Shown one piece after another: positions 1-58,086 of a stretch of 58,086 nucleotides of DNA. The position numbers and the translations under genes are program-made. The notes beneath the pieces are model-generated. The model was not told where the DNA came from. It saw only the letters and a list, made by a program, of their open reading frames with translations, and ran no database searches. The DNA is from Cryptosporangium minutisporangium (lineage in GTDB: Bacteria > Actinomycetota > Actinomycetes > Mycobacteriales > Cryptosporangiaceae). The stretch's first letter is position 1. Every line of letters begins with the position of its first letter. The stretch lies in NCBI RefSeq assembly GCF_039536245.1, contig NZ_BAAAYN010000061.1:1-58086 (forward strand). Reading direction: 5' to 3'.

Positions 1-96
1 GCGGACGCCGCGGCTGGGCCGGCCGCCGTCGCGTCGCCGAACGCCGAGCAGCCGGCCCCCGAGGTGCCGAGCTGCTCCAGCGGCACCCCCTGCTGA
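1..96 (+). CDS. C-terminal fragment of an unidentified protein
   Basis: Frame 1 is open from the window edge to a TGA at 94-96 and gives a 31-residue Ala/Pro-rich tail ending in PSCSSGTPC. The gene begins outside the window. A Ser/Gly tail with paired cysteines resembles the ends of FmdB-type zinc-ribbon proteins, but there is too little sequence to assign a family. The next gene downstream is convergent (125-595, minus). Confidence 0.4.
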   Translation, partial: ADAAAGPAAVASPNAEQPAPEVPSCSSGTPC

Positions 97-124
97 GCCG
101 CGTCTCGGCGGGGCCGCGCGCGGG

Positions 125-595
125 TCAGGCCGGGCCGGCGGACCGGGCGGCGGCGATGACGCGGGTCAGGGACGCGTGGAGTTGCTCCAGCTCGGAGAGC
201 TCCATACCGAGACGCGCGACCACGGCCGGGGGAATCCGCTCGGCCTGCGCCCGCAGCGCCGCCCCGGCCTCGGTCAACGTGACCGCCAGCTGACGTTCGT
301 CCCGCTGGTCCCGCTCGCGGCGGATCAGACCGGCCGCCTCCAGACGCTTGAGCAGCGGAGAGAGCGTTCCCGGATCGAGCTGGAGGACCTCGCTGAGCTC
401 GCGGCCCGAGCGGGGGGCCTGCTCCCAGAGCGCGAGCATGACGAGGTACTGCGGATGGGTCAGGCCCAGCGGCTCCAGCAACGGCCGGTAGACCGCGATG
501 ACGCTCCGCGACGCGACCGCCAGCGCGAAGCACACCTGACGATCCAGCGCGAGCAGGTCCTCCGCGCGTACGACGTCGGAGTCGGGGGCACCCAT
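125..595 (-). CDS. MarR-family regulator, OhrR-like peroxide sensor
   Basis: A 156-residue winged-helix MarR protein. The N-terminus contains RQVCFALAVASRS and then YRPLLEPLGLTHPQYLVML, the layout of OhrR, in which the Cys of the (V/L)CFAL motif is the peroxide-reactive residue. The winged-helix part (LKRLEAAGLIRRERDQRDER) is intact. The ATG at 595 is chosen because the protein then begins just before this sensor helix; the frame is open to 679 but would cross the operator. OhrR normally represses ohr, an organic hydroperoxide reductase, and no ohr gene is present here. The divergent neighbour is a small basic protein at 694. Reading the protein as OhrR-like is by motif only; another thiol-sensing MarR is possible. 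Confidence 0.8.
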   Translation of the reverse strand: MGAPDSDVVRAEDLLALDRQVCFALAVASRSVIAVYRPLLEPLGLTHPQYLVMLALWEQAPRSGRELSEVLQLDPGTLSPLLKRLEAAGLIRRERDQRDERQLAVTLTEAGAALRAQAERIPPAVVARLGMELSELEQLHASLTRVIAAARSAGPA

Positions 596-627
596 GGCCC
601 GAATCCTGCCACAGAGTTCTAACGCAC

Positions 628-655
628 ACCAACCTTTGGTACACCAATAGTTGGC
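628..655. promoter_or_regulatory. clustered ACCAA/TTGGT operator between divergent genes
   Basis: Four half-sites are packed together: ACCAA (628-632), TTGGT (636-640), ACCAA (643-647) and TTGGC (651-655). The outer pairs form inverted repeats with 3-bp spacers, and the middle pair forms TTGGT-AC-ACCAA. It lies 33 bp upstream of the OhrR-like start and about 40 bp upstream of the small gene at 694, so it is the natural autoregulatory operator of the MarR protein. This is inference from symmetry and position. Confidence 0.6.
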
Positions 656-693
656 GTACAGTGGGACGTACCAGACCACTCGAGGAGGCAGCG

Positions 694-951
694 GTGAACA
701 GGTCGGACGAGGCAGCGCAGCCCACCCCTACCGCGAAGCCGGCACCCGCCGCCGCTCCGGCGCCGAGCACGGACGCCGGCCCGAGCGCGGACCCCGGCCC
801 GAAGCCCAAGCGGCGACGCGGCGAGTGGCTGTTCCAGATCTTCGGCCCGCCGACCGTGTCCGGCGCGGTCCAGGGCCACAGCCCGGAGGCGCGGGCAGCG
901 TGGAAGCGCCGGGTCGAGCAGGAGCGTGCGGCCCGCCGGCGCAAGCCCTGA
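694..951 (+). CDS. Small basic hypothetical protein
   Basis: An 85-residue protein starting at GTG 694, preceded by a strong GAGGAGG ribosome site at 682-688. The first ~45 residues are Ala/Pro/Ser-rich and probably disordered. The second half carries KPKRRRGEW, a short hydrophobic FQIFGPPTVSG stretch and an Arg-rich end (RRVEQERAARRRKP). No signal peptide or membrane helix is seen. It is divergent from the OhrR-like regulator and shares its operator region, so it may belong to that regulon. The family is not recognised. Confidence 0.6.
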   Translation: MNRSDEAAQPTPTAKPAPAAAPAPSTDAGPSADPGPKPKRRRGEWLFQIFGPPTVSGAVQGHSPEARAAWKRRVEQERAARRRKP

Positions 952-968
952 CGGACCCGCGTCGCACC

Positions 969-2360
969 TCAGGCGAGCACCGGGACGCGGGCGCGGGCGG
1001 TCAGCGGGGCGAGGGCGAGCGCGGCGATCGCGCAGAGCACGATGCCCACCACGAGCGCCTCCGCCGCGTCGGTGGGCGCGAGCGACGCGGTCACCGCGAC
1101 GCCGAGCGCTGACCCGACGTACCGGGCGGTGTTGTTCGCCCCCGACCCCATCGCGCTGCGCTCCGGCGGCACCGTGCCCACCGCGAGCCTCGGCAGCGTC
1201 GCGTTGATCAACCCGCCGCCAAGACCGGCGACGATCATGCCGGGGAACAGCCAGCCCCACGCGTGGCCCACGGCCGGCAGCGCGAGGGCACACCCCACCG
1301 CAGAGAGCAGGAAACCGAGGCCCAGCTCAACGCCGCCGTGCACGCTCGACCGCATCCGCCGCGCGGCGAGCCCGACCAGGAACATCGTGAACGCCCAGGC
1401 GAACGCCAGCACCGCGGTCTGGGTGGCGGTCCAGCCGCTGCCGCGCTGCAACGTGGTCGGCAGGAACGTCATCGGGCCGATCACCGCGACCCCGGTACTC
1501 GCCGCGCCGAGCGTCGCGAGCAGGAACGGCAGGCGCCGGAACAGCCCCAGGTCGAGCATCGGCTCCCGGGCCCGCAGCTCGCGCAGCGCGAACAGCCCGA
1601 ACAGCGCCAGGGCCAGAACGATCGGCAGCAGCGTGGGCGCCCGGAGCCACCCGGTGCGGCCGTTCGTCGCTCCGACCAGCAGGGCCGCCAGAGCGGCGGC
1701 GAGCAGCACCACCCCGGCCACGTCCAGCCGGCGAGCCTGCGCCGCGCGCGACTCCCGCAACACCGGCCGGGCCACGGCCGCGAGCACCAGCGCGACGAGT
1801 GCCGCGACCCAGTAGAACGTCCGCCAGCTGCCGACGTGGTCACCGGCGATGGCGAGCAACGGTCCGGCGGCGATCCCGAGCCCGATCATCGACCCCCAGG
1901 TCGCGGCCGCCCGGATCCGGTGCGGCCCGACCGGGAACGCGTGCGCGACCAGCCCGAGGCCGGCGGCGAGGATCGCGGCGCCGGCGATGCCCTGCACCAC
2001 CCGGGCACCGACGAACACCCAGGCGGACGACGCGAGCGCGCTCGCCGCCATGCCCAGCCCGAGCCCCACCACGCCACCGAGGAACACCCGACGCCGCCCG
2101 TAGTCGTCGGCGACGCTGCCCGCGGAGAGCAGCAGCACGGCGAGCCCGAACGTGATGCCGTTGAGGATCCAGACCTGCGCGGTCGCCGACGCGTGCAGCG
2201 CGGTGGTGAGCGTCGGGAGCACGGCGGCCGGCGCCGTGTAGTCGGCGAGGGTCACCAGCGTCGCCGCGCTCACCACCCCGAGCACCAGCTGTTCACGGCG
2301 GCCCGGCGGCGGCGCCTCCGCCGTCGGCGACGGCACGGACGCTCCCATGGCTGTGGCCAC
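969..2360 (-). CDS. MFS transporter, drug/proton antiporter type
   Basis: A 463-residue polytopic membrane protein with about a dozen hydrophobic helices. It contains an MFS motif-A-like loop (SVADDYGRRRVFLGG) and an arginine-containing fourth helix (GARVVQGIAGA), as in the EmrB/QacA-like DHA families. It probably exports toxic small molecules across the inner membrane by proton antiport. The GTG at 2360 is preferred because GGAGGAGGGG sits at proper distance; an ATG four codons later is the alternative. The gene is divergent from an HxlR regulator at 2474 with operator-like repeats between them, which suggests substrate-inducible control. The substrate is unknown. Confidence 0.85.
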   Translation of the reverse strand: MATAMGASVPSPTAEAPPPGRREQLVLGVVSAATLVTLADYTAPAAVLPTLTTALHASATAQVWILNGITFGLAVLLLSAGSVADDYGRRRVFLGGVVGLGLGMAASALASSAWVFVGARVVQGIAGAAILAAGLGLVAHAFPVGPHRIRAAATWGSMIGLGIAAGPLLAIAGDHVGSWRTFYWVAALVALVLAAVARPVLRESRAAQARRLDVAGVVLLAAALAALLVGATNGRTGWLRAPTLLPIVLALALFGLFALRELRAREPMLDLGLFRRLPFLLATLGAASTGVAVIGPMTFLPTTLQRGSGWTATQTAVLAFAWAFTMFLVGLAARRMRSSVHGGVELGLGFLLSAVGCALALPAVGHAWGWLFPGMIVAGLGGGLINATLPRLAVGTVPPERSAMGSGANNTARYVGSALGVAVTASLAPTDAAEALVVGIVLCAIAALALAPLTARARVPVLA

Positions 2361-2406
2361 GACGACCCCTCCTCCAGATGGTTCACGGCCGACCCTACAG
2401 GAGTCA

Positions 2407-2453
2407 GTTCAATGAACGAACCTATTTGACGAGCAGAGTTCGGTGAACGAACC
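2407..2453. promoter_or_regulatory. Tandem GTTC-N3-GAAC operators and -10 for the HxlR gene
   Basis: Two copies of an inverted repeat, GTTC-AAT-GAAC (2407-2417) and GTTC-GGT-GAAC (2438-2448), each followed by GAACC, have centres 31 bp apart, about three helical turns. They lie between the MFS gene (start 2360) and the HxlR gene (start 2474). A TAGACT -10-like hexamer at 2461-2466 lies only 7 bp before the GTG at 2474, so the HxlR mRNA may be leaderless. Confidence 0.6.
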
Positions 2454-2473
2454 AACCCGCTAGACTCCCCGGC

Positions 2474-2998
2474 GTGGGACTAGGCAAGGACTACGCCGGA
2501 CAGAACTGCACGTTCGCGCGGACGCTGGAGATCCTCGGCGAGCGCTGGACGTTGCTCGTCGTCCGCGACGCGTTCTATGGCGTCCGGCGGTTCGGGGACT
2601 TCCTCGTCCACCTCGACATCCCCCGGGCGGTGCTCTCCGACCGGCTGGAGACCCTGGTGCGCGCGGGCGTCCTCGCGCGGCGGCGTTACCAGGACTCGCC
2701 GCCCCGCGACGAGTACGTGCTGACCGACGCCGGCGTCGAATTGTGGCCGGCGCTGTTCCAGCTGACCTCGTGGGGCGCCCGGCACCTGGCCATCGGCCCG
2801 TGGCCCCGGACCTTCCGGCACGTCGGCTGCGGCGGCACGATCACCGGGCCGGCCATGTGCCGCGACTGCGGCAAGCTCGTCGACCCCGCGGACACCCAGA
2901 TCGAACCCGGTCCCGGCGCGGAGTTCACCCGCACCGACCGGGTCAGCGTCGCGCTCCGCCAGCCGCATCGCCTGCTGCAACCGCTGCCGCTGACGTAG
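2474..2998 (+). CDS. HxlR-family winged-helix regulator
   Basis: A 174-residue protein with the HxlR core near residues 10-105: TLEILGERWTLLVVRDAF, then RFGDFLVHLDIPRAVLSDRL and DEYVLTDAG. The C-terminal third adds a cysteine cluster, CGG...CRDCGKL, that could bind a metal. Start GTG 2474 follows a -10-like TAGACT with almost no leader. The divergent MFS pump is the likely target, probably repressed in the absence of its substrate. The family is certain; the ligand is unknown. Confidence 0.85.
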   Translation: MGLGKDYAGQNCTFARTLEILGERWTLLVVRDAFYGVRRFGDFLVHLDIPRAVLSDRLETLVRAGVLARRRYQDSPPRDEYVLTDAGVELWPALFQLTSWGARHLAIGPWPRTFRHVGCGGTITGPAMCRDCGKLVDPADTQIEPGPGAEFTRTDRVSVALRQPHRLLQPLPLT

Positions 2999-3035
2999 CA
3001 CCGTGGACACCTCGCCCGGTAACCGTTACGGTATC

Positions 3036-3057
3036 TCAGTTAGTGGCGATTAACTGA
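3036..3057. promoter_or_regulatory. TCAGTTA-N8-TAACTGA operator upstream of the carboxylase operon
   Basis: A perfect 7-bp inverted repeat, TCAGTTA (3036-3042) and TAACTGA (3051-3057), separated by 8 bp, lies 29 bp before the carboxyltransferase start. The symmetry and GTTA/TAAC core fit a TetR-type acyl-CoA-responsive repressor. No regulator gene is adjacent, so the protein would act in trans. No other candidate regulatory element was seen in the 87-bp gap. Confidence 0.6.
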
Positions 3058-3085
3058 ATTCCCCGGACGCAGCGAGGCGCACCCG

Positions 3086-4639
3086 ATGACGGCACCCGCA
3101 GTAGACGCAACCCTTGCGGCCCACGAGGCACTCGTCGCCGACCTGCGGGCACGGCTCGCCGCCACCGCCGTCGGCGGTCCGGAGCGGGCCCGCGTCCGCC
3201 ACGTCGAACGCGGCAAGTTGCTCCCCCGCGACCGGGTCGACACGCTGCTCGACCCCGGCAGCCCGTTCCTGGAGCTCTCGGCGCTGGCGGCGAACGGCCT
3301 GTACGACGACGAGTCGCCGGGCGCCGGGCTGATCACCGGCATCGGGCGAGTCTCCGGCCGGGAGTGCGTGATCGTGGCCAACGACGCCACGGTCAAAGGC
3401 GGCACGTACTACCCGATGACCGTGAAGAAGCACCTCCGCGCCCAGGAGGTCGCGCTCCACAACCACCTGCCGTGCGTCTACCTCGTCGACTCCGGCGGAG
3501 CGTTCCTCCCGCGGCAGGACGAGGTCTTCCCCGACCGCGAGCATTTCGGCCGGATCTTCTTCAACCAGGCGCAGCTCTCGGGCAAAGGCATCGCGCAGAT
3601 CGCCGCCGTGCTCGGCTCCTGCACGGCCGGCGGCGCCTACGTGCCGGCGATGGCCGACGAGACCGTGATCGTCCGCAACCAGGGCACGATCTTCCTCGGC
3701 GGGCCCCCGCTCGTGAAGGCCGCGACCGGCGAGGTGGTCAGCGCGGAGGACCTGGGCGGCGGCGACCTGCACGCCAAGACGTCCGGCGTCGTCGACCACC
3801 TCGCCGAGGACGACACCGACGCGCTGCGCATCGTCCGCAACATCGTGTCGACCCTCGCGCCGAAACAACCCCCACCGTGGGAGCGCAGAGCGACGCGCCC
3901 GGCGAAGGACCAGCAGACGCTCTACGACCTCGTTCCGACCGACCCCCGCACGCCCTACGACGTCCACCCGGTCGTCGAGACGCTCGTCGACGGCGGAGAG
4001 TTCTCCGAGTTCAAGGCCGGTTACGGGCCCACGCTGGTCACCGGCTTCGCTCACCTGCACGGACACCCGGTCGGCATCATCGCGAACAACGGCGTGCTGT
4101 TCGGCGAGTCCGCGCTCAAGGGCGCCCACTTCATCGAACTCTGCGACCAGCGCGGCATTCCGCTGGTGTTCCTCCAGAACATCACCGGGTTCATGGTGGG
4201 CCGCGAGTACGAGGCAGGCGGGATCGCCAAGCACGGCGCGAAGATGGTCACCGCCGTGGCCTGCGCACGAGTGCCCAAGCTGACGGTCGTGATCGGCGGC
4301 TCGTTCGGCGCCGGGAACTACGCGATGTGCGGCCGGGCCTACGCACCCCGGTTCCTGTTCATGTGGCCCAACGCCCGGATCTCGGTGATGGGCGGCGAAC
4401 AGGCCGCCGCGGTGCTCGCCACGGTGCGCGGCTCGATGACACCCGAGGAAGAGGACGCGTTCAAAGCGCCGATCCGGGCCCAGTACGAGAGCCAGGGCAA
4501 CCCGTACTACTCCACCGCCCGGCTCTGGGACGACGGCGTCATCGACCCCGCCCGGACCCGCGACGTCCTCGGCCTGGCGCTCGGCGCCTGCGCCCAGGCG
4601 CCGCTGGAGCCGGTCTCCTACGGCATCTTCCGGATGTGA
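3086..4639 (+). CDS. mccB: Acyl-CoA carboxylase, carboxyltransferase (beta) subunit
   Basis: A 517-residue carboxyltransferase that moves CO2 from carboxybiotin to an acyl-CoA. It has the two crotonase-like halves of the family, with oxyanion-hole regions such as [15 protein letters not shown] and [16 protein letters not shown]. Length and the stretch [20 protein letters not shown] fit 3-methylcrotonyl-CoA carboxylase (leucine breakdown) better than the acetyl- or propionyl-CoA enzymes. The alpha subunit follows after 2 bp. Substrate specificity is inferred; geranyl-CoA or another branched acyl-CoA is possible. Confidence 0.88.
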
Positions 4640-4641
4640 GC

Positions 4642-6675
4642 ATGTTCCGCACCGTCCTCGTGGCAAACCGCGGCGAGATCGCCGTCCGCGTGATCCGGAC
4701 ACTGCGCCGGCTCGGCGTGCGGTCGGTGGCCGTCTACAGCGATGTGGACGCCGACGCGCGCCACGTCGTCGAGGCCGATACCGCGGTGGCGCTGGGGCCG
4801 CCCCGGGCCTACCTGGACATCGAGCGGGTAGTGGCGGCCGCACGGGCGACCGGCGCCGACGCCGTCCACCCCGGCTACGGCTTCCTCTCCGAGAACGCGC
4901 AGTTCGCCGCCGCGCTCGCCGACGCCGGGATCGCCTTCCTCGGGCCGCCGGTCCGCGCTCTGGAGGTGATGGGCGACAAGATCGCGGCGAAGAACGCGGT
5001 CGCGGCGTACGGCGTCCCGGTCACCCCTGGCCTCGCCCGGCCCGGGCTCTCCGACGACGAGCTGGTCGCCGCCGCAGACGACGTCGGCTACCCGGTCCTG
5101 ATCAAGCCGTCGGCCGGTGGGGGCGGCAAGGGCATGCACCGCGTCGACGACCCGGCCGCCCTTCGCGGCGCGCTGGCGACCGCCCGCCGGGAGGCCGCCG
5201 CGAGCTTCGGCGACGACACGCTGTTCCTGGAGCGGTTCGTCTCCCGCCCCCGCCACATCGAGGTGCAGGTCCTCGCCGACCGCTACGGCACGATCGTGCA
5301 CCTCGGTGAACGCGAGTGCAGCCTGCAGCGCCGCCACCAGAAGGTGATCGAGGAGGCGCCCTCGCCGCTCCTGGACGCCGACACCCGGGCGCGGATCGGG
5401 GCCGCCGCGGTCGCCACCGCGCGCAGCGTCGACTACGTGGGTGTGGGCACGGTCGAGTTCCTGGTCTCCGCGGAGCGGCCGGACGAGTTCTTCTTCATGG
5501 AGATGAACACCCGGCTGCAGGTCGAGCACCCGGTCACCGAGGAGGTCACCGGCCTGGACCTCGTCGAGTGGCAGCTCCGGGTCGCCGCCGGCGAGAAGCT
5601 GCCGTTCGCGCAGGACGACGTCGTGCTCACCGGCCACGCGATCGAGGCACGCGTCTACGCCGAAGACCCGGGGCTCGGTTTCCTGCCGACCGGTGGACGG
5701 GTGCTGGCGCTGACCGAGCCGAGCGGCCCCGGGGTAAGGGTCGACTCCGGGTTGAGACTGCGCACCGTGGTCGGTTCTGATTACGACCCGATGCTGGCCA
5801 AGGTCATCGCGTCCGGACCAGATCGCACCACCGCACTCCAGAGGCTCGACGCCGCACTGGCCGGCACCGCGGTCCTGGGCGTGACCACGAACGTCGAGTT
5901 CCTCCGCTTCCTGCTCGCCGACCCGGACGTCGTCGCCGGGCGCCTCGACACCGGCCTGCTCGACCGGCGGCTGCCGGACTTCGTGCCCGCCGAGCCCGGC
6001 AACGACGTGGTGGTGGCGGCCGCCGTGCGCGCCTGGCTCGCCGCCTGGTCGGCGTCGACCGACGACTTGTGGTCGCAGCCGTCCGGCTGGCGGCTCGGCG
6101 AGCCCGCGGCGACCGTCAGCCGGTGGCGGATCGGCGAGCGCACGGTCGAGGTCCGCCTTCGGGGGACGCCGGACGACGGGACGGTGACGGTGGGAGACAC
6201 ACCGCCGCAGACGTTCGCGGCGTCGCTCGACGGGGACGTGCTGGCGCTGACCCTTTCCGGGGTACGCGTGCACTACCGGGTCGCGATCGAGGCCGGTACC
6301 GCGTGGGTGAGCGGGCCCTCCGGCACGGCGGCGCTGCGGGTGCTGGGTCCGCGGCGGGCCCGTCCGGACACCGCGGCCGAAGCGACCGCCGAGCTTCCCA
6401 GCCCGATGCCCGGCGCGGTGATCGCCGTGCACGCGGTGGACGGGAAGGCGGTCGCGGCCGGCGCCCCGGTGCTGGTCGTCGAGGCGATGAAGATGGAGCA
6501 CACGCTCACCGCGCCGGGCGACGGCATCCTCCGGCTGGCGGTGGCGCTCGGCGACCGGGTGAGCGTCGGCCAGATCCTGGCGACGATCGAGCCGGCCGAG
6601 GTAGAGCCGGCTGGGCGGCCACCGTCCGACGGTGCGGCCGTGCCGGACGTCGAGATGAAGGAGAGCAACCGATGA
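4642..6675 (+). CDS. mccA: Acyl-CoA carboxylase, biotin carboxylase/BCCP (alpha) subunit
   Basis: A 677-residue fusion. Residues 1-450 are biotin carboxylase ([15 protein letters not shown] start, ATP-grasp glycine loop [27 protein letters not shown]). A linker follows, and then a C-terminal biotinyl domain with EAMKMEH, whose lysine 617 is the biotin site. It carboxylates biotin with ATP and bicarbonate and hands it to the beta subunit upstream. ATG 4642 lies 2 bp after the beta-subunit stop and gives the canonical N-terminus. The 3' end overlaps the next gene by 4 bases (ATGA), so the three genes are one operon. Confidence 0.92.
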
Positions 6676-7487
6676 CCGCGTGGACTCCCCCGGGACCGGC
6701 GTGGCTGTTCTGTCCGGCCGACAGGCCGGACCGCTACGCGAAGGCCGAGGCACTCGCGGACGTCGTGATCCTGGACCTGGAGGACGCGGTCGCCGCGGCC
6801 GACAAGGACGCCGCCCGGGACGCGCTGGCGGCGACGCCGCTCGACCCGGAGCGCACGCTGGTCCGGATCAACGCCGGCACTGCGACCGACTACGCGGGGG
6901 GGACGGCGGATCTGCGCGCGCTGGAGCGGACGCCGTACACGCGGGTGATGCTGCCGAAGGCGGAGACCGCCGCCGAGGTGCTCGCGCTGCGGCCGTACCA
7001 GGTGGTCGTGTTGATCGAGTCGCCGCGCGGGGCACTGGCCGCCGCCGAACTGGCCGCTGCGGAGAACACGATCGGTGTGATGTGGGGTCCGGAGGATCTG
7101 ATCGCGGGGCTGGGCGGCAGCTCGGCCCGGCATGCCGACGGCCGGTTCCGCGACGTACCCCGGCACGTCCGGTCGTCGACGCTGCTCGCCGCGAAGGCGT
7201 TCGGACGGTTCGCGCTGGACACCGTCCACCTGAACATCGCCGATCTGGAGGGCCTGCGACTCGCCGCCGAGGACGCCGTGGCGCAGGGCTTCGACGGCGG
7301 CGTGGCCATTCACCCGACGCAGGTCCCGGTGATCCGTGCCGCGTTCGCCCCGCCGGAGGCACAGGTCGACTGGGCTCGCCGCGTACTCGCCGCGGCCCAG
7401 GTCGAGCGTGGGGTGTTCCGGTTCGAAGGCCGGATGGTCGACGGACCCGTGCTGCGGCACGCGGAGGCGCTGCTGCGTCGGGCGTAA
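6672..7487 (+). CDS. HpcH/HpaI-CitE family CoA-ester lyase
   Basis: A 271-residue TIM-barrel lyase of the citrate-lyase-beta family. It shows the substrate/metal motifs [19 protein letters not shown] and [13 protein letters not shown]. It starts at ATG 6672, overlapping the carboxylase stop. Such proteins cleave malyl-, citramalyl- or related 3-hydroxyacyl-CoA. After methylcrotonyl-CoA carboxylase and a hydratase, leucine breakdown needs HMG-CoA lyase, which normally belongs to another family. Here a CitE homologue occupies the lyase position, so it may process the downstream product or a side product. The exact substrate is open. Confidence 0.82.
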
Positions 7488-7515
7488 CAGCCTGACGCGC
7501 TTCGGCCGGCGGCCG

Positions 7516-7521
7516 TACAGT
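7516..7521 (+). promoter_or_regulatory. -10-like TACAGT close to the SDR start
   Basis: TACAGT ends 5 bp before ATG 7527, so transcription would begin at or near the A of the start codon, giving a leaderless mRNA. This is common in actinobacteria. No convincing -35 box or ribosome site was seen in the 39-bp gap. Confidence 0.4.
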
Positions 7522-7526
7522 GCGGC

Positions 7527-8273
7527 ATGGCTTCACGGAGCAACGGGGCACACCTGGACTTCACCGGCCGGACCGTGCTGGTCACCGGCGGCACCAAGGG
7601 GATCGGACGGGTCATCGCCGAGACGTTCGGCAAAGCCGGCGCCGACGTGGTGGTCTGCGCGCGGAGCGAGCCGGCGCAGCCGCCGCCGGGGGTGTTCGTC
7701 CAGACCGACGTCCGGGACCCGGCGGCGTGCCGCGCGCTGGTCGCCGCGGCCGCCGACCGGTTCGGACGGCTGGACGTCCTGGTCAACAACGCCGGTGGTT
7801 CTCCCGACGCGGACGCGACCACGGTCTCCCCGCGGTTCGTCGAGAAGATCGTCGCGCTCAACCTGCTCGCGCCGTTCTACGTGGCCCAGGCCGCGAACGA
7901 GGTGATGCAGGGGCAGGAGAGCGGCGGCTCGATCGTCAACATCGGCAGCGTCTCGGGCATCGACCCGCAGCCCGGCACCGCCGCGTACTCGGCCGCGAAG
8001 GCCGGATTACGGACGCTCACCCAGGCGCTGGCGCTGGAGTGGGGACCGGCCGTGCGCGTCAACCACATCACGGCCGGGCTGATTCGGACCGAGACCACCG
8101 ACTACACCGAGCAGACCGCGAGCCTGATCCCGCTGGGCCGGTTGGCGACCCCCGAGGACGTCGCCAACGCGTGCACGTACCTCGCCAGCGACCTCGCCGG
8201 TTACGTGACCGGCGCCGACCTGGCCGTCCACGGCGGCGGCGAAGTCCCGGCCCGCTTCGTCGTCAATCCCTGA
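7527..8273 (+). CDS. SDR-family NAD(P)-dependent oxidoreductase
   Basis: A 248-residue classical short-chain dehydrogenase. It shows the Rossmann motif VTGGTKGIG, NNAGG, the catalytic serine in NIGSVSG and the YSAAK active site, with a typical C-terminal end (YVTGADLAVHGGGE). It reduces or oxidises a hydroxy/keto group using NAD(P)H; the substrate cannot be read from the sequence. It lies 39 bp after the CitE-like gene and may be co-expressed or have its own leaderless promoter. Its 3' end overlaps the convergent response-regulator gene by 11 bp. Confidence 0.87.
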   Translation: MASRSNGAHLDFTGRTVLVTGGTKGIGRVIAETFGKAGADVVVCARSEPAQPPPGVFVQTDVRDPAACRALVAAAADRFGRLDVLVNNAGGSPDADATTVSPRFVEKIVALNLLAPFYVAQAANEVMQGQESGGSIVNIGSVSGIDPQPGTAAYSAAKAGLRTLTQALALEWGPAVRVNHITAGLIRTETTDYTEQTASLIPLGRLATPEDVANACTYLASDLAGYVTGADLAVHGGGEVPARFVVNP

Positions 8274-8925
8274 CCCGAGCGGTCACCAGGCCGGTCTCGT
8301 ACGCGGTGACGACCAACTGTGCCCGATCGCGGCAGTGCAACTTCATCAGCAGGCGCCCGATGTGCGTCTTGACCGTCGCCGGGCTGACGAACAGCCGGGC
8401 GCCGATCTCGTCGTTGGACAAGCCACCCGCCACCAGGCCGAGCACCTCGGTCTCCCGCTCGGTGAGGACGTCGAGCGCGGCCGGTGGTGGCGCCGACGGC
8501 GCGGGACGGCGCACGTAGGACTCGATCAGTTGGCGGGTGACGCTCGGCGCCAGCAGCGCCTCCCCCGCCGCGACGATCCGGATACCGGCCAGCAGCTGTG
8601 TCGGTGGAGTGTCCTTGAGCAGGAAGCCGCTGGCGCCGGCCCGCAGGGCGCCGAACACGTACTCGTCCAGGTCGAACGTGGTGAGGATGAGGATCTTCGT
8701 GTCCGGCACGGTACTCAGGATCGCCGCCGTCGCCTCCAGCCCGTCCATCACCGGCATCCGGATGTCCATCAGGACGACGTCCGGCGTGCTGGCGCGGGCC
8801 AGCTCCACGGCGTCCGCGCCGTTCGCCGCCGACCCCACCACCTCCACGCCGTCGTCGACCTCGATCAGTGCTTCGAAACCGGCGCGGACGAGCTCCTGGT
8901 CGTCGACGACGAGGACGCGGATCAT
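8263..8925 (-). CDS. NarL/LuxR-type response regulator
   Basis: A 220-residue regulator. The receiver domain is at residues 1-125 (VLVVDDQELVRAGF, phospho-acceptor Asp in VVLMDIRMP, switch lysine in FLLKD). The LuxR helix-turn-helix is near 150-215 (LTERETEVLGLVAGGLSNDE, SPATVKTHI). The frame is open far upstream, but ATG 8925 gives the canonical N-terminus and overlaps the kinase stop by 4 bases. It pairs with the kinase at 8922-10052. The target genes are unknown; the divergent CPBP protease gene is a candidate by position. Confidence 0.9.
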   Translation of the reverse strand: MIRVLVVDDQELVRAGFEALIEVDDGVEVVGSAANGADAVELARASTPDVVLMDIRMPVMDGLEATAAILSTVPDTKILILTTFDLDEYVFGALRAGASGFLLKDTPPTQLLAGIRIVAAGEALLAPSVTRQLIESYVRRPAPSAPPPAALDVLTERETEVLGLVAGGLSNDEIGARLFVSPATVKTHIGRLLMKLHCRDRAQLVVTAYETGLVTARVRD

Positions 8926-10052
8926 GTGCTCACTCTCCCGAACGGCAGTACGGCGGACACCCGGAACCCTCCGTCCGGGCACGGACCTGCGTCCAGCGAG
9001 CCACCGAACACCGCGACCCGCTCCCGCATCCCGATCAGGCCGTGCCCCGTACCCGGAACCTGCGGTGTTCCGGCCACTGGACCGGGGTCGGTGACCTCGA
9101 TCCGGACGTGATCCGGCGCTGCGGTGACCCGGAGCGTCGCCGACGGCCCGCCGTGCTTGAGGACGTTGGTCAAGCTCTCCTGCACGATGCGGTACGCCGA
9201 GAGGTCGACGCCCGGCGGGATCGCGCCGACGTCCCCGCTTACCTGGATCGTCACCGCGAGCCCTGCGTACTGCGCGACCAGGCCGTCCAGCTCGCCCAGG
9301 CCCGGGGACGGTGCGAGCGCGGCGCCCGGCTCGTTCGGCTGGCGCAGCACCCCCAGCAGCCGTCGCATCTCGACCAGCGCCGACCGGGACGTCGCCTCGA
9401 TCGCGCCCAGCGCCTGACGAGCCAGGTCGGGGCGCCGCTCGATGACGTGGTGCGCGACGCCCGCCTGCACCGCGACGACGCTCATCGAGTGGGCGACGAC
9501 GTCGTGCAGCTCCCGGGCGATCCGCATCCGCTCCTCGGTCACCGCCTGCCGGGCCCGCTCCTCGCGCTCGGCCTCGAGCCGCCGGGCCCGGTCCTCCAGG
9601 GCGGCCCACCGGGCGCGACGGGCCCGGACGTACTCGCCGCCGAGCCACGCGACGGTGACCACCAACACTGTGGTGAACCAGGTGCTGCCGTTCACCACGG
9701 TCTCCGGCTGCACGGCCAGCGCGGCCGACAGGACGACGAGCCCCACCACGTACGTCAGCCACGCCCGCGGCCGCTCGACGTGCAGCGCGTACGCGAACAC
9801 CAGCACGAACATCGCGTAACCCGGGTAGCCGGCGTATTGGCGGGCGGAGTAGGCCAGTAAGCCGACCGCGGTCACCGCGAGGACGACGGTCGGAGCCCGA
9901 CGGTGCAGCGCGTACGGCACCGTGAACGCGGCCGCGAGCAGGTAGGCGAGCGGGTCGGTGGAGGCCGCGCCGGGCTCCACCCGCGCGGTCAGCTCCACCG
10001 CGATCACGCCCAGCATCACCAGCGCGACGGCGGCATCAAGAAAGCGCGGCAT
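8922..10052 (-). CDS. NarX-type sensor histidine kinase
   Basis: A 376-residue kinase. Hydrophobic segments fill residues 1-140 (about four or five helices with little extracytoplasmic sequence). An HisKA_3 dimerisation box follows (RIARELHDVVAHSMSVVAVQ), then a HATPase region with YRIVQESLTNVLKHG and GLIGMRERVAVFGG. It presumably senses a membrane signal and phosphorylates the response regulator encoded 3' of it, with which it overlaps by 4 bases. It is divergent from the CPBP protease gene at 10155. Confidence 0.9.
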   Translation of the reverse strand: MPRFLDAAVALVMLGVIAVELTARVEPGAASTDPLAYLLAAAFTVPYALHRRAPTVVLAVTAVGLLAYSARQYAGYPGYAMFVLVFAYALHVERPRAWLTYVVGLVVLSAALAVQPETVVNGSTWFTTVLVVTVAWLGGEYVRARRARWAALEDRARRLEAEREERARQAVTEERMRIARELHDVVAHSMSVVAVQAGVAHHVIERRPDLARQALGAIEATSRSALVEMRRLLGVLRQPNEPGAALAPSPGLGELDGLVAQYAGLAVTIQVSGDVGAIPPGVDLSAYRIVQESLTNVLKHGGPSATLRVTAAPDHVRIEVTDPGPVAGTPQVPGTGHGLIGMRERVAVFGGSLDAGPCPDGGFRVSAVLPFGRVST

Positions 10053-10154
10053 GCGGACGACCGTAGGCAGCCACCCGGTGCGGGCGCATCAGACTCCCGG
10101 TGTACGCCGCTGCTCCGACGCGGAAGCCCTCGGGCTGACCGCACCGTCGAGAGC

Positions 10155-10946
10155 ATGACGATTCTCGCCTCCCCTCCCCGGGTTCGCCGCCCGCTCCTAC
10201 TGTTCGTGGTGACCGTGATCGCGGTCACGTGGGCCGTCCAGCTCGCCTTCCTCGCTGTGGGCCTCCCCCTCTTCCCCGCGCTGCTGATCGAGCTGGTCGT
10301 GCTGGTGGGCACGGCGGCTGTGCTGACCCGTCGTGCCGACGGCCGGGCCGGCGTGCGGCGCCTGTTCGCGGGCGTGCTGCGGTGGCGGTTCGGAGTGCGG
10401 TGGTACGTGCTGGCGCTGGTGGCTCTGCCCGTGCTGACTCTGGGCGTGGCCGTTCTCGCCGGGACGTTCCGGGCTCCGGACGGCTGGGCCGGTGAGCTGG
10501 TCCAGTACCTGTTCGTCGCCGTGGTGTTCGGCGCCCTGCTCGGCAACGTCTGGGAGGAGTTGGCCTGGACCGGCTATCTGCAGAGCCGGCTGGCCGATCG
10601 GCACGGATGGCTGCTCGGTGCGCTGCTCACCGCGGTGCCGTTCGGGCTGATCCACCTCCCGATGGCGTTCGAGGAGCACGGCCTCACCGGCACCGGCGTC
10701 GGCGAGGTGGCGATCGCCTGGGGTGCGCTGGTCGCGGTCGCGCCGTTCTTCCGGGTGTTGCTGGGTGTCGCTTACGAGCGGACCGGCCGCAGCGTGCTCG
10801 CCGTCGGGCTGCTCCACGGCAGCTTCAACGCCAGCGGCGCGACCGCGCTCGCCGGCGGAGGCTGGGAGTACCTCGTCGCGGCCGGCGTCCTCGCGATCGC
10901 GGTGGCGGGCTGGGCGGTGGCCGACCGACGCCGCGTCCGCACGTGA
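10155..10946 (+). CDS. CPBP (CAAX-like) intramembrane metalloprotease
   Basis: A 263-residue membrane protein with about seven or eight hydrophobic segments. It carries the CPBP active-site motifs: paired glutamates E134-E135 in NVWEELAWTGYL, histidine in LIHLPM, and the late HGSFNA motif. Family members cleave membrane substrates or act in immunity and export. It starts at ATG 10155, directly divergent from a histidine kinase gene whose system may control it. A 12-bp perfect hairpin follows the stop. Confidence 0.82.
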   Translation: MTILASPPRVRRPLLLFVVTVIAVTWAVQLAFLAVGLPLFPALLIELVVLVGTAAVLTRRADGRAGVRRLFAGVLRWRFGVRWYVLALVALPVLTLGVAVLAGTFRAPDGWAGELVQYLFVAVVFGALLGNVWEELAWTGYLQSRLADRHGWLLGALLTAVPFGLIHLPMAFEEHGLTGTGVGEVAIAWGALVAVAPFFRVLLGVAYERTGRSVLAVGLLHGSFNASGATALAGGGWEYLVAAGVLAIAVAGWAVADRRRVRT

Positions 10947-10960
10947 CCCCGGCGAACAAC

Positions 10961-10998
10961 GACGCGGCGGCCATCTGGATCGGGACGGCCGCCGCGTC
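10961..10998. terminator. Bidirectional hairpin terminator
   Basis: GACGCGGCGGCC (10961-10972) and GGCCGCCGCGTC (10987-10998) form a perfect 12-bp stem with a 14-nt loop between two convergent genes (CPBP protease and the gene at 11008-11355). There is no U-tract, which is usual in high-GC actinobacteria. Confidence 0.7.
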
Positions 10999-11007
10999 GG
11001 GCCGTGC

Positions 11008-11355
11008 TCACCGGGCGGGGGCGCCGACGACTGCGGGGGCGAGCCGGTGGGGCATCGCCGCGCAGGCGCACTCGGGCACCGTGTAACGGGTCCGGACGAG
11101 TTCGACGCCACCGAACGTCACCGCGGCCTCGTAGACGTGGAAGCCACAGAACTCGTCCGTGGTCAGGTAGCGGGTCACCAGGTCGGCGTGCGCAGGCGGA
11201 CGGCCGTCGGTGGTGCGGACCTCCAGTTCCCGGAGCCCGCACTGGTGGACGGCGGCCAGGGCAGCGGGGAGCTGGTCGGCGGCGACCACCCATCGCGGCT
11301 GCTGGTCATCCCGAGAGCACAGGCCTTCATACAGCAAGAAGACGACGTCTGGCAT
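11008..11355 (-). CDS. Hypothetical cysteine-containing protein
   Basis: A 115-residue protein from ATG 11355, preceded by AAGAAGG at proper spacing. The frame is open a little further upstream but without a better ribosome site. It starts PDVVFLLYEGLCSRDDQQPRW, reads as a small alpha/beta protein, and ends with VPECACAAMPHRL. There is no signal peptide. The family is not recognised. It is convergent with the CPBP gene across a strong hairpin and divergent from the MCP-like gene at 11564. Confidence 0.6.
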   Translation of the reverse strand: MPDVVFLLYEGLCSRDDQQPRWVVAADQLPAALAAVHQCGLRELEVRTTDGRPPAHADLVTRYLTTDEFCGFHVYEAAVTFGGVELVRTRYTVPECACAAMPHRLAPAVVGAPAR

Positions 11356-11563
11356 GGCTACCTTCTTCGCTCGGTGCGGTTCGGCGGCTCCCGGTGCCCC
11401 TCTGCCGTACACGCAGCGCGACGCTTCCCTGTTCAGTCGCGGTCGCAGTCATCGAGTCTCTTTGGCCCCGGCAGACCCATCCGTGACGTAGGCAACATCC
11501 GCTCAGGGTCGACGCCGTTCGGCCGACGGGACACCTCGGTCGGACGGATGAAGGGGTGGGCCG

Positions 11564-11896
11564 GTGCAGACGAACGACACGGCAGGCGACGCGGTGCGCG
11601 AATCGGCGGTGGCGATGCGTGCGCTGGTGGAGGCGAGCGCCGACATCGAGGCGTTCGTGACGCTGCTCAGCGGCGTCGCCGAACAGACCAAGTTGCTCGC
11701 GCTCAACGCCTCGGTCGAAGCCGCCCGCGCCGGGGAGGCCGGACGCGGGTTCGCGATCGTCGCGACCGAGGTGAAGGAGCTGGCGAACCGGACAGCGGAG
11801 GGAAGCGCGTCGATCCGGCGCTGCGTCGACGCGCTCCGCGAGCGGGGACGCGAGGCGGAGGCGGCGCTGAGCCGCCTCGCCGCCAGCTCTCCCTGA
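11564..11896 (+). CDS. Stand-alone MCP signalling-hairpin protein
   Basis: A 110-residue protein that is almost only the cytoplasmic tip of a methyl-accepting chemotaxis protein. It contains [20 protein letters not shown] and then [18 protein letters not shown], the conserved hairpin that contacts CheA/CheW. It has no membrane helix, HAMP or sensory domain; normal receptors are 350-650 residues. The GTG at 11564 is chosen after an AAGGGG-like site. No che gene lies nearby. It could be a soluble adaptor, a decoy, or a remnant of a larger receptor. The preceding ~200 bp contain no recognisable sensor domain. Confidence 0.7.
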
Positions 11897-11914
11897 CGTT
11901 TTCCAGCGGTCGCT

Positions 11915-12469
11915 TCACCGGCGACCGGCGGGGACGCCGGGAACCACGGTGGCGGACTCGGTGCCGTGCGCGACGATCAACGTGCGGGCGATACCGGCCA
12001 TCCACAGCACGGTGAACGCGATGACCGTCGGGTTCTTCACCGCGACCAGCGTCGCGGCGACCGCGTCCCGATGCGTCTCCGGCACCCAGAGCGCGACCGC
12101 GGCATTCGGCAGGACGTCGCACACGACGAACGCGGCAGCGAGCACGACCAGCTGAAAGTAGAACGCGCCGCGCCGGGCGTCGATCGCCGCGCCCAGCCGC
12201 CGCAGCGCCGCGCGTCCGCCGAGACCGTGGCCGACGGCCAACTCCCGAGCCAGGAGCCGGACCACGAGCAGCACCAGCAGCAGCCGGACGCCGGTCACCA
12301 GCACCTCGCTGCCGATCGCGACAGCGGCCGGCACGTCGTACCGCACCACCAGGTACCGCTGCACGCTCGGCACCAGCGACAGCCCGAGGACGAGCGGTAC
12401 GTGCCGACCGTAGAACCGCGCCGCCCAGTCTGCGGCAGCTTTGCTGAGCGACCACCCTGCTGCGATCAT
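11915..12469 (-). CDS. Hypothetical membrane protein
   Basis: A 184-residue protein with about four hydrophobic segments (around residues 25-45, 50-75, 103-125 and 145-165) and basic loops (ARELAVGHGLGGRAALRR). The family is not recognised. It is divergent from the MarR gene at 12539 with a 69-bp gap holding a -10-like hexamer and an inverted repeat, so it is a probable target of that regulator. Confidence 0.65.
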   Translation of the reverse strand: MIAAGWSLSKAAADWAARFYGRHVPLVLGLSLVPSVQRYLVVRYDVPAAVAIGSEVLVTGVRLLLVLLVVRLLARELAVGHGLGGRAALRRLGAAIDARRGAFYFQLVVLAAAFVVCDVLPNAAVALWVPETHRDAVAATLVAVKNPTVIAFTVLWMAGIARTLIVAHGTESATVVPGVPAGRR

Positions 12470-12484
12470 CGTCCGCTCCTCTCA

Positions 12485-12511
12485 TATACTCCACGAGAGT
12501 GAACTATTCAC
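12485..12511 (+). promoter_or_regulatory. -10 box and overlapping MarR operator
   Basis: A good -10 hexamer TATACT (12485-12490) is followed by the inverted repeat GTGAA-CTA-TTCAC (12499-12511), which would cover the transcription start of the MarR gene at 12539. This placement suggests negative autoregulation by roadblock. The divergent membrane-protein gene begins 30 bp to the left, so one site can serve both. Confidence 0.55.
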
Positions 12512-12538
12512 GATGATGAAGCAAGGGCGGGACGGCAA

Positions 12539-12964
12539 GTGCGTGACTACGGCTGGGAGCTGAGCACCGCCGTGGTGCTGTTCCACGAGGCGATCGCCCG
12601 GCGGCTGGGCCTGTCCGCGGCGGAACACAAGGCGCTGGGCGCGATCGTCCGCTCCGGACCCCTGCCGACCGGCGCACTCGCCCCCGAACTGGGGGTGGGC
12701 ATCACGGCGGTCACCGGCATCGTCGACCGGCTGGTGCGCGCCGGGTACGTGCGGCGCGAGCCGGATCCGGCCGACCGCCGACGGGTCCTGCTCTACGCCG
12801 AGACCGGCGCGATGCCCGATCTCGGCGCGATCTTCGCGGACCTCGGACAGGCGATGGCCGCGTTCACGTCGAAGTACGACGAGCGGGAGATGGCCGTGGT
12901 GGTCGACTACCTCGACAACACGATCCGGGTCCTGCGCGAACAGACCGCCAAGCTGGTGGACTAG
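12539..12964 (+). CDS. MarR-family regulator
   Basis: A 141-residue winged-helix protein: SAAEHKALGAIV, LAPELGVGITAVTGIVDRL (recognition helix) and the wing GYVRREPDPADRRRVLLY. It starts at GTG 12539 after a purine-rich AAGGGCGGG. No cysteine is present, so it is likely ligand-sensing rather than thiol-sensing. The divergent membrane protein is the best target candidate. The last 4 bases overlap the convergent metallopeptidase gene. Confidence 0.83.
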   Translation: MRDYGWELSTAVVLFHEAIARRLGLSAAEHKALGAIVRSGPLPTGALAPELGVGITAVTGIVDRLVRAGYVRREPDPADRRRVLLYAETGAMPDLGAIFADLGQAMAAFTSKYDEREMAVVVDYLDNTIRVLREQTAKLVD

Positions 12965-13737
12965 AGCGCCATGCCGTTGGCGCTGTCGAGGTGGCACTGC
13001 TCGATCGAACCGCGGTAACCACGGGCGAACGCGGAGAGGCGCTGATCCATCGAGCCGTGGGCGTCCGGGGCGAGCCAGGTGACGATCGCGTCGCTGCCCT
13101 GCGCCCGGTCCCCGAGCGACCGCACGCCGCGCGTCAACTCGTCGAGGTCACCGTCCTCCAGCTCGAGCACGCCGGACCGGACCGAATCACCGACGAACGC
13201 GCCGGAAAGGCAGTCGGCCTGTAACTCGTACGTGATGCTGACCAGCCGGTTCGCCCGCACGCGCTCCTGAATGGCGTGGCCGTACTCGTGGGCGACGAGG
13301 AAGTACACGAACGAGTCGCCGATCTGCTGGTAACTCTGCCGCACCCAGTTGACGTCGTACCCGATGCTGTCGTCGGCCGGGCAGTAGAACGCGTTCTGCG
13401 TCGGCTGGGCTTGTCCGGCGCAGGTCAGCTCGCCGTCCTTCGTGTAGGGCCGGACCGCGGCGACCGGACGGAAGTCGTGCCCGCCGGCGGAGAACTTGCC
13501 GTCCCAGTAGTCGGCGACCAGCCGGAACGCCGCCTCGACCTCGACGTCGAACTCGCTGTTCGGCGAGGCGGTACTCGCGGTACTCGCGGCGTTCGCGGGG
13601 ACGCCGGACGCGGCGGTTCGCGGCGCGGACGGTGCCGCCGGGTCCTGATCGGACGCGGTGCACCCGGCCACCGCCAGCAGCGCCACCGCGCCCGCCAGTG
13701 CCATCGTCCGGCGACCGATCCCGACCATCCCGCGCAT
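12961..13737 (-). CDS. YpfJ-type neutral zinc metallopeptidase, predicted lipoprotein
   Basis: A 258-residue protein. ATG 13737 is supported by GGAAGGA and gives a signal peptide ending in the lipobox LLAVAGC, so it is probably lipid-anchored outside the membrane. The zinc motif HEYGH lies at H150, E151 and H154, followed by ELQADCLSGAFVGD, typical of the Zn_peptidase (YpfJ) family. The function of these putative proteases is poorly defined. It is convergent with the MarR gene (4-bp overlap) and divergent from the diguanylate cyclase at 13961 across 223 bp in which no gene was seen. Confidence 0.85.
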   Translation of the reverse strand: MRGMVGIGRRTMALAGAVALLAVAGCTASDQDPAAPSAPRTAASGVPANAASTASTASPNSEFDVEVEAAFRLVADYWDGKFSAGGHDFRPVAAVRPYTKDGELTCAGQAQPTQNAFYCPADDSIGYDVNWVRQSYQQIGDSFVYFLVAHEYGHAIQERVRANRLVSITYELQADCLSGAFVGDSVRSGVLELEDGDLDELTRGVRSLGDRAQGSDAIVTWLAPDAHGSMDQRLSAFARGYRGSIEQCHLDSANGMAL

Positions 13738-13960
13738 CCGTCCGTCCTTCCGGTCGTATCCCGTGTGGTCAGCCGACTGAACCACGGGGCCCGGAGAATC
13801 GGTGTCACAGCGACTACAGATAGGAGCGCAGGTACGCGACATCCGTCACGACGCCGGGCGTCCCGGTCTTAAGAACTCGCATAGAGTACGTACGTTCGTT
13901 CGTTGAGTTAGCTAGGGTTGTTCCCTTCGTGCGCGGCGAGGCTGAGGGGAGGCCGGAGTC

Positions 13961-15535
13961 ATGTGGGGTGTCGCCCTCACGATCGTCTTCTCCATCGCCG
14001 CCGCAGTCGCGCTCCTCACCGCCACCGTCGCCTACCGGCTCCGCCGGGTGGTCCCAGCCGGGACCGCGCTGTTCCTGATCGCGATCGGCATCACCTGCTG
14101 GTCGGTGACTGCGGCGGTGACCGCGGACCTGAGCGACCCGACGTTCGTTCCGGCGCTCGCATCGATCGGCGTATTCGGACAGTGCTTGATCGTGCTGGGC
14201 TACCTCGGCCTCGCCGAAGTCGTCACCGGCCGGCCGTGGCACCCCCGACTGCGCGCACGGCTCCTGCTCGCGGTCGAACCCACGCTGGTCCTGGCCATGC
14301 TGCTGACCGAGCCCTGGCACCACGCCTTCTTCGACGGCGTGGTCCGGTCACCGCACGGCACCTGGCAGGTCGGAATCGGCCCCGGGTACGTGCTGCACAT
14401 CGTCTACAGCTACGCGATCACGATGATCGGGGCGTACCGCGGGCTGCTGTTCGCCCGCCACCGGTCGGCGTTCAGCCGCCGCGCTCGCCGATGGCTCGCC
14501 GCGATCGTGACGCCGCCGCTGGTCGCGAACGTCGTCGCGTTGACCGTGCTGCACGACATCGACGTCACGTTGATCGGCACGACGCTCAGCACGGTCATCG
14601 CCTACGGTGCGCTGACCCGGCGATCGCTGGAGCTGCTCCCGGTGGCCCGGGCCCAGCTGGTCGATACGCTCACCGACGGCGTGGTCGTGGTGGACCGCAA
14701 CGGCAACATCGCGGACGTCAATGCGCCCGGCAGACGGATGATCCTGGGCACGGCACCGTGGATCGTCGACCCGATCGGCGTCGAGCTGGACTCGATCGAT
14801 CCGACGTTCCCCGCGCTGGAGGAGACCGACACCCACTTCATCTTCGTCTCCGAACCGCTGGGGCTGGACCTCGAGATCCGTTCCCGGGTCATCCGCGACC
14901 GGCACGGCGTGCTCGCCGGGTGGGTGCTGGTCGCCCGGGACGTCACCGAGTTCCGGGCGCAGCGGCGTGCGCTGGAGGCCGCGAACGCGCAGCTCCGAGC
15001 GCAGATCGCGACGAACGAGCGGCTCCGCGCCGACCTCGCCGAGCAGGCGATCCGGGACGCGCTGACCGGCCTGCACAACCGGCGGCACCTGATGACCGTC
15101 CTCGCCGAGGCGGAGCGCGCGGAGTCCGGGCCGCTGAGCGTCGCGCTCATCGACGTCGACCACTTCAAGCGGGTCAACGACGAGTACGGGCACGCCGCCG
15201 GCGACCGGGTTCTGGTCGCGGTCGCCCGGTTGCTCGCCGACGGTGTGCGCTCCACGGACGTACTGGCCCGCTACGGCGGTGAGGAGTTCGTGCTCTTGAT
15301 GCCCGGTTTGTCGGCCGAGGAGGCACAGGAACAGGTGAACCGGCTGCGACGGCTGGTGGCGAGCACGCCGATCGAGGTCGCCGGGCAGGCGGTCACGGTG
15401 AGCTTCAGCGCCGGCCTGGCGTCCGGCTCCGGCCCGGTGGACGCGGACGCGCTGCTCGAGGCCGCCGACCACGCGCTCTACGCTGCGAAGCGCAACGGCC
15501 GGGACCGGGTCGAGCGCGCCGCCTCGGTGGTCTGA
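13961..15535 (+). CDS. Membrane diguanylate cyclase (7TM-PAS-GGDEF)
   Basis: A 524-residue protein. Residues 1-215 form about seven membrane helices of the histidine-kinase-N-terminal 7TM type. A PAS-like segment follows (LTDGVVVVDRNGNIADVNA), then a coiled coil near 330-360, then a GGDEF domain. The active-site loop is GGEEF at 439-443, and the product-inhibition I-site RxxD (RSTD, 430-433) is intact, so it should make cyclic di-GMP from GTP under feedback control. No EAL domain is attached. ATG 13961 follows GGGGAGG. The signal is unknown. Confidence 0.9.
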   Translation: MWGVALTIVFSIAAAVALLTATVAYRLRRVVPAGTALFLIAIGITCWSVTAAVTADLSDPTFVPALASIGVFGQCLIVLGYLGLAEVVTGRPWHPRLRARLLLAVEPTLVLAMLLTEPWHHAFFDGVVRSPHGTWQVGIGPGYVLHIVYSYAITMIGAYRGLLFARHRSAFSRRARRWLAAIVTPPLVANVVALTVLHDIDVTLIGTTLSTVIAYGALTRRSLELLPVARAQLVDTLTDGVVVVDRNGNIADVNAPGRRMILGTAPWIVDPIGVELDSIDPTFPALEETDTHFIFVSEPLGLDLEIRSRVIRDRHGVLAGWVLVARDVTEFRAQRRALEAANAQLRAQIATNERLRADLAEQAIRDALTGLHNRRHLMTVLAEAERAESGPLSVALIDVDHFKRVNDEYGHAAGDRVLVAVARLLADGVRSTDVLARYGGEEFVLLMPGLSAEEAQEQVNRLRRLVASTPIEVAGQAVTVSFSAGLASGSGPVDADALLEAADHALYAAKRNGRDRVERAASVV

Positions 15536-15567
15536 GCCCGTGACGGGGCCGGGTACGGTGGAGAGCG

Positions 15568-15942
15568 GTGGATGAGAACAGAGCACGACGGGTCGTGGAC
15601 GCGCTCCGCGATCGGGGCGTCGACGCCTTTCCGGCGAAGGTCGGGGTGTACCAGTTCGGCGTCGGCGTGATGCTGTCCGAGGGGCGCCAGGCGATCTGGG
15701 ACTCCGACAGCACCGCTGGCATCGAGGCGCAGGTGATGCGCAACGGTGTGCTCGTGGGGTTCGTGCCGGTGATCGAGGGCTCCGAGAACTTCGACGAAGA
15801 GCAGATCATCGACGCGATCGTGCGCACCGACTACGACCAGCCGATCGCGCGACGGATGACGACCGCGCCGCCGCAGGCCGCGCCGCTCCCCCGTTCCGGA
15901 GGCGTGTTCCGCCGCTTCTTCGACGGGTTCCGTTACCGCTGA
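15568..15942 (+). CDS. Conserved-looking small hypothetical protein
   Basis: A 124-residue protein starting at GTG 15568, 32 bp after the cyclase gene. The first ~90 residues look like a compact alpha/beta domain (ALRDRGVDAFPAKVGVYQFG, LSEGRQAIWDSDSTAGIEA, DEEQIIDAIVRTDYD). The tail is a Pro-rich linker and a basic aromatic end (FRRFFDGFRYR). No catalytic motif is recognised. It may be co-transcribed with the cyclase. The 3' end overlaps the convergent SARP gene by 10 bp. Confidence 0.6.
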   Translation: MDENRARRVVDALRDRGVDAFPAKVGVYQFGVGVMLSEGRQAIWDSDSTAGIEAQVMRNGVLVGFVPVIEGSENFDEEQIIDAIVRTDYDQPIARRMTTAPPQAAPLPRSGGVFRRFFDGFRYR

Positions 15943-18900
15943 CCGGCGGCGATCGTCGCGGATCGGCGGTAGTGGCTCGCGGCCTCGTCGCGACGCCCGA
16001 GCGCGGTGGCGAGGTCTCCGAGGTAACGGGCGACCGGGCCGAGCGTGAGCAGGCCGCTCCCGGCGCCGGCGAGCTCCCCTTCCGCGGGCAGTAGCGCGTC
16101 GTAGAGGCGCTCGGCCGCCGGCCGGTCACCCGCCTCGATCGCGATCAGCGCGTGCAGGCAGGTGCGCGCCTCGTACAGCAGGTCACGCGGCGAGTCCGGG
16201 ATCTCGCGGAGGTCCGGCGCAGGTGTGGTGACGAACGGGCGACACCACGGGGCGTACGCGCCGAAGTCCGTGTCCGGCGGCAGCGCCGGCCGGCCGCCGT
16301 GCTGGACGGAGTGGCAGAGCAGCGCGAACGGCAGGATGCCGCGCTCCAGCCCGGACATGCCGGTCCCGGCCAGCCGCGCAGCAGCAGCCCGGTACCGCGC
16401 CTCGGCGTCGACGGTTCGCCGGGTGGCCGAGGCGCGCAGCGCCCGATACCAGTCGGTGAACACGCTCACCAGCGGAGACTGGTACCGCTCCCCCAGTGTG
16501 TCGGCGACCCGCGCGTGTTCGTCCGCGGCGGCGAAGTCCGCGAGCGCCGACCGCGCCTGGAGCAGGATCAGGTGGCCGAGGATCTCGAACGTCGCCAGCT
16601 CGTGACGCCGGGACAGCTCGACCAGCTCGGTGCCGACCCTGGCCCGCTCCGGCGCCAGGCCCGCGCGTCCGAACGACTGCATGAACGCGGCGTTCAGCGC
16701 GAACGCCAGCACCCGCGGGTCGCCCAGTTCGCGGGCGAGCGTCTCGGCCTCGCGGGCCGCCGCGGCGCCCCGGTCCCCGCCCGCGTTGCGCAGCTCCAAC
16801 GCGAGCGTGGCGAGTAGGCGGCTGCGATCGGCGACGTGGTCGGCGGGCAACGCGGCGAGCGTCCGTTCGGTGACCTCGGCGATGTATCGCGCCAGCGCCG
16901 GATCGTCGTGCTCGGTCCAGAGGGCCGGGACGTCGAACGCGCCGATCACCCGTGCGGTCAGGGCCGGGTCGCCGATCTCCTCGGCGAGCGCGATCGCCTC
17001 GGCGCGGCGGTGCCGGGCGGGGGCGAGCGCACCGGTCACCGCCAGCGCCCGGACGCTGCCCATGATCAGGTCGAGCCGGGTACGCACGTCGTCGCCGTCG
17101 CGCCCGCCCCGGTGGACCGCGGCCCGGTCGAACGCGTCGAGCGCCGCGTCATAGAGCCGGGCCGCCTCCGACGGGTCCGGACGCCGCTCGGCGCGCTCGG
17201 CGGCGGCACGCGCGTACCGGGCGGCGCGCGCCGCGGTCTCCGGGCCGTCGGCTAGCAGGAAGTGGTGGGCCAGCGCCGCGACGTCGTCCGGACGGAGCCG
17301 TTCGAGGATGTCGGCGGCGGCCGCATGCCAGGCCGCCCGGCGCGAGTGCGAGACGTCGGCGGAGAGCGCGTCCCGCACCAGGGCGTGGGAGAACGCGAAC
17401 CGGCGCGGGCCACGTTCGACGAGGAGCCCGCCGGCGGTGGCGACGTCGACGGCGTCCAGCACGGTGTGTTCTGCCCCGACCACCGCGCTGAGCAGGTCGA
17501 GGTCGACGCCGAGCACCGCCGCGCGCCGGAGGACGTCCGGTGCTGGCTCCGGCAGCGTCGCCACCCGGTACCGGACGACGTCCCGGACGCCCGGGGGCAC
17601 CGCCGCGAGCCCGTCGGAGCCCGCGGTGGCGTAGAGCCGGGCCAGCTCCCGGACGAAGAACGGGTTGCCGCCGGTCCGGCGGTGGATCGCGGCCGCGGTA
17701 TCGGCGTCGACGTCCTGGCCGGTCGTGGCGCGGACCAGATCGGGTACCACCTCGAGCGGAAGGCCGCCCAGGTACACCCGGGCCGGCTCGGCCCGGGCCA
17801 CCCGGCCGAGGACGTCGGCGAGCGGCGGCGAGAGGTCGGTGCTGCGGTAGGTCGTGACGAGCAGCACCGGCGCGGCCAGGGGTTCGGTCACGACGGCCGC
17901 GAGCAGCGCGAGCGTCTCGGCGCCCGCCCAGTGCAGGTCCTCCACGACGAGCAGCAGCGGCGCCCGGCGCGCGACCGTGGTCAGGTGCGCACCGACGGCG
18001 CGGTGCCAGCGGAACCGGGCGGCGGCCGGGTCACCGCCGGGGGTGGGTGCGTAGGGCGGGTCGGGGACGACCGTGCTGAGCGTCTCGAGGATCCGGTGCC
18101 ACGGCCAGCCGGCCGGAAGCCCTCGATCGTCGGGGTTGGTGCCCCACGCCGTACTCCAGCCGTCCGCGCCGAGCCTGGCGGTGAGCGCGTCGGCCAGCGC
18201 GGTCTTGCCCGCACCGGCCTCACCCGAGATCAGCGCGAGCCGCAGCCGTCCACGCGCGACGACGTCCGCCGCGGCGTCCGCCAGCTGGGTGAGCTCCGCG
18301 GCCCGTCCGACCAGCGGCTCCACGGCCGGTTCGACCAGCCGTTCCGCGTGGCCGTGCGAGCGCGGCGGCGCGGGAACGGCCGGGAGGGCGGGTTCGCGCC
18401 GCGGTATCTCGGACAGGGAGGGCGCCTGGGCGAGGATGTCGGCTTCGAGTCGACGCAGCTCCGGGCCGGGATCCAGCCCCGACGCCTCGGCCAGCACGCG
18501 CCGCACCCGGCGCAGCGCGGCCAGAGCGTCGCCCTGCCGTCCGGCACGGTAGAGGGCGAGCGCGTAGAGCCGCCAGGTGTCCTCGCGCCCGGGGTGGGCG
18601 CGCGCATGGGCCTCCAGGTCGGGGATCGCCTCCGCGTCCCGCCCGAGCGTGATCAGCGCCTCGGCCCGGCGGTCGGCCGCCAGCAGCCGAAGCTCCTCCA
18701 GCCGGGTCGCCTCGCCGCGGGCCCACCCGTGCGCCTCGAACTCGGCGTACGCCGGGCCCCGCCAGTCGGTGAGCGCGGCGTCGATCCCGGCCAGTGCCTC
18801 GGCCACCTGTCCTCGGCCGAGCAGCTCGCCCGACGCGGTCACCGCGTCCTCGAACCGCCACGCGTCCACGTCGTCCGGGGCGGCCCGCAGCGCGTACCCG

Positions 18901-19175
18901 GAGCCCGCGGTCACCAGCAGGGTCGCCGGCGCCCGGGGTGGCCGGTCGGGTTCGAGCGCCCGGCGCAGCGCCGAGACGAACGTCTGCACCGCACCGGTGG
19001 CGCCCTCCGGAGGCGCGCCGTCCCACAGATCGTCCACCAGCCGCTCGGTGGGGACCACCCGGCCGCGGGCCACCAGGAGACGGGCCAGCACCGACCGGTG
19101 CCGCGGCCCCTTCAGGTCCACCGGACCGCGGTCGTCCTCGGCCACCAACGGACCCAGGACCCCGAACCGCAGCAC
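15933..19175 (-). CDS. SARP/AfsR-type regulator with BTAD and ATPase domains
   Basis: A 1080-residue regulator. Residues 1-95 are an OmpR-like winged helix (LRFGVLGPLVAEDD, LKGPRHRSVLARLLVARG). Residues 100-245 are the bacterial transcriptional activation domain. A NACHT/AAA-type ATPase follows, with P-loop GEAGAGKT near residue 320 and LLLVVEDLHWAG as the Walker-B region, then a long alpha-helical TPR-like repeat region to the C-terminus. Such proteins activate secondary-metabolite or stress genes by binding direct heptamer repeats. Three 11-bp-spaced repeats lie just upstream (19188-19220), between it and the divergent hydrolase gene. Confidence 0.9.
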   Translation of the reverse strand: MLRFGVLGPLVAEDDRGPVDLKGPRHRSVLARLLVARGRVVPTERLVDDLWDGAPPEGATGAVQTFVSALRRALEPDRPPRAPATLLVTAGSGYALRAAPDDVDAWRFEDAVTASGELLGRGQVAEALAGIDAALTDWRGPAYAEFEAHGWARGEATRLEELRLLAADRRAEALITLGRDAEAIPDLEAHARAHPGREDTWRLYALALYRAGRQGDALAALRRVRRVLAEASGLDPGPELRRLEADILAQAPSLSEIPRREPALPAVPAPPRSHGHAERLVEPAVEPLVGRAAELTQLADAAADVVARGRLRLALISGEAGAGKTALADALTARLGADGWSTAWGTNPDDRGLPAGWPWHRILETLSTVVPDPPYAPTPGGDPAAARFRWHRAVGAHLTTVARRAPLLLVVEDLHWAGAETLALLAAVVTEPLAAPVLLVTTYRSTDLSPPLADVLGRVARAEPARVYLGGLPLEVVPDLVRATTGQDVDADTAAAIHRRTGGNPFFVRELARLYATAGSDGLAAVPPGVRDVVRYRVATLPEPAPDVLRRAAVLGVDLDLLSAVVGAEHTVLDAVDVATAGGLLVERGPRRFAFSHALVRDALSADVSHSRRAAWHAAAADILERLRPDDVAALAHHFLLADGPETAARAARYARAAAERAERRPDPSEAARLYDAALDAFDRAAVHRGGRDGDDVRTRLDLIMGSVRALAVTGALAPARHRRAEAIALAEEIGDPALTARVIGAFDVPALWTEHDDPALARYIAEVTERTLAALPADHVADRSRLLATLALELRNAGGDRGAAAAREAETLARELGDPRVLAFALNAAFMQSFGRAGLAPERARVGTELVELSRRHELATFEILGHLILLQARSALADFAAADEHARVADTLGERYQSPLVSVFTDWYRALRASATRRTVDAEARYRAAAARLAGTGMSGLERGILPFALLCHSVQHGGRPALPPDTDFGAYAPWCRPFVTTPAPDLREIPDSPRDLLYEARTCLHALIAIEAGDRPAAERLYDALLPAEGELAGAGSGLLTLGPVARYLGDLATALGRRDEAASHYRRSATIAAGQR

Positions 19176-19187
19176 GCCCGAAGACTA

Positions 19188-19220
19188 GCTGCTCAGTCCG
19201 TGCTGACCGGCTGCTGAGTG
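19188..19220. promoter_or_regulatory. Three 11-bp direct repeats, candidate SARP box
   Basis: Consecutive 11-mers GCTGCTCAGTC (19188), CGTGCTGACCG (19199) and GCTGCTGAGTG (19210) share a TGCT(g/c)A core at exact 11-bp spacing, one helical turn. SARP proteins bind such direct repeats on one DNA face near the -10. A TAGGCA at 19234-19239 could be the -10 of the hydrolase gene. The site lies 13 bp upstream of the SARP start, so it may control both genes. Confidence 0.5.
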
Positions 19221-19265
19221 CGGGGGCGCACGGTAGGCACTGTCCGACGAACAGAGAGGCACACC

Positions 19266-20138
19266 ATGCGCATCCCCGGATTCGACTACCAGCGGGTGAC
19301 CGTCGCCGACGGCGTCGCGCTGAACGTCGCCGTGGCCGGCTCCGGCAGCCCGATCGTGCTACTGCACGGCTTCCCGCAGACCCACCTGATGTGGCGGCAC
19401 GTCGCCGCTGACCTCGCGGCCGACCACACCGTGCTCCTCCCGGACCTGCGCGGTTACGGCGACAGCGACAAGCCGGCCGAGAGCGGGCCGGACACCTACT
19501 CGAAGCGCACGATGGCCGCCGACATCGTCGCGCTGGCCGCCGCGTTCGGCCACGAACGCTTCGCGCTCGCCGGTCACGACCGCGGTGCGCTGGTGGCGAT
19601 CCGCGCCGGGCTCGACCACCCGGAGACGGTCACCCACCTCGCCTCACTCGACGTGCTCCCGACGCTCGACATGTGGGACGTGCTGCGCGGCGTCAACGCG
19701 GCGGTCGGGTACCACCTGTACCTGATGGCGCAGCCGCCCGGCCTGCCCGAGCAGATGATCGGCGCGGTGCCGGACGCGTTCTTCGGCTCGTTCCTCGACG
19801 GCTGGGCGCAGAACCCGGACGCGATCCCGGCCGACGTCCGGTCCGAGTACCTGCGCGCGTCCCGTGAGGCGGTGCCCTCGATCGTCGCCGACTACCGGGC
19901 CACCGCGACGATCGACGTCGCGCACGACACCGCCGACAAGGAGGCGGGCAACCAGCTGCGGATGCCGGTCGCCGTGCTGCAGCAGGACTGGGGCGCGGCG
20001 CTGGGGTACGACGCCGCCGCGGTGTGGCGGGCGTGGGCACCGGACCTGGACCACCGGACGGTGTCCAGCGGCCACTTCATGGCCGAGGAGGCCCCGGCCG
20101 ACGTCGTGAAGGCGATTCGCACGCTGCTCACCCGCTGA
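19266..20138 (+). CDS. Alpha/beta hydrolase, haloacetate dehalogenase/epoxide hydrolase type
   Basis: A 290-residue alpha/beta hydrolase with HGFPQTHLMWR (oxyanion region), the nucleophile elbow GHDRGA with Asp105, and the late histidine H270 in SSGHFMAEEAP. An aspartate nucleophile means haloacid/fluoroacetate dehalogenase or epoxide hydrolase chemistry rather than esterase. Fluoroacetate dehalogenases have a second arginine three residues after the DR pair (DRGAR); here the motif reads DRGAL, so carboxylate binding may differ. ATG 19266 is supported by an AGAGAGG site. It faces the SARP regulator across direct repeats and is a likely target. Confidence 0.82.
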   Translation: MRIPGFDYQRVTVADGVALNVAVAGSGSPIVLLHGFPQTHLMWRHVAADLAADHTVLLPDLRGYGDSDKPAESGPDTYSKRTMAADIVALAAAFGHERFALAGHDRGALVAIRAGLDHPETVTHLASLDVLPTLDMWDVLRGVNAAVGYHLYLMAQPPGLPEQMIGAVPDAFFGSFLDGWAQNPDAIPADVRSEYLRASREAVPSIVADYRATATIDVAHDTADKEAGNQLRMPVAVLQQDWGAALGYDAAAVWRAWAPDLDHRTVSSGHFMAEEAPADVVKAIRTLLTR

Positions 20139-20147
20139 TCTGCGGGG

Positions 20148-20193
20148 CGTGGGTGCGTTCTCGCGACCCCCGGGTCACGAGAACGCACCCACG
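20148..20193. terminator. Bidirectional hairpin terminator
   Basis: CGTGGGTGCGTTCTCG (20148-20163) pairs perfectly with CGAGAACGCACCCACG (20178-20193), a 16-bp stem. The 14-nt loop itself contains GACCC-CC-GGGTC, so the structure can extend. It sits between the convergent hydrolase and TetR genes. Confidence 0.8.
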
Positions 20194-20194
20194 C

Positions 20195-20800
20195 TCAGCG
20201 GTCCGGCAGCAGCCCGGTCGTGACGAGCGCGGCCAGCTCGGTGTAGGCGTCGGCGTCGGAGAGGCCGGTGGCCGCCGCCACCTGGCGCTGCTGGATCCGC
20301 ACCATCGTCGACGCGACGACGTCGGCGACGAACCCGGTGTGCACGTCGCGGAACGCACCGGCCGCCACGCCCTCGTCGACGAACGACCGGATCCGGCGGG
20401 CTGCCGCCTGGGTGTTGCGCTCGTAGACCTCCGCCGCCGGGGCGAACGCGGCCACGTCGTCGATGAACGCGGCCGACGCCGGGCGCAGCGCCGCGGCGAC
20501 CGCCGAGAGGTAGGTGGCGATCCGCACGGCCGGATCGGAGACCTCCGCGATCGCCTCCTCGACCGCGGCCGTCGAGGCCCGGAAGAAGTGCACGACGGCC
20601 GCCCGGACCAGCTGCTCCTTGCTGCCCGCGAGCGCGTAGAGCGTCCGCTTGGAGCAGTGCAGCCGGGCGGCCAGGTCGTCCAGCGTGAACGCCACGAACC
20701 CCTCGGCGAGCAGCAGTTCGACCAGCGCGTCGAGCAGCTCGGTACGCCGGGCGGCGCCGCGACGGACGGGGGCTCGGGTCACGGACGAGCATTGTGCCAC
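20195..20800 (-). CDS. TetR-family regulator
   Basis: A 201-residue protein with an N-terminal TetR helix-turn-helix (FTLDDLAARLHCSKRTLYALAGSKEQL, near residues 38-64) and a helical ligand domain. It is divergent from the acyl-CoA dehydrogenase gene at 20866, with a 24-bp palindrome between them. It probably represses that gene and itself and releases on binding an acyl-CoA. The start at 20800 is the longest; a GTG seven codons later is an alternative. Confidence 0.85.
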   Translation of the reverse strand: MAQCSSVTRAPVRRGAARRTELLDALVELLLAEGFVAFTLDDLAARLHCSKRTLYALAGSKEQLVRAAVVHFFRASTAAVEEAIAEVSDPAVRIATYLSAVAAALRPASAAFIDDVAAFAPAAEVYERNTQAAARRIRSFVDEGVAAGAFRDVHTGFVADVVASTMVRIQQRQVAAATGLSDADAYTELAALVTTGLLPDR

Positions 20801-20818
20801 CCCGGCTATCGGCTACTA

Positions 20819-20842
20819 CTAACGGTTCTGTAGTACCGTTAG
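20819..20842. promoter_or_regulatory. 24-bp TetR operator CTAACGGT-N8-ACCGTTAG
   Basis: Perfect 8-bp arms (20819-20826 and 20835-20842) with an 8-bp spacer lie 18 bp before the TetR start and 23 bp before the acyl-CoA dehydrogenase start. Length and symmetry are typical of TetR dimer sites. The position would block transcription in both directions. Confidence 0.7.
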
Positions 20843-20865
20843 CGGTACCGAACGAGGAGATCACG

Positions 20866-22011
20866 ATGTCCGTCGACCGCTTGCTTCCCAGCCCGGAAGC
20901 TGCCGACCTGCTCGACCTCACCCGGGCGATCGCCGACAAGGAGCTCGCGCCGCGGGTGGACGCACACGAGCGCGCGGAGACCTACCCGGAGGGCCTGTTC
21001 CGGACGCTCGGCGACGCCGGCCTGCTCGGGCTGCCGTACCCGGAGGAGTTCGGCGGCGGCGGCCAGCCCTACGAGGTGTACCTGCAGGTCCTGGAGGAGC
21101 TAGCCGCGCGCTGGGCCGCGGTCGCGGTGGCGACCAGCGTGCACGGGCTCTCCTGCTACCCGCTCGCCACCTACGGAACGCCCGAGCAGCAGGAGCGCTG
21201 GCTCCCCGCGTTGCTCGCCGGCGACCTGATCGGTGGCTACAGCCTGTCCGAGCCGCAGGCCGGCTCCGACGCCGCGGCGCTGACCTGCCGCGCGGAGCGG
21301 GTCGACGCCGGGTACCGGGTCACCGGCACGAAGGCCTGGATCACCCACGGCGGCAAGGCCGACGCGTACGCGCTGTTCGTCCGCACGGCTCCTGGGTCGA
21401 AGGGCATCTCCTGCCTGTTCGCACCGGGTGCGGTCGAGGGGCTCACGTTCGGCAGCCCGGAGCAGAAGATGGGCCTGCATGCGATCCCGACCACCGCCGC
21501 GTACTGGGACGGCGCGATCCTCGAGGCGGACCGGTTGATCGGCGCCGAGGGACAGGGTCTGCAGATCGCGTTCAGCGCGCTGGACTCCGGCCGCCTGGGC
21601 ATCGCCGCCTGCGCGACCGGGCTCGCCCAGGCAGCGCTGGACGCGGCGGTCGACTACGCCAACGAGCGGACGACGTTCGGCCGCAAGATCGCCGACCACC
21701 AGGGCCTGGGGTTCCTGCTCGCGGACATGGCCGCCGCGGTCGACTCGGCCCGGGCGACCTACCTGGACGCCGCCCGCCGCCGCGACGCGGGCCGCCCGTA
21801 CTCGCGCCAGGCGAGCGTCGCGAAGCTGATCGCCACCGATGCGGCGATGAAGGTGACCACCGACGCCGTGCAGGTGCTCGGCGGGTACGGCTACACCCGC
21901 GACTTCCCGGTCGAGCGGTACATGCGCGAAGCCAAGATCATGCAGATCTTCGAGGGCACGAACCAGATCCAGCGGCTGGTGATCAGCCGCGGCCTGGCGC
22001 ACTCGGCGTAA
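20866..22011 (+). CDS. Acyl-CoA dehydrogenase
   Basis: A 381-residue flavoprotein of the acyl-CoA dehydrogenase family. It shows GGYSLSEPQAGSDAA and KAWITHGG (FAD/substrate motifs), and VLGGYGYTRDFPVERYMREAKIMQIFEGTNQIQ near the C-terminus. The catalytic base in short-chain members is the Glu of IFEGT, which is present. It oxidises an acyl-CoA to the 2-enoyl-CoA and passes electrons to ETF. ATG 20866 follows GAGGAG. It could be an isovaleryl- or short-chain acyl-CoA enzyme, which would fit the carboxylase operon at 3086, but it is unlinked and separately regulated. Confidence 0.9.
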   Translation: MSVDRLLPSPEAADLLDLTRAIADKELAPRVDAHERAETYPEGLFRTLGDAGLLGLPYPEEFGGGGQPYEVYLQVLEELAARWAAVAVATSVHGLSCYPLATYGTPEQQERWLPALLAGDLIGGYSLSEPQAGSDAAALTCRAERVDAGYRVTGTKAWITHGGKADAYALFVRTAPGSKGISCLFAPGAVEGLTFGSPEQKMGLHAIPTTAAYWDGAILEADRLIGAEGQGLQIAFSALDSGRLGIAACATGLAQAALDAAVDYANERTTFGRKIADHQGLGFLLADMAAAVDSARATYLDAARRRDAGRPYSRQASVAKLIATDAAMKVTTDAVQVLGGYGYTRDFPVERYMREAKIMQIFEGTNQIQRLVISRGLAHSA

Positions 22012-22014
22012 CGC

Positions 22015-22293
22015 TCAGCTCTCGAACGGGGTCAGGCCGAGGCGCTGACGGACCGCCGGGCGGCGCAGCGGCGGCACCGTGGCCGGCTCGCCCCGACGCG
22101 GCGGCAGACCGGCCAGCAGCGCCCGAGTGATCGCGGCGATCTCCTGCACCGCCTCCTCCATCGCCGGGGCGACGCTCGGATTCGGCTTACCGATACCGGT
22201 GACCTTGCGGATGAACTGAGCGGCTGCCGCGGTGATCTCGTCCTCGGTGGCGGGCGGCTGGAGGCCGCGCAGCTCGGTGATGTTTCGGCACAT
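22015..22293 (-). CDS. DUF2277 family protein
   Basis: A 92-residue protein beginning MCRNITELRGLQPPATEDEI, the hallmark N-terminus of the DUF2277 family, followed by a helical region (AAAQFIRKVTG, MEEAVQEIAAITRALL). The ATG at 22293 is fixed by this motif although the frame is open further. The function is unknown. It is convergent with the acyl-CoA dehydrogenase gene (3-bp gap). Confidence 0.85.
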   Translation of the reverse strand: MCRNITELRGLQPPATEDEITAAAAQFIRKVTGIGKPNPSVAPAMEEAVQEIAAITRALLAGLPPRRGEPATVPPLRRPAVRQRLGLTPFES

Positions 22294-22321
22294 ACCCCGA
22301 CGGTAGGCCGTCCCTCCGACA

Positions 22322-22336
22322 GAACACACCGTGTTC
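22322..22336. promoter_or_regulatory. GAACAC-N3-GTGTTC inverted repeat upstream of the DUF2277 gene
   Basis: A perfect 6-bp inverted repeat with a 3-bp spacer lies 29-43 bp upstream of the DUF2277 start, in the ~105-bp gap shared with the 3' end of the response-regulator gene. It is a plausible operator; no cognate regulator is adjacent. Confidence 0.4.
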
Positions 22337-22398
22337 CGGCTACTCGGAGCGAGCCACCCGGCGCGGGAACCGGCCCGACGCAGGGGTCGCACGGCCGG

Positions 22399-23016
22399 TC
22401 AGAGGAGACCGCGAGCCATCGCGGTGGTCACGGCCGCCGTGCGGTCGGAGACGTCGAGCTTCGTGAACGTCCGCAGCAGGTGCGTCTTCACCGTCGCCTC
22501 GCTGATGTGCAGCCGCCGCCCGATCTCAGCGTTCGTGTGGCCCTGCGCGACCAGGCCCAGCACCTCGATCTCGCGCGCGGAGAGCTGCTGCTGTGCCGGG
22601 TTGCGCACCTGCCGCACCAGCCGCCCGGCCACCGACGGCGCGAGCACGGTCTCTCCCCGGCTGGCCGCCCGGACCGCCGCGGTCAACTCCGCCCGCGAGG
22701 CGTCCTTGAGCAGGTAACCGGCGGCTCCGGCGTCGACGGCGCGCAGGATGTCGGCGTCCGTGTCGTAGGTGGTGAGCACGACGACGTGCGTCGTCCGCAC
22801 CTCGGCGCGGATCCGGCCGGTCGCGGTCGCGCCGTCCCCGCCCGGCATCCGCAGGTCCATCAAGACGACGTCCGGCCGCAGCGCGCGCACCATCACCACC
22901 GCCTCCGGCCCCGATCCGGCCTCCCCCACCACCTCCAGGTCGGGCTCGGCGGCGAGCATGCCGCGCAGGCCGTCCCGGACCACCGGGTGGTCGTCGACGA
23001 GCAGCACCGTGATCAT
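22399..23016 (-). CDS. NarL/LuxR-type response regulator
   Basis: A 205-residue protein. The receiver domain has ITVLLVDDHPVVRDGL, the phospho-Asp in VVLMDLRMPGGDG and the lysine in YLLKDASRAEL. The LuxR output domain has LSAREIEVLGLVAQGHTNAE and SEATVKTHLLRTF. ATG 23016 overlaps the kinase stop by 4 bases. It is the last gene of a four-gene operon (ABC ATPase, permease, kinase, regulator) and likely controls that transporter. Confidence 0.9.
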   Translation of the reverse strand: MITVLLVDDHPVVRDGLRGMLAAEPDLEVVGEAGSGPEAVVMVRALRPDVVLMDLRMPGGDGATATGRIRAEVRTTHVVVLTTYDTDADILRAVDAGAAGYLLKDASRAELTAAVRAASRGETVLAPSVAGRLVRQVRNPAQQQLSAREIEVLGLVAQGHTNAEIGRRLHISEATVKTHLLRTFTKLDVSDRTAAVTTAMARGLL

Positions 23017-24287
23017 CGGGGTAACTCGCAGGTCACGGTGGTGCCCGCACCCGGAGCGGAGCGGACGCTCAGCACGCCGCCGAGCTGCTCCACCCGGGCC
23101 CGCATGCCCGGTAAGCCGAACCCGGACGGGTGCGCGGCCGGGTCGAACCCGACACCGTCGTCGTCGACGGTCAGGGTCACCACGTCCGCATGCGCGCACA
23201 GGTCGACGGTGACGGACGAGGCCGAGGCGTGCTTCCGGACGTTGGTCAGCGACTCCTGGACCGCCCGGACCAGGACGACCTGCGCCCGGGTGGGCAGGTC
23301 GGCAGGGACGCCGTCCACCGCGCAGCTCGTCTCCACCCCGGTCTCCTCCGCCAGCCGTGTCACCTGCTTGCGCACCACCTCGGCGAGGGTCCCGGCGCCC
23401 AGGTCGGCCGGCGCCAGCACGGTGACCATCGCCCTGGCCTCGGCGAGGTTCTCACGGGCGGTCCGCACGGCCAGCGCCAGGTGCCGGTCGGCGGCGGGCC
23501 GGTCGGCGTCCAGCTCCGACTCCGCCGCCTGGACGAGCGTCACGATGCTGGTGAAGCCCTGGGCGAGCGTGTCGTGGATCTCGGCGGCGAGCCGGGTCCG
23601 CTCGGCCGCGGCGCCGGCCTCGTGGGAGAGCGCCGTGACCTCGGCCCGGCGGGCCTCCAGTTCGTCGATGAGCTGGGCCCGCTCGGCGCTCTGCTTGCTG
23701 ATGTTGACGAGCGAGACCCCGATGAGCACGGTGAACGCGAGTCCGAGCGCCGCGAGCGCGAGGTCCGGCCCGAGTTGGTCGAGCGACCGCTCCTGCAGTG
23801 CGTGCACCGGGACCGGGGTCAGGTTGAACACGGTGACCGCCACGAGCGACGTCCGCAGTCGCAGGCAGAGGAACGCGATCGGGCAGACCGCGAACAGCGC
23901 GAACGAGGCGAGCCCGTCCGCGGTGACCGCGGCCGCGAACAGCACGGCGACCGCCGTCACGTAGCCGATCGCCGCCGGGGTGTCCGGCTCGCGGTCGAGA
24001 TCGTCGTCCCGCGCGAGCCGGCGACCGATCAGCCCCCAGCTCAGCGCAATCAACGCGAGGCAGGTCACCGACACCACCCGGTGAGCCGTGTCCGCCTCGT
24101 CGTCGGCGTAGACCAGCACGCTCAGACCGAGCAGGCACACGGTCAGGTAGGCGTCCCAGGACCCCAGCCACCGCCGCGACGCCGCAGCCGCGGTGGCCAC
24201 TGTGGCCGCTGCGGCGCTGCCCGCCGGACCGGCCGTGGGGGCCGGTCCGGCGGGCGGGGCTACGGTCGGGGTGGCGGTCGGCGTCAC
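23013..24287 (-). CDS. NarX-type sensor histidine kinase
   Basis: A 424-residue kinase. A Thr/Pro/Ala-rich start is followed by about five or six membrane helices (residues 45-220), a short coiled coil, the HisKA_3 box (RTRLAAEIHDTLAQGFTSIV) and a HATPase region (VRAVQESLTNVRKHA, GFGLPGMRARVEQLGG). GTG 24287 is chosen because it overlaps the permease stop as GTGA. Being coupled to an ABC-2 transporter, it probably senses membrane or drug stress. Confidence 0.88.
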   Translation of the reverse strand: MTPTATPTVAPPAGPAPTAGPAGSAAAATVATAAAASRRWLGSWDAYLTVCLLGLSVLVYADDEADTAHRVVSVTCLALIALSWGLIGRRLARDDDLDREPDTPAAIGYVTAVAVLFAAAVTADGLASFALFAVCPIAFLCLRLRTSLVAVTVFNLTPVPVHALQERSLDQLGPDLALAALGLAFTVLIGVSLVNISKQSAERAQLIDELEARRAEVTALSHEAGAAAERTRLAAEIHDTLAQGFTSIVTLVQAAESELDADRPAADRHLALAVRTARENLAEARAMVTVLAPADLGAGTLAEVVRKQVTRLAEETGVETSCAVDGVPADLPTRAQVVLVRAVQESLTNVRKHASASSVTVDLCAHADVVTLTVDDDGVGFDPAAHPSGFGLPGMRARVEQLGGVLSVRSAPGAGTTVTCELPR

Positions 24288-25105
24288 CGGGTCCGCCGGT
24301 CGGTCCAGCGGAACGTCGCCAGCGCCAGTACCAGCCCGGCGACGCACCAGGCGCCGAGTACCAGCGCGATCCGGCCGTGCTCCCACTGCCCCGCCCCCTC
24401 CTGCGCTGCCAAGCCGTCCGGCAGGAACACCGACCGGAACCCCTGGCCCATCCACTTCACCGGGAAGATCGAGGCCACCTTCACCATCGCATCCGGCAGC
24501 GAGGCGATGTCGACGAAGACGCCGGAGACGAACATCAGCCCGATCACCGGCAGGTTGAGCACCGCCGCCGCGCTCTTCGCCGACCGGGCCACCGCACTCG
24601 CCGCGACACCGAACAGTGTGCAGGCGACCACCGACAAGGCGAACAGCCAGCCGAACGTCAGCCAGCGACCGGCGTCCTGCGGTAACGGCAGGTCGAACAG
24701 CAGGGCGCCGACGCCGAGCAGCAGCGCGATCTCGGCCAGCGTGGTGACCAGGACCAGGACGATCTTGCCGATCAGGTACGCCCCGGCGGTGGCCGGCGTC
24801 CCGTGCAGCCGCTTGAGCGTGCCGTCTTCGCGGTCGGTGACGATGCCGGTGCCGACGTTGAGGAACGCGGTCGAGAGGATGCCGTAGGCGATCATGCTCG
24901 CGGCGAAGATCTGCGAGACGCTCACGTCCGGGAATCCGGCCAGCGGCTCGTCGAAGATGAAGCCGAGCATCACCAGGATGAACGCGGGCAGCGTGAACGT
25001 GAAGATCACCGCGTCGCGCTCCCGGAAGAACTGCTTGATCTCGAGGGAGCCACGGGAGAGGCCGAGTCGCAGGGTCGACGGCAGCGGGGCGGTCACGGTG
25101 GTCAT
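24284..25105 (-). CDS. ABC-2 type transporter permease
   Basis: A 273-residue membrane protein with six hydrophobic helices and an ABC-2 layout (FFRERDAVIFTFTLPAFILVMLG at the first helix; GIVTDREDGTLKRLHGTPATAG cytoplasmic loop). It pairs with the ATPase encoded upstream, with a 4-base ATGA overlap, to form an exporter of the daunorubicin/lipid type. The substrate is unknown. Confidence 0.88.
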   Translation of the reverse strand: MTTVTAPLPSTLRLGLSRGSLEIKQFFRERDAVIFTFTLPAFILVMLGFIFDEPLAGFPDVSVSQIFAASMIAYGILSTAFLNVGTGIVTDREDGTLKRLHGTPATAGAYLIGKIVLVLVTTLAEIALLLGVGALLFDLPLPQDAGRWLTFGWLFALSVVACTLFGVAASAVARSAKSAAAVLNLPVIGLMFVSGVFVDIASLPDAMVKVASIFPVKWMGQGFRSVFLPDGLAAQEGAGQWEHGRIALVLGAWCVAGLVLALATFRWTDRRTR

Positions 25106-25938
25106 CGGGCCTCTCCGATCAGGTCGAGGTAGACGTCTTCGAGGCTGCGACGTTCGATCCGCAGCTCGCTCAGGCTCGGGTCGTCGCGGCGGCTGAGCGA
25201 GGCCACCAGCGCGGTCGGGTCGATGGTGGTCAGCCGGTGCGGACCGTCCGAGTCGCGCCAGGTCACCGTGGACTCGCCGGAGCGCCCGCCGATGTCCTGC
25301 GGTGTTCCCTCGGCGACGATGCGCCCGCCGACCAGGACCGCGAGCCGACCGGCCAGCGCCTCGACCTCGTCCAGGTAGTGGCTGGTCAGGATGATCGTCG
25401 TGCCGCCGTCGGCGAGGCTGCGGATCAGCGTCCAGAACTGCCGCCTGGCTTCCGGGTCGAAGCCGGTGGTGGGCTCGTCGAGGAAGAGGAGTTCGGGGTC
25501 CCCGACGATGCCGAGCGCCACGTCGACGCGGCGACGCTGACCTCCGGAGAGCGTGCGCAGCTTCGCACCGGCTTTCTCCGCCAGGCCGCACTGGGCGATC
25601 ACCGCGTCCGGGTCGCGCGGCGCCGGGTAGTAGCCGGCGACGTGCCGGACGAGTTCGCGGACGGTCAGCTCGGGGGCGTCGGCGGTGCTCTGCAGCACGA
25701 TGCCCAGGCGTGCTCGCCAGCGGCGGCCGGCCGCACCGGGGTCGTCGCCCAGGACGTGGACCGTGCCGCTGTCCCGGCGCCGGTGGCCCTCCAGGATCTC
25801 CACGGTCGTGGTCTTTCCGGCGCCGTTCGGGCCGAGTAGCCCGAACACCTCGCCGCGCTCGACCCGCAGGTCGATGCCGTCGACGGCGGTGTGCCCGCCA
25901 TAGGACTTACGGAGTTGGGTTACCTCGATGACTGCCAT
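25102..25938 (-). CDS. ABC transporter ATP-binding protein
   Basis: A 278-residue ATPase: Walker A GPNGAGKTT, signature LSGGQRRRVDV, Walker B LLFLDEPTTGFD and the switch histidine in LTSHYLDE. It has the C-terminal extension usual in DrrA/CcmA-type exporters. ATG 25938 gives the canonical MAVIEVTQLRKSYGG start; the frame is open upstream through non-coding sequence. First gene of the ABC-two-component operon. Confidence 0.92.
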   Translation of the reverse strand: MAVIEVTQLRKSYGGHTAVDGIDLRVERGEVFGLLGPNGAGKTTTVEILEGHRRRDSGTVHVLGDDPGAAGRRWRARLGIVLQSTADAPELTVRELVRHVAGYYPAPRDPDAVIAQCGLAEKAGAKLRTLSGGQRRRVDVALGIVGDPELLFLDEPTTGFDPEARRQFWTLIRSLADGGTTIILTSHYLDEVEALAGRLAVLVGGRIVAEGTPQDIGGRSGESTVTWRDSDGPHRLTTIDPTALVASLSRRDDPSLSELRIERRSLEDVYLDLIGEAR

Positions 25939-25994
25939 GTATCGAGCGTCCCGTCGCGCGCGCCGCCCAGGGACGACCACCGGACTGAACCTGG

Positions 25995-26016
25995 CTGTCC
26001 ACCAACCGGTGGACAG
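25995..26016. promoter_or_regulatory. CTGTCCACC-N4-GGTGGACAG inverted repeat upstream of the ABC operon
   Basis: A perfect 9-bp inverted repeat with a 4-bp spacer lies 57-78 bp upstream of the ATPase start. It could be the site of the operon's own response regulator. It could instead be a second hairpin behind dnaJ, but that gene already has a stronger one at 26100-26130. Confidence 0.45.
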
Positions 26017-26046
26017 AACCGCCGCGTGCCCTGGCAAGCCGCAGCT

Positions 26047-26096
26047 TTCGGGAAGGCAACGTCTGGACGGGCCGCGGAGAGGTTGCCTTTCGGGAA
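26047..26096. repeat. Hairpin element bounded by TTCGGGAA repeats
   Basis: TTCGGGAA occurs at 26047-26054 and 26089-26096, 42 bp apart. Between them GGCAACGTCT and AGAGGTTGCC can pair over 10 bp with one mismatch. The same flank and architecture, with a different stem sequence, recur as 41-bp units at 49322-49473. It lies in the gap between the dnaJ 3' end and the ABC operon. Confidence 0.6.
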
Positions 26097-26099
26097 ATG

Positions 26100-26130
26100 C
26101 GCCCACGCCCGCGCGGCCCGCGCGTGGGCG
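26100..26130 (-). terminator. Hairpin terminator behind dnaJ
   Basis: CGCCCACGC (26100-26108) and GCGTGGGCG (26122-26130) form a 9-bp GC stem that can extend into its loop, 18 bp beyond the dnaJ stop at 26148. No U-tract is present. Confidence 0.6.
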
Positions 26131-26147
26131 GGCCGTGCGGGACGGGT

Positions 26148-27098
26148 TCAGGCGGCGGCCGGGTCGGCGGGTGCGTGCGCCTCTGCGAGGGCCTGCCACG
26201 CGGCGCGCTGGGCGTCGGTCAGGTGCTCCGGCACGACGATGCGCACCTCGGCGTAGAGGTCACCGGCGCCACCCCGCGGGTTCGGCAGGCCGCGTCCGCG
26301 CAGCCGGAGGCGGCGGCCGGACGACGACCCAGCAGGCACCTTCACGTCCACGCGCCCACCCGGCGTCACCACCGCGGCCTTCGCGCCGAGCACCGCTTCC
26401 CACGGCGCCACCGGCAACTCCACGGTGAGGTCGCGGCCGTCCACCCGGTACCGGGAGTGCGGCGCCAATCGCACGACCAGGTACAGATCGCCGCGCGGCG
26501 CACCCTCGCCGAGGCCGTCGCCGCCCTGGCCGGCCAGCCGGATTCGCTGCCCGTCGACCACCCCGGCCGGAATGTTCACGTCGACCGTCCGGACGCCCGA
26601 CGAGGTCCCCATCGTCAGGCTGCGCCGCCCACCGGAGTAAGCGTCCTCGACCGACAGCTCCAGCTCCGCCTCGACGTCCGGTCCGGGCACCGTGCCGATG
26701 CCACCGCCCCCGAAGAACCCGGAGCGCCCACCCCCGAACAACCCACCGAGCAGGTCCTCGAAGCCGCCGGCGGCGAAACCGTCGCCCCCGGTGGAGAAGT
26801 GGACCCGCTGACCACCAAACGGCGTCCCGGCCGCGCCCGGGTCGAAGTTCTCGGGGACCTTCCGCCAGTCGTCGCCGAACTGCGGCGAGAACCGGTCGTA
26901 CCGGGCCCGCGTCCCCGGATCCGAGAGCACCTCGTTGGCCTCGTTGATCCGCTTGAACTGGTCCTCGGCACCGGGGTCGGAGTTCACGTCCGGGTGGTAC
27001 TTACGGGCCAGCTTGCGGTAGGCGCGCTGGATGTCCTCCTGGCTCGCCGACCGGTCGACGCCCAGCACCTCGTAGTAGTCGCTCGTGGTGGTGGCCAC
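26148..27098 (-). CDS. DnaJ/CbpA-type co-chaperone
   Basis: A 316-residue J-protein. The J domain is at residues 5-75 ([23 protein letters not shown] in KYHPDVN). A Gly/Phe-rich region follows ([16 protein letters not shown]), then the two beta-sandwich substrate domains. It lacks the CxxCxGxG zinc-finger repeats, so it is CbpA-like rather than DnaJ1. It stimulates the Hsp70 ATPase and delivers substrates. GTG 27098 is supported by AGGAG with 7-nt spacing. No dnaK or grpE lies nearby. Confidence 0.9.
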
Positions 27099-27167
27099 CT
27101 TTCCGCTCCTCGTCGCTCGCGTAGCTACGTCCAGCCCCAAAGACACCGGGGCAGGGCGTTTCATTCC

Positions 27168-27198
27168 CCGAAGTTGAGCGTACGACGCTCAACTTCGG
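27168..27198 (-). terminator. Perfect 13-bp hairpin behind the GH3 gene
   Basis: CCGAAGTTGAGCG (27168-27180) and CGCTCAACTTCGG (27186-27198) form a perfect 13-bp stem with a 5-nt loop, 11 bp beyond the GH3 stop and about 70 bp upstream of the dnaJ start. It separates the two same-strand genes. It has no U-run. Confidence 0.75.
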
Positions 27199-27209
27199 CG
27201 TGGAACGGC

Positions 27210-29618
27210 TCAGACCTCCAGCGTCAGCGGCGTATCGGCGACCGAGCGGCCGACGTGCAGGGTGAACGGCCCGGGCTCGCGCTCCCACCCGTCGCCGGAC
27301 CAGTGCTCGAACGCGCGCGCAGGCAGCGGGATCCGCACCGTCGCCGCCGCGCCGGACGCCGCGGACACGACGGCGAACCCGACGAGCCACCGGGCCGGCC
27401 GGTCGACCGCGCTCTCCGGCCGGGACGCGTACACCTGCACCACCTCGCGACCCTCGCGAGAGCCGGTGTTCGCCACGGTCACCTCGACGGCGTCGCCCTC
27501 GACCGCGGCGGAGTCGTACGACCACGTCGTGTACCCCAGCCCGTGCCCGAACCAGAACGCCGGCTCCGCGCCGGAGCGCAGCCATCCGCGGTGCCCGACG
27601 TGGATCGACTCGGCGTACGTGAGCCCGCCCTCGACCGGCTGCGTCGAGTACACCGGGACGTCGCTCTCCGACGCCGGCCAGGTAGTGGGCAGCCGTCCAC
27701 CCGGCTCCGCGACGCCGAGCAACACGTCGGCGAGTGCGTTCCCGGTCTCCATCCCGGCGAACCACGACAGCAGCACCGCCGGCGCCTCAGCGAGCCACGG
27801 CAGCACGACCGGCGCGCCGGAGTTCACCACGACGACCGTGTTCGGGTTGGCCGCCAGTACCCGGCGCACCAGTTCGTCCTGCCGCCCGGGCAGCGCGAGT
27901 CCGGCGCGGTCGTAACCCTCGCTCTCGACCTCCTCGTTGGTGCCGACCGCGAGCACGACCGCGTCGGCCTCGGCGGCCAGCGCGACGGCGTGTGCGAGCT
28001 CGTCGTCCTCCGCGCGGCGCGGGGGCTGTGCGACCAGGCGGAGCATCGCGGCCGCGAACGTGTTCCCGGCGGGCAGGTCGTGCCGCAGCACGACGTCGAC
28101 CGATCCACCGGCTGCGAGCCGGACCGGCGCGTAGGCCTGGTCGGGCTTCATCATCGCCTCGACCAGGTCCCCGCCCGGTGGGTCGATGACCTGGTCGATG
28201 ACGTCGTGGCCGTCGACGGTCAGCCGGAACTGACCCACCCCGGCCGCGCCCAGGAGATGCTCGCCGTCCGCCGACGCGGTGTACCGGGTGGCGATCTCGA
28301 CCGCCCTGACCTTCGCCGGGTCGGCGCCGGCGAAGCTGCCCAGATAGGTGAGCTGGGCGCTCTCCCGGTGCTCCTCGGCGAGCGTGGCGCCGGTCTCGTC
28401 GACGAAACGGACGCGCAGCCCCGGCGTGCCGTCGGCCGGGTCGGTGACCTGCTCCAACGGCACAGGCGCGAGCGACGTCGTGGGGAAACACCCCTCCGCG
28501 GCGACCACCTCGACACCCTCGCCGAGCGCCGCGGTCAGGCCCGCGAGCGGCGTCACCGTGTAGGTCGGGCTGACGCTCGCCGACCCGCCGCCCATCGTCC
28601 GCGCGTGCAGGGCGTTCGGGCCGAGTACGGCCACCTTCCGCAGCGCCCCGGCCGACAACGGCAGCACACCGGAGTTCTTCACCAGCACCATGCCGCAGGC
28701 CGCGGCCTCGCGGCCGAGCGCGGCGATCTCCGCCGCGGGCGCGGGCGCGACGAGCGGCACGACCGGCTCGACGCCCTCCAGCGCGCCCACCCGGGCGGCC
28801 AGCCGGAGGAGGCGCCGCACCTTGTCGTCGATCCGCGCCTCGTCGACCTCTCCGCTGCGGACCGCGGCGACCAGCGCGTCGCCCCACGGCCCGATGGGCC
28901 CGGGCATCGCCAGGTCCAGGCCCGCGTTGCCGGCCGCCACGGTGCTGCGGGTGGCGAACCAGTCCGACATGACGACGCCGTCGAAGCCCCACTCCTCCTG
29001 CAGGATCTCGCGCAGCAGCGGGCTCTCGGTCATCGTGGCCCCGGCCACCGCGTTGTAGGCGGCCATCACCGCCCAGACGCCCTCGGCGACGATGCGCTCG
29101 AACGGCGCCAGGTACACCTCCCGCAGTGCCCGGTCGTCGACGGTGACGTCGTAGGTCATCCGCTCGGTCTCGCTGTCGTTGGCGACGAAGTGCTTCACGG
29201 TCGCCGCGACGCCGCCGGACTGGACGCCGCGGACGTAGGCCGCGCCGATCTCCGCGGAGAGCAGCGGGTCCTCCGAATACGCCTCGAAGTGCCGCCCGCC
29301 CAGCGGCGACCGGTGCAGGTTCACGGTCGGTGCGAGCAGCACGTCGACGTTCTTCCGGCGCGCTTCGGCGGCCAGTAAACGGCCGAGGCGCTCCACCAGT
29401 GAAACGTCCCAGGACGCGGCGAGCGCGGTCGGCGACGGAATGTTGGCCGAGCGGTCCCGTTCGTCCCAGTTAGTGCCACGGACGCCCGCCGGCCCGTCGG
29501 AGACCAGGATCTTCCGCAGGCCGATCCTGGGCTCCGGGTACAGCGACCAGAAGTCCTCGCCGGTCAGCAGCCGGACCTTCTGCTCCAACGACAGCTCGCC
29601 GAGGAGGTCTTCGCTCAT
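27210..29618 (-). CDS. Glycoside hydrolase family 3 beta-glycosidase
   Basis: An 802-residue GH3 enzyme without a signal peptide, so it acts in the cytoplasm. The N-terminal TIM barrel carries KHFVANDSE and the nucleophile Asp219 in GVVMSDWFA. The second alpha/beta sandwich domain follows, with a PA14-like insertion around residues 390-530, and a fibronectin-III-like domain closes the protein (~700-795). It probably hydrolyses imported beta-glucosides or related glycosides. ATG 29618 overlaps the transporter stop by 4 bases; transporter and enzyme are co-translated. Confidence 0.92.
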   Translation of the reverse strand: MSEDLLGELSLEQKVRLLTGEDFWSLYPEPRIGLRKILVSDGPAGVRGTNWDERDRSANIPSPTALAASWDVSLVERLGRLLAAEARRKNVDVLLAPTVNLHRSPLGGRHFEAYSEDPLLSAEIGAAYVRGVQSGGVAATVKHFVANDSETERMTYDVTVDDRALREVYLAPFERIVAEGVWAVMAAYNAVAGATMTESPLLREILQEEWGFDGVVMSDWFATRSTVAAGNAGLDLAMPGPIGPWGDALVAAVRSGEVDEARIDDKVRRLLRLAARVGALEGVEPVVPLVAPAPAAEIAALGREAAACGMVLVKNSGVLPLSAGALRKVAVLGPNALHARTMGGGSASVSPTYTVTPLAGLTAALGEGVEVVAAEGCFPTTSLAPVPLEQVTDPADGTPGLRVRFVDETGATLAEEHRESAQLTYLGSFAGADPAKVRAVEIATRYTASADGEHLLGAAGVGQFRLTVDGHDVIDQVIDPPGGDLVEAMMKPDQAYAPVRLAAGGSVDVVLRHDLPAGNTFAAAMLRLVAQPPRRAEDDELAHAVALAAEADAVVLAVGTNEEVESEGYDRAGLALPGRQDELVRRVLAANPNTVVVVNSGAPVVLPWLAEAPAVLLSWFAGMETGNALADVLLGVAEPGGRLPTTWPASESDVPVYSTQPVEGGLTYAESIHVGHRGWLRSGAEPAFWFGHGLGYTTWSYDSAAVEGDAVEVTVANTGSREGREVVQVYASRPESAVDRPARWLVGFAVVSAASGAAATVRIPLPARAFEHWSGDGWEREPGPFTLHVGRSVADTPLTLEV

Positions 29619-30871
29619 GCCACACTCCTGATTCTGGTGACGAGGAGCGCGCCGATGATCCCGACGACGGCTCCGGCGATGAACAGCAGCGGGTAGCCGC
29701 CGATCGCGAGGAACACCGGCGCGATCGCCGGTGCCAACGACTGGGGTAGCGCGTTCGCCATGTTGATGACGCCGAGGTCCTTGGCGACGTCGTCCGCGCT
29801 GGGCAGGACCTCGGTGATCAACGCGAGGTCCACCGCGTAGAAGCAGCCCGTCCCCACCCCCAGGATGACCTCACCGATCACCAGCTGGGTGAACGACCCC
29901 GACAACGCGACGACGATCAGACCGACCATCGCGACCAGCGCTGCGACCACGACGAACGGCTTGCGCCTGCCGATCCGGTCGGAGAGGAAGCCGCCGAGCA
30001 CGCTGGCGAGCACGGTCGCACCGGCCGCCGCGACGGTGGCCACCGCCACCCGGCCGGGGACCTCGTCGGTCGGGATGCCCAGCTCGTCGCTGAGGAAGTA
30101 CGGCAGGTAGGTCAGGCCGGTCGCGGCGGCGAACACGAACGTGAACCGCGTCAGCCAGGCCCACCCGAAGTCGGGGTAGCGGCGCGGGTCGAAGACGAAC
30201 GACCCGAGGAAACCCCTGAGGTCCAGCCGAGCCGGCGTTCCGGACGCCATCCGATCCCGCAGGACCACCACGAACACGCCGACGAGAACCAGCGCGATCG
30301 CCGCGGGCACCAGGAACCGGCCGACATCCCCACCGAACACCGCCGCGAGCAGCGACCCGGCGACGACGCTCAGCAGCGTGGTGATGCCGACCAGGCCGCT
30401 CACCGCGCCACGACGTTCCGAGCGCACCTGGTCGGGCAGCGTGGCCGAGAGGGCGGCGAGCGCCCCGTTGTAGGCCACCTGGGTCACGCACCAGCCGACG
30501 CCGATCAGCAGCACGCCGTCCGCCAGGGCGATCACCGCCAGGCCGAGGGCTCCGAGAACGCTGCCGCCGAGCAGCCACGGCCGTCGCATGCCGAAGCGGG
30601 ACGCCGTACGGTCGGACAGCCGCCCGGCGAGCGGGTTGCTGACCAGCGCGAGGAACGCCCCGATACCGAGGATGATGCCTAAGTCGCGTTCCTTCGTGGC
30701 CGGCGAGACGTCCTCGACCTTGAGCGCGAGCGTGACGACGACCGGCGTCAGCAGCGCGAGGTTCAGGCCGAACGCGGCGAGCGGCATCGTCACGCCGAAG
30801 CGCCCGAGCGGTGTGCCGGGGCGCGCTGTGGGCTCAGTCTGCGCCGACAACGCTGTCGGGTCCAAGGCCAT
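29615..30871 (-). CDS. MFS transporter, probable glycoside importer
   Basis: A 418-residue polytopic protein with about 12 helices. It has MFS loop motifs NPLAGRLSDRTASRFGMRRPW and GGFLSDRIGRRKPF, resembling the sugar/cation symporter and SLC45-like branch. ATG 30871 follows GAGGAGCGG. Coupling to a GH3 glycosidase gene and the divergent TetR gene suggests uptake of a beta-glycoside. The direction of transport is inferred. Confidence 0.85.
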   Translation of the reverse strand: MALDPTALSAQTEPTARPGTPLGRFGVTMPLAAFGLNLALLTPVVVTLALKVEDVSPATKERDLGIILGIGAFLALVSNPLAGRLSDRTASRFGMRRPWLLGGSVLGALGLAVIALADGVLLIGVGWCVTQVAYNGALAALSATLPDQVRSERRGAVSGLVGITTLLSVVAGSLLAAVFGGDVGRFLVPAAIALVLVGVFVVVLRDRMASGTPARLDLRGFLGSFVFDPRRYPDFGWAWLTRFTFVFAAATGLTYLPYFLSDELGIPTDEVPGRVAVATVAAAGATVLASVLGGFLSDRIGRRKPFVVVAALVAMVGLIVVALSGSFTQLVIGEVILGVGTGCFYAVDLALITEVLPSADDVAKDLGVINMANALPQSLAPAIAPVFLAIGGYPLLFIAGAVVGIIGALLVTRIRSVA

Positions 30872-30919
30872 GGACCGCTCCTCTGCGGTGGGTCGGCCGC
30901 GGCGAAAACCGACTGACCG

Positions 30920-30931
30920 ATAGGTTTCTAT
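30920..30931. promoter_or_regulatory. ATAG-N4-CTAT operator and leaderless promoter region
   Basis: ATAG-GTTT-CTAT lies in the 93-bp gap between the MFS and TetR genes. TAGCGT at 30953-30958 could be a -10, only 6 bp before GTG 30965, so the TetR mRNA may be leaderless. The short arms make the operator call tentative. Confidence 0.4.
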
Positions 30932-30964
30932 TCTAGGAGAGACGTCCCGGACTAGCGTGTCGAT

Positions 30965-31627
30965 GTGGTGAATCAACCGGTAGACGTCGATCCAGGGGCC
31001 CCTCCTCCGGGAGAGGCGGAGCCGGCCGGACGGCGCCGGCCTCGGGGTAGCTACTCCAAGGGCCGCGCGAAACGGGCCGAGATCCTGCGCGAGGCGGTAC
31101 GGGTGTTCGCCGAGTCCGGGTACCGGGGTGGGTCGCTCAAGGAGATCGCCGACCGGGTCGGGCTGAGCCAAGCGGGGCTGCTGCACCACTTCGCGTCCAA
31201 GGAGCACCTGCTCGCCGAGGTCATCGCCGCCCGCGACGCCGAGGACATGGCGCGGATGCACGTCCAGGACGAGCGGGTCGCGCTCCACCGGATCACCGAG
31301 CAGGTCCGCTACAACACGACCGTGCCGGGGCTCGTGCAGCTCTACACGACGCTCGCCGGGGAGGCCGTCGCGGAGGGGCACCCGGCGCACGAGCATTTCG
31401 CCGAGCGCTACCGCTCGCTGCGCGGGCTGCTGCGGCGAGCCGTGGCGGAGGCGCAGCAGGCCGGCGAAGTCCCGGGTGACCTCGACCCGGACGCGACCGC
31501 CACCACGCTCGTCGCCCTGATGGACGGCCTGCAGATCCAGTGGCTCCTGGAGCCGGACGCCGTCGACATGCCTGCCGTCTTCGAGACGTTCCTCGCGCTC
31601 CTGCGCAACCAGCGCGACACCGCCTAA
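30965..31627 (+). CDS. TetR-family regulator of the glycoside module
   Basis: A 220-residue protein. A Pro-rich basic N-terminus is followed by the TetR helix-turn-helix (GGSLKEIADRVGLSQAGLLHHFASKEHLL) and a helical ligand-binding region with a TetR_C-like segment (LRGLLRRAVAEAQQAGEVP). It is divergent from the MFS/GH3 operon and most likely represses it until a glycoside or its product is present. Start GTG 30965; the next codon is also GTG and could be used. Confidence 0.85.
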   Translation: MVNQPVDVDPGAPPPGEAEPAGRRRPRGSYSKGRAKRAEILREAVRVFAESGYRGGSLKEIADRVGLSQAGLLHHFASKEHLLAEVIAARDAEDMARMHVQDERVALHRITEQVRYNTTVPGLVQLYTTLAGEAVAEGHPAHEHFAERYRSLRGLLRRAVAEAQQAGEVPGDLDPDATATTLVALMDGLQIQWLLEPDAVDMPAVFETFLALLRNQRDTA

Positions 31628-31634
31628 GAGTTAT

Positions 31635-31662
31635 CGGACGCAGCCGAGAGCAACAGCGTCCG
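31635..31662 (+). terminator. Weak hairpin after the TetR gene
   Basis: CGGACGC (31635-31641) and GCGTCCG (31656-31662) form a 7-bp stem with a 14-nt loop, followed by TTCGT, 8 bp beyond the stop. The remaining ~165 bp up to the carbamoyltransferase gene contain no gene; they must hold the promoter of the glycan operon, but no clear -35/-10 pair could be picked. Confidence 0.4.
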
Positions 31663-31829
31663 TTCGTACGCCTGACAGTTGAATCGCCGCACCCGTGAGG
31701 AACCCGACGTTTATCCCTCGCCGAGCGGGTACTTGGCACGGTGCGGATGGGGCCGCCGGGTTGGGTGTGAGCCGCTCCGGCCGGGTCCCGTTCGCAGCAG
31801 GCAGTACTGGCGGCGAAAGGGTTCCCACG

Positions 31830-33488
31830 ATGCGTGTACTCGGGATCAACGCTCTGTTCCACGACCCGTCCGCGTGCCTCGTAGTGGACGGACGAATCGT
31901 GGCCGCCGCCGAGGAGGAGCGGTTCTCCCGGCGCAAACACGGCAAGCGTCCGGTGCCGTTCTCCGCATGGGAGGTTCCCGAGCAAGCCGCCGCCTGGTGC
32001 CTCGCCCAGGCCGGCCTGCGTCCGAGGGATGTGGACCTCGTCGGTTACGCCTACGATCCCGCGCTCGCCGAACCCGCCGACGCGCTCGGTCTGCACGACC
32101 CGTGGGACCACCTGCGCCAGATGTACGCGCGGGAGGCCCCTGGCTTCCTCGCCGAGGCGCTGCCCGGTCTCGACCCGTCGAAGGTCCGATTCGTCCGGCA
32201 CCACGTCGCGCACGCCGCGTCCGCCGCCTACGCCGCGCCGGACGCCGCCACCGGATCGGTGCTGGTGCTGGACGGCCGCGGTGAGTCGACGTCGCATCTG
32301 GCCGGTCGGCGGGTGGGCAACGAGCTGCAGACGCTGGCGTCCCAGCGACTGCCGCACTCGCTCGGACTGTTCTACGAGGACCTCACCGCCCACCTCGGCT
32401 TCCTGCGCTCGTCCGACGAGTACAAGGTGATGGCGCTGGCCTCCTACGGATCGCCGCGGATCGCCGCTGAGCTACGGCGCCGCGTCTACGCCACGGAGGA
32501 CGGCGGCTTCCGGACCACCGGCATCGACTGGACCGAGTTCTGCCCGCCGCGCCGCGCCGACGAGGCTTGGACCCAGCACCACGCGGACGTGGCGTCCTCG
32601 GCGCAGCTCGTCCTCGAGGAAGTGCTGCTCGACCTGGCGCGCTGGCTGCACGGCCAGACCGGCGACGAACTGCTCACGATGGCGGGCGGCACCGCGCTGA
32701 ACTGCGTCGCGAACTCCCGGATCGCCCGCGAAGGGCCGTTCTCCCGGGTCTGGGTGCAGCCGGCCGCCGGTGACGCCGGGACCGCGCTGGGCGCCGCCGT
32801 CTACCTGTCCGCGATGCACGGCGCCGACCCGGAGCCGATGCCCGGCGCCGACCTCGGTCGCGGCTGGTCGGACGCGGAGCTGGAGGCGTGGCTCAAGACC
32901 GCCGGCGTCCCGTACGAGCGCCCGGACGACGTCGCCGAAGCGGTCGCCGAAGCGCTCGCCGCCAACCAGATCGTCGCGTGGTTTCAGGGCCGAGCCGAGT
33001 TCGGTCCGCGGGCGCTGGGCCACCGCTCGCTGATGGCCCACCCCGGCCACTCCGGCAACCTGGAGCGGCTCAACGACGTCAAGGGCCGGGAGCAGTTCCG
33101 TCCGGTCGCTCCGATGGTGCTCTCCGACCGGGCCGGGGAGATCTTCACCAGCGGTCCGTTCCCCAGCCCCTACATGCTGTTCGTGCACGACACGAAGCCC
33201 GAGTGGCGGGACCGCATTCCGGCGGTCGTCCACGTCGACGGCACCGCGCGGATCCAGACGGTCGACCCGGCCACCGAGCCGCGGGTGGCCGCGATGCTCC
33301 GCGGGTTCGAGCGCCGGACCGGACTGCCGGTGGTCGTGAACACGAGCCTCAACACCGCGGGGCGGCCGATGGTCGACGACCCCCGGGACGCGCTGGAGTG
33401 TTTCGGGTCCGCGCCGGTGGACCTGCTCGCCCTCGGCCCGTTCGTGGTGCGGCGTGGGTCGATGTTCCGCAGCGAGGGCGGCCGATGA
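31830..33488 (+). CDS. NodU/TobZ/CmcH-family carbamoyltransferase
   Basis: A 552-residue enzyme that transfers a carbamoyl group from carbamoyl phosphate, through carbamoyl-adenylate, to a hydroxyl. The N-terminal ASKHA part starts RVLGINALFHDPSACLV and has EEERFSRRKH, RHHVAHAAS, LDGRGE and MAGGTALNCVANS. The C-terminal carbamoyl-phosphate domain has GRAEFGPRALGHRSLMA and VVNTSLNTAGRPMV. ATG 31830 follows GAAAGG. It is the first gene of the heptose-glycan operon, so the acceptor is probably a sugar of that glycan or a lipid-linked intermediate. Confidence 0.9.
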   Translation: MRVLGINALFHDPSACLVVDGRIVAAAEEERFSRRKHGKRPVPFSAWEVPEQAAAWCLAQAGLRPRDVDLVGYAYDPALAEPADALGLHDPWDHLRQMYAREAPGFLAEALPGLDPSKVRFVRHHVAHAASAAYAAPDAATGSVLVLDGRGESTSHLAGRRVGNELQTLASQRLPHSLGLFYEDLTAHLGFLRSSDEYKVMALASYGSPRIAAELRRRVYATEDGGFRTTGIDWTEFCPPRRADEAWTQHHADVASSAQLVLEEVLLDLARWLHGQTGDELLTMAGGTALNCVANSRIAREGPFSRVWVQPAAGDAGTALGAAVYLSAMHGADPEPMPGADLGRGWSDAELEAWLKTAGVPYERPDDVAEAVAEALAANQIVAWFQGRAEFGPRALGHRSLMAHPGHSGNLERLNDVKGREQFRPVAPMVLSDRAGEIFTSGPFPSPYMLFVHDTKPEWRDRIPAVVHVDGTARIQTVDPATEPRVAAMLRGFERRTGLPVVVNTSLNTAGRPMVDDPRDALECFGSAPVDLLALGPFVVRRGSMFRSEGGR

Positions 33489-33516
33489 GCGCTTGCGCGA
33501 AGAGCGGAGCGCACCG

Positions 33517-34632
33517 ATGACTTGGTCGGTCGTGATCCCGACGGTCGGGCGGCCGTCGCTCACCGCGTGCCTGTCCGGTCTGGCCGCGAGTGTGGCCTCG
33601 GCCGACGTCGGCGGGCGCGCGGGAAGTTCGGCGCCGACCGAGGTCGTGCTGGTGGACGACCGGCCGCTCACCGAGTGCGGCCCGCTCCCGGTCGAGATCC
33701 CGTCGTCGCTCCGGGTGCGGGTGGTCTACGGCTGCGGCAACGGGCCGGCGGCCGCCCGCAACGCCGGCTGGCGCACCGTGGGGACGCCCTGGGTGGTGTT
33801 CCTCGACGACGACGTCGTGCCCGGTCCGTCTTGGGCCGCCGATCTCGCCGCCGACCTCGCCGACGCCGACCGGCGGACCGGCGCGGTCCAGGGCCGGATC
33901 GAGGTACCGCTCCCCACCGACCGGAGCCCCACCGACGCCGAGCGGAACACCGCAGGGCTGGCCACGGCTGCCTGGATCACCGCCGACATCGCGTACCGGG
34001 CGTCGGCCCTGACCGCCGTCGGCGGCTTCGACGAGCGGTTCCGCCGCGCCTTCCGGGAAGACGCCGACCTCGCGCTCCGCGTCCAGGACGCCGGGTGGGA
34101 ACTGGTCATGGGCCGACGCACCACCGTCCACCCGGTACGGATTGACGACGCGTTCGCTTCGGTGCGCGCCCAGGCAGGCAACGCGGACGACGTCCTGATG
34201 ACCCGGCTGCACGGCGACGAGTGGTGGGAGCGCGCCGACGCGCCCCGCGGCCGGTTCACCCGGCACGTCGTCGTCACCGCCGCGGGTATGGCCGCGGTCG
34301 CCCTCGGGCTGGCCGGACGGCGACGAGCCGCAGGGCTCGCCGCCGGGGCCTGGCTCGCCGGCACCGCGGAGTTCGCCGCGGCGCGGATCGCGCCGGGACC
34401 GCGGACGCCACGCGAGATCGCCACGATGCTCGCCACCAGCGCGCTGATCCCGCCCGCTGCGCTCACCCATCACCTGCGCGGCCGCTGGCGTCACCGCCAT
34501 GCGGAGCCGTGGCCCCCGGAGCCATGGCCGCCCGGTGCCGCCGCACCCGCCGCACCGGCCGCGGTGCTGGACGCGGTGCCCGCCGGGTCGGCCGCACGCG
34601 TCGCCGCGGAGAGCGGGGTGGTGGCCCGGTGA
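33517..34632 (+). CDS. GT2 glycosyltransferase with C-terminal membrane region
   Basis: A 371-residue GT-A enzyme: SVVIPTVGRPSL start, NGPAAARNAGW, the metal-binding FLDDDVVP motif and AFREDADLALRVQDAGW. Around residues 250-325 are hydrophobic segments that would anchor it in the membrane. The tail has a short Pro-rich repeat (EPWPPEPWPPG). It lies 28 bp after the carbamoyltransferase gene, and its stop overlaps the GmhB-like gene (GTGA). Donor and acceptor are unknown. Confidence 0.87.
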   Translation: MTWSVVIPTVGRPSLTACLSGLAASVASADVGGRAGSSAPTEVVLVDDRPLTECGPLPVEIPSSLRVRVVYGCGNGPAAARNAGWRTVGTPWVVFLDDDVVPGPSWAADLAADLADADRRTGAVQGRIEVPLPTDRSPTDAERNTAGLATAAWITADIAYRASALTAVGGFDERFRRAFREDADLALRVQDAGWELVMGRRTTVHPVRIDDAFASVRAQAGNADDVLMTRLHGDEWWERADAPRGRFTRHVVVTAAGMAAVALGLAGRRRAAGLAAGAWLAGTAEFAAARIAPGPRTPREIATMLATSALIPPAALTHHLRGRWRHRHAEPWPPEPWPPGAAAPAAPAAVLDAVPAGSAARVAAESGVVAR

Positions 34633-35267
34633 ACGCGACGGCTGTCGCGTCGGTGCTCGCGCCGGACGCCTGGCTGTACCGCGGCCGTCCACAGCCGGAG
34701 CCGGCGGACTCCGGCCCCGGCGCGGTCCCCCGGGCCGTCCTGTTCGACCGGGACGGCACGCTGACCGAGGACGACCCGCCGTACAACGGCGACCCGGCGA
34801 ACGTTCGGCTCCGACCGACCGCCCGGGAGGCGGTGGACGTCCTCCGTGCCCGCGGTATCGCGGTCGGCGTCGTCAGCAACCAGTCCGGCGTCGGGCGTGG
34901 CCTGCTCACCCGCTCCCAGGTCGAGGCCGTCGCCGGCCGGATCGAGGAGCTGCTGGGCCGGTTCGACGTCTGGGTCTTCTGCCCGCACGTCCCCGACGAC
35001 GGCTGCACCTGCCGTAAGCCCGCGCCGGGGATGGTGCTGGCGGCCGCCGGCGCGCTCGGCGTCGCACCGTCCGACGTGGCCGTGATCGGCGACATCGGCG
35101 CGGACCTGGGCGCCGCCGCCGCGGCCGGGGCCACCGGCATCCTGGTCCCGACCACGGTCACCCGGCCCGAGGAGGTCGCCGCCGCGGGCACCGTGGCGCC
35201 CGATCTGCTCACCGCCGTCTCCGCGCTGCTGAGCCCCCGGAAGGCCGCCGGGCAGGTGGTCCGATGA
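34629..35267 (+). CDS. gmhB: HAD phosphatase, D-glycero-D-manno-heptose 1,7-bisphosphate phosphatase
   Basis: A 212-residue HAD-IIIA phosphatase: LFDRDGTLTEDDPPYN (nucleophile and acid aspartates), SNQSGVGRG, the zinc loop CPHVPDDGCTCRKPAPGM, and VIGDIGADLGAA. This layout is that of GmhB/histidinol-phosphatase. With GmhA and HldE in the same operon, the heptose bisphosphate role is by far the likeliest. About 35 extra N-terminal residues precede the HAD motif; GTG 34629 is set by the GTGA overlap. Confidence 0.88.
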   Translation: MNATAVASVLAPDAWLYRGRPQPEPADSGPGAVPRAVLFDRDGTLTEDDPPYNGDPANVRLRPTAREAVDVLRARGIAVGVVSNQSGVGRGLLTRSQVEAVAGRIEELLGRFDVWVFCPHVPDDGCTCRKPAPGMVLAAAGALGVAPSDVAVIGDIGADLGAAAAAGATGILVPTTVTRPEEVAAAGTVAPDLLTAVSALLSPRKAAGQVVR

Positions 35268-36307
35268 CGACGCTGATCGTCCGACTGGACAGCGCCGGGG
35301 ACGTCCTGCTCGCCGGGCCCGCCGTCCGGGCCGTGGCGGCGGGCTCCGACCACGTCGTGTTCCTCTGTGGACCACAGGGCGCCGCCGCCGCCCGCCTGCT
35401 GCCCGGCGTCGACGAGATCGTGGTCTGGGACGCGCCGTGGGTCGGCCTGCAGCCGCCGCCGGTCCGCCCGGACGACGTCCAGCAGATCGTCCACGCGCTG
35501 CACGGCATCGACCGAGCGCTGATCCTGGCCAGCTTCCACCAGAGCCCGCTCCCGACCGCACTCGTGCTGCGCCTGTCCGGCGTCGGATGGATCGGCGCCG
35601 ACAGCGAGCACTACCCGGGCTCGCTGCTCGACCTACGGCACCAGCGGGCCCCGCACCGGCACGAAGCCGACGCCGCCCTCGACCTCGCGATCGCCGCCGG
35701 GTACCGGCTCCCGCCCGGCGACGACGGCCGGATGGCGATCCTGCCGCCGCCGGACGTCCGCGCGCTGACCGGTGAGGACCCGTACGTCGTGGTCCACCCG
35801 GGCGCCGCAGTTCCGGCCCGGGCACCGAGCATGGACACCGCCGTCGACGCCACCGAGGCGCTGCTCACCGCCGGTCACCGCGTGCTGCTCACCGGCGGCC
35901 CCGACGAGACCGCGCTGACCGCCGCGATCGCCCGCCGCACCGGCGCCGTCGACCTCGGCGGCCGCACCAATCTGCACGGCCTCGGCGGCATCCTCGCCGG
36001 CGCAGCCGCCGTCGTGGTCGGCAACACCGGACCGGCGCACCTCGCCGCCGCGGTCGGTACGCCCGTCGTCTCGCTGTTCGCCCCGGTGGTGCCCGCCGAG
36101 CGGTGGGCGCCCTACCGGGTGCCCCAGGTCCTGCTCGGCGATCAGGACGCCCCCTGCGCCGGAAGCCGAGCGCGCACCTGCCCGATCCCGGGTCACCCCT
36201 GTCTCTCGTCGATCCGCGGTGCCGATGTCGTGGCCGCTGTCGACTCCCTCATCGCCCGGGTCAAGCAGCGGCCCGCCCCTCAGAACACCCGGGAGGTGAT
36301 CGCGTGA
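35264..36307 (+). CDS. GT9 heptosyltransferase-like glycosyltransferase
   Basis: A 347-residue GT-B enzyme of family 9: LIVRLDSAGDVLLAGPAVRAV start, VVHPGAAVPAR, and the donor-binding VVGNTGPAHLAAAVGTPVVSLFAP. In Gram-negative bacteria GT9 enzymes move ADP-heptose onto LPS core; here no LPS genes exist, so the acceptor is a different glycan or lipid. ATGA overlap with gmhB. A second GT9 lies at 40470, so two distinct heptosyl transfers are possible. Confidence 0.87.
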   Translation: MTTLIVRLDSAGDVLLAGPAVRAVAAGSDHVVFLCGPQGAAAARLLPGVDEIVVWDAPWVGLQPPPVRPDDVQQIVHALHGIDRALILASFHQSPLPTALVLRLSGVGWIGADSEHYPGSLLDLRHQRAPHRHEADAALDLAIAAGYRLPPGDDGRMAILPPPDVRALTGEDPYVVVHPGAAVPARAPSMDTAVDATEALLTAGHRVLLTGGPDETALTAAIARRTGAVDLGGRTNLHGLGGILAGAAAVVVGNTGPAHLAAAVGTPVVSLFAPVVPAERWAPYRVPQVLLGDQDAPCAGSRARTCPIPGHPCLSSIRGADVVAAVDSLIARVKQRPAPQNTREVIA

Positions 36308-37263
36308 ACATCCTGCTCTGGCACGTGCACGGCTCGTGGACCACCGCGTTCGTCCACGGTCCACACCGGTACCTGATACCGGTGACGCCGGACCGAGGGC
36401 CGGACGGACTGGGCCGCGCCCAGACCTACGAGTGGCCGGCCTCCGCCGTCGAGCTGACCCCGGAGCAGCTGCGCGAGGCCGCGATCGACGTGGTCGTGCT
36501 GCAGCGGCCATCCGAGGTCGCGCTGGTCGAGCAGTGGATCGGTCGCCGTCCCGGCGTCGACGTCCCGGCCGTCTACCTGGAGCACAACGCTCCGGGGACG
36601 GGCGGCGCCGGCACCGGCGGCGTGCCCGACACCCGGCACCCGATGGCCGACGCCGGGCTGCCGATCGTCCACGTGACGCACTTCAACCGGTTGTTCTGGG
36701 ACTCGGGCGCCAGCCGGACCGTCGTCATCGAACACGGGATCCCGGACCCGGGACACCGGTACACCGGCGAGATCCCCCGGGCCGCGGTCGTGGTCAACGA
36801 CCCGGTCCGCCGGGGCCGGTGGACCGGGACCGACCTGCTGCCGGGGCTGGCGGCCGCGGCGCCGCTGGACGTGTTCGGCATGCGCGCGGACCAGCTCGAC
36901 GTTCCCGGGATCCGCACGTTCGACCTGCCACAGGCCCAGCTGCACGACGCGATGGCCGCCCGGCGGCTCTACCTGCACCCGATCCGCTGGACGTCGCTCG
37001 GGCTGTCGTTGCTGGAGGCGATGCACCTCGGGGTCCCGGTGGTGGCGCTGGCGACCACCGAGGTCTACCGGGCCGTGCCGCCCGGCGCCGGGGTGATCTC
37101 CACCGACCCGGAGGAGCTGGCCGCCGCCGCGCGCCGGTACCTCGCCGACCCGGACCTGGCCGCGGCGCACGGTACCGCCGCCCGGCACGCAGTGCTCGAG
37201 CGGTACGGCCTCAAACGATTCCTGGACGACTGGGACGCACTGTTGGAGGAGGTGGTCGCATGA
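36304..37263 (+). CDS. GT4-like glycosyltransferase
   Basis: A 319-residue GT-B enzyme. The N-terminal acceptor half starts NILLWHVHGSWTTAFVHGPHRY; the C-terminal donor half shows the E-x7-E-like region SLGLSLLEAMHLGVPVVALA and a closing helix (LERYGLKRFLDDW). It is shorter than typical GT4 enzymes (350-400). GTG 36304 is set by the GTGA overlap with the GT9 gene, and its 3' end overlaps the next GT4 gene by 4 bases. The sugar is unknown. Confidence 0.82.
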   Translation: MNILLWHVHGSWTTAFVHGPHRYLIPVTPDRGPDGLGRAQTYEWPASAVELTPEQLREAAIDVVVLQRPSEVALVEQWIGRRPGVDVPAVYLEHNAPGTGGAGTGGVPDTRHPMADAGLPIVHVTHFNRLFWDSGASRTVVIEHGIPDPGHRYTGEIPRAAVVVNDPVRRGRWTGTDLLPGLAAAAPLDVFGMRADQLDVPGIRTFDLPQAQLHDAMAARRLYLHPIRWTSLGLSLLEAMHLGVPVVALATTEVYRAVPPGAGVISTDPEELAAAARRYLADPDLAAAHGTAARHAVLERYGLKRFLDDWDALLEEVVA

Positions 37264-38531
37264 GGATCTCCTTGATATCCGAACACGCCAGCCCGCTGGC
37301 GGTCCTCGGCGAGGTCGACGCCGGCGGGCAGAACGTCCACGTGGCGAGCCTGGCCACCGCGCTCGCCGCACGCGGCCACCAGGTGACCGTCCACACCCGG
37401 CGGGACGACCCCGCGCTGCCGACGACCACCCCGTTCGCGCCGGGGGTCACCGTGCACCACGTGACCGCCGGCCCACCCACCTACGTCCCCAAGGACGAGC
37501 TGGTGCCGTTCATGCCGTCGTTCGGCGACGAGCTCGCGGCGTACTGGCGGACCGCGCGGCCGGACGTGGTCCACGCGCATTTCTGGATGTCCGGGCTCGC
37601 CGCGCTCGGCGGCGCCCGGCAGCTCGACGGGCCGCCGGTCCCGGTCGTGCAGACGTTCCACGCGCTCGGCAGCGTCAAGCGGCGTCACCAGGGCGCGGCC
37701 GACACCAGCCCGCCCGGGCGGATCGCGGACGAGCTGATGATCGGCCGCAGCGTCCACCGCACGGTCGCGACCTGCGCCGACGAGGTACGGGAGCTGCGGG
37801 AACTCGGGGTGCCGGTGGAGCGCATCCAGGTCGTGCCGTGCGGGGTGGACGTCGAGACGTTCACCCCGTCCGGCCCGGTCGAGCCGCGCACCGCCCGTCC
37901 GCGGCTGCTGCAGGTCGGTCGCTTGGTGCCGCGTAAGGGCGCGGACGTCGCTCTGCGCGCGCTGCGCCGCATTCCGGACGCCGAGCTGCTGCTCGCCGGG
38001 GGCCCCGCCGCCGACCGCCTCGACGACGATCCGGAGGCACAGCGGCTGCGTTCGCTGGCGCTCGAACACGGCGTCGCCGACCGGCTCGTGCTGCTCGGCG
38101 GCGTCGAGCGGAGCCGGATGCCGGCCCTGTTCCGCAGCGCCGACGTCGTCCTCTGCCCACCGCGGTACGAGCCGTTCGGCATCGTGCCGCTGGAGGCGAT
38201 GGCCTGCGCGAGACCGGTCGTGGCCAGTGCCGTCGGCGGTCACCTGGACACCGTCGCGGACGGCCGCACCGGGCGGCTCGTCCCCCCGGACGACCCGCAG
38301 GCGCTCGCCGCGGCCGCGTGTGACCTGCTCGCCGACTCCCGCATGCGCACCGCGTTCGGCGCCGCCGGACGGCGCCGTGCCGAGAGCCGCTACGGCTGGG
38401 ACCGGGTCGCCGCGGCGACCGAGGTCGCCTACCGCGGCGTGCTCTCCGCCCGTCCCGCGCCACGCCGCATCACCACCTCGGCGGTCCGCCGCAGCCGGTC
38501 GACCGCCACCGCGACAGGAGCAGCCCGATGA
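37260..38531 (+). CDS. GT4 glycosyltransferase
   Basis: A 423-residue GT-B enzyme. It has the donor/acceptor glycine motif GEVDAGGQNVHVASLATAL, HAHFWMSG and the retaining GT4 signature RYEPFGIVPLEAMACARPVV. This resembles MshA/sucrose-synthase-like retaining transferases that use nucleotide sugars. The last ~25 residues are basic and probably a flexible tail. It is coupled to its neighbours by ATGA overlaps on both sides. Confidence 0.88.
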   Translation: MRISLISEHASPLAVLGEVDAGGQNVHVASLATALAARGHQVTVHTRRDDPALPTTTPFAPGVTVHHVTAGPPTYVPKDELVPFMPSFGDELAAYWRTARPDVVHAHFWMSGLAALGGARQLDGPPVPVVQTFHALGSVKRRHQGAADTSPPGRIADELMIGRSVHRTVATCADEVRELRELGVPVERIQVVPCGVDVETFTPSGPVEPRTARPRLLQVGRLVPRKGADVALRALRRIPDAELLLAGGPAADRLDDDPEAQRLRSLALEHGVADRLVLLGGVERSRMPALFRSADVVLCPPRYEPFGIVPLEAMACARPVVASAVGGHLDTVADGRTGRLVPPDDPQALAAAACDLLADSRMRTAFGAAGRRRAESRYGWDRVAAATEVAYRGVLSARPAPRRITTSAVRRSRSTATATGAAR

Positions 38532-39145
38532 CCTCTCAGCTGGACCGTCCTGTATATACCGGCCTCGACCAGGCCGTCGAGCACTGTGTCGCTCTGGAGG
38601 AGACCCTCGTCCGGCTCCGCCGTACTCAGCTGCCGCTGCTCAGCGAGTGGGGCGAGTCGCTCGCCGACCGGCTCTCGACCGGATCGCGTCTGCTCGCCGC
38701 CGGTAACGGCGGGAGCGCCGCGCAGGCGCAGCACCTCACCGCCGAGCTGGTCGGCCGTTACCAGGAGGACCGGCCCGCGTTCTCGGCGATCGCGCTGCAC
38801 GCCGAGACGTCCAGCCTGACCGCGATCGGCAACGACTACGGGTTCGAGGAGCTGTTCGCCCGTCAGGTCGCCGCGCACGGCCGGCCGGGCGACGTGCTGG
38901 TCGCGATGTCGACGTCCGGCAGCAGCCGCAACCTGCTGCGCGCCGCCGATGTGGCCCGTGAGCTGGGCGTCACGGTCTGGGCGATGACCGGGCCCGCCTC
39001 CAACCCGCTGGCGGCCGCGGCGGACTCCGCGCTCTGCGTCGAGGCGAGAAGCACCGCGACCGTGCAGGAGGCCCACCTCGTCGCGCTGCACCTGATGTGC
39101 GCGGCGTTCGACACGGCGCTGGCCGGGCGCCGGTTGTCGGCATGA
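38528..39145 (+). CDS. gmhA: Sedoheptulose-7-phosphate isomerase (SIS domain)
   Basis: A 205-residue SIS protein: LLAAGNGGSAAQAQHLTAELVGRY, then LTAIGNDYGFEELFARQV and MSTSGSSRNLLRAA, the phosphosugar-binding residues of GmhA. It converts sedoheptulose 7-phosphate to D-glycero-D-manno-heptose 7-phosphate, the first step of the heptose pathway. ATGA overlap upstream, and its stop overlaps the HldE-like gene. Confidence 0.9.
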   Translation: MTSQLDRPVYTGLDQAVEHCVALEETLVRLRRTQLPLLSEWGESLADRLSTGSRLLAAGNGGSAAQAQHLTAELVGRYQEDRPAFSAIALHAETSSLTAIGNDYGFEELFARQVAAHGRPGDVLVAMSTSGSSRNLLRAADVARELGVTVWAMTGPASNPLAAAADSALCVEARSTATVQEAHLVALHLMCAAFDTALAGRRLSA

Positions 39146-40473
39146 GCGGGCCGCTCGTCGTCGTCGGGGACGCGCTCCTCGACCGGGACCTCGACGGGAC
39201 TGCGACCCGGCTCGCGCCGGACGCGCCCGTGCCGGTCGTGGATCTCACCGGCGAACGGGCCCGTCCCGGCGGCGCGGCACTCGCCGCGTGCCTGGCCGCC
39301 GAGCGCACGTCCCGCGAGGTCGTGCTGGTGACCGCGATCGGCTCGGGCCCGGACGCCGACACGCTGCGCGGCCTGCTGGCCGGTCGGGTGCGGCTGGTCG
39401 AGCTGCCGCTGCGCGGCAGCCTGCCGGTCAAGACCCGGGTCCGCGCCGGCGGGCGTCCGCTGCTGCGGCTCGACCGAGGTGACGGCGTGCCGCTCCCCGG
39501 TCCGGACGCCGGAGTCGGCGACGTTCTGGCGCACGCCGCCGCGGTGCTCGTCGCCGACTACGGGCGCGGCCTGGCCGACGTCGTCCGCCCGGAGCTGGCC
39601 GCTGCGGCCCGTCGGGTACCGCTGCTCTGGGACCCGCACCCGCGCGGCGACGTACCGGTGCCGGGCGCCCGGCTGGTCACGCCGAACGCGTCCGAGGCGG
39701 ACGGTTCCAGCGCGGCCGAGCTGGCGGCCTCCTGGAACGCGTCGTCGGTGGCGGTGACGCTGGGGTCGCGCGGGGCAATGCTCAGCCGCGGCACGGCGTC
39801 GCCGATGCTGGTCCCGACGCCGTTCGTCGCGACCGGTGACCCCTGCGGCGCCGGCGACTGCTTCTCCGCGACCGCGGCGGTCGCGCTCGCCGACGGAGCG
39901 CTGCCCGAGGAGGCGGTGGCCCGCGCGGTCGCCGCCGCCACTGCGTTCGTGGACGCCGGGGGCGCCGCGGCGTGGCCGGGGCCCGGACCCCGCACGCCGG
40001 CTACGGACTCGCTCGCCGAGGCGAAGGCGCTGGTGCGGGCCGTGCACGCCCGCGGTGGAACCGTGGTGGCCACCGGCGGGTGCTTCGATCTGCTGCACGC
40101 CGGCCACGTCGGGCTGCTGGAGGCGGCCCGCCGCACCGGCGACTGCCTGATCGTGTGCCTCAACTCCGACGCGTCGGTGGCCCGGCTGAAGGGCCCCGGC
40201 CGGCCGCTGAACACCGCCGCGGACCGTGCCCGGGTGCTGGCCGGGCTGGCCTGCGTCGACGCGGTCGTCGTGTTCGACGAGGACACTCCGGAGCAGGTGC
40301 TGACCGAACTCCGGCCGGACCGCTGGGTCAAGGGTGGCGACTACACGGTGGAGGCGCTGCCCGAGGCTGCGGTGGTGCGCTCGTGGGGCGGTGAGGCCGT
40401 GGTCCTGCCCTATCTGGACGGGCACTCGACGACGAGCCTGGTGCAGCGCGCTGCCGTGGGAGCGTCGCGATGA
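39142..40473 (+). CDS. hldE: Bifunctional heptose-7-P kinase / heptose-1-P adenylyltransferase
   Basis: A 443-residue fusion. Residues 1-295 are a PfkB-type sugar kinase (GDPCGAGDCFSATAAVAL). Residues ~310-443 are a nucleotidyltransferase (GGCFDLLHAGHVGLL, LNSDASVARLKGP, RWVKGGDYT). It makes heptose 1,7-bisphosphate, and after GmhB it activates heptose 1-phosphate to ADP-heptose. No HldD epimerase gene is in the operon, so the D-glycero form is probably the donor. Many actinobacteria use similar enzymes; an alternative nucleotide cannot be excluded. Confidence 0.88.
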   Translation: MSGPLVVVGDALLDRDLDGTATRLAPDAPVPVVDLTGERARPGGAALAACLAAERTSREVVLVTAIGSGPDADTLRGLLAGRVRLVELPLRGSLPVKTRVRAGGRPLLRLDRGDGVPLPGPDAGVGDVLAHAAAVLVADYGRGLADVVRPELAAAARRVPLLWDPHPRGDVPVPGARLVTPNASEADGSSAAELAASWNASSVAVTLGSRGAMLSRGTASPMLVPTPFVATGDPCGAGDCFSATAAVALADGALPEEAVARAVAAATAFVDAGGAAAWPGPGPRTPATDSLAEAKALVRAVHARGGTVVATGGCFDLLHAGHVGLLEAARRTGDCLIVCLNSDASVARLKGPGRPLNTAADRARVLAGLACVDAVVVFDEDTPEQVLTELRPDRWVKGGDYTVEALPEAAVVRSWGGEAVVLPYLDGHSTTSLVQRAAVGASR

Positions 40474-41528
40474 GCAGCGTCCTGGTGCTGCGGGCGCTCG
40501 GACTCGGTGATCTGCTCACCGTGGTTCCGGCGCTGCGGGCGCTCCGGCGACACTTCCCGTCGCACGAGATCGTGCTGGCGGCACCGTCGCGGCTCGCCGA
40601 GGCCGCTGCGGCTACCGGCGTGGTCGACCGGCTGCTGCCGACGACCGCGCCCGGCCGGGAGGTGCCGACGACGCTGGATTGGTCCGGGCCGCCCCCGGAC
40701 GTCGCGGTGGACCTGCACGGCAACGGTCTGCTCAGCCATCGGGTGCTCGCCGCGCTGCGGCCGGGTCGCCTGCTCGGGTGGGCCCACCCGGACCTGCCGT
40801 CCCACGAGGGGCCGGTGTGGAGCGCGGACGACCACGAGCGGGTGCGGTGGTGCCGTCTGCTGCGGTGGTACGGGATCTCCGCCGAGCCGGACGACGTCCG
40901 GCTCGACGTGAGCGCGCTACCCGGGCCCGGGCCGGTGCTGATCCACCCGGGCGCCGACGCCGGAGCGCGCCGCTGGCCCGCCGAGCGGTTCGCCGCGGTC
41001 GCCCGGGCGCTGGTCACGGCCGGGGTACCGGTGATGGTGACCGCCGGGATCGGCGAGCGGGACCTCGCGGAACAGGTGGCGGACGCCGCCGGGCTGCCGC
41101 GGGAGGCGGTGGTCGGCGGTGCGGCCGACGTTCCGTTCCGGGAGCTGGCGGTACGCGTGGCCGGGGCCCGCGCCGTCGTCGTCGGCGACACCGGCATCGC
41201 GCACCTGGCCAGTGCGGTCGCCGCACCCTCGGTCGTCCTGTTCGGACCGGTGTCGCCCGCGCTGTGGGGACCGCCTGCGCACACCCGGCACCGCGTGCTG
41301 TGGCGCGCCGACGACCCCGCGGTACTCCGGCCCGGCGACGCCCACGGCACGTCGCCGGACCCGCGTCTGCTGCGCATCCGGGTCGAGGACGTGCTGGCCG
41401 AGCTGGAGACGCTCGGTGTCCCGACCAGTTCACCGCTCCCGGCCAGTTCGCCGCTCCCGGCCAGTTCACCGCTCCCGGCCAGTTCGCCGCTCCCGGCCGG
41501 CTCGCCGCTCAGCGGAGCGGTCCGGTGA
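40470..41528 (+). CDS. GT9 heptosyltransferase-like glycosyltransferase with repeat tail
   Basis: A 352-residue GT-B enzyme: VLVLRALGLGDLLTVVPALRAL start, LIHPGADAGARRWPAERFAAV, and VVGDTGIAHLASAVAAPSVVLFGP. This is the classic GT9 layout, so it is a second candidate heptosyltransferase. The C-terminus ends in an 18-bp tandem repeat (41425-41514) coding SSPLPA units, probably a flexible tail. ATGA overlap with hldE and GTGA overlap with the next gene. Confidence 0.88.
   Translation: MSSVLVLRALGLGDLLTVVPALRALRRHFPSHEIVLAAPSRLAEAAAATGVVDRLLPTTAPGREVPTTLDWSGPPPDVAVDLHGNGLLSHRVLAALRPGRLLGWAHPDLPSHEGPVWSADDHERVRWCRLLRWYGISAEPDDVRLDVSALPGPGPVLIHPGADAGARRWPAERFAAVARALVTAGVPVMVTAGIGERDLAEQVADAAGLPREAVVGGAADVPFRELAVRVAGARAVVVGDTGIAHLASAVAAPSVVLFGPVSPALWGPPAHTRHRVLWRADDPAVLRPGDAHGTSPDPRLLRIRVEDVLAELETLGVPTSSPLPASSPLPASSPLPASSPLPAGSPLSGAVR
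41425..41514 (+). repeat. 18-bp coding tandem repeat in the GT9 tail
   Basis: Five units of 18 bp begin at 41425, 41443, 41461, 41479 and 41497. The first four read CCAGTTC(a/g)CCGCTCCCGG with the variable base alternating a, g, a, g, so the true unit may be 36 bp; the fifth is degenerate. Each codes SSPLPA. The length is a multiple of 3, so copy change would not shift the frame. Confidence 0.9.
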
Positions 41529-42391
41529 CCGTCTCGCTCGCCCCACTACGGACCGCCACCACCGGGGTGGTCCTGATCACCCGCGACCGGCGCGAGCGGA
41601 CCCTGGACACGCTCGACCACCTGGCGACGCTGCCGGACCAGCCGCCGATCGTGGTGGTCGACAACGCGTCCACCGACGGCACCGCGGACGCGGTCGCCGC
41701 CCGGCACCCTTCCGTCCGGGTCCTGCGGCTGGACACCAATCAGGGGGCCGTGGCCCGAACGCTCGGCGCGCGGCTGCTCGACACGCCCTACCTCGGGTTC
41801 AGCGACGACGACTCCTGGTGGAGCCCGGGATCGCTGTCGCGGGCGGCCGGGTTGATGACCCGGTATCCCCGGCTCGGACTGATCGCCGCACGGGCCCTCG
41901 TCGGCCCGGAGGAGCGCGAGGATCCGCTGAACGAGGTCCTGGCCACCTCGCCGCTCGGTACCGCCGCCGACCTGCCCGGCCCGTCCGTCCTCGGGTTCCT
42001 GGCCTGCGCGAGCATCGTCCGCCGGAGCGCGTTCCTCGAGGTCGGCGGCTTCTCGCCGGTACTGCACTTCGCCGGGGAGGAGACGCTGCTGGCGATCGAC
42101 CTCTCCGCGGCCGGCTGGGGCGTCGCGTACGTCCCGTCGGTGATCGCCCACCACCACCCGGACACCGGCCCGCGGGTGGGCCGGAACCTCCGGCAGCGCC
42201 GCAACGCGCTGCTCACCACCTGGCTGCGCCGTCCGTGGCCGGTCGTCGCCGCCGAGACGGCGAGCCTGGCCGGGCGGGATCCCGAAGCCCGCCGCGCGCT
42301 GCTCGCCGCACTGCCCAAACTTCCCGCCGCACTGCGGCACCGCCGACGCCTTCCGGGCCGCGTCGAGCACGATCTGACGCTCCTTTCCTGA
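41525..42391 (+). CDS. GT2 glycosyltransferase
   Basis: A 288-residue GT-A enzyme: GVVLITRDRRERTLDTL, VVVDNASTDGTADAVA, the FSDDDSWWSPG metal motif, and LHFAGEETLLAIDLSAAGW. No membrane anchor is evident. GTG 41525 overlaps the previous stop. It is clearly paralogous to the next gene (same VDNASTDGTA, DDD(S/T)WW and GGEE(T/E)LLA-type blocks), so the two arose by tandem duplication. Confidence 0.88.
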   Translation: MTVSLAPLRTATTGVVLITRDRRERTLDTLDHLATLPDQPPIVVVDNASTDGTADAVAARHPSVRVLRLDTNQGAVARTLGARLLDTPYLGFSDDDSWWSPGSLSRAAGLMTRYPRLGLIAARALVGPEEREDPLNEVLATSPLGTAADLPGPSVLGFLACASIVRRSAFLEVGGFSPVLHFAGEETLLAIDLSAAGWGVAYVPSVIAHHHPDTGPRVGRNLRQRRNALLTTWLRRPWPVVAAETASLAGRDPEARRALLAALPKLPAALRHRRRLPGRVEHDLTLLS

Positions 42392-42400
42392 GAGGACTTC

Positions 42401-43315
42401 ATGTTCGACGAACGTGTCACCGTCGCGGTGATCACGCACAACCGCCGGGACGAGCTGCTGCACACGCTCGACCAGCTCGCCGCCCTCCCGGAGCGGCCGG
42501 CGGTCATCGTGGTGGACAACGCGTCCACCGACGGGACCGCGGAGGCCGTCGCCCAGCGCCACCCGGACGTCCGGCTGCTGCGCCCCGGGCGCAACCTCGG
42601 TGCGTGCGGCCGGAACCTCGCCGCACGGGAGGTGACCACCCCGTACCTCGCGTTCTGCGACGACGACACGTGGTGGGAGCCGAAGTCGCTGGCCGGCGCC
42701 GCCGACCTGCTCGACGCCCACCCGATGGTCGCCGCGGTGACCGCCCGGATCGTCGTCCACGACCGGGACCATCCCGAGCGCGAGCCGTACGAGGATCCGA
42801 TCGTCCCGGAGCTGCGTGACTCGCCGGTGCCTTCGCCGGCCTGGCTGCCCGGCCCGGCGCTCGGCTCGTTCTTGGCCGGCGCGACCGTGGTCCGGCTCGA
42901 GCCGTTCCGGGACGCCGGTGGCTTCTCGCCGCGGCTGTGGCTCGGCGGCGAGGAGGAGCTGCTCGCGGTCGACCTGGCCGCGGCGGGATGGTGGCTGGTC
43001 TACGCGGAGCACCTGACGATCCACCACCGGCCCTCCCCCGCCCGCGATTCGACGCTCCGACGGCGGCACGGCATCCGGAACACACTGTGGTTCACCTGGC
43101 TGCGCCGGCCGGTCGGGCGGGCGCTGCGGCGCAGTGCATTCCTCGCGACGACCGTGCCCAGGGACAAGACGTCACTGCTGGCGTTCGCCGAGGCCGCGGC
43201 CGGGTTGCCGTGGGTGCTCCGGGAACGGCGGGCCGCGCCGGACTGGGTCGAACGTGGCCTCCGGGCGCTGGAGGCTCCCCAGCGCGAGTCGGGAGCCCGT
43301 ACCTATGTCGGCTAG
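42401..43315 (+). CDS. GT2 glycosyltransferase, paralogue of the preceding gene
   Basis: A 304-residue GT-A enzyme: VAVITHNRRDELLHTLDQL, VVDNASTDGTAEAVAQ, FCDDDTWWEP and WLGGEEELLAVDLAAAGWW. It is preceded by AGAGGA 5 bp before ATG 42401, and its 9-bp gap from the previous gene is one of only two non-overlapping junctions in the operon. Its TAG stop (43313-43315) falls exactly at the start of the 66-bp repeat array and overlaps the pyruvyltransferase start by 11 bases. Confidence 0.88.
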   Translation: MFDERVTVAVITHNRRDELLHTLDQLAALPERPAVIVVDNASTDGTAEAVAQRHPDVRLLRPGRNLGACGRNLAAREVTTPYLAFCDDDTWWEPKSLAGAADLLDAHPMVAAVTARIVVHDRDHPEREPYEDPIVPELRDSPVPSPAWLPGPALGSFLAGATVVRLEPFRDAGGFSPRLWLGGEEELLAVDLAAAGWWLVYAEHLTIHHRPSPARDSTLRRRHGIRNTLWFTWLRRPVGRALRRSAFLATTVPRDKTSLLAFAEAAAGLPWVLRERRAAPDWVERGLRALEAPQRESGARTYVG

Positions 43316-44756
43316 CCCTGCGTCGGATCCCGGCTCTCCCTCAGCGCCCAGCGACGGTGCGGTCGGCGAGACGAGGGTTAGCCCTGCGTCGGATCCCGGC
43401 TCTCCCTCAGCGCCCAGCGACGGTGCGGTCGGCGAGACGAGGGTTAGCCCTGCGTCGGATCCCGGCTCTCCCTCAGCGCCCAGCGACGGTGCGGTCGGCG
43501 AGACGAGGGTTAGCCCTGCGTCGGATCCCGGCTCTCCCTCAGCGCCCAGCGACGGTGCGGTCGGCGAGACGAGGGTTAGCCCTGCGTCGGATCCCGGCTC
43601 TCCCTCAGCGCCCAGCGACGGTGCGGTCGGCGAGACGAGGGTTAGCCCTGCGTCGGATCCCGGCTCTCCCTCAGCGCCCAGCGACGGTGCGGTCGGCGAG
43701 ACGAGGGTTAGCCCTGCGTCGGATCCCGGCTCTCCCTCAGCGCCCAGCGACGGTGCGGTCGGCGAGACGAGGGTTAGCCCTGCGTCGGATCCCGGCTCTC
43801 CCTCAGCGCCCAGCGACGGTGCGGTCGGCGAGACGAGGGTTGACCGTCCCATTCTGGTCACCGGGTGGTTCAGCTTCCTGCACGGCGAGGCGACCGCCGG
43901 TGACGTGCTCGCGGCCGACGCGGTCACCACGACGCTGGACGCCGCCCGGCTGCCGTACGACGTCGCCTGGTCACCCGGCTTCCGTCCGGACGCCCTGCAC
44001 CTGGACGCCGTCGACCCGTCCGACTACGCCGCGGTGGTGTTCGCCTGCGGGCCGCTGCACAGCACGCCGCCCGGCCCGGGTATCCCCAGTCCGCTGCTCG
44101 ACCTGCACGAGCGGTTCGCGGGCACGCGCCGCGTAGCGGTCGGCGTGTCCGTCCCCGACCCGTGCGACCCGGCCGTGACCGGCTTCGACGTCGTCCTCGC
44201 GAGGGACGCCGCCGACCAGCAGCCGGCGGCCGACCTGGCGCTCGCCGCCCCGGAGCCGTCCCCGGTGCCGGTGGTGGGCGTGATCCTCACCGACGGCCAG
44301 CAGGAGTACGGCGCCCGTCGCCGGCACGGGTCGGTGGCCGATGCGCTCACCGGCTGGCTGCACGGACTCGACGTCGCCCGGCTGCCGCTCGACACCCGGC
44401 TGGACACCCGCGACTGGCGGCTGGCGGCCACGCCCGGCCAGCTGCGCTCGGTGCTGACCTGCCTGGACGCGATCGTCACGACCCGGCTGCACGGGCTGGT
44501 GCTGGGCCTGCAGGCGGGCGTTCCGGTGCTCGCGGTCGATCCGGTGGCCGGCGGCGCCAAGGTGACCGCCCAGGGCAGGGCCCTCGACTGGCCCGCCGTA
44601 CTCGCCGCCGACGACCTGGACAACCTCGAAGACCAGTGGCGGTGGTGCCTCTCCCCCGCGGCCAGGGCCCGCGCGGCGACGTACCGGACCGGGCACGCCC
44701 CGGACGACCTGACCAAGGGGTTGATCGACGCGCTCCGGGTACCGCTGCAGGTATGA
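43305..44756 (+). CDS. Polysaccharide pyruvyltransferase with an 8 x 22-residue repeat N-terminus
   Basis: A 483-residue protein from ATG 43305. Residues ~4-179 are eight identical 22-residue units (SPASDPGSPSAPSDGAVGETRV pattern, read as SPASDPGSPS then APSDGAVGETRV), acidic, Ser/Pro-rich and probably disordered. The rest is a pyruvyltransferase domain: GWFSFLHGEATAGDVLAADA, VILTDGQQEYGARR and TTRLHGLVLGLQAGVPVLA. It transfers pyruvate from PEP onto a sugar as a ketal. There is no in-frame start between the repeats and the domain until GTG 43905, which would remove the conserved GWFSF motif, so the repeats must be translated. Confidence 0.85.
   Translation: MSASPASDPGSPSAPSDGAVGETRVSPASDPGSPSAPSDGAVGETRVSPASDPGSPSAPSDGAVGETRVSPASDPGSPSAPSDGAVGETRVSPASDPGSPSAPSDGAVGETRVSPASDPGSPSAPSDGAVGETRVSPASDPGSPSAPSDGAVGETRVSPASDPGSPSAPSDGAVGETRVDRPILVTGWFSFLHGEATAGDVLAADAVTTTLDAARLPYDVAWSPGFRPDALHLDAVDPSDYAAVVFACGPLHSTPPGPGIPSPLLDLHERFAGTRRVAVGVSVPDPCDPAVTGFDVVLARDAADQQPAADLALAAPEPSPVPVVGVILTDGQQEYGARRRHGSVADALTGWLHGLDVARLPLDTRLDTRDWRLAATPGQLRSVLTCLDAIVTTRLHGLVLGLQAGVPVLAVDPVAGGAKVTAQGRALDWPAVLAADDLDNLEDQWRWCLSPAARARAATYRTGHAPDDLTKGLIDALRVPLQV
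43314..43841 (+). repeat. 8 x 66-bp perfect coding tandem repeat
   Basis: Exactly 528 bp made of eight apparently identical 66-bp units starting at 43314, 43380, 43446, 43512, 43578, 43644, 43710 and 43776. Each starts AGCCCTGCGTCGGATCCCGG and ends GAGACGAGGGTT. The unit length is divisible by 3, so gain or loss of copies keeps the pyruvyltransferase frame. All three plus frames are not equally open: the frame of the upstream GT2 gene meets TAG in every unit. The identity of units implies recent expansion or active homogenisation. Confidence 0.97.
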
Positions 44757-45844
44757 CACGAGTTCTCGCGGTCACCGCCGGCTCGCACAGCGTCGGGGTC
44801 GCGCTGCTCCGGACGACCGGCGACCCGGACGCGATCGAGGAGCTCGCCGCCCGGACCCTGGACGTCGAGCCGGGATCCTCCGAGGCGGCGGACGCGCTCC
44901 GGGACTTCGTCGGAGACCTTCCGGAGCAGCCGGACGCGGTCGGGCACCGACTCGTGCACGGCGGCCGCGTGGTGGCGGTGCCCACCGTCGTCGACGACGC
45001 GCTCGCCGACGCACTGGCCGACACGGCCGACCTGGCGCCGCAGCACGTCCCACCCGCGCTCGCGCTGCTGGCTTCGGCGCGGGACGCCCTCCCGGACGTT
45101 CCCCACTACGTCTGTCCGGACACCGCCTTCCACGCCGGACTGCCACCGGCCGCGGCGATGCTGCCGCTGCCCGCCGAGTGGCGGGAGCGCTGGCGGCTGC
45201 ACCGCTACGGGTTCCACGGCCTGTCCTACGCGTGGGCGTCCCGGCGCGCTGCGGTGCTGCTCGGCCGGCCGTCTCCCAACCTCGTGGTCGCCCATCTCGG
45301 GGGCGGCGGCTCGGTCTGCGCGATCGCCGGCGGGCGGAGCGTCGACACTACGATGGGGATGACGCCGCTGGACGGGATCCCGATGACCAAGCGCTCCGGG
45401 GCGGTGGACCCCGGGCTGTTGCTCTGGCTGCTGGACGGGCGGTTGACGCTCGACGAGCTCTCCGAGGGGTTGCAGCGCCGGTCGGGGCTGCTGGGCATGT
45501 CCGGTGGGCTCTCCGACGACACCCGGGAGCTGGTCGCGTCCTCCGAGCCGGCCGCCGCCGCGGCGCTGGACGCGTACGCGCACGCGGTGCGGCGGGCGAT
45601 CGGGGCGATGGCCGCGTCGCTGCCCCACTTGGACGCGCTGGTGTTCACCGGGGAGATCGGGTGGGACCAGCCCGAGGTGCGCGCGGCGGTCTGCTCGGAG
45701 CTCGCGGTGCTGGGCATTCAGCCGGTGAGCGGCGGCAACCGCGAGGACGACGGCGTGATCTCCAGCGCGGGCGTCCCCGTGCTCGTCGTCGAAACGAAGG
45801 AGGAGCACCAGATCGCCCGAGAAGTGACCACCGCACTCAGGTAG
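44753..45844 (+). CDS. Acetate kinase family protein (ASKHA)
   Basis: A 363-residue acetate-kinase homologue, shorter than the usual ~400. It keeps GHRLVHGG, PDTAFH, HRYGFHGLSY, AHLGGGGS, GMTPLDGIPMTKRSG and the TKEEHQIAR end. Compared with canonical enzymes, the N-terminal INAGSSS asparagine reads as VTAGSHS, and the GIGENS loop reads EIGWDQ, so nucleotide or acyl-phosphate handling may be altered. ATGA overlap with the pyruvyltransferase gene makes it the last gene of the glycan operon. It may supply or recycle an acyl phosphate; its real role there is unknown. Confidence 0.85.
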   Translation: MTRVLAVTAGSHSVGVALLRTTGDPDAIEELAARTLDVEPGSSEAADALRDFVGDLPEQPDAVGHRLVHGGRVVAVPTVVDDALADALADTADLAPQHVPPALALLASARDALPDVPHYVCPDTAFHAGLPPAAAMLPLPAEWRERWRLHRYGFHGLSYAWASRRAAVLLGRPSPNLVVAHLGGGGSVCAIAGGRSVDTTMGMTPLDGIPMTKRSGAVDPGLLLWLLDGRLTLDELSEGLQRRSGLLGMSGGLSDDTRELVASSEPAAAAALDAYAHAVRRAIGAMAASLPHLDALVFTGEIGWDQPEVRAAVCSELAVLGIQPVSGGNREDDGVISSAGVPVLVVETKEEHQIAREVTTALR

Positions 45845-45852
45845 CGCAACCT

Positions 45853-45890
45853 CATATGGACGCTACGAGCCGGTCGGTAGCGTCCATATG
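45853..45890. terminator. Perfect 14-bp hairpin ending the glycan operon
   Basis: CATATGGACGCTAC (45853-45866) and GTAGCGTCCATATG (45877-45890) with a 10-nt loop begin 8 bp after the last stop. It lies between convergent genes (kinase homologue and catalase) and can serve both. A GCTTGTTATTACAAGC hairpin (45900-45915) follows. Confidence 0.8.
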
Positions 45891-45971
45891 GCGTGCTTGG
45901 GCTTGTTATTACAAGCCACGCCGCGCCCGAGCCCGGCGCCCGCCCACGCGGGTGGACGCCGGGCCTCCGTG

Positions 45972-48086
45972 CTACGCCGGCGGAACGGCGGACGCCATCA
46001 CCAGCTCCTGCCGGTCCCAGACCCGGTGCGACCCGACCGCCTGCACGAACGCGGCACCGAAGTCCTTGTCCACCTTGTCCGTGAGCAGCACCCCCGGCCC
46101 GGACGCGATGCCCGCACCAGCGAGCACCTTCGCCCCGTCGCCCCACGCGGCGATCGCCTTGTTGTGCCGGTACGCCTCCAGCAGCAAGATGCGCGCCTTG
46201 ATGTCACCGGCGTCCGGCGTCTCGGCCACACCGGCGGCCACCACGATCGCGTCGAACTCGATCGAGCGGGCGGTGAGGAACGTCCGCTCGACGACCTGCA
46301 TGTGCTTGCCCTTGCCGAGCATCCCGCCGTGGGGGGCAATCACTCGCAGGATCGCGCCGGCGGCCTCGATCGGTCCGCGCAGCTCGTCGATGCCCGCGAG
46401 GTCGGCGCCCGGCCCGGCCACCACGCCGATGATCCGGCCGGTGATCGGCCCCGGCCCCGGCGGGATCTGCGACAGCTTCGGCGACACCGGCCCGTGCGTC
46501 ACCAGTTCGCTCTTCGGCGCCGGCAGCCCCAGCCCGGCCGCGACCGTCTCGCAGAGCGTCGCGTCGATCTTCGCCAGCACCGTGAGGTACCGCTCCTTGA
46601 TCGCCTGCTCGTAGCACTTACCCAGCTCGAACGTGAACGCCTCGATGATGTGCGCCTGCTCGATCGGCGTCAGCGAGTGGTAGAACAGCGCCGCCTGGCT
46701 GAAGTGATCGTCGAACGAGGCCGGGTTCTCCCGCACCTTCGGGCCGGACACCTGGCGCGGGACCTCGACGTACCCGTCGGTCGTGAAGGGACCGCCGCCG
46801 TCGATCGAGTTCGGCAGGTAAGGCGCCTGACCCCGATGGACGGCGGTCTGGTGCATGCCGTCCCGCAGGTTGTCGTTGACCGGGGTGTGCGGCCGGTTGA
46901 TCGGCAGCTGCGGGAAGTTCGGCCCGCCCAGCCGGGTGAGCTGAGTGTCCAGGTAGGAGAAGAGCCGGGCCTGCAGCAGCGGGTCGTTCGTCACCTGGAT
47001 GCCCGGCACCAGGTGACCGAGGTGGAACGCGACCTGCTCGGTCTCGGCGAAGAAGTTGGTGGGGTTCCGGTCGAGCGTCAACTTGCCGACCAGCTGTACC
47101 GGCGCGAGCTCCTCGGGAACGATCTTCGTCGGGTCCAGCAGGTCGATGCCCTCGAACGTCTCCTCCTCGCTGTCCGGGAACAGCTGCAGGCCCAGCTCGT
47201 ACTCGAAGAACGCGCCGGCCTCGATCGAGTCGGCCATGTCCCGGCGGTGGAAGTCGGGGTCGACGCCCGCGGCGATCTGGGCTTCCTCCCAGACCAGCGA
47301 GTGGATACCGGCGACCGGCTTCCAGTGGAACTTCGCCAGGCAGGTCTCCCCCGCCTCGTTCTCCAGCCGGAACGTGTGGACGCCGAAGCCCTCCATCGTC
47401 CGGTAGCTACGCGGGATACCGCGGTCGGACATGTTCCAGAAGACGTGGTGGGTAGCCTCGGTGTGCAGCCCGACGAAGTCCCAGAACGTGTCGTGCGCCG
47501 ACTGGGCCTGCGGGATCTCGCGGTCCGGGTGCGGCTTACCGGCGTGGATGATGTCCGGGAACTTGATGCCGTCCTGGATGAAGAAGACGGGGATGTTGTT
47601 GCCGACGAGGTCGAACGTCCCCTCGTCCGTATAGAACTTGGTGGCGAACCCTCGCGTGTCCCGCACCGTGTCCGCGGACCCGCGGGAGCCCAGCACTGTG
47701 GAGAACCGGACGAAGACGTCGGTCTTCTTGCCCTTCTCGGCGAGGAACTTCGCCTTGGTCGCCGAGCCGGCGTTGCCGTACGCGACGAACGTGCCGTGCG
47801 CTGCGGCGCCACGCGCGTGCACGACCCGCTCGGGGATGCGCTCGTGGTCGAAGTGGGTGATCTTCTCCCGCAGGTGGAAGTCCTCGAGCAGCGACGGACC
47901 GCGCGGTCCTGCCTTGAGCGAGTGGTCGGTGTCGGAGAGCCGTAGCCCCTGCGACGTGGTGAGATGCTCCCCGGCCTGCGCTCGGGGATCGCCGCCGAGC
48001 AGGTGCTCCCGCTCGGTCCGGCCGGTGGGGCTCACCGGCTTCGGTGCGGCTTGGTCGGGATTCTGCGTCACGTTGCTGTCTGCCAT
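45972..48086 (-). CDS. katE: Large-subunit heme catalase (HPII type)
   Basis: A 704-residue catalase. The distal histidine is H90 in RVVHARGAAAHG; STVLGSRGSADTVRDTRGFA and FDLVGNNIPVFFIQD carry the distal Asn region; RLFSYLDTQ carries the proximal heme tyrosine. Residues ~540-704 are the DJ-1/GATase-like C-terminal domain seen only in large catalases. It dismutates H2O2 in the cytoplasm. ATG 48086 is preferred; an upstream in-frame ATG would add only a few atypical residues. It is divergent from an F420-dependent enzyme, with a CGGATG/CATCCG palindrome 32 bp upstream of its start. Confidence 0.93.
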   Translation of the reverse strand: MADSNVTQNPDQAAPKPVSPTGRTEREHLLGGDPRAQAGEHLTTSQGLRLSDTDHSLKAGPRGPSLLEDFHLREKITHFDHERIPERVVHARGAAAHGTFVAYGNAGSATKAKFLAEKGKKTDVFVRFSTVLGSRGSADTVRDTRGFATKFYTDEGTFDLVGNNIPVFFIQDGIKFPDIIHAGKPHPDREIPQAQSAHDTFWDFVGLHTEATHHVFWNMSDRGIPRSYRTMEGFGVHTFRLENEAGETCLAKFHWKPVAGIHSLVWEEAQIAAGVDPDFHRRDMADSIEAGAFFEYELGLQLFPDSEEETFEGIDLLDPTKIVPEELAPVQLVGKLTLDRNPTNFFAETEQVAFHLGHLVPGIQVTNDPLLQARLFSYLDTQLTRLGGPNFPQLPINRPHTPVNDNLRDGMHQTAVHRGQAPYLPNSIDGGGPFTTDGYVEVPRQVSGPKVRENPASFDDHFSQAALFYHSLTPIEQAHIIEAFTFELGKCYEQAIKERYLTVLAKIDATLCETVAAGLGLPAPKSELVTHGPVSPKLSQIPPGPGPITGRIIGVVAGPGADLAGIDELRGPIEAAGAILRVIAPHGGMLGKGKHMQVVERTFLTARSIEFDAIVVAAGVAETPDAGDIKARILLLEAYRHNKAIAAWGDGAKVLAGAGIASGPGVLLTDKVDKDFGAAFVQAVGSHRVWDRQELVMASAVPPA

Positions 48087-48117
48087 GAGCACACTCCGGG
48101 ACATCATCGGACGGAAG

Positions 48118-48129
48118 CGGATGCATCCG
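48118..48129. promoter_or_regulatory. CGGATG-CATCCG palindrome upstream of katE
   Basis: A 12-bp perfect palindrome 32-43 bp upstream of the catalase start. The same CATCCG/CGGATG half-sites occur upstream of the DyP peroxidase gene at 55065-55077 in opposite arrangement. It could be a peroxide-responsive operator; this is inference from symmetry and shared half-sites. Confidence 0.4.
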
Positions 48130-48236
48130 TATGCCACTGGAGGAGCCCTCGAAACCGCTGCGCGCCGATAACTTGAAGAATTCCAGGATGGCCGTCGCGG
48201 AGTGTCAACGGCGATCGGCCGGGCACTCCGACCTTC

Positions 48237-49190
48237 ATGGTGAGCATCGGATACTTCCTGTCCTGCGAGGAGTTCGGCCCGAAAGACCTGGTGGAGCAGG
48301 CCCGCAAGGCCGAGCAGGCCGGCTTCACGCGGCTCTGGATCTCCGACCACTTCCATCCCTGGAACGGCGAGCAGGGCAACAGCCCGTTCGTCTGGTCGGT
48401 GATCGGAGCGCTGTCGGAGGCCGTTTCCCTACCGGTCACGACGGCCGTGACCTGCCCGACCGTGCGCATCCACCCGGCCATCATCGCCCAGGCCGCGGCT
48501 ACCGCCGCGGTGCAGCTGGAGGGCCGGTTCGTGCTCGGTGTCGGCTCCGGCGAAGCCTTGAACGAACACATCCTGGGCGACGCGTGGCCGCCGGCCGGCG
48601 TCCGTCAGGAGATGCTCGAGGAGGCGGTCGCGGTCATCCGTGAGCTGCACACCGGCAAGCTCGTCACGCACCACGGCGAGTACTACGTCGTGGAGAACGC
48701 CCGGATCTACACGCTGCCGGAGCAGCCGGTGCCGATCTACGTCTCGGCGTTCGGAGAGAAGGCGGCCCGTCTCGCCGCGGAGATCGGTGACGGGTTCTGC
48801 ACGACGCAGCCGGACGCTTCTCTCGTCCAGCAGTACCGACGCGCCGGCGGCAAGGGCCCGGCGCAGGGCGGCATGAAGGTCTGTTACGCCCCGGACCGGG
48901 CGTCGGCGGTACGGACCGTGCACCGGCTCTGGCCGAACGAGCAGCTGCCCGGGCAGCTGGCGCAGGAACTGGCGACGCCGCTGCTGTTCGAGCAGGCATC
49001 CGAGCTCATCACCGAGGAGACCATCGATTCGTCGCCGCTGCCGCTCGGGCCGGATCTCGACCAGCACGCCCAGTCCGTGCAGCAGTACGTGGACGCGGGC
49101 TTCGACGAGGTGTACGTGCAGCAGATCGGCGCCGACCAGGACGCGTTCTTCGCGGCTTGGCAGAAGGAGGTCCTCCCCCGCTTCGCCTGA
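48237..49190 (+). CDS. F420-dependent LLM-class oxidoreductase (G6PDH-like)
   Basis: A 317-residue luciferase-like TIM-barrel enzyme: IGYFLSCEEFGPKDLVEQAR, LWISDHFHPWNGEQGNSPFVW, VTCPTVRIHPAIIAQAAAT and GVGSGEALNEHILG. This is the pattern of the F420-dependent glucose-6-phosphate dehydrogenase-like subgroup. It uses the deazaflavin F420, supporting an actinobacterial host. The substrate is not certain. ATG 48237; a GTG immediately follows. It shares a 150-bp gap with katE. Confidence 0.88.
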   Translation: MVSIGYFLSCEEFGPKDLVEQARKAEQAGFTRLWISDHFHPWNGEQGNSPFVWSVIGALSEAVSLPVTTAVTCPTVRIHPAIIAQAAATAAVQLEGRFVLGVGSGEALNEHILGDAWPPAGVRQEMLEEAVAVIRELHTGKLVTHHGEYYVVENARIYTLPEQPVPIYVSAFGEKAARLAAEIGDGFCTTQPDASLVQQYRRAGGKGPAQGGMKVCYAPDRASAVRTVHRLWPNEQLPGQLAQELATPLLFEQASELITEETIDSSPLPLGPDLDQHAQSVQQYVDAGFDEVYVQQIGADQDAFFAAWQKEVLPRFA

Positions 49191-49252
49191 ACACCGCCGC
49201 TGGGGGCGCGCCACGCGCGGGCGCGTCACACGCGGACATGCGTCGGGCGCGG

Positions 49253-49316
49253 GCGCGCGTCCGGAGGGGCGCGCGTCCGGAAGGGCGCGCGTCCGGAAGG
49301 GCGCGCGTCCGGAGAG
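49253..49316. repeat. 16-bp intergenic tandem repeat
   Basis: Four units of 16 bp, GCGCGCGTCCGGA(g/a)(g/a)G, begin at 49253, 49269, 49285 and 49301. They lie between the convergent LLM and GNAT genes, directly before the 41-bp hairpin array. Confidence 0.9.
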
Positions 49317-49321
49317 TGGAT

Positions 49322-49473
49322 TTCGGGAAGACCACCTCTGACGGCGCTTCGCGAGGTGGTCTTTCGGGAACAGCACCTCTCGCCGCGCCCGGAGAGGTGG
49401 TCTCTCGGGAAGACCACCTCTCGGCGCGCTCGGGGAGGTGCATTTTCGGGAAGACCACCTCGCGCGGCGCGAG
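49322..49473. repeat. 41-bp imperfect tandem hairpin repeats
   Basis: (T/C)TCGGGAA starts recur at 49322, 49363, 49404 and 49445, exactly 41 bp apart. Each unit contains a stem such as GACCACCTC paired with GAGGTGGTC around a GC-rich loop. The fourth unit runs up to the GNAT stop codon and has a changed stem, CTCGC/GCGAG. A related element with the same flank but a GGCAAC/GTTGCC stem is at 26047-26096. There are no unique spacers, so this is not CRISPR. Confidence 0.85.
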
Positions 49474-49989
49474 TTACCGGCGGGTGCCCGCTTCGCCGCC
49501 GGAGAAGCGGGCGTAGGTGGTCATCACCTTGCGGAGCCCGCGCCGGGCGTAGAAGCGCTCGGCGCCGTCGTTGCCCGCCAGCACCTCCAGCATCAGGTCG
49601 TGAACGCCGCGGACGTCCAGCTCCGCGTCGACCCGGTCGAGCAGGAGCGTGCCGAGCCCGCGGCCGCGCCACTCCGGCGCCACCGAGAGCGTCTGCAACT
49701 CGGCGATCAGGTCACCGGTGATCCAGGTGTCCTCCGGCCCCTCGATGATCTCGACCAGCGCGTACCCGACCGGGGTCGCGCCGTCGTAGGCGACCAGCAC
49801 GAACGCCTGCGGGTGAGCCAGCCAGTGGTGGTACTGCGCCCGGCGGATCCGCCAGGAGGTGGCCGGCGGGTGGTAGGCGAAACCGGGCAAACCCTCCTGA
49901 TGGTGCGCGTGCAGGGCTAACCAGAGTTCTTTGAGCTCGTCGACGAGCTCGATCCGCCCGATCGTGATCGTCGGTTCCACCGTGTGCAT
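49474..49989 (-). CDS. GNAT-family N-acetyltransferase
   Basis: A 171-residue acetyltransferase with the acetyl-CoA motif A (LQTLSVAPEWRGRGLGTLLL) and the C-terminal motif NDGAERFYARRGLRKV. It acetylates an unknown amine. ATG 49989 gives a start just before TITIGRIELVDELKEL. Its stop abuts the 41-bp repeat array, and it lies 40 bp downstream of the AraC gene on the same strand, so the two may be co-transcribed. Confidence 0.85.
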   Translation of the reverse strand: MHTVEPTITIGRIELVDELKELWLALHAHHQEGLPGFAYHPPATSWRIRRAQYHHWLAHPQAFVLVAYDGATPVGYALVEIIEGPEDTWITGDLIAELQTLSVAPEWRGRGLGTLLLDRVDAELDVRGVHDLMLEVLAGNDGAERFYARRGLRKVMTTYARFSGGEAGTRR

Positions 49990-50029
49990 CCGCCCAGCCT
50001 GCCTCGGCTTTTCGGCACCGACCAGGTAT

Positions 50030-50818
50030 TTAACGGTCACGCGCGAAGTACGTGCCCGGCGGCGCACCAACGGTCCGGTGGAACGCCGCCACGAACGCGC
50101 TGGCCGTTCCGTAGCCGGCGCGCCGGGCCGCCGCCGCGACCGGTTGACCGGCGGCAAGCACCGGCATGGCGGCCCGCAGTCGCGCGTGCGTACGCCAGCG
50201 GCCGAACGAGAGCCCGGTCTCGGCCAGGAACACCCGGCGTAACGTGCGGGCGCTGGCACCGGTCAGCGCGCCCCACTGGGCCAGTGTGCGGCCGTCCGCC
50301 GGATCGTCGATCAGCGCGGCGGCGACCTGGCCGGCGCGGGCGTCCCGCGGCATCGGCAGCGGGATCGCCACCGTGGAGAGCGGCCGGAGCAGGTCGAACA
50401 CGACGGCCTCGGCCCGGATTCGCTGTTCGGTCGGGAGCGCGGCATCGGCGAGGTGGTCGATCAGCGCGGCGAGCAGCGGCGTCACCGCGACCACGGTCGG
50501 CTCGGCCCAAGCCGAGATCGCCGCCGGGCACCGCTCCGGCAGGAAGTACGGGCTCCGGTTCCAGGACGGGTCCACCGCACCGGTCGCGTGGACCACCCCG
50601 GCCGGAACCCACAGCGCCAGTGTCCGGGGCAGGAACCAGGTCTCGTCGCCGACCCGGACGCTGCCCACGCCGCGCCGGGACCACACCAGCTGGTGCGCCG
50701 AGTGCCGGTGCGGCGGGAACCACTCGCCGCCGGTGAGCGCGAAGTCGCCGACCACGACCGCCCCGGGCACGCCGTCGTAAGGGGCGTCCCACATGGGTGC
50801 GTGGCCGTTACGCGACAT
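50030..50818 (-). CDS. AraC-family regulator with N-terminal cupin
   Basis: A 262-residue regulator. The N-terminal cupin-like sensor has FPPHRHSAHQLVWSRRGVGS; the C-terminal double helix-turn-helix starts near residue 165 (LAQWGALTGASARTLRRVFLAETGLSFGRWRTHARL) and ends GYGTASAFVAAFHRTVG. It resembles the AraC-cupin group that senses small molecules through the sensor histidines. It is divergent from the methyltransferase gene at 50875 (56-bp gap) and upstream of the GNAT gene. Confidence 0.87.
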   Translation of the reverse strand: MSRNGHAPMWDAPYDGVPGAVVVGDFALTGGEWFPPHRHSAHQLVWSRRGVGSVRVGDETWFLPRTLALWVPAGVVHATGAVDPSWNRSPYFLPERCPAAISAWAEPTVVAVTPLLAALIDHLADAALPTEQRIRAEAVVFDLLRPLSTVAIPLPMPRDARAGQVAAALIDDPADGRTLAQWGALTGASARTLRRVFLAETGLSFGRWRTHARLRAAMPVLAAGQPVAAAARRAGYGTASAFVAAFHRTVGAPPGTYFARDR

Positions 50819-50874
50819 GGCTTGGCAAGCTAGCGCATCGCGGCCGCGCGTGCTCCGCGCCTAACGTCCCGCTC

Positions 50875-51459
50875 ATGCCGATGAACTGGATACACCGCAA
50901 GCTCTGCAGCTCCGATCGGTGGGCCGCGACGGTCGAGGGCACGCTGCTGCCGTGGGCCCTGTCCGGGGTCGAACTCGGCGACGAGGTGCTGGAGATCGGT
51001 CCCGGCTTCGGCGCCACGACGACGGTTCTCGCCCGGGACGTGCCACGCTTGACCGCCGTCGAGATCGACCCGGCGTCCGCCGAATCGCTGCGGCGCACGC
51101 TCGCCGACCGCGCGACGATCGTGAACGGGGACGCGACCGACCTGCCGTTCCCGGACGAGTCCTTCGACGCGGTCGTGTGTTTCACGATGCTGCACCACGT
51201 GCCGTCGCCGTCCGCTCAGGACACCCTGTTCGCGCAGGCCTGCCGAGTGCTCCGCCCCGGCGGCACGTTCGCGGGATCGGACAGCCGGTACAGCCGGGCC
51301 TTCCGCCTCCTGCACCTGCGCGACACGATGGTCGTCGTCGATCCGGACGGGCTGCCCGAACGGCTCCGGGCGGCCGGGCTCACCGATCCTCAGGTGACGA
51401 CGGGGCGCGGGAGTTTCCGTTTCCGGGCCAGTAAGCCAGGCACCGTCCGTAAAAGTTAA
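50875..51459 (+). CDS. Class I SAM-dependent methyltransferase
   Basis: A 194-residue methyltransferase: motif I EVLEIGPGFGATTTVLA, the acidic residue in LTAVEIDP, motif II GDATDLPFPDESFDAVVCF and HHVPSPS. It belongs to the Methyltransf_11-like ubiE/type 11 group. Acceptor unknown. ATG 50875; a second ATG two codons later is equally placed. It is divergent from the AraC regulator. Confidence 0.85.
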   Translation: MPMNWIHRKLCSSDRWAATVEGTLLPWALSGVELGDEVLEIGPGFGATTTVLARDVPRLTAVEIDPASAESLRRTLADRATIVNGDATDLPFPDESFDAVVCFTMLHHVPSPSAQDTLFAQACRVLRPGGTFAGSDSRYSRAFRLLHLRDTMVVVDPDGLPERLRAAGLTDPQVTTGRGSFRFRASKPGTVRKS

Positions 51460-51566
51460 CGGCGAGTCTCGACAGCCCCGGGTGCCACAGGTCACGATGC
51501 CTGGGCCAGGTAACCAAGGTCGGCGCCGACCCGGGCGCGGGCCTCGGACTCCTCCGAGCGCGTGAG

Positions 51567-53111
51567 GTGTTGCCCGTGTACCCAGGAGCCTACGTCGCCT
51601 CCACCCCTGACAAGCCCGCCGTTGTCATGGAAGACGACAGCGAGATCCTCACCTATGCCCAGCTGGAAGAACGGTCGACCCGGCTCGCGAACGCATTCGC
51701 GGCGGCCGGATTACGGCCGGGCGACGTGGTCGCGCTGCTCTGCGAGAACAGCCCGCGCGTGTTCGAGGTGTACTGGGCCTGCCTGCGGTCCGGGTTGTAC
51801 CTCACCGCGGTCAACTGGCACCTCGCCAAGCCCGAGGTCGCCTACATCCTGCGGAACAGCGACGCCGCCGCGCTCGTCGTCTCCGCAAGTCTGCGCCCCC
51901 TCGTCGAGGACGACTTCCCGGCCCTGCACACGCGCGTCCTGATCGGCAACGGGACACACCCGGAGTACCACGACTACGAGGAGTTCCTGGCGAGCGCGTC
52001 GCCCGAGCCGCCGGCCCACCAGCCGCGGGGCGGCGACATGCTCTACTCGTCGGGCACCACCGGACGCCCGAAGGGCATCAAGCCGGTCCTACCGGACCGC
52101 CAGGTGCACGAGCCGGGCGACCCCTATGTCGGAGTGTTCGCACCGATCTACGGAATGGACCAGAACACGGTCTACCTCTCCCCCGCGCCGCTCTACCACG
52201 CCGCGCCGCTGCGTTTCGGGATGGTGGTCACCAGCATCGGCGGCACGGTGGTCGTGATGCCGAGCTTCGACGCCGAGCGCGCCGTGCGGGCGATCGCCCG
52301 GTTCCGGGTGACGCACAGCCAGTGGGTGCCGACCCACTTCGTCCGGATGCTGCGGCTGCCGGTGTCGGTGCGCGGTGGCTTCGACCTGAGCTCGCACCGG
52401 GTCGCGATCCACGCCGCCGCGCCCTGCCCGGTCGAGGTGAAGCGGCAGATGATCGAGTGGTGGGGGCCGATCCTGGAGGAGTACTACGCGTCCACCGAAG
52501 GGGCCGGCGGCACGTTCATCGGCTCCGAGGATTGGCTCAAGCACCCGGGCTCGGTCGGCAAGCCGATGATCGGGATACCGCGCATCTGCGACGACAAGGG
52601 CAACGAGCTGCCGGTCGGCGAGACCGGGCTGATCTATTTCGAGCGCGACGACCTGCCGTTCACGTACCACAACGACCCGGAGAAGACCCGAAGCGCGCAG
52701 CACCCGGACCACCCCACCTGGACCACGGTCGGCGACGTCGGGCGGCTGGACGAGGAGGGGTACCTGTACCTGAGCGACCGGAAGGCGTTCACGATCATCT
52801 CCGGCGGCGTGAACATCTACCCACAGGAGATCGAGGACGCGCTGCTGCAGCACCCGGCGGTGCTCGACGTCGCGGTGATCGGCGTCCCCGACCCGGAGTT
52901 CGGTGAGACGGTGCTCGCGGTCGTCCAGCTGGTCTCCTCCGCCGAGCCGTCGGACGAGACCCGCGCGTCGCTCGGGGAGTTCGCCCGGGCACGGCTGGCC
53001 GGCTTCAAGGTGCCGCGCCGGATCGAGTTCACCGACGCCCTCCCCCGCACCCCCACCGGGAAGCTAGTCAAGGGCAAACTCCGCGACGAGTACAGCGGAA
53101 CGCCCGCCTGA
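51567..53111 (+). CDS. AMP-forming acyl-CoA synthetase
   Basis: A 514-residue ANL-superfamily enzyme: P-loop YSSGTTGRPKGIK, YYASTEGAGG, the adenylate-binding TVGDVGRLDEEGYLYLSDR, and the C-terminal PTGKLVKGKL lysine. It activates a carboxylic acid to acyl-AMP and then acyl-CoA. Specificity (fatty or aromatic acid) cannot be read. GTG 51567 gives a typical N-terminus (VYPGAYVASTPDKPAVV). It is isolated from its neighbours and ends at a strong bidirectional hairpin. Confidence 0.9.
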   Translation: MLPVYPGAYVASTPDKPAVVMEDDSEILTYAQLEERSTRLANAFAAAGLRPGDVVALLCENSPRVFEVYWACLRSGLYLTAVNWHLAKPEVAYILRNSDAAALVVSASLRPLVEDDFPALHTRVLIGNGTHPEYHDYEEFLASASPEPPAHQPRGGDMLYSSGTTGRPKGIKPVLPDRQVHEPGDPYVGVFAPIYGMDQNTVYLSPAPLYHAAPLRFGMVVTSIGGTVVVMPSFDAERAVRAIARFRVTHSQWVPTHFVRMLRLPVSVRGGFDLSSHRVAIHAAAPCPVEVKRQMIEWWGPILEEYYASTEGAGGTFIGSEDWLKHPGSVGKPMIGIPRICDDKGNELPVGETGLIYFERDDLPFTYHNDPEKTRSAQHPDHPTWTTVGDVGRLDEEGYLYLSDRKAFTIISGGVNIYPQEIEDALLQHPAVLDVAVIGVPDPEFGETVLAVVQLVSSAEPSDETRASLGEFARARLAGFKVPRRIEFTDALPRTPTGKLVKGKLRDEYSGTPA

Positions 53112-53128
53112 TCCCGGCTCAGAAGATC

Positions 53129-53175
53129 GACCCGTTATCGACGTATCGCCGGCTGGCGATACGTCGATACGGGTC
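53129..53175. terminator. Bidirectional 21-bp hairpin terminator with T-tract
   Basis: The arm 53129-53150 (GACCCGTTATCG then ACGTATCGCC) pairs with 53155-53175 (GGCGATACGTCG then ATACGGGTC) with one bulged T and a 4-nt loop, followed by AGTTTTCT on the plus strand. It separates the acyl-CoA synthetase gene from the convergent encapsulin gene. Confidence 0.85.
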
Positions 53176-53190
53176 AGTTTTCTCGGAGGG

Positions 53191-53991
53191 TCAGACGGTG
53201 AGGTTCACGCTCGCTTCGCCGGTTTGGACGACGAACGTGAGGCTCTCCTGGAGGTACAGCTCGATCGACGTGGCGTCGTGGGAGAGGTAGCCGATCGAGA
53301 CGTCCTGGCCCAGGTAGAGCTCGTAGTCCCCGCCGCGGGTGGAGAGCACGACGGCACCGTCGATCGCCGGCGCCCAGATGATCTCGCCGTCCCGCAGCAC
53401 CCGGGCGATGTGCTCGTGGATCGGGTAACCGTGGTCACTGGTCTCCGCGACGGCGGTGTACGCCTCGGCCGACAGCAGCAGGCTGTACGGACCGTCGACA
53501 CCGGCGAGCCGCAGCGACGTGATCGCCTGCGCCACCGCGTTCGGGTACTCGCGCACGTCGGCGGGGAGCGCGACCGTCGTGTTGGTACTGCCCGGCCGCA
53601 CGCCGACGATGCCGCCCGCGGCGTACCCGTCGAGGATCGCGCGGTCCTCGGCGAACGCCAGCGCCTTCGCGGCGTCTTTGACCGGCTGCCAGTCCGAGTC
53701 CTTCGCCCCGCGCTCGACGTCGTCCACCGCCTGGCGGTCGACGACGAACGGGATGCGGAACTCGAGGACCGGCTGGACGATGCGGCTCCGCGCCCGCACG
53801 CCGTCGGCGGGCGGGACCAGCTCGCTCAGGTGCCCGGTGCCGACGGCGGACAGCTCCTCACCGGACGGACCGATCAGGTCGACGACTCGACGTGCGGCGA
53901 CGTGCCTGCTGAACGTCCGGCGCGCTTCGGTCTCGATGTCGGCCCAGGCGGCGTCGGAGATCGGGGCGAGCTCGCGGTACAGGTTGTTCAC
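53191..53991 (-). CDS. Family 1 encapsulin shell protein
   Basis: A 266-residue HK97-fold capsid-like protein starting MNNLYRELAPISDAAWADIE, with RRVVDLIGPSGEELSAVGTG and a late YELYLGQDVSIGYLSHD, all characteristic of peroxidase-associated (T=1 type) encapsulins. It self-assembles into a ~60-subunit nanocompartment that encloses the DyP peroxidase encoded upstream. GTG 53991 overlaps the dyp stop (GTGA), coupling cargo and shell synthesis. The interior-facing N-terminal helix that binds cargo peptides is present. Confidence 0.95.
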   Translation of the reverse strand: MNNLYRELAPISDAAWADIETEARRTFSRHVAARRVVDLIGPSGEELSAVGTGHLSELVPPADGVRARSRIVQPVLEFRIPFVVDRQAVDDVERGAKDSDWQPVKDAAKALAFAEDRAILDGYAAGGIVGVRPGSTNTTVALPADVREYPNAVAQAITSLRLAGVDGPYSLLLSAEAYTAVAETSDHGYPIHEHIARVLRDGEIIWAPAIDGAVVLSTRGGDYELYLGQDVSIGYLSHDATSIELYLQESLTFVVQTGEASVNLTV

Positions 53992-55004
53992 GGTGCGGTG
54001 CTCCTCTTGAGGCTGCCGATACCCAGCGAGCCGTCGTCGACTGATGCTTGTCGGGCCGGGATCCGCGCAGGCGGACCGGGTGGGTCGTCCAGCCAGTCGG
54101 CGCTGGGGACGAAGAACAGGCTGCCGGTGACCGCGGTCGAGAAGTCGAGGATGCGGTCGTAGGTGCCCGGCGGGCGCCCGACGAACATGTTGACCAGCAT
54201 CTGCTCGGTCACCGACGGGGTCGCGGCGTAGCCGATGAAGTAGGTGCCGAACTCCCCGGACGCCACCGACCCGAACGGCATGTTGTCCCGGACGATCTGC
54301 CGCTCGGTGCCGTCCTCGTCGACGATCGTGTTCAGCGCGACGTGCGAGTCGGGCGGCTTCACGTCGTCGGGCAGCTCGAGGTCGTCCAGCTTGGTGCGGC
54401 CGATGATTCGCTCCTGCGCCTCCACCGGCAGCCGGTTCCACGCGTCCATGTCGTGCAGGTACTTCTGCACGATCACGTAGCTTCCGCCGACGAAGTCGGG
54501 GTCCTCGTCGCCGATCGTGGCCACCTCGATCGCGGACGCGCCGGTCGGGTTCTCGGTGCCGTCGACGAAGCCCATCAGGTCGCGCTGGTCGAAGTACCGG
54601 AACCCGACCGTCTCGTCCACGACCTCGGCGGCGTCCCCGAGCCGCTTCACCAGGTGGGTGGCGAGCTCGAAGCAGAGGTCCATCCGCCGGGCGCGGAGAT
54701 GGAACAGGAGGTCACCCGGGGTCGACGGCGCTTTGTGCGCGGCACCGGCCAGCTCCCGGAACGGGTGCAGCTCGGCCGGGCGCGGACCGCCGAACAGCCG
54801 GTCCCAGGCGTCCGACCCGATCCCCACGACGACGCTGAGGTCACCCTCCGGCGCGCGGAACCCCACCGAGCGGCCGATGCCTGCCACGTCCGGGAGCAGG
54901 TCCCGGACGACGTCCTCGCCGCCCTCGCGAATCACCACGACGAGGAAGATCGCCGCCTCGGTGAGCGGAGTGAGCACCGGTTGCGGCTCCACCGGCTTGA
55001 CCAT
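53988..55004 (-). CDS. DyP-type peroxidase with encapsulin cargo peptide
   Basis: A 338-residue dye-decolourising peroxidase: GxxDG motif in MGFVDGTENPTG (catalytic Asp), proximal heme histidine in DSHVALNT, and the distal arginine in IVRDNMPFGS. The C-terminus, DDGSLGIGSLKRSTAP, is a canonical encapsulin cargo-loading peptide behind a Pro-rich linker (DDPPGPPARIPARQ). ATG 55004 gives the usual N-terminus (VKPVEPQPVLTPL). No Tat signal is seen, so the enzyme works inside the shell in the cytoplasm, probably under peroxide stress. Confidence 0.94.
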   Translation of the reverse strand: MVKPVEPQPVLTPLTEAAIFLVVVIREGGEDVVRDLLPDVAGIGRSVGFRAPEGDLSVVVGIGSDAWDRLFGGPRPAELHPFRELAGAAHKAPSTPGDLLFHLRARRMDLCFELATHLVKRLGDAAEVVDETVGFRYFDQRDLMGFVDGTENPTGASAIEVATIGDEDPDFVGGSYVIVQKYLHDMDAWNRLPVEAQERIIGRTKLDDLELPDDVKPPDSHVALNTIVDEDGTERQIVRDNMPFGSVASGEFGTYFIGYAATPSVTEQMLVNMFVGRPPGTYDRILDFSTAVTGSLFFVPSADWLDDPPGPPARIPARQASVDDGSLGIGSLKRSTAP

Positions 55005-55064
55005 CGCGAACCCGTCTCTTTCGGCAGCTGACGACGTCCATCCTGCCGCTATCGAAATCAAACG

Positions 55065-55077
55065 CATCCGTCGGATG
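55065..55077. promoter_or_regulatory. CATCCG-T-CGGATG palindrome upstream of the DyP gene
   Basis: A perfect 6-bp inverted repeat with a 1-bp spacer lies between the DyP start (55004) and the divergent LysE start (55115). It shares the octamer GCATCCGT with the katE upstream palindrome. Possible common peroxide-responsive site. Confidence 0.4.
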
Positions 55078-55114
55078 ACTGTCTTTCCCATCACGCGGTA
55101 AGCAGACTCGAAGG

Positions 55115-55750
55115 ATGACGGTGACCTCGGCACTGGTGTCGTTCGCGGCCGTGGCCGCGCTGCTGACGATCGTTCCCGGGCTGGACACCGCGTTCGTGCT
55201 GCGGACCGCGATGGTGGGCGGGCGCCGTCCGGCGTTCGCCGCAGCGGTTGGGATCGGCACCGGCTCGCTGGCCTGGGGAGCTGCGGCCGCGGTCGGCGTC
55301 TCCGCCCTGCTCACGGCGTCGACCGTGGCATACACCGCACTCCGCATCGCCGGTGCCGGTTACCTGGTCTGGCTCGGCGTCCAGCTGATCCGGGAGACGC
55401 TGGGCCGCCGCGCCACGGCCGCGGCGCGCCCCGAGACGACGGGCGCGAGCAGCGCATGGCGGGCGTGGCGGCGAGGCGTGCTGACGAACCTGCTCAACCC
55501 GAAGGTCGGCGCGTTCTACGTCGCGGTGATCCCGCAGTTCCTCCCCGAGCAGGCGCCGCACCTGCTGATGGGGTTGGCACTGGCGCTCGTCCACAACGCC
55601 GAGGGAATGCTCTGGTTCACCGGGTTGATCCTCGCCGCCCACTCGGTCCGCGGATGGCTGCGCCGGCCGACGGTCCAGCGTGCGATCGACCGAGTCACCG
55701 GCACCGCGCTGATCGGCTTCGGTCTGAAACTCGCCGCCTCACCCCGGTAG
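55115..55750 (+). CDS. LysE-family amino-acid/metabolite exporter
   Basis: A 211-residue membrane protein with about six helices. It has the LysE/RhtB motif VPGLDTAFVLRTAMVGGRRP and NLLNPKVGAFYVAVIPQFL, which are family signatures. It exports an amino acid or similar small molecule. It is divergent from the dyp-encapsulin operon over 110 bp. Confidence 0.88.
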   Translation: MTVTSALVSFAAVAALLTIVPGLDTAFVLRTAMVGGRRPAFAAAVGIGTGSLAWGAAAAVGVSALLTASTVAYTALRIAGAGYLVWLGVQLIRETLGRRATAAARPETTGASSAWRAWRRGVLTNLLNPKVGAFYVAVIPQFLPEQAPHLLMGLALALVHNAEGMLWFTGLILAAHSVRGWLRRPTVQRAIDRVTGTALIGFGLKLAASPR

Positions 55751-55778
55751 CTCTCCCATCGGTCACCGTTCGAAGAAT

Positions 55779-56240
55779 TCACCGGAGGAGCTCGAGGCCG
55801 CCGACGAGCTTGTCGACCTGGTTGCGGGGGCCGACGAGACCAACCGCGTAGTACGTCATCTCCTCGTGCGGCGTCGCGGCCATCGCCGCCTGGTACTCGG
55901 TGTACGCCGTCGCGCGCTGGGCGATCTGCGGCATGTCGACGACGAGCACCGTGGGGCGCGTCACCGCCTTGGTCCGGATCCGGTGCAGCGTGGCCGCGTC
56001 TGCGCCGAGGATCGAGCATCCGGTGTACGGCAGCGGCTGGTGCTCCACCCCTGACCCGTCGACCGTCACCGGGCCGAGCAGTTCCGGCCGCTGTCCACCG
56101 ACCGTCGCCGACAGGCACGCCGCCGCATTCACCTGCAGCCCGATCGGCAAGTCCTGGTCGACCACCACGACCCACTTCGTCCGCTGCTGCCGGGTGGTCA
56201 GCGCGAGCCGCTCGTCGTCCGGCGTCGCCACGATGCTCAT
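55779..56240 (-). CDS. DUF2000 family protein
   Basis: A 153-residue protein with KWVVVVDQDLPIGLQVNAAACLSA, VEHQPLPYTGCSILGAD and TVLVVDMPQIAQ, the pattern of the DUF2000 family, which is often linked to amino-acid metabolism or Lrp regulators. ATG 56240 is chosen at the beginning of the conserved part. It is divergent from the Lrp/AsnC gene at 56347, which probably regulates it. Molecular function is unknown. Confidence 0.85.
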   Translation of the reverse strand: MSIVATPDDERLALTTRQQRTKWVVVVDQDLPIGLQVNAAACLSATVGGQRPELLGPVTVDGSGVEHQPLPYTGCSILGADAATLHRIRTKAVTRPTVLVVDMPQIAQRATAYTEYQAAMAATPHEEMTYYAVGLVGPRNQVDKLVGGLELLR

Positions 56241-56269
56241 CGAACACTCCTCCACGTGGTGCTTCGTTC

Positions 56270-56290
56270 CGAGCCGGAACAGTAGGCTCG
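56270..56290. promoter_or_regulatory. CGAGCC-N9-GGCTCG inverted repeat between DUF2000 and Lrp genes
   Basis: A 6-bp inverted repeat (56270-56275 and 56285-56290) lies 29 bp upstream of the DUF2000 start and 57 bp upstream of the Lrp start. It is a candidate Lrp site because such regulators bind degenerate palindromes between divergent genes. Confidence 0.4.
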
Positions 56291-56346
56291 AGTTGCGCAC
56301 TACGCGGCTCGCCGCGAACGATGTTCGACGAATCGGAGAAACACCA

Positions 56347-56796
56347 GTGCTTGATGCGATCGACCGCGCTCTTCTGCGAGAGCTGGAAAACGATGCGCGG
56401 AAGACCAACCGGGAGCTGGCCGCCGCGGTCGGCGTCGTGCCGTCCACGTCGCTGCTACGCGTCCGGGCGCTCCGTGACCGCGGGGTCATCGCCGGTTACC
56501 GCGCCGAGGTCGATCTGGCCGCCGTCGGACGCCCGGTCCAGGCACTGATCTCGGTCCGGATCCGGCCGCCGTCCCGGCCGGTGATCAGCGCCTTCCGCGA
56601 GTGGGCGGCCGCGTTGCCCGAGACGATCGGGCTATTCGTGACCGCGGGCGGCTGGGACTTCCTGATCCACGTGGCGGTCCCCGACAACGACGGGCTGTAC
56701 GCGTTCGTCATCGACCGGCTCACCGAGCGCCGCGAGGTCGCCGACGTCAACACCAGCGTGATCTACGAGCACGTGCGGTCCGCGCACGTGGTCTGA
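56347..56796 (+). CDS. Lrp/AsnC-family regulator
   Basis: A 149-residue protein. Winged helix: LDAIDRALLRELENDARKTN, LAAAVGVVPSTSLLRVRAL. C-terminal RAM (amino-acid binding) domain: ALISVRIRPPSRP, FVTAGGWDFLIHVAVPDNDGLYAFVIDRL. GTG 56347 starts just before the conserved domain. It is divergent from DUF2000 and near a LysE exporter, an arrangement typical of amino-acid-responsive export control. Confidence 0.9.
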   Translation: MLDAIDRALLRELENDARKTNRELAAAVGVVPSTSLLRVRALRDRGVIAGYRAEVDLAAVGRPVQALISVRIRPPSRPVISAFREWAAALPETIGLFVTAGGWDFLIHVAVPDNDGLYAFVIDRLTERREVADVNTSVIYEHVRSAHVV

Positions 56797-56905
56797 CGCG
56801 GCCAGCGTGCCCCCTAGCTGCTCACCGGTCGTGCGCCGCTCGAACCTCGCAGCCTGACCTCCATTTACGGCCTGTGGACAGCCGTTTCGTGTCGGTGGCG
56901 CCGTT

Positions 56906-56911
56906 TATCAT
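56906..56911 (+). promoter_or_regulatory. -10-like TATCAT just before the DUF222 gene
   Basis: TATCAT ends 6 bp before ATG 56918, so the transcript is probably leaderless. The 121-bp gap before it holds no other feature. Confidence 0.4.
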
Positions 56912-56917
56912 TAGGAC

Positions 56918-58086
56918 ATGCGTTCGATAGTCGAAGTGGCCGCAGGAGTGCGGGAGCTCGCCGAGGAGAATCTCAGCGGGCTCTCCGACGCGGCGCTACT
57001 CGACCGAGCGCGCGCCTTGCACGAGCTGCGGTGCGTGCTGGACGCCGCGACGGCGGCCACCACCGGCGCGATTCACCGGCGGGGTGCGGTCTCCGCTGAC
57101 GGAGCGGTGTCGACGAAGGCCTGGCTCCAGGGTCGGCTGCGATGCGCGCCCGGTGAGGCGAACACGATGGTGGATACCGCCGCCGGCTTGCCGGGTCTGC
57201 CACGCTTCGCCGCCGCGCTCCATGCGGGGAAGGTCACGCTGGCGCATGCGTCGGTCGCGGCGTGGCTGGCCCGCAAGGTCGGCGCCGTCGCGCCTGAGCT
57301 CGTGGAGCGAGCCGAGGAGATGTTGTTCCCGCACGCTCAGCAACTCAACGCCGCGCAGCTGCGGCAGGCTGCCAAGCGCATCGCCGCGCACCTCATTCCC
57401 GAGCGGGACGATCCGCCGGAGCCGGAGCGCACCCTGTTCCTCGCCCAGACCCTCGGCGACATCTGGGACCTCAAAGGCTCCCTGTCTCCCGAGTTCGGCG
57501 CGATGCTGCAGACCTTCTTCGCCAGCCAGCCCAAGCCCGACCCCGACGACACCCGGTCGGCCGCCGAAGGCCGCCATGACGCTCTGGCCGCACTGGTCCG
57601 GCGGATCCTGGACAGCGGCGAGCTACCGGCGAACGGCGGCGAACAGCCCCACTTGGCCGTGCTGGTCCACGCCGGCGATCTCCGCACCACCGCGACCGGC
57701 CGACACGTCCTGATCGACAGCCCCTTCACCGACGACGCTGCCGACGGCAGGGGTGAGGGCGACGACTACCGGGGCGACGACTACCGAGGCGACGACTACC
57801 GGGGCGACGACTACCGGGGCGACGACTACCGGGGCGACGAGGACTGGGACTGGGACTGGGACTGGGACTGGGACTGGGACTGGGACACCGTCGCGGACTG
57901 GCTGTCCGACCCGCACCCGGTAGCAGTCGCCGCCCCAACCGGCGCCCTTTCCGACGCGAGCACTGTCGGTGTCGGGCCCATCCCTGGCACTCGATGGGTG
58001 CCTTCACCGGGAGAGGGCGGACGCACCGACTTCGGCGACCACCTCCCCCTCGCCGCCATCCAACGCCTCGCCTGCGACGCCGCGAT
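56918..58086 (+). CDS. DUF222 (13E12-type) protein, N-terminal part of a DUF222-HNH protein
   Basis: Open from ATG 56918 to the window end, 389 residues without a stop, so the C-terminal HNH nuclease domain, if present, lies beyond. The DUF222 domain covers about residues 1-270 (LSDAALLDRARALHELRCVL, AWLQGRLRCAPGEANTMV, GKVTLAHASVAAWLARKV, HLAVLVHAGDLRT). The end (LAAIQRLACDAA) matches the sequence that normally precedes HNH. Between them is a low-complexity insert: five GDDYR units (57758-57832) and seven WD units (57845-57886). These proteins are abundant in actinobacteria; their function is unproven. Confidence 0.85.
   Translation, partial: MRSIVEVAAGVRELAEENLSGLSDAALLDRARALHELRCVLDAATAATTGAIHRRGAVSADGAVSTKAWLQGRLRCAPGEANTMVDTAAGLPGLPRFAAALHAGKVTLAHASVAAWLARKVGAVAPELVERAEEMLFPHAQQLNAAQLRQAAKRIAAHLIPERDDPPEPERTLFLAQTLGDIWDLKGSLSPEFGAMLQTFFASQPKPDPDDTRSAAEGRHDALAALVRRILDSGELPANGGEQPHLAVLVHAGDLRTTATGRHVLIDSPFTDDAADGRGEGDDYRGDDYRGDDYRGDDYRGDDYRGDEDWDWDWDWDWDWDWDTVADWLSDPHPVAVAAPTGALSDASTVGVGPIPGTRWVPSPGEGGRTDFGDHLPLAAIQRLACDAA
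57758..57832 (+). repeat. 5 x 15-bp coding repeat (GDDYR)
   Basis: Five units of GGCGACGACTACCGG, one with a silent CGA, begin at 57758, 57773, 57788, 57803 and 57818. They sit in the linker between the DUF222 domain and the expected HNH domain, and are followed directly by the TGGGAC repeat. Confidence 0.95.
57845..57886 (+). repeat. 7 x 6-bp coding repeat (WD)
   Basis: Seven perfect TGGGAC units code a Trp-Asp run. A 6-bp unit is prone to slippage but never shifts frame. The run makes a strongly acidic, aromatic stretch within the DUF222-HNH linker. Confidence 0.95.

Follow-up and report, generated by a model that had tools for sequence, protein, structure and literature searches.

What would a lipopolysaccharide-free actinobacterium make with thirteen consecutive genes that include those for a heptose donor, heptosyltransferases and sugar-decorating enzymes? 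The locus in question occupies positions 31830-45844 of the window, by which is meant the whole stretch analysed (58,086 nucleotides, positions 1-58,086 of the forward strand of contig NZ_BAAAYN010000061.1, Cryptosporangium minutisporangium assembly GCF_039536245.1). Its features are as follows, with percentages giving identity to the same-position gene of Streptomyces coelicoflavus L124.

31670..31713, plus strand: upstream blocks GCCTGACAGTT and ACCCGACGTTTA, common to three congeneric species
31830..33488, plus strand: gene 1, NodU/TobZ-type O-carbamoyltransferase (CwgB counterpart); PF16861 217 bits, PF02543 173 bits; 73%
33517..34632, plus strand: gene 2, GT2 glycosyltransferase (CwgC counterpart); PF00535 44 bits; 59%
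34629..35267, plus strand: gene 3, GmhB-type heptose bisphosphate phosphatase (CwgD counterpart by position), overlapping the gene 4 start at 35264; 64%
35264..36307, plus strand: gene 4, GT9 heptosyltransferase-type (CwgE counterpart); PF01075 71.6 bits; 68%
36304..37263, plus strand: gene 5, compact GT4-type glycosyltransferase (CwgF counterpart by position); 64%
37260..38531, plus strand: gene 6, GT4 glycosyltransferase (CwgG counterpart); PF00534 135 bits; 59%
38528..39145, plus strand: gene 7, GmhA sedoheptulose-7-phosphate isomerase (CwgH counterpart); PF13580 87 bits; 68%
39142..40473, plus strand: gene 8, bifunctional HldE kinase/adenylyltransferase (CwgI counterpart); 61%
40470..41528, plus strand: gene 9, GT9 heptosyltransferase-type (CwgJ counterpart); PF01075 73 bits; 58%
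41525..42391, plus strand: gene 10, GT2 glycosyltransferase (CwgK counterpart by position); PF00535 65.5 bits; 58%
42401..43315, plus strand: gene 11, GT2 glycosyltransferase (CwgL counterpart by position); PF00535 77.9 bits; 72%
43305..44756, plus strand: gene 12, predicted polysaccharide pyruvyltransferase, its N-terminus made up of repeats; PF04230 34 bits, cut-off 25.3
43313..43841, plus strand: tandem array of eight identical 66-bp units (8.0 copies at 100% match by Tandem Repeats Finder)
44753..45844, plus strand: gene 13, divergent acetate-kinase paralogue; PF00871 274 bits
45853..45890, no strand assigned: hairpin with 14-nt perfect arms (45853-45866 and 45877-45890) and a 10-nt loop, without a T-run

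An open reading frame check found all 13 genes open and co-directional, with 4-base overlaps at nine of the twelve junctions (the remaining three being +28, +9 and -11 with the starts chosen here), in agreement with the operon-like layout that an earlier, sequence-only reading had described. The terminal 14-bp hairpin of that reading is also real and lies between the convergent gene 13 and a catalase gene; the terminator scan returned no T-rich terminator. The Pfam order runs carbamoyltransferase, GT2, HAD phosphatase, GT9, GT4-type, GT4, GmhA (SIS), HldE (PfkB plus cytidylyltransferase-like), GT9, GT2, GT2, PS_pyruv_trans and acetate kinase. The conserved upstream blocks may be a regulatory element.

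The ADP-heptose trio of GmhA, HldE (both domains) and GmhB is present, as judged from Pfam scores over the cut-off for all three and from best NCBIfam names and motifs that fit. Among the three, the HldE adenylyltransferase domain alone passed an NCBIfam equivalog cut-off (TIGR02199, 193 bits against 181.5); the gene 8 kinase domain scored 99 bits with TIGR02198 (cut-off 345) and the whole-protein HldE model 266 (cut-off 521). The three top isomerase models for gene 7 gave 150-173 bits, all under their cut-offs, and the top NCBIfam match of gene 3, heptose 1,7-bisphosphate 7-phosphatase, gave 118 bits against a cut-off of 178. The gene 8 translation carries HAGH, GAGD and LDGHSTT motifs, presumably with their usual roles in HldE, and that of gene 3 carries DRD and CPH..CTC residues, which we take to fit GmhB.

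The absence of HldD from the operon, pointed out earlier, holds genome-wide by the TIGR02197 cut-off (best score 103 bits against 274.6, which two of 14 control genomes pass), and an HldD encoded elsewhere in the genome was rejected on this score. Without an HldD above cut-off, the sugar is expected to remain in the D,D form. LpxC gave no match in the 9.23-Mb genome in a search that was positive in four of the 14 control genomes, which supports the view that the organism is LPS-free.

GT9 members, such as genes 4 and 9 would be, may take donors other than heptose. Gene 5 occurs mainly in clusters of this kind (an alignment of 21 sequences was made), and its AlphaFold2 model (pLDDT 88.7) matched GT4 / GT-B structures in the PDB. 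The closest solved chains to gene 1 include decarbamoylnovobiocin carbamoyltransferase, GdmN and TobZ, enzymes that act on antibiotics; gene 1 belongs to the same O-carbamoyltransferase family but neighbours heptosyltransferases instead. Taken together, gene families and context support the earlier heptose, heptosyltransferase and carbamoyl assignments.

Pyruvylation, also proposed earlier, is plausible. The start of gene 12 was revised to the best candidate, the ATG at 43305, which overlaps the end of gene 11. The 66-bp repeats are in frame and code for 22-amino-acid units at the N-terminus; they are not present in the orthologues of congeners G001 and G003, both of which start directly at the domain. 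PF04230 was matched by 27/27 aligned proteins (the window protein and 26 of 29 homologues found), with a match that spans about 50 residues of the window protein. Against this, the predicted fold returned generic GT-B matches only, the 50 best PDB entries including no pyruvyltransferase, and a PDB profile search reached pyruvyl transferase 1 (5ax7) only at E = 0.59.

The sequence-only reading missed that the locus belongs to a system already recognised: in content and order, window genes 1-11 correspond to cwgB-cwgL of the cwg operon (sco6179-6190) of Streptomyces coelicolor, a match drawn via the S. coelicoflavus L124 sequence, with S. coelicolor known here by published description and the letters F, K and L given by position. 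In L124, the same eleven genes follow in the same order, at 58-73% identity, below a conserved sigma-E promoter; the published cwg promoter was found upstream of the block with three mismatches and in none of 100 shuffles. As judged from sequence and gene order, genes 1-12 are thus a cwg-type (cell wall glycan) cluster, a new example of one already described in Streptomyces.

In the excerpted texts available, the S. coelicolor operon is described as induced by vancomycin and as depending in part on sigma-E (PMC6767563), cwgH is labelled a phosphoheptose isomerase and cwgI a bifunctional synthase/transferase (PMC5839063), and cwgE a putative heptosyl transferase (PMC5882110). Two labels in these excerpts differ from ours: cwgD is named a putative dehydratase (PMC5839063; GmhB here) and cwgE a GT1 protein (PMC5882110; GT9 here). 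The role of the operon is there termed predicted, putative or tentative (PMC6767563, PMC5882110, PMC5839063). The portions searched of the literature on cwg and on heptose glycans of actinobacteria held no structure of the cwg product, and the main text of Hesketh et al. 2011 (PMC3123327) has no cwg passage.

The two loci differ in several respects. The S. coelicolor operon has twelve genes with the cwgA epimerase first, whereas no cwgA-type gene lies directly upstream of the cluster in the window. The nearest CwgA relative in the genome (60% identical) adjoins a LytR-CpsA-Psr gene on contig C44. It could have been relocated while still serving the cluster, which is doubted, since it is kept at 95% identity in congener G002, where the cluster is absent at this locus. 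In three other genomes (G019, G031 and G048) the best CwgA match lies on the contig of the cluster and near it, and an epimerase was found in 70 of 109 cluster loci, some of which are short contigs; judged by these sequences, a cwgA-type epimerase is not universal in cwg-type clusters. The pyruvyltransferase gene lies downstream on the other strand in L124, whereas in the window it is inside the operon; a PF04230 gene is a common neighbour of cwg clusters. No sigma-E-like AAC-N15-18-CGTC site was found upstream of the cluster in the window, G001 or G003, where the specificity of the genus's own sigma factor may differ.

A synteny search found the gene set of genes 1-11 in other actinobacteria. 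Of 81 loci with a length of 18 kb or more, 33 contain every gene of this 11-gene core, from the carbamoyltransferase to the last GT2, and 22 of these 33 keep the exact window order; since genes 1-11 recur in this way, the set is not a product of chance. The core occurs in many actinobacterial families and the cluster in 26 of the 29 regions retrieved from relatives, in a patchy distribution (a strong gene 5 match in 32 of 396 genomes). HldE was found at E <= 1e-60 in 28 of these 32, our own genome included, and in each of the 28 the two genes share a contig and lie within 8 kb. Neither an exporter nor a carrier gene was recognised. One MFS family turns up in 27 of the 109 loci (26 from Streptomyces, Actinacidiphila or Kitasatospora and one from Saccharopolyspora) and in 0 of 29 from the window's own order, and was rejected as a general exporter.

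The reading that best accommodates these data, to which we give a probability of about 0.7, is that genes 1-12 make an envelope oligosaccharide based on ADP-D,D-heptose, carbamoylated and probably pyruvylated, with gene 13 outside the pathway. GmhA, HldE and GmhB would produce ADP-D-glycero-D-manno-heptose, which would stay D,D without HldD; the two GT9 enzymes would transfer the heptose and the five GT2/GT4 enzymes would attach further sugars, so that the oligosaccharide would be several residues long. A sugar, most likely a heptose, would be carbamoylated by the NodU/TobZ-type enzyme, as is thought for WapO, a putative carbamoyltransferase acting on core heptose in Pseudomonas (PMC8005017, in part), and the PF04230 protein would add a pyruvate ketal. 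The glycan would be assembled in the cytoplasm on a carrier and reach the envelope via proteins encoded elsewhere. We infer the substrates and decorations and, by homology with S. coelicolor cwg, the location and envelope role of the product. The Pseudomonas LPS inner core locus is alike in combining heptosyltransferases with a putative carbamoyltransferase on heptose (PMC8005017, in part); the window genome differs in having neither LpxC nor an HldD above cut-off, and the operon in having no core kinases.

It had been proposed that the acyl-phosphate enzyme is part of the pathway, and all thirteen genes might cooperate, with the decoration enzymes receiving an acyl phosphate from the acetate-kinase-like protein. 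The junction of gene 13 with gene 12 is a 4-base overlap, and gene 13 holds the same place in G001 and G003. It differs from the canonical AckA of the genome (contig C43, after a pta-like gene) at the N7 position and the HLGNGAS loop, so its substrate may differ. However, congener G002 keeps gene 13 at the same locus while lacking the other twelve genes there. Its gene 13 is 90% identical to that of the window, and a dN/dS of 0.134, compared with 0.158-0.295 in four flanking genes, indicates purifying selection. The locus of G002 thus points to gene 12 as the last gene of the cluster. Moreover, gene 13 was matched in only three of the 81 loci, namely those of two congeners and L048, where it and an 806-amino-acid gene lie on the other strand from the cluster. 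Since gene 13 persists without the other twelve and is this rare, it looks like a bystander; it was rejected as a pathway member and is judged to be in the operon by position but outside the glycan pathway. Cooperation of all thirteen genes is accordingly very improbable.

The cluster might instead make a diffusible heptose natural product, septacidin-like or aminoglycoside-like. Septacidin is a nucleoside antibiotic. Its pathway in Streptomyces fimbriatus shares with the window the use of ADP-heptose in a Gram-positive organism (PMC11461863, in part), TobZ, GdmN and the novobiocin enzyme, all among the solved sequences nearest to gene 1, come from antibiotic pathways, and the cluster genes encode no clear membrane protein. 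Yet the thirteen genes include seven glycosyltransferases and no nucleoside assembly or other non-sugar scaffold gene, the core is spread over many families, unlike a typical secondary metabolite, and the S. coelicolor operon answers vancomycin through sigma-E (excerpt of PMC6767563), so that we regard a diffusible product as improbable. Slightly less improbable, but still unlikely, is a different sugar or donor, such as CDP- or UDP-heptose or another activated heptose, or GT9 enzymes using other donors. The sub-threshold isomerase, phosphatase and kinase scores leave room for this, as does an arginine in the GxS(T/S)(T/S) motif of 66 of the 88 cwg-type HldE proteins examined, a site at which arginine is linked to relaxed nucleotide use (PMC11461863, in part). 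The window HldE has histidine there, not arginine, and its adenylyltransferase domain passes TIGR02199.

For the envelope oligosaccharide, the heptose and carbamate core, with pyruvate common nearby, offers a testable composition for the cwg product, and G002, with twelve genes missing at the locus, a comparison strain. A broader proposal, put forward tentatively and at somewhat less than even odds, is that many lipid-A-free actinobacteria build a stress-responsive, carbamoylated and often pyruvylated D-glycero-D-manno-heptose oligosaccharide resembling the LPS inner core, with this cluster as its biosynthetic core. NDP-heptoses have known immune activity (PMC11461863, in part); if the proposal is true, ADP-heptose, a host-sensed metabolite, would be a common product of environmental actinobacteria.

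Pfam searches bore out the sequence-only reading of thirteen co-directional genes of the named families. These occupy positions 31830-45844 of the window on the plus strand, in the order carbamoyltransferase (gene 1), GT2, GmhB, GT9, compact GT4-type (gene 5), GT4, GmhA, HldE, GT9, GT2, GT2, PF04230 pyruvyltransferase (gene 12) and acetate-kinase-like (gene 13). Nine of the twelve junctions are 4-base overlaps and the remaining three are +28, +9 and -11, values that depend on the start codons chosen in the analysis. The operon was rightly described, save that the start of gene 12 is corrected to the ATG at 43305, and the 14-bp hairpin noted after the last gene is indeed perfect (45853-45890); a terminator scan found no T-run there, and a convergent catalase gene follows. 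The genome (9.23 Mb, completeness 99.6%, contamination 3.6%) gave no match to LpxC. Elsewhere in the window, a tRNA-Asp(gtc) was called on the minus strand (9559-9654) that, at 96 nt, is long for tRNA-Asp.

A locus of Streptomyces coelicoflavus (L124) contains an epimerase gene and, after it, counterparts of genes 1 to 11 of the window, in window order and with 58-73% identity. The sigma-E promoter of the S. coelicolor cwg (‘cell wall glycan’) operon, listed at a distance of 147 in Table 1 of PMC6767563, has a match in L124 that lies about 160 bases ahead of the epimerase gene and contains 3 mismatches; 0/100 shuffles matched. Moreover, the S. coelicolor genes carry published labels: cwgE is termed a heptosyl transferase and GT1 protein in a passage of PMC5882110, and passages of PMC5839063 term cwgH a phosphoheptose isomerase, cwgI a bifunctional enzyme and cwgD a dehydratase. 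Two of these labels differ literally from the assignment here, in which cwgD is GmhB and cwgE is GT9. Together, promoter match and labels identify the L124 block as cwgA-L and, with it, genes 1-11 of the window as the counterparts of cwgB-L; S. coelicoflavus stands for S. coelicolor in this comparison. The published operon has 12 genes, whereas the window holds the cwgB-L core without cwgA and without the published promoter being found; in L124 the pyruvyltransferase gene lies further downstream on the opposite strand, whereas gene 12 lies within the window operon. Three congeneric upstream regions, that of the operon in the window among them, share GCCTGACAGTT and ACCCGACGTTTA. The latter is present at a single site in the window and, across loci L033-L141, is confined to the two congeners; sigma-E-like spacing was not found in these upstream regions.

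The search of other actinobacterial genomes proposed earlier showed that the cluster recurs. Searched against its own genome and those of 60 relatives (61 in all), the window HldE matched 41 at an E-value of 0.001 or lower and 27 at 1e-40 or lower; 26 of the 29 regions fetched contain the cluster, the other three having a different HldE context. A gene 5 profile built from 21 sequences gave at least 584 confirmed stretches in named genomes, among which one gene may count twice, two patterns having been used. The best 80 of these, kept as loci, are all actinobacterial and mostly from Streptomyces; gene 5 was called in 79, with HldE in the same locus for 72. Composition was counted with a simple gene caller in 81 loci with a length of 18 kb or more (53 from named genomes), counts that are biased because HldE or gene 5 served to select the loci: carbamoyltransferase 64, GT2 69, GmhB 46 (an undercount, since GmhB is sometimes fused to GT2), GT9a 73, GT4a 76, GT4b 78, GmhA 70, HldE 77, GT9b 69, GT2b 45, GT2c 39, pyruvyltransferase 28 and acetate-kinase-like 3. 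The full set of eleven core genes was found in 33 loci, 22 of which keep the exact window order. A survey of 396 genomes from across the phylum gave gene 5 scores of at least 454 bits in 32 genomes and of 263-297 bits in another 7 (302 genomes matched at E <= 0.001, mostly through general GT4 similarity), and HldE reached E <= 1e-60 in 34. HldE at that threshold lies on the same contig within 8 kb in 28 of the 32 strong genomes; the other four of the 32 have no HldE hit reaching it, and gene 5 is missing from four of the HldE genomes; two of the seven weaker genomes have HldE, one on another contig. The distribution of the cluster is therefore patchy.

Recognisable motifs are kept in GmhA, HldE and GmhB, but of the three, only the HldE adenylyltransferase domain passed its NCBIfam cut-off. 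As nothing above the cut-off for HldD was found in the genome, the donor sugar would be expected to be ADP-D-glycero-D-manno-heptose. Chain assembly would fall to two GT9 and five GT2/GT4 enzymes. Of 88 cwg-type HldE proteins, the window protein included, 66 carry arginine in the GxS(T/S)(T/S) motif and 12, again with the window protein among them, carry histidine. Arginine in a closely similar motif has been linked to use of CTP and UTP besides ATP (PMC11461863, a commentary that discusses Tang et al. 2024), and the window HldE may be stricter in nucleotide use than most relatives. Gene 1 would carbamoylate a heptose, a natural guess by analogy because a passage of PMC8005017 assigns the carbamoyl group of Pseudomonas core heptose to the putative carbamoyltransferase WapO. 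Hydropathy reached 1.89 (19-residue mean) in stretches of GmhB, GT9a, GT4a and GT9b, which we judge to be buried parts of soluble domains. With no clear membrane protein in the operon, carrier and export functions would be encoded elsewhere. Four matches to Wzy_C and four to LytR-CpsA-Psr exceeded the cut-off in this genome, all of them outside the contig of the window (C61). On contig C44, a CwgA-like epimerase gene and a LytR-CpsA-Psr gene lie side by side in the same orientation (L149, 6475-8799).

Pyruvylation, also suggested earlier, agrees with the family assignment of gene 12: 26 of 29 homologues in the loci were aligned with the window protein, and all 27 proteins match PF04230. The AlphaFold2 model is confident (pLDDT 94.4) but matched only generic GT-B enzymes in the PDB, with low TM-scores, so the predicted pyruvyl transfer is likely. 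The 5′ end of gene 12 contains one further feature:

43313-43841, plus strand, eight perfect 66-bp tandem repeats, in frame.

Each copy encodes 22 residues of the N-terminus, after the third codon. The repeats are absent from the orthologues in two congeneric genomes (G001 and G003), and the identity of the copies suggests that the array either expanded very recently or reflects an effect of assembly.

Gene 13 (44753-45844) had been read as an acyl-phosphate enzyme of the glycan operon. A canonical ackA lies on contig C43, adjoining a pta-like gene (assigned by eye), and its product is 40% identical to the gene 13 protein. The latter departs from AckA at N7, with threonine for the conserved asparagine, and in the HLGNGAS loop, and apparently keeps R91-, H180-, R241- and E384-type residues (acetate kinase numbering). 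Gene 13 stands beside the catalase gene in all four congeneric genomes. In G002, GH3, MFS and TetR genes and an oppositely oriented gene of 826 aa precede gene 13 and catalase, matched flanking genes being 73-94% identical to those of the window. Genes 1-12 are absent at this locus, and an HldE search of the whole G002 genome gave a partial match (E = 2e-18). The 826-aa gene (L183, 6278-8758) fills the place of the twelve; it matched no Pfam family, though its product contains a P-loop-like stretch, GLGGIGKS. Gene 13 is 90% identical to the window copy in G002, 84% in G001 and 81% in G003. Since the latter two, more distant by this measure, have all thirteen genes, loss of genes 1-12 at the G002 locus is the simplest reading. 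As gene 13 persists there without genes 1-12 under purifying selection (dN/dS 0.134; 0.158-0.295 for four flanking genes), it is probably independent of the glycan, and its membership of the pathway was rejected.

Overall, the cluster is real, conserved and of a largely known kind, and does not form a new system; it is assigned to the conserved cwgB-L core and not to the full 12-gene operon as published.
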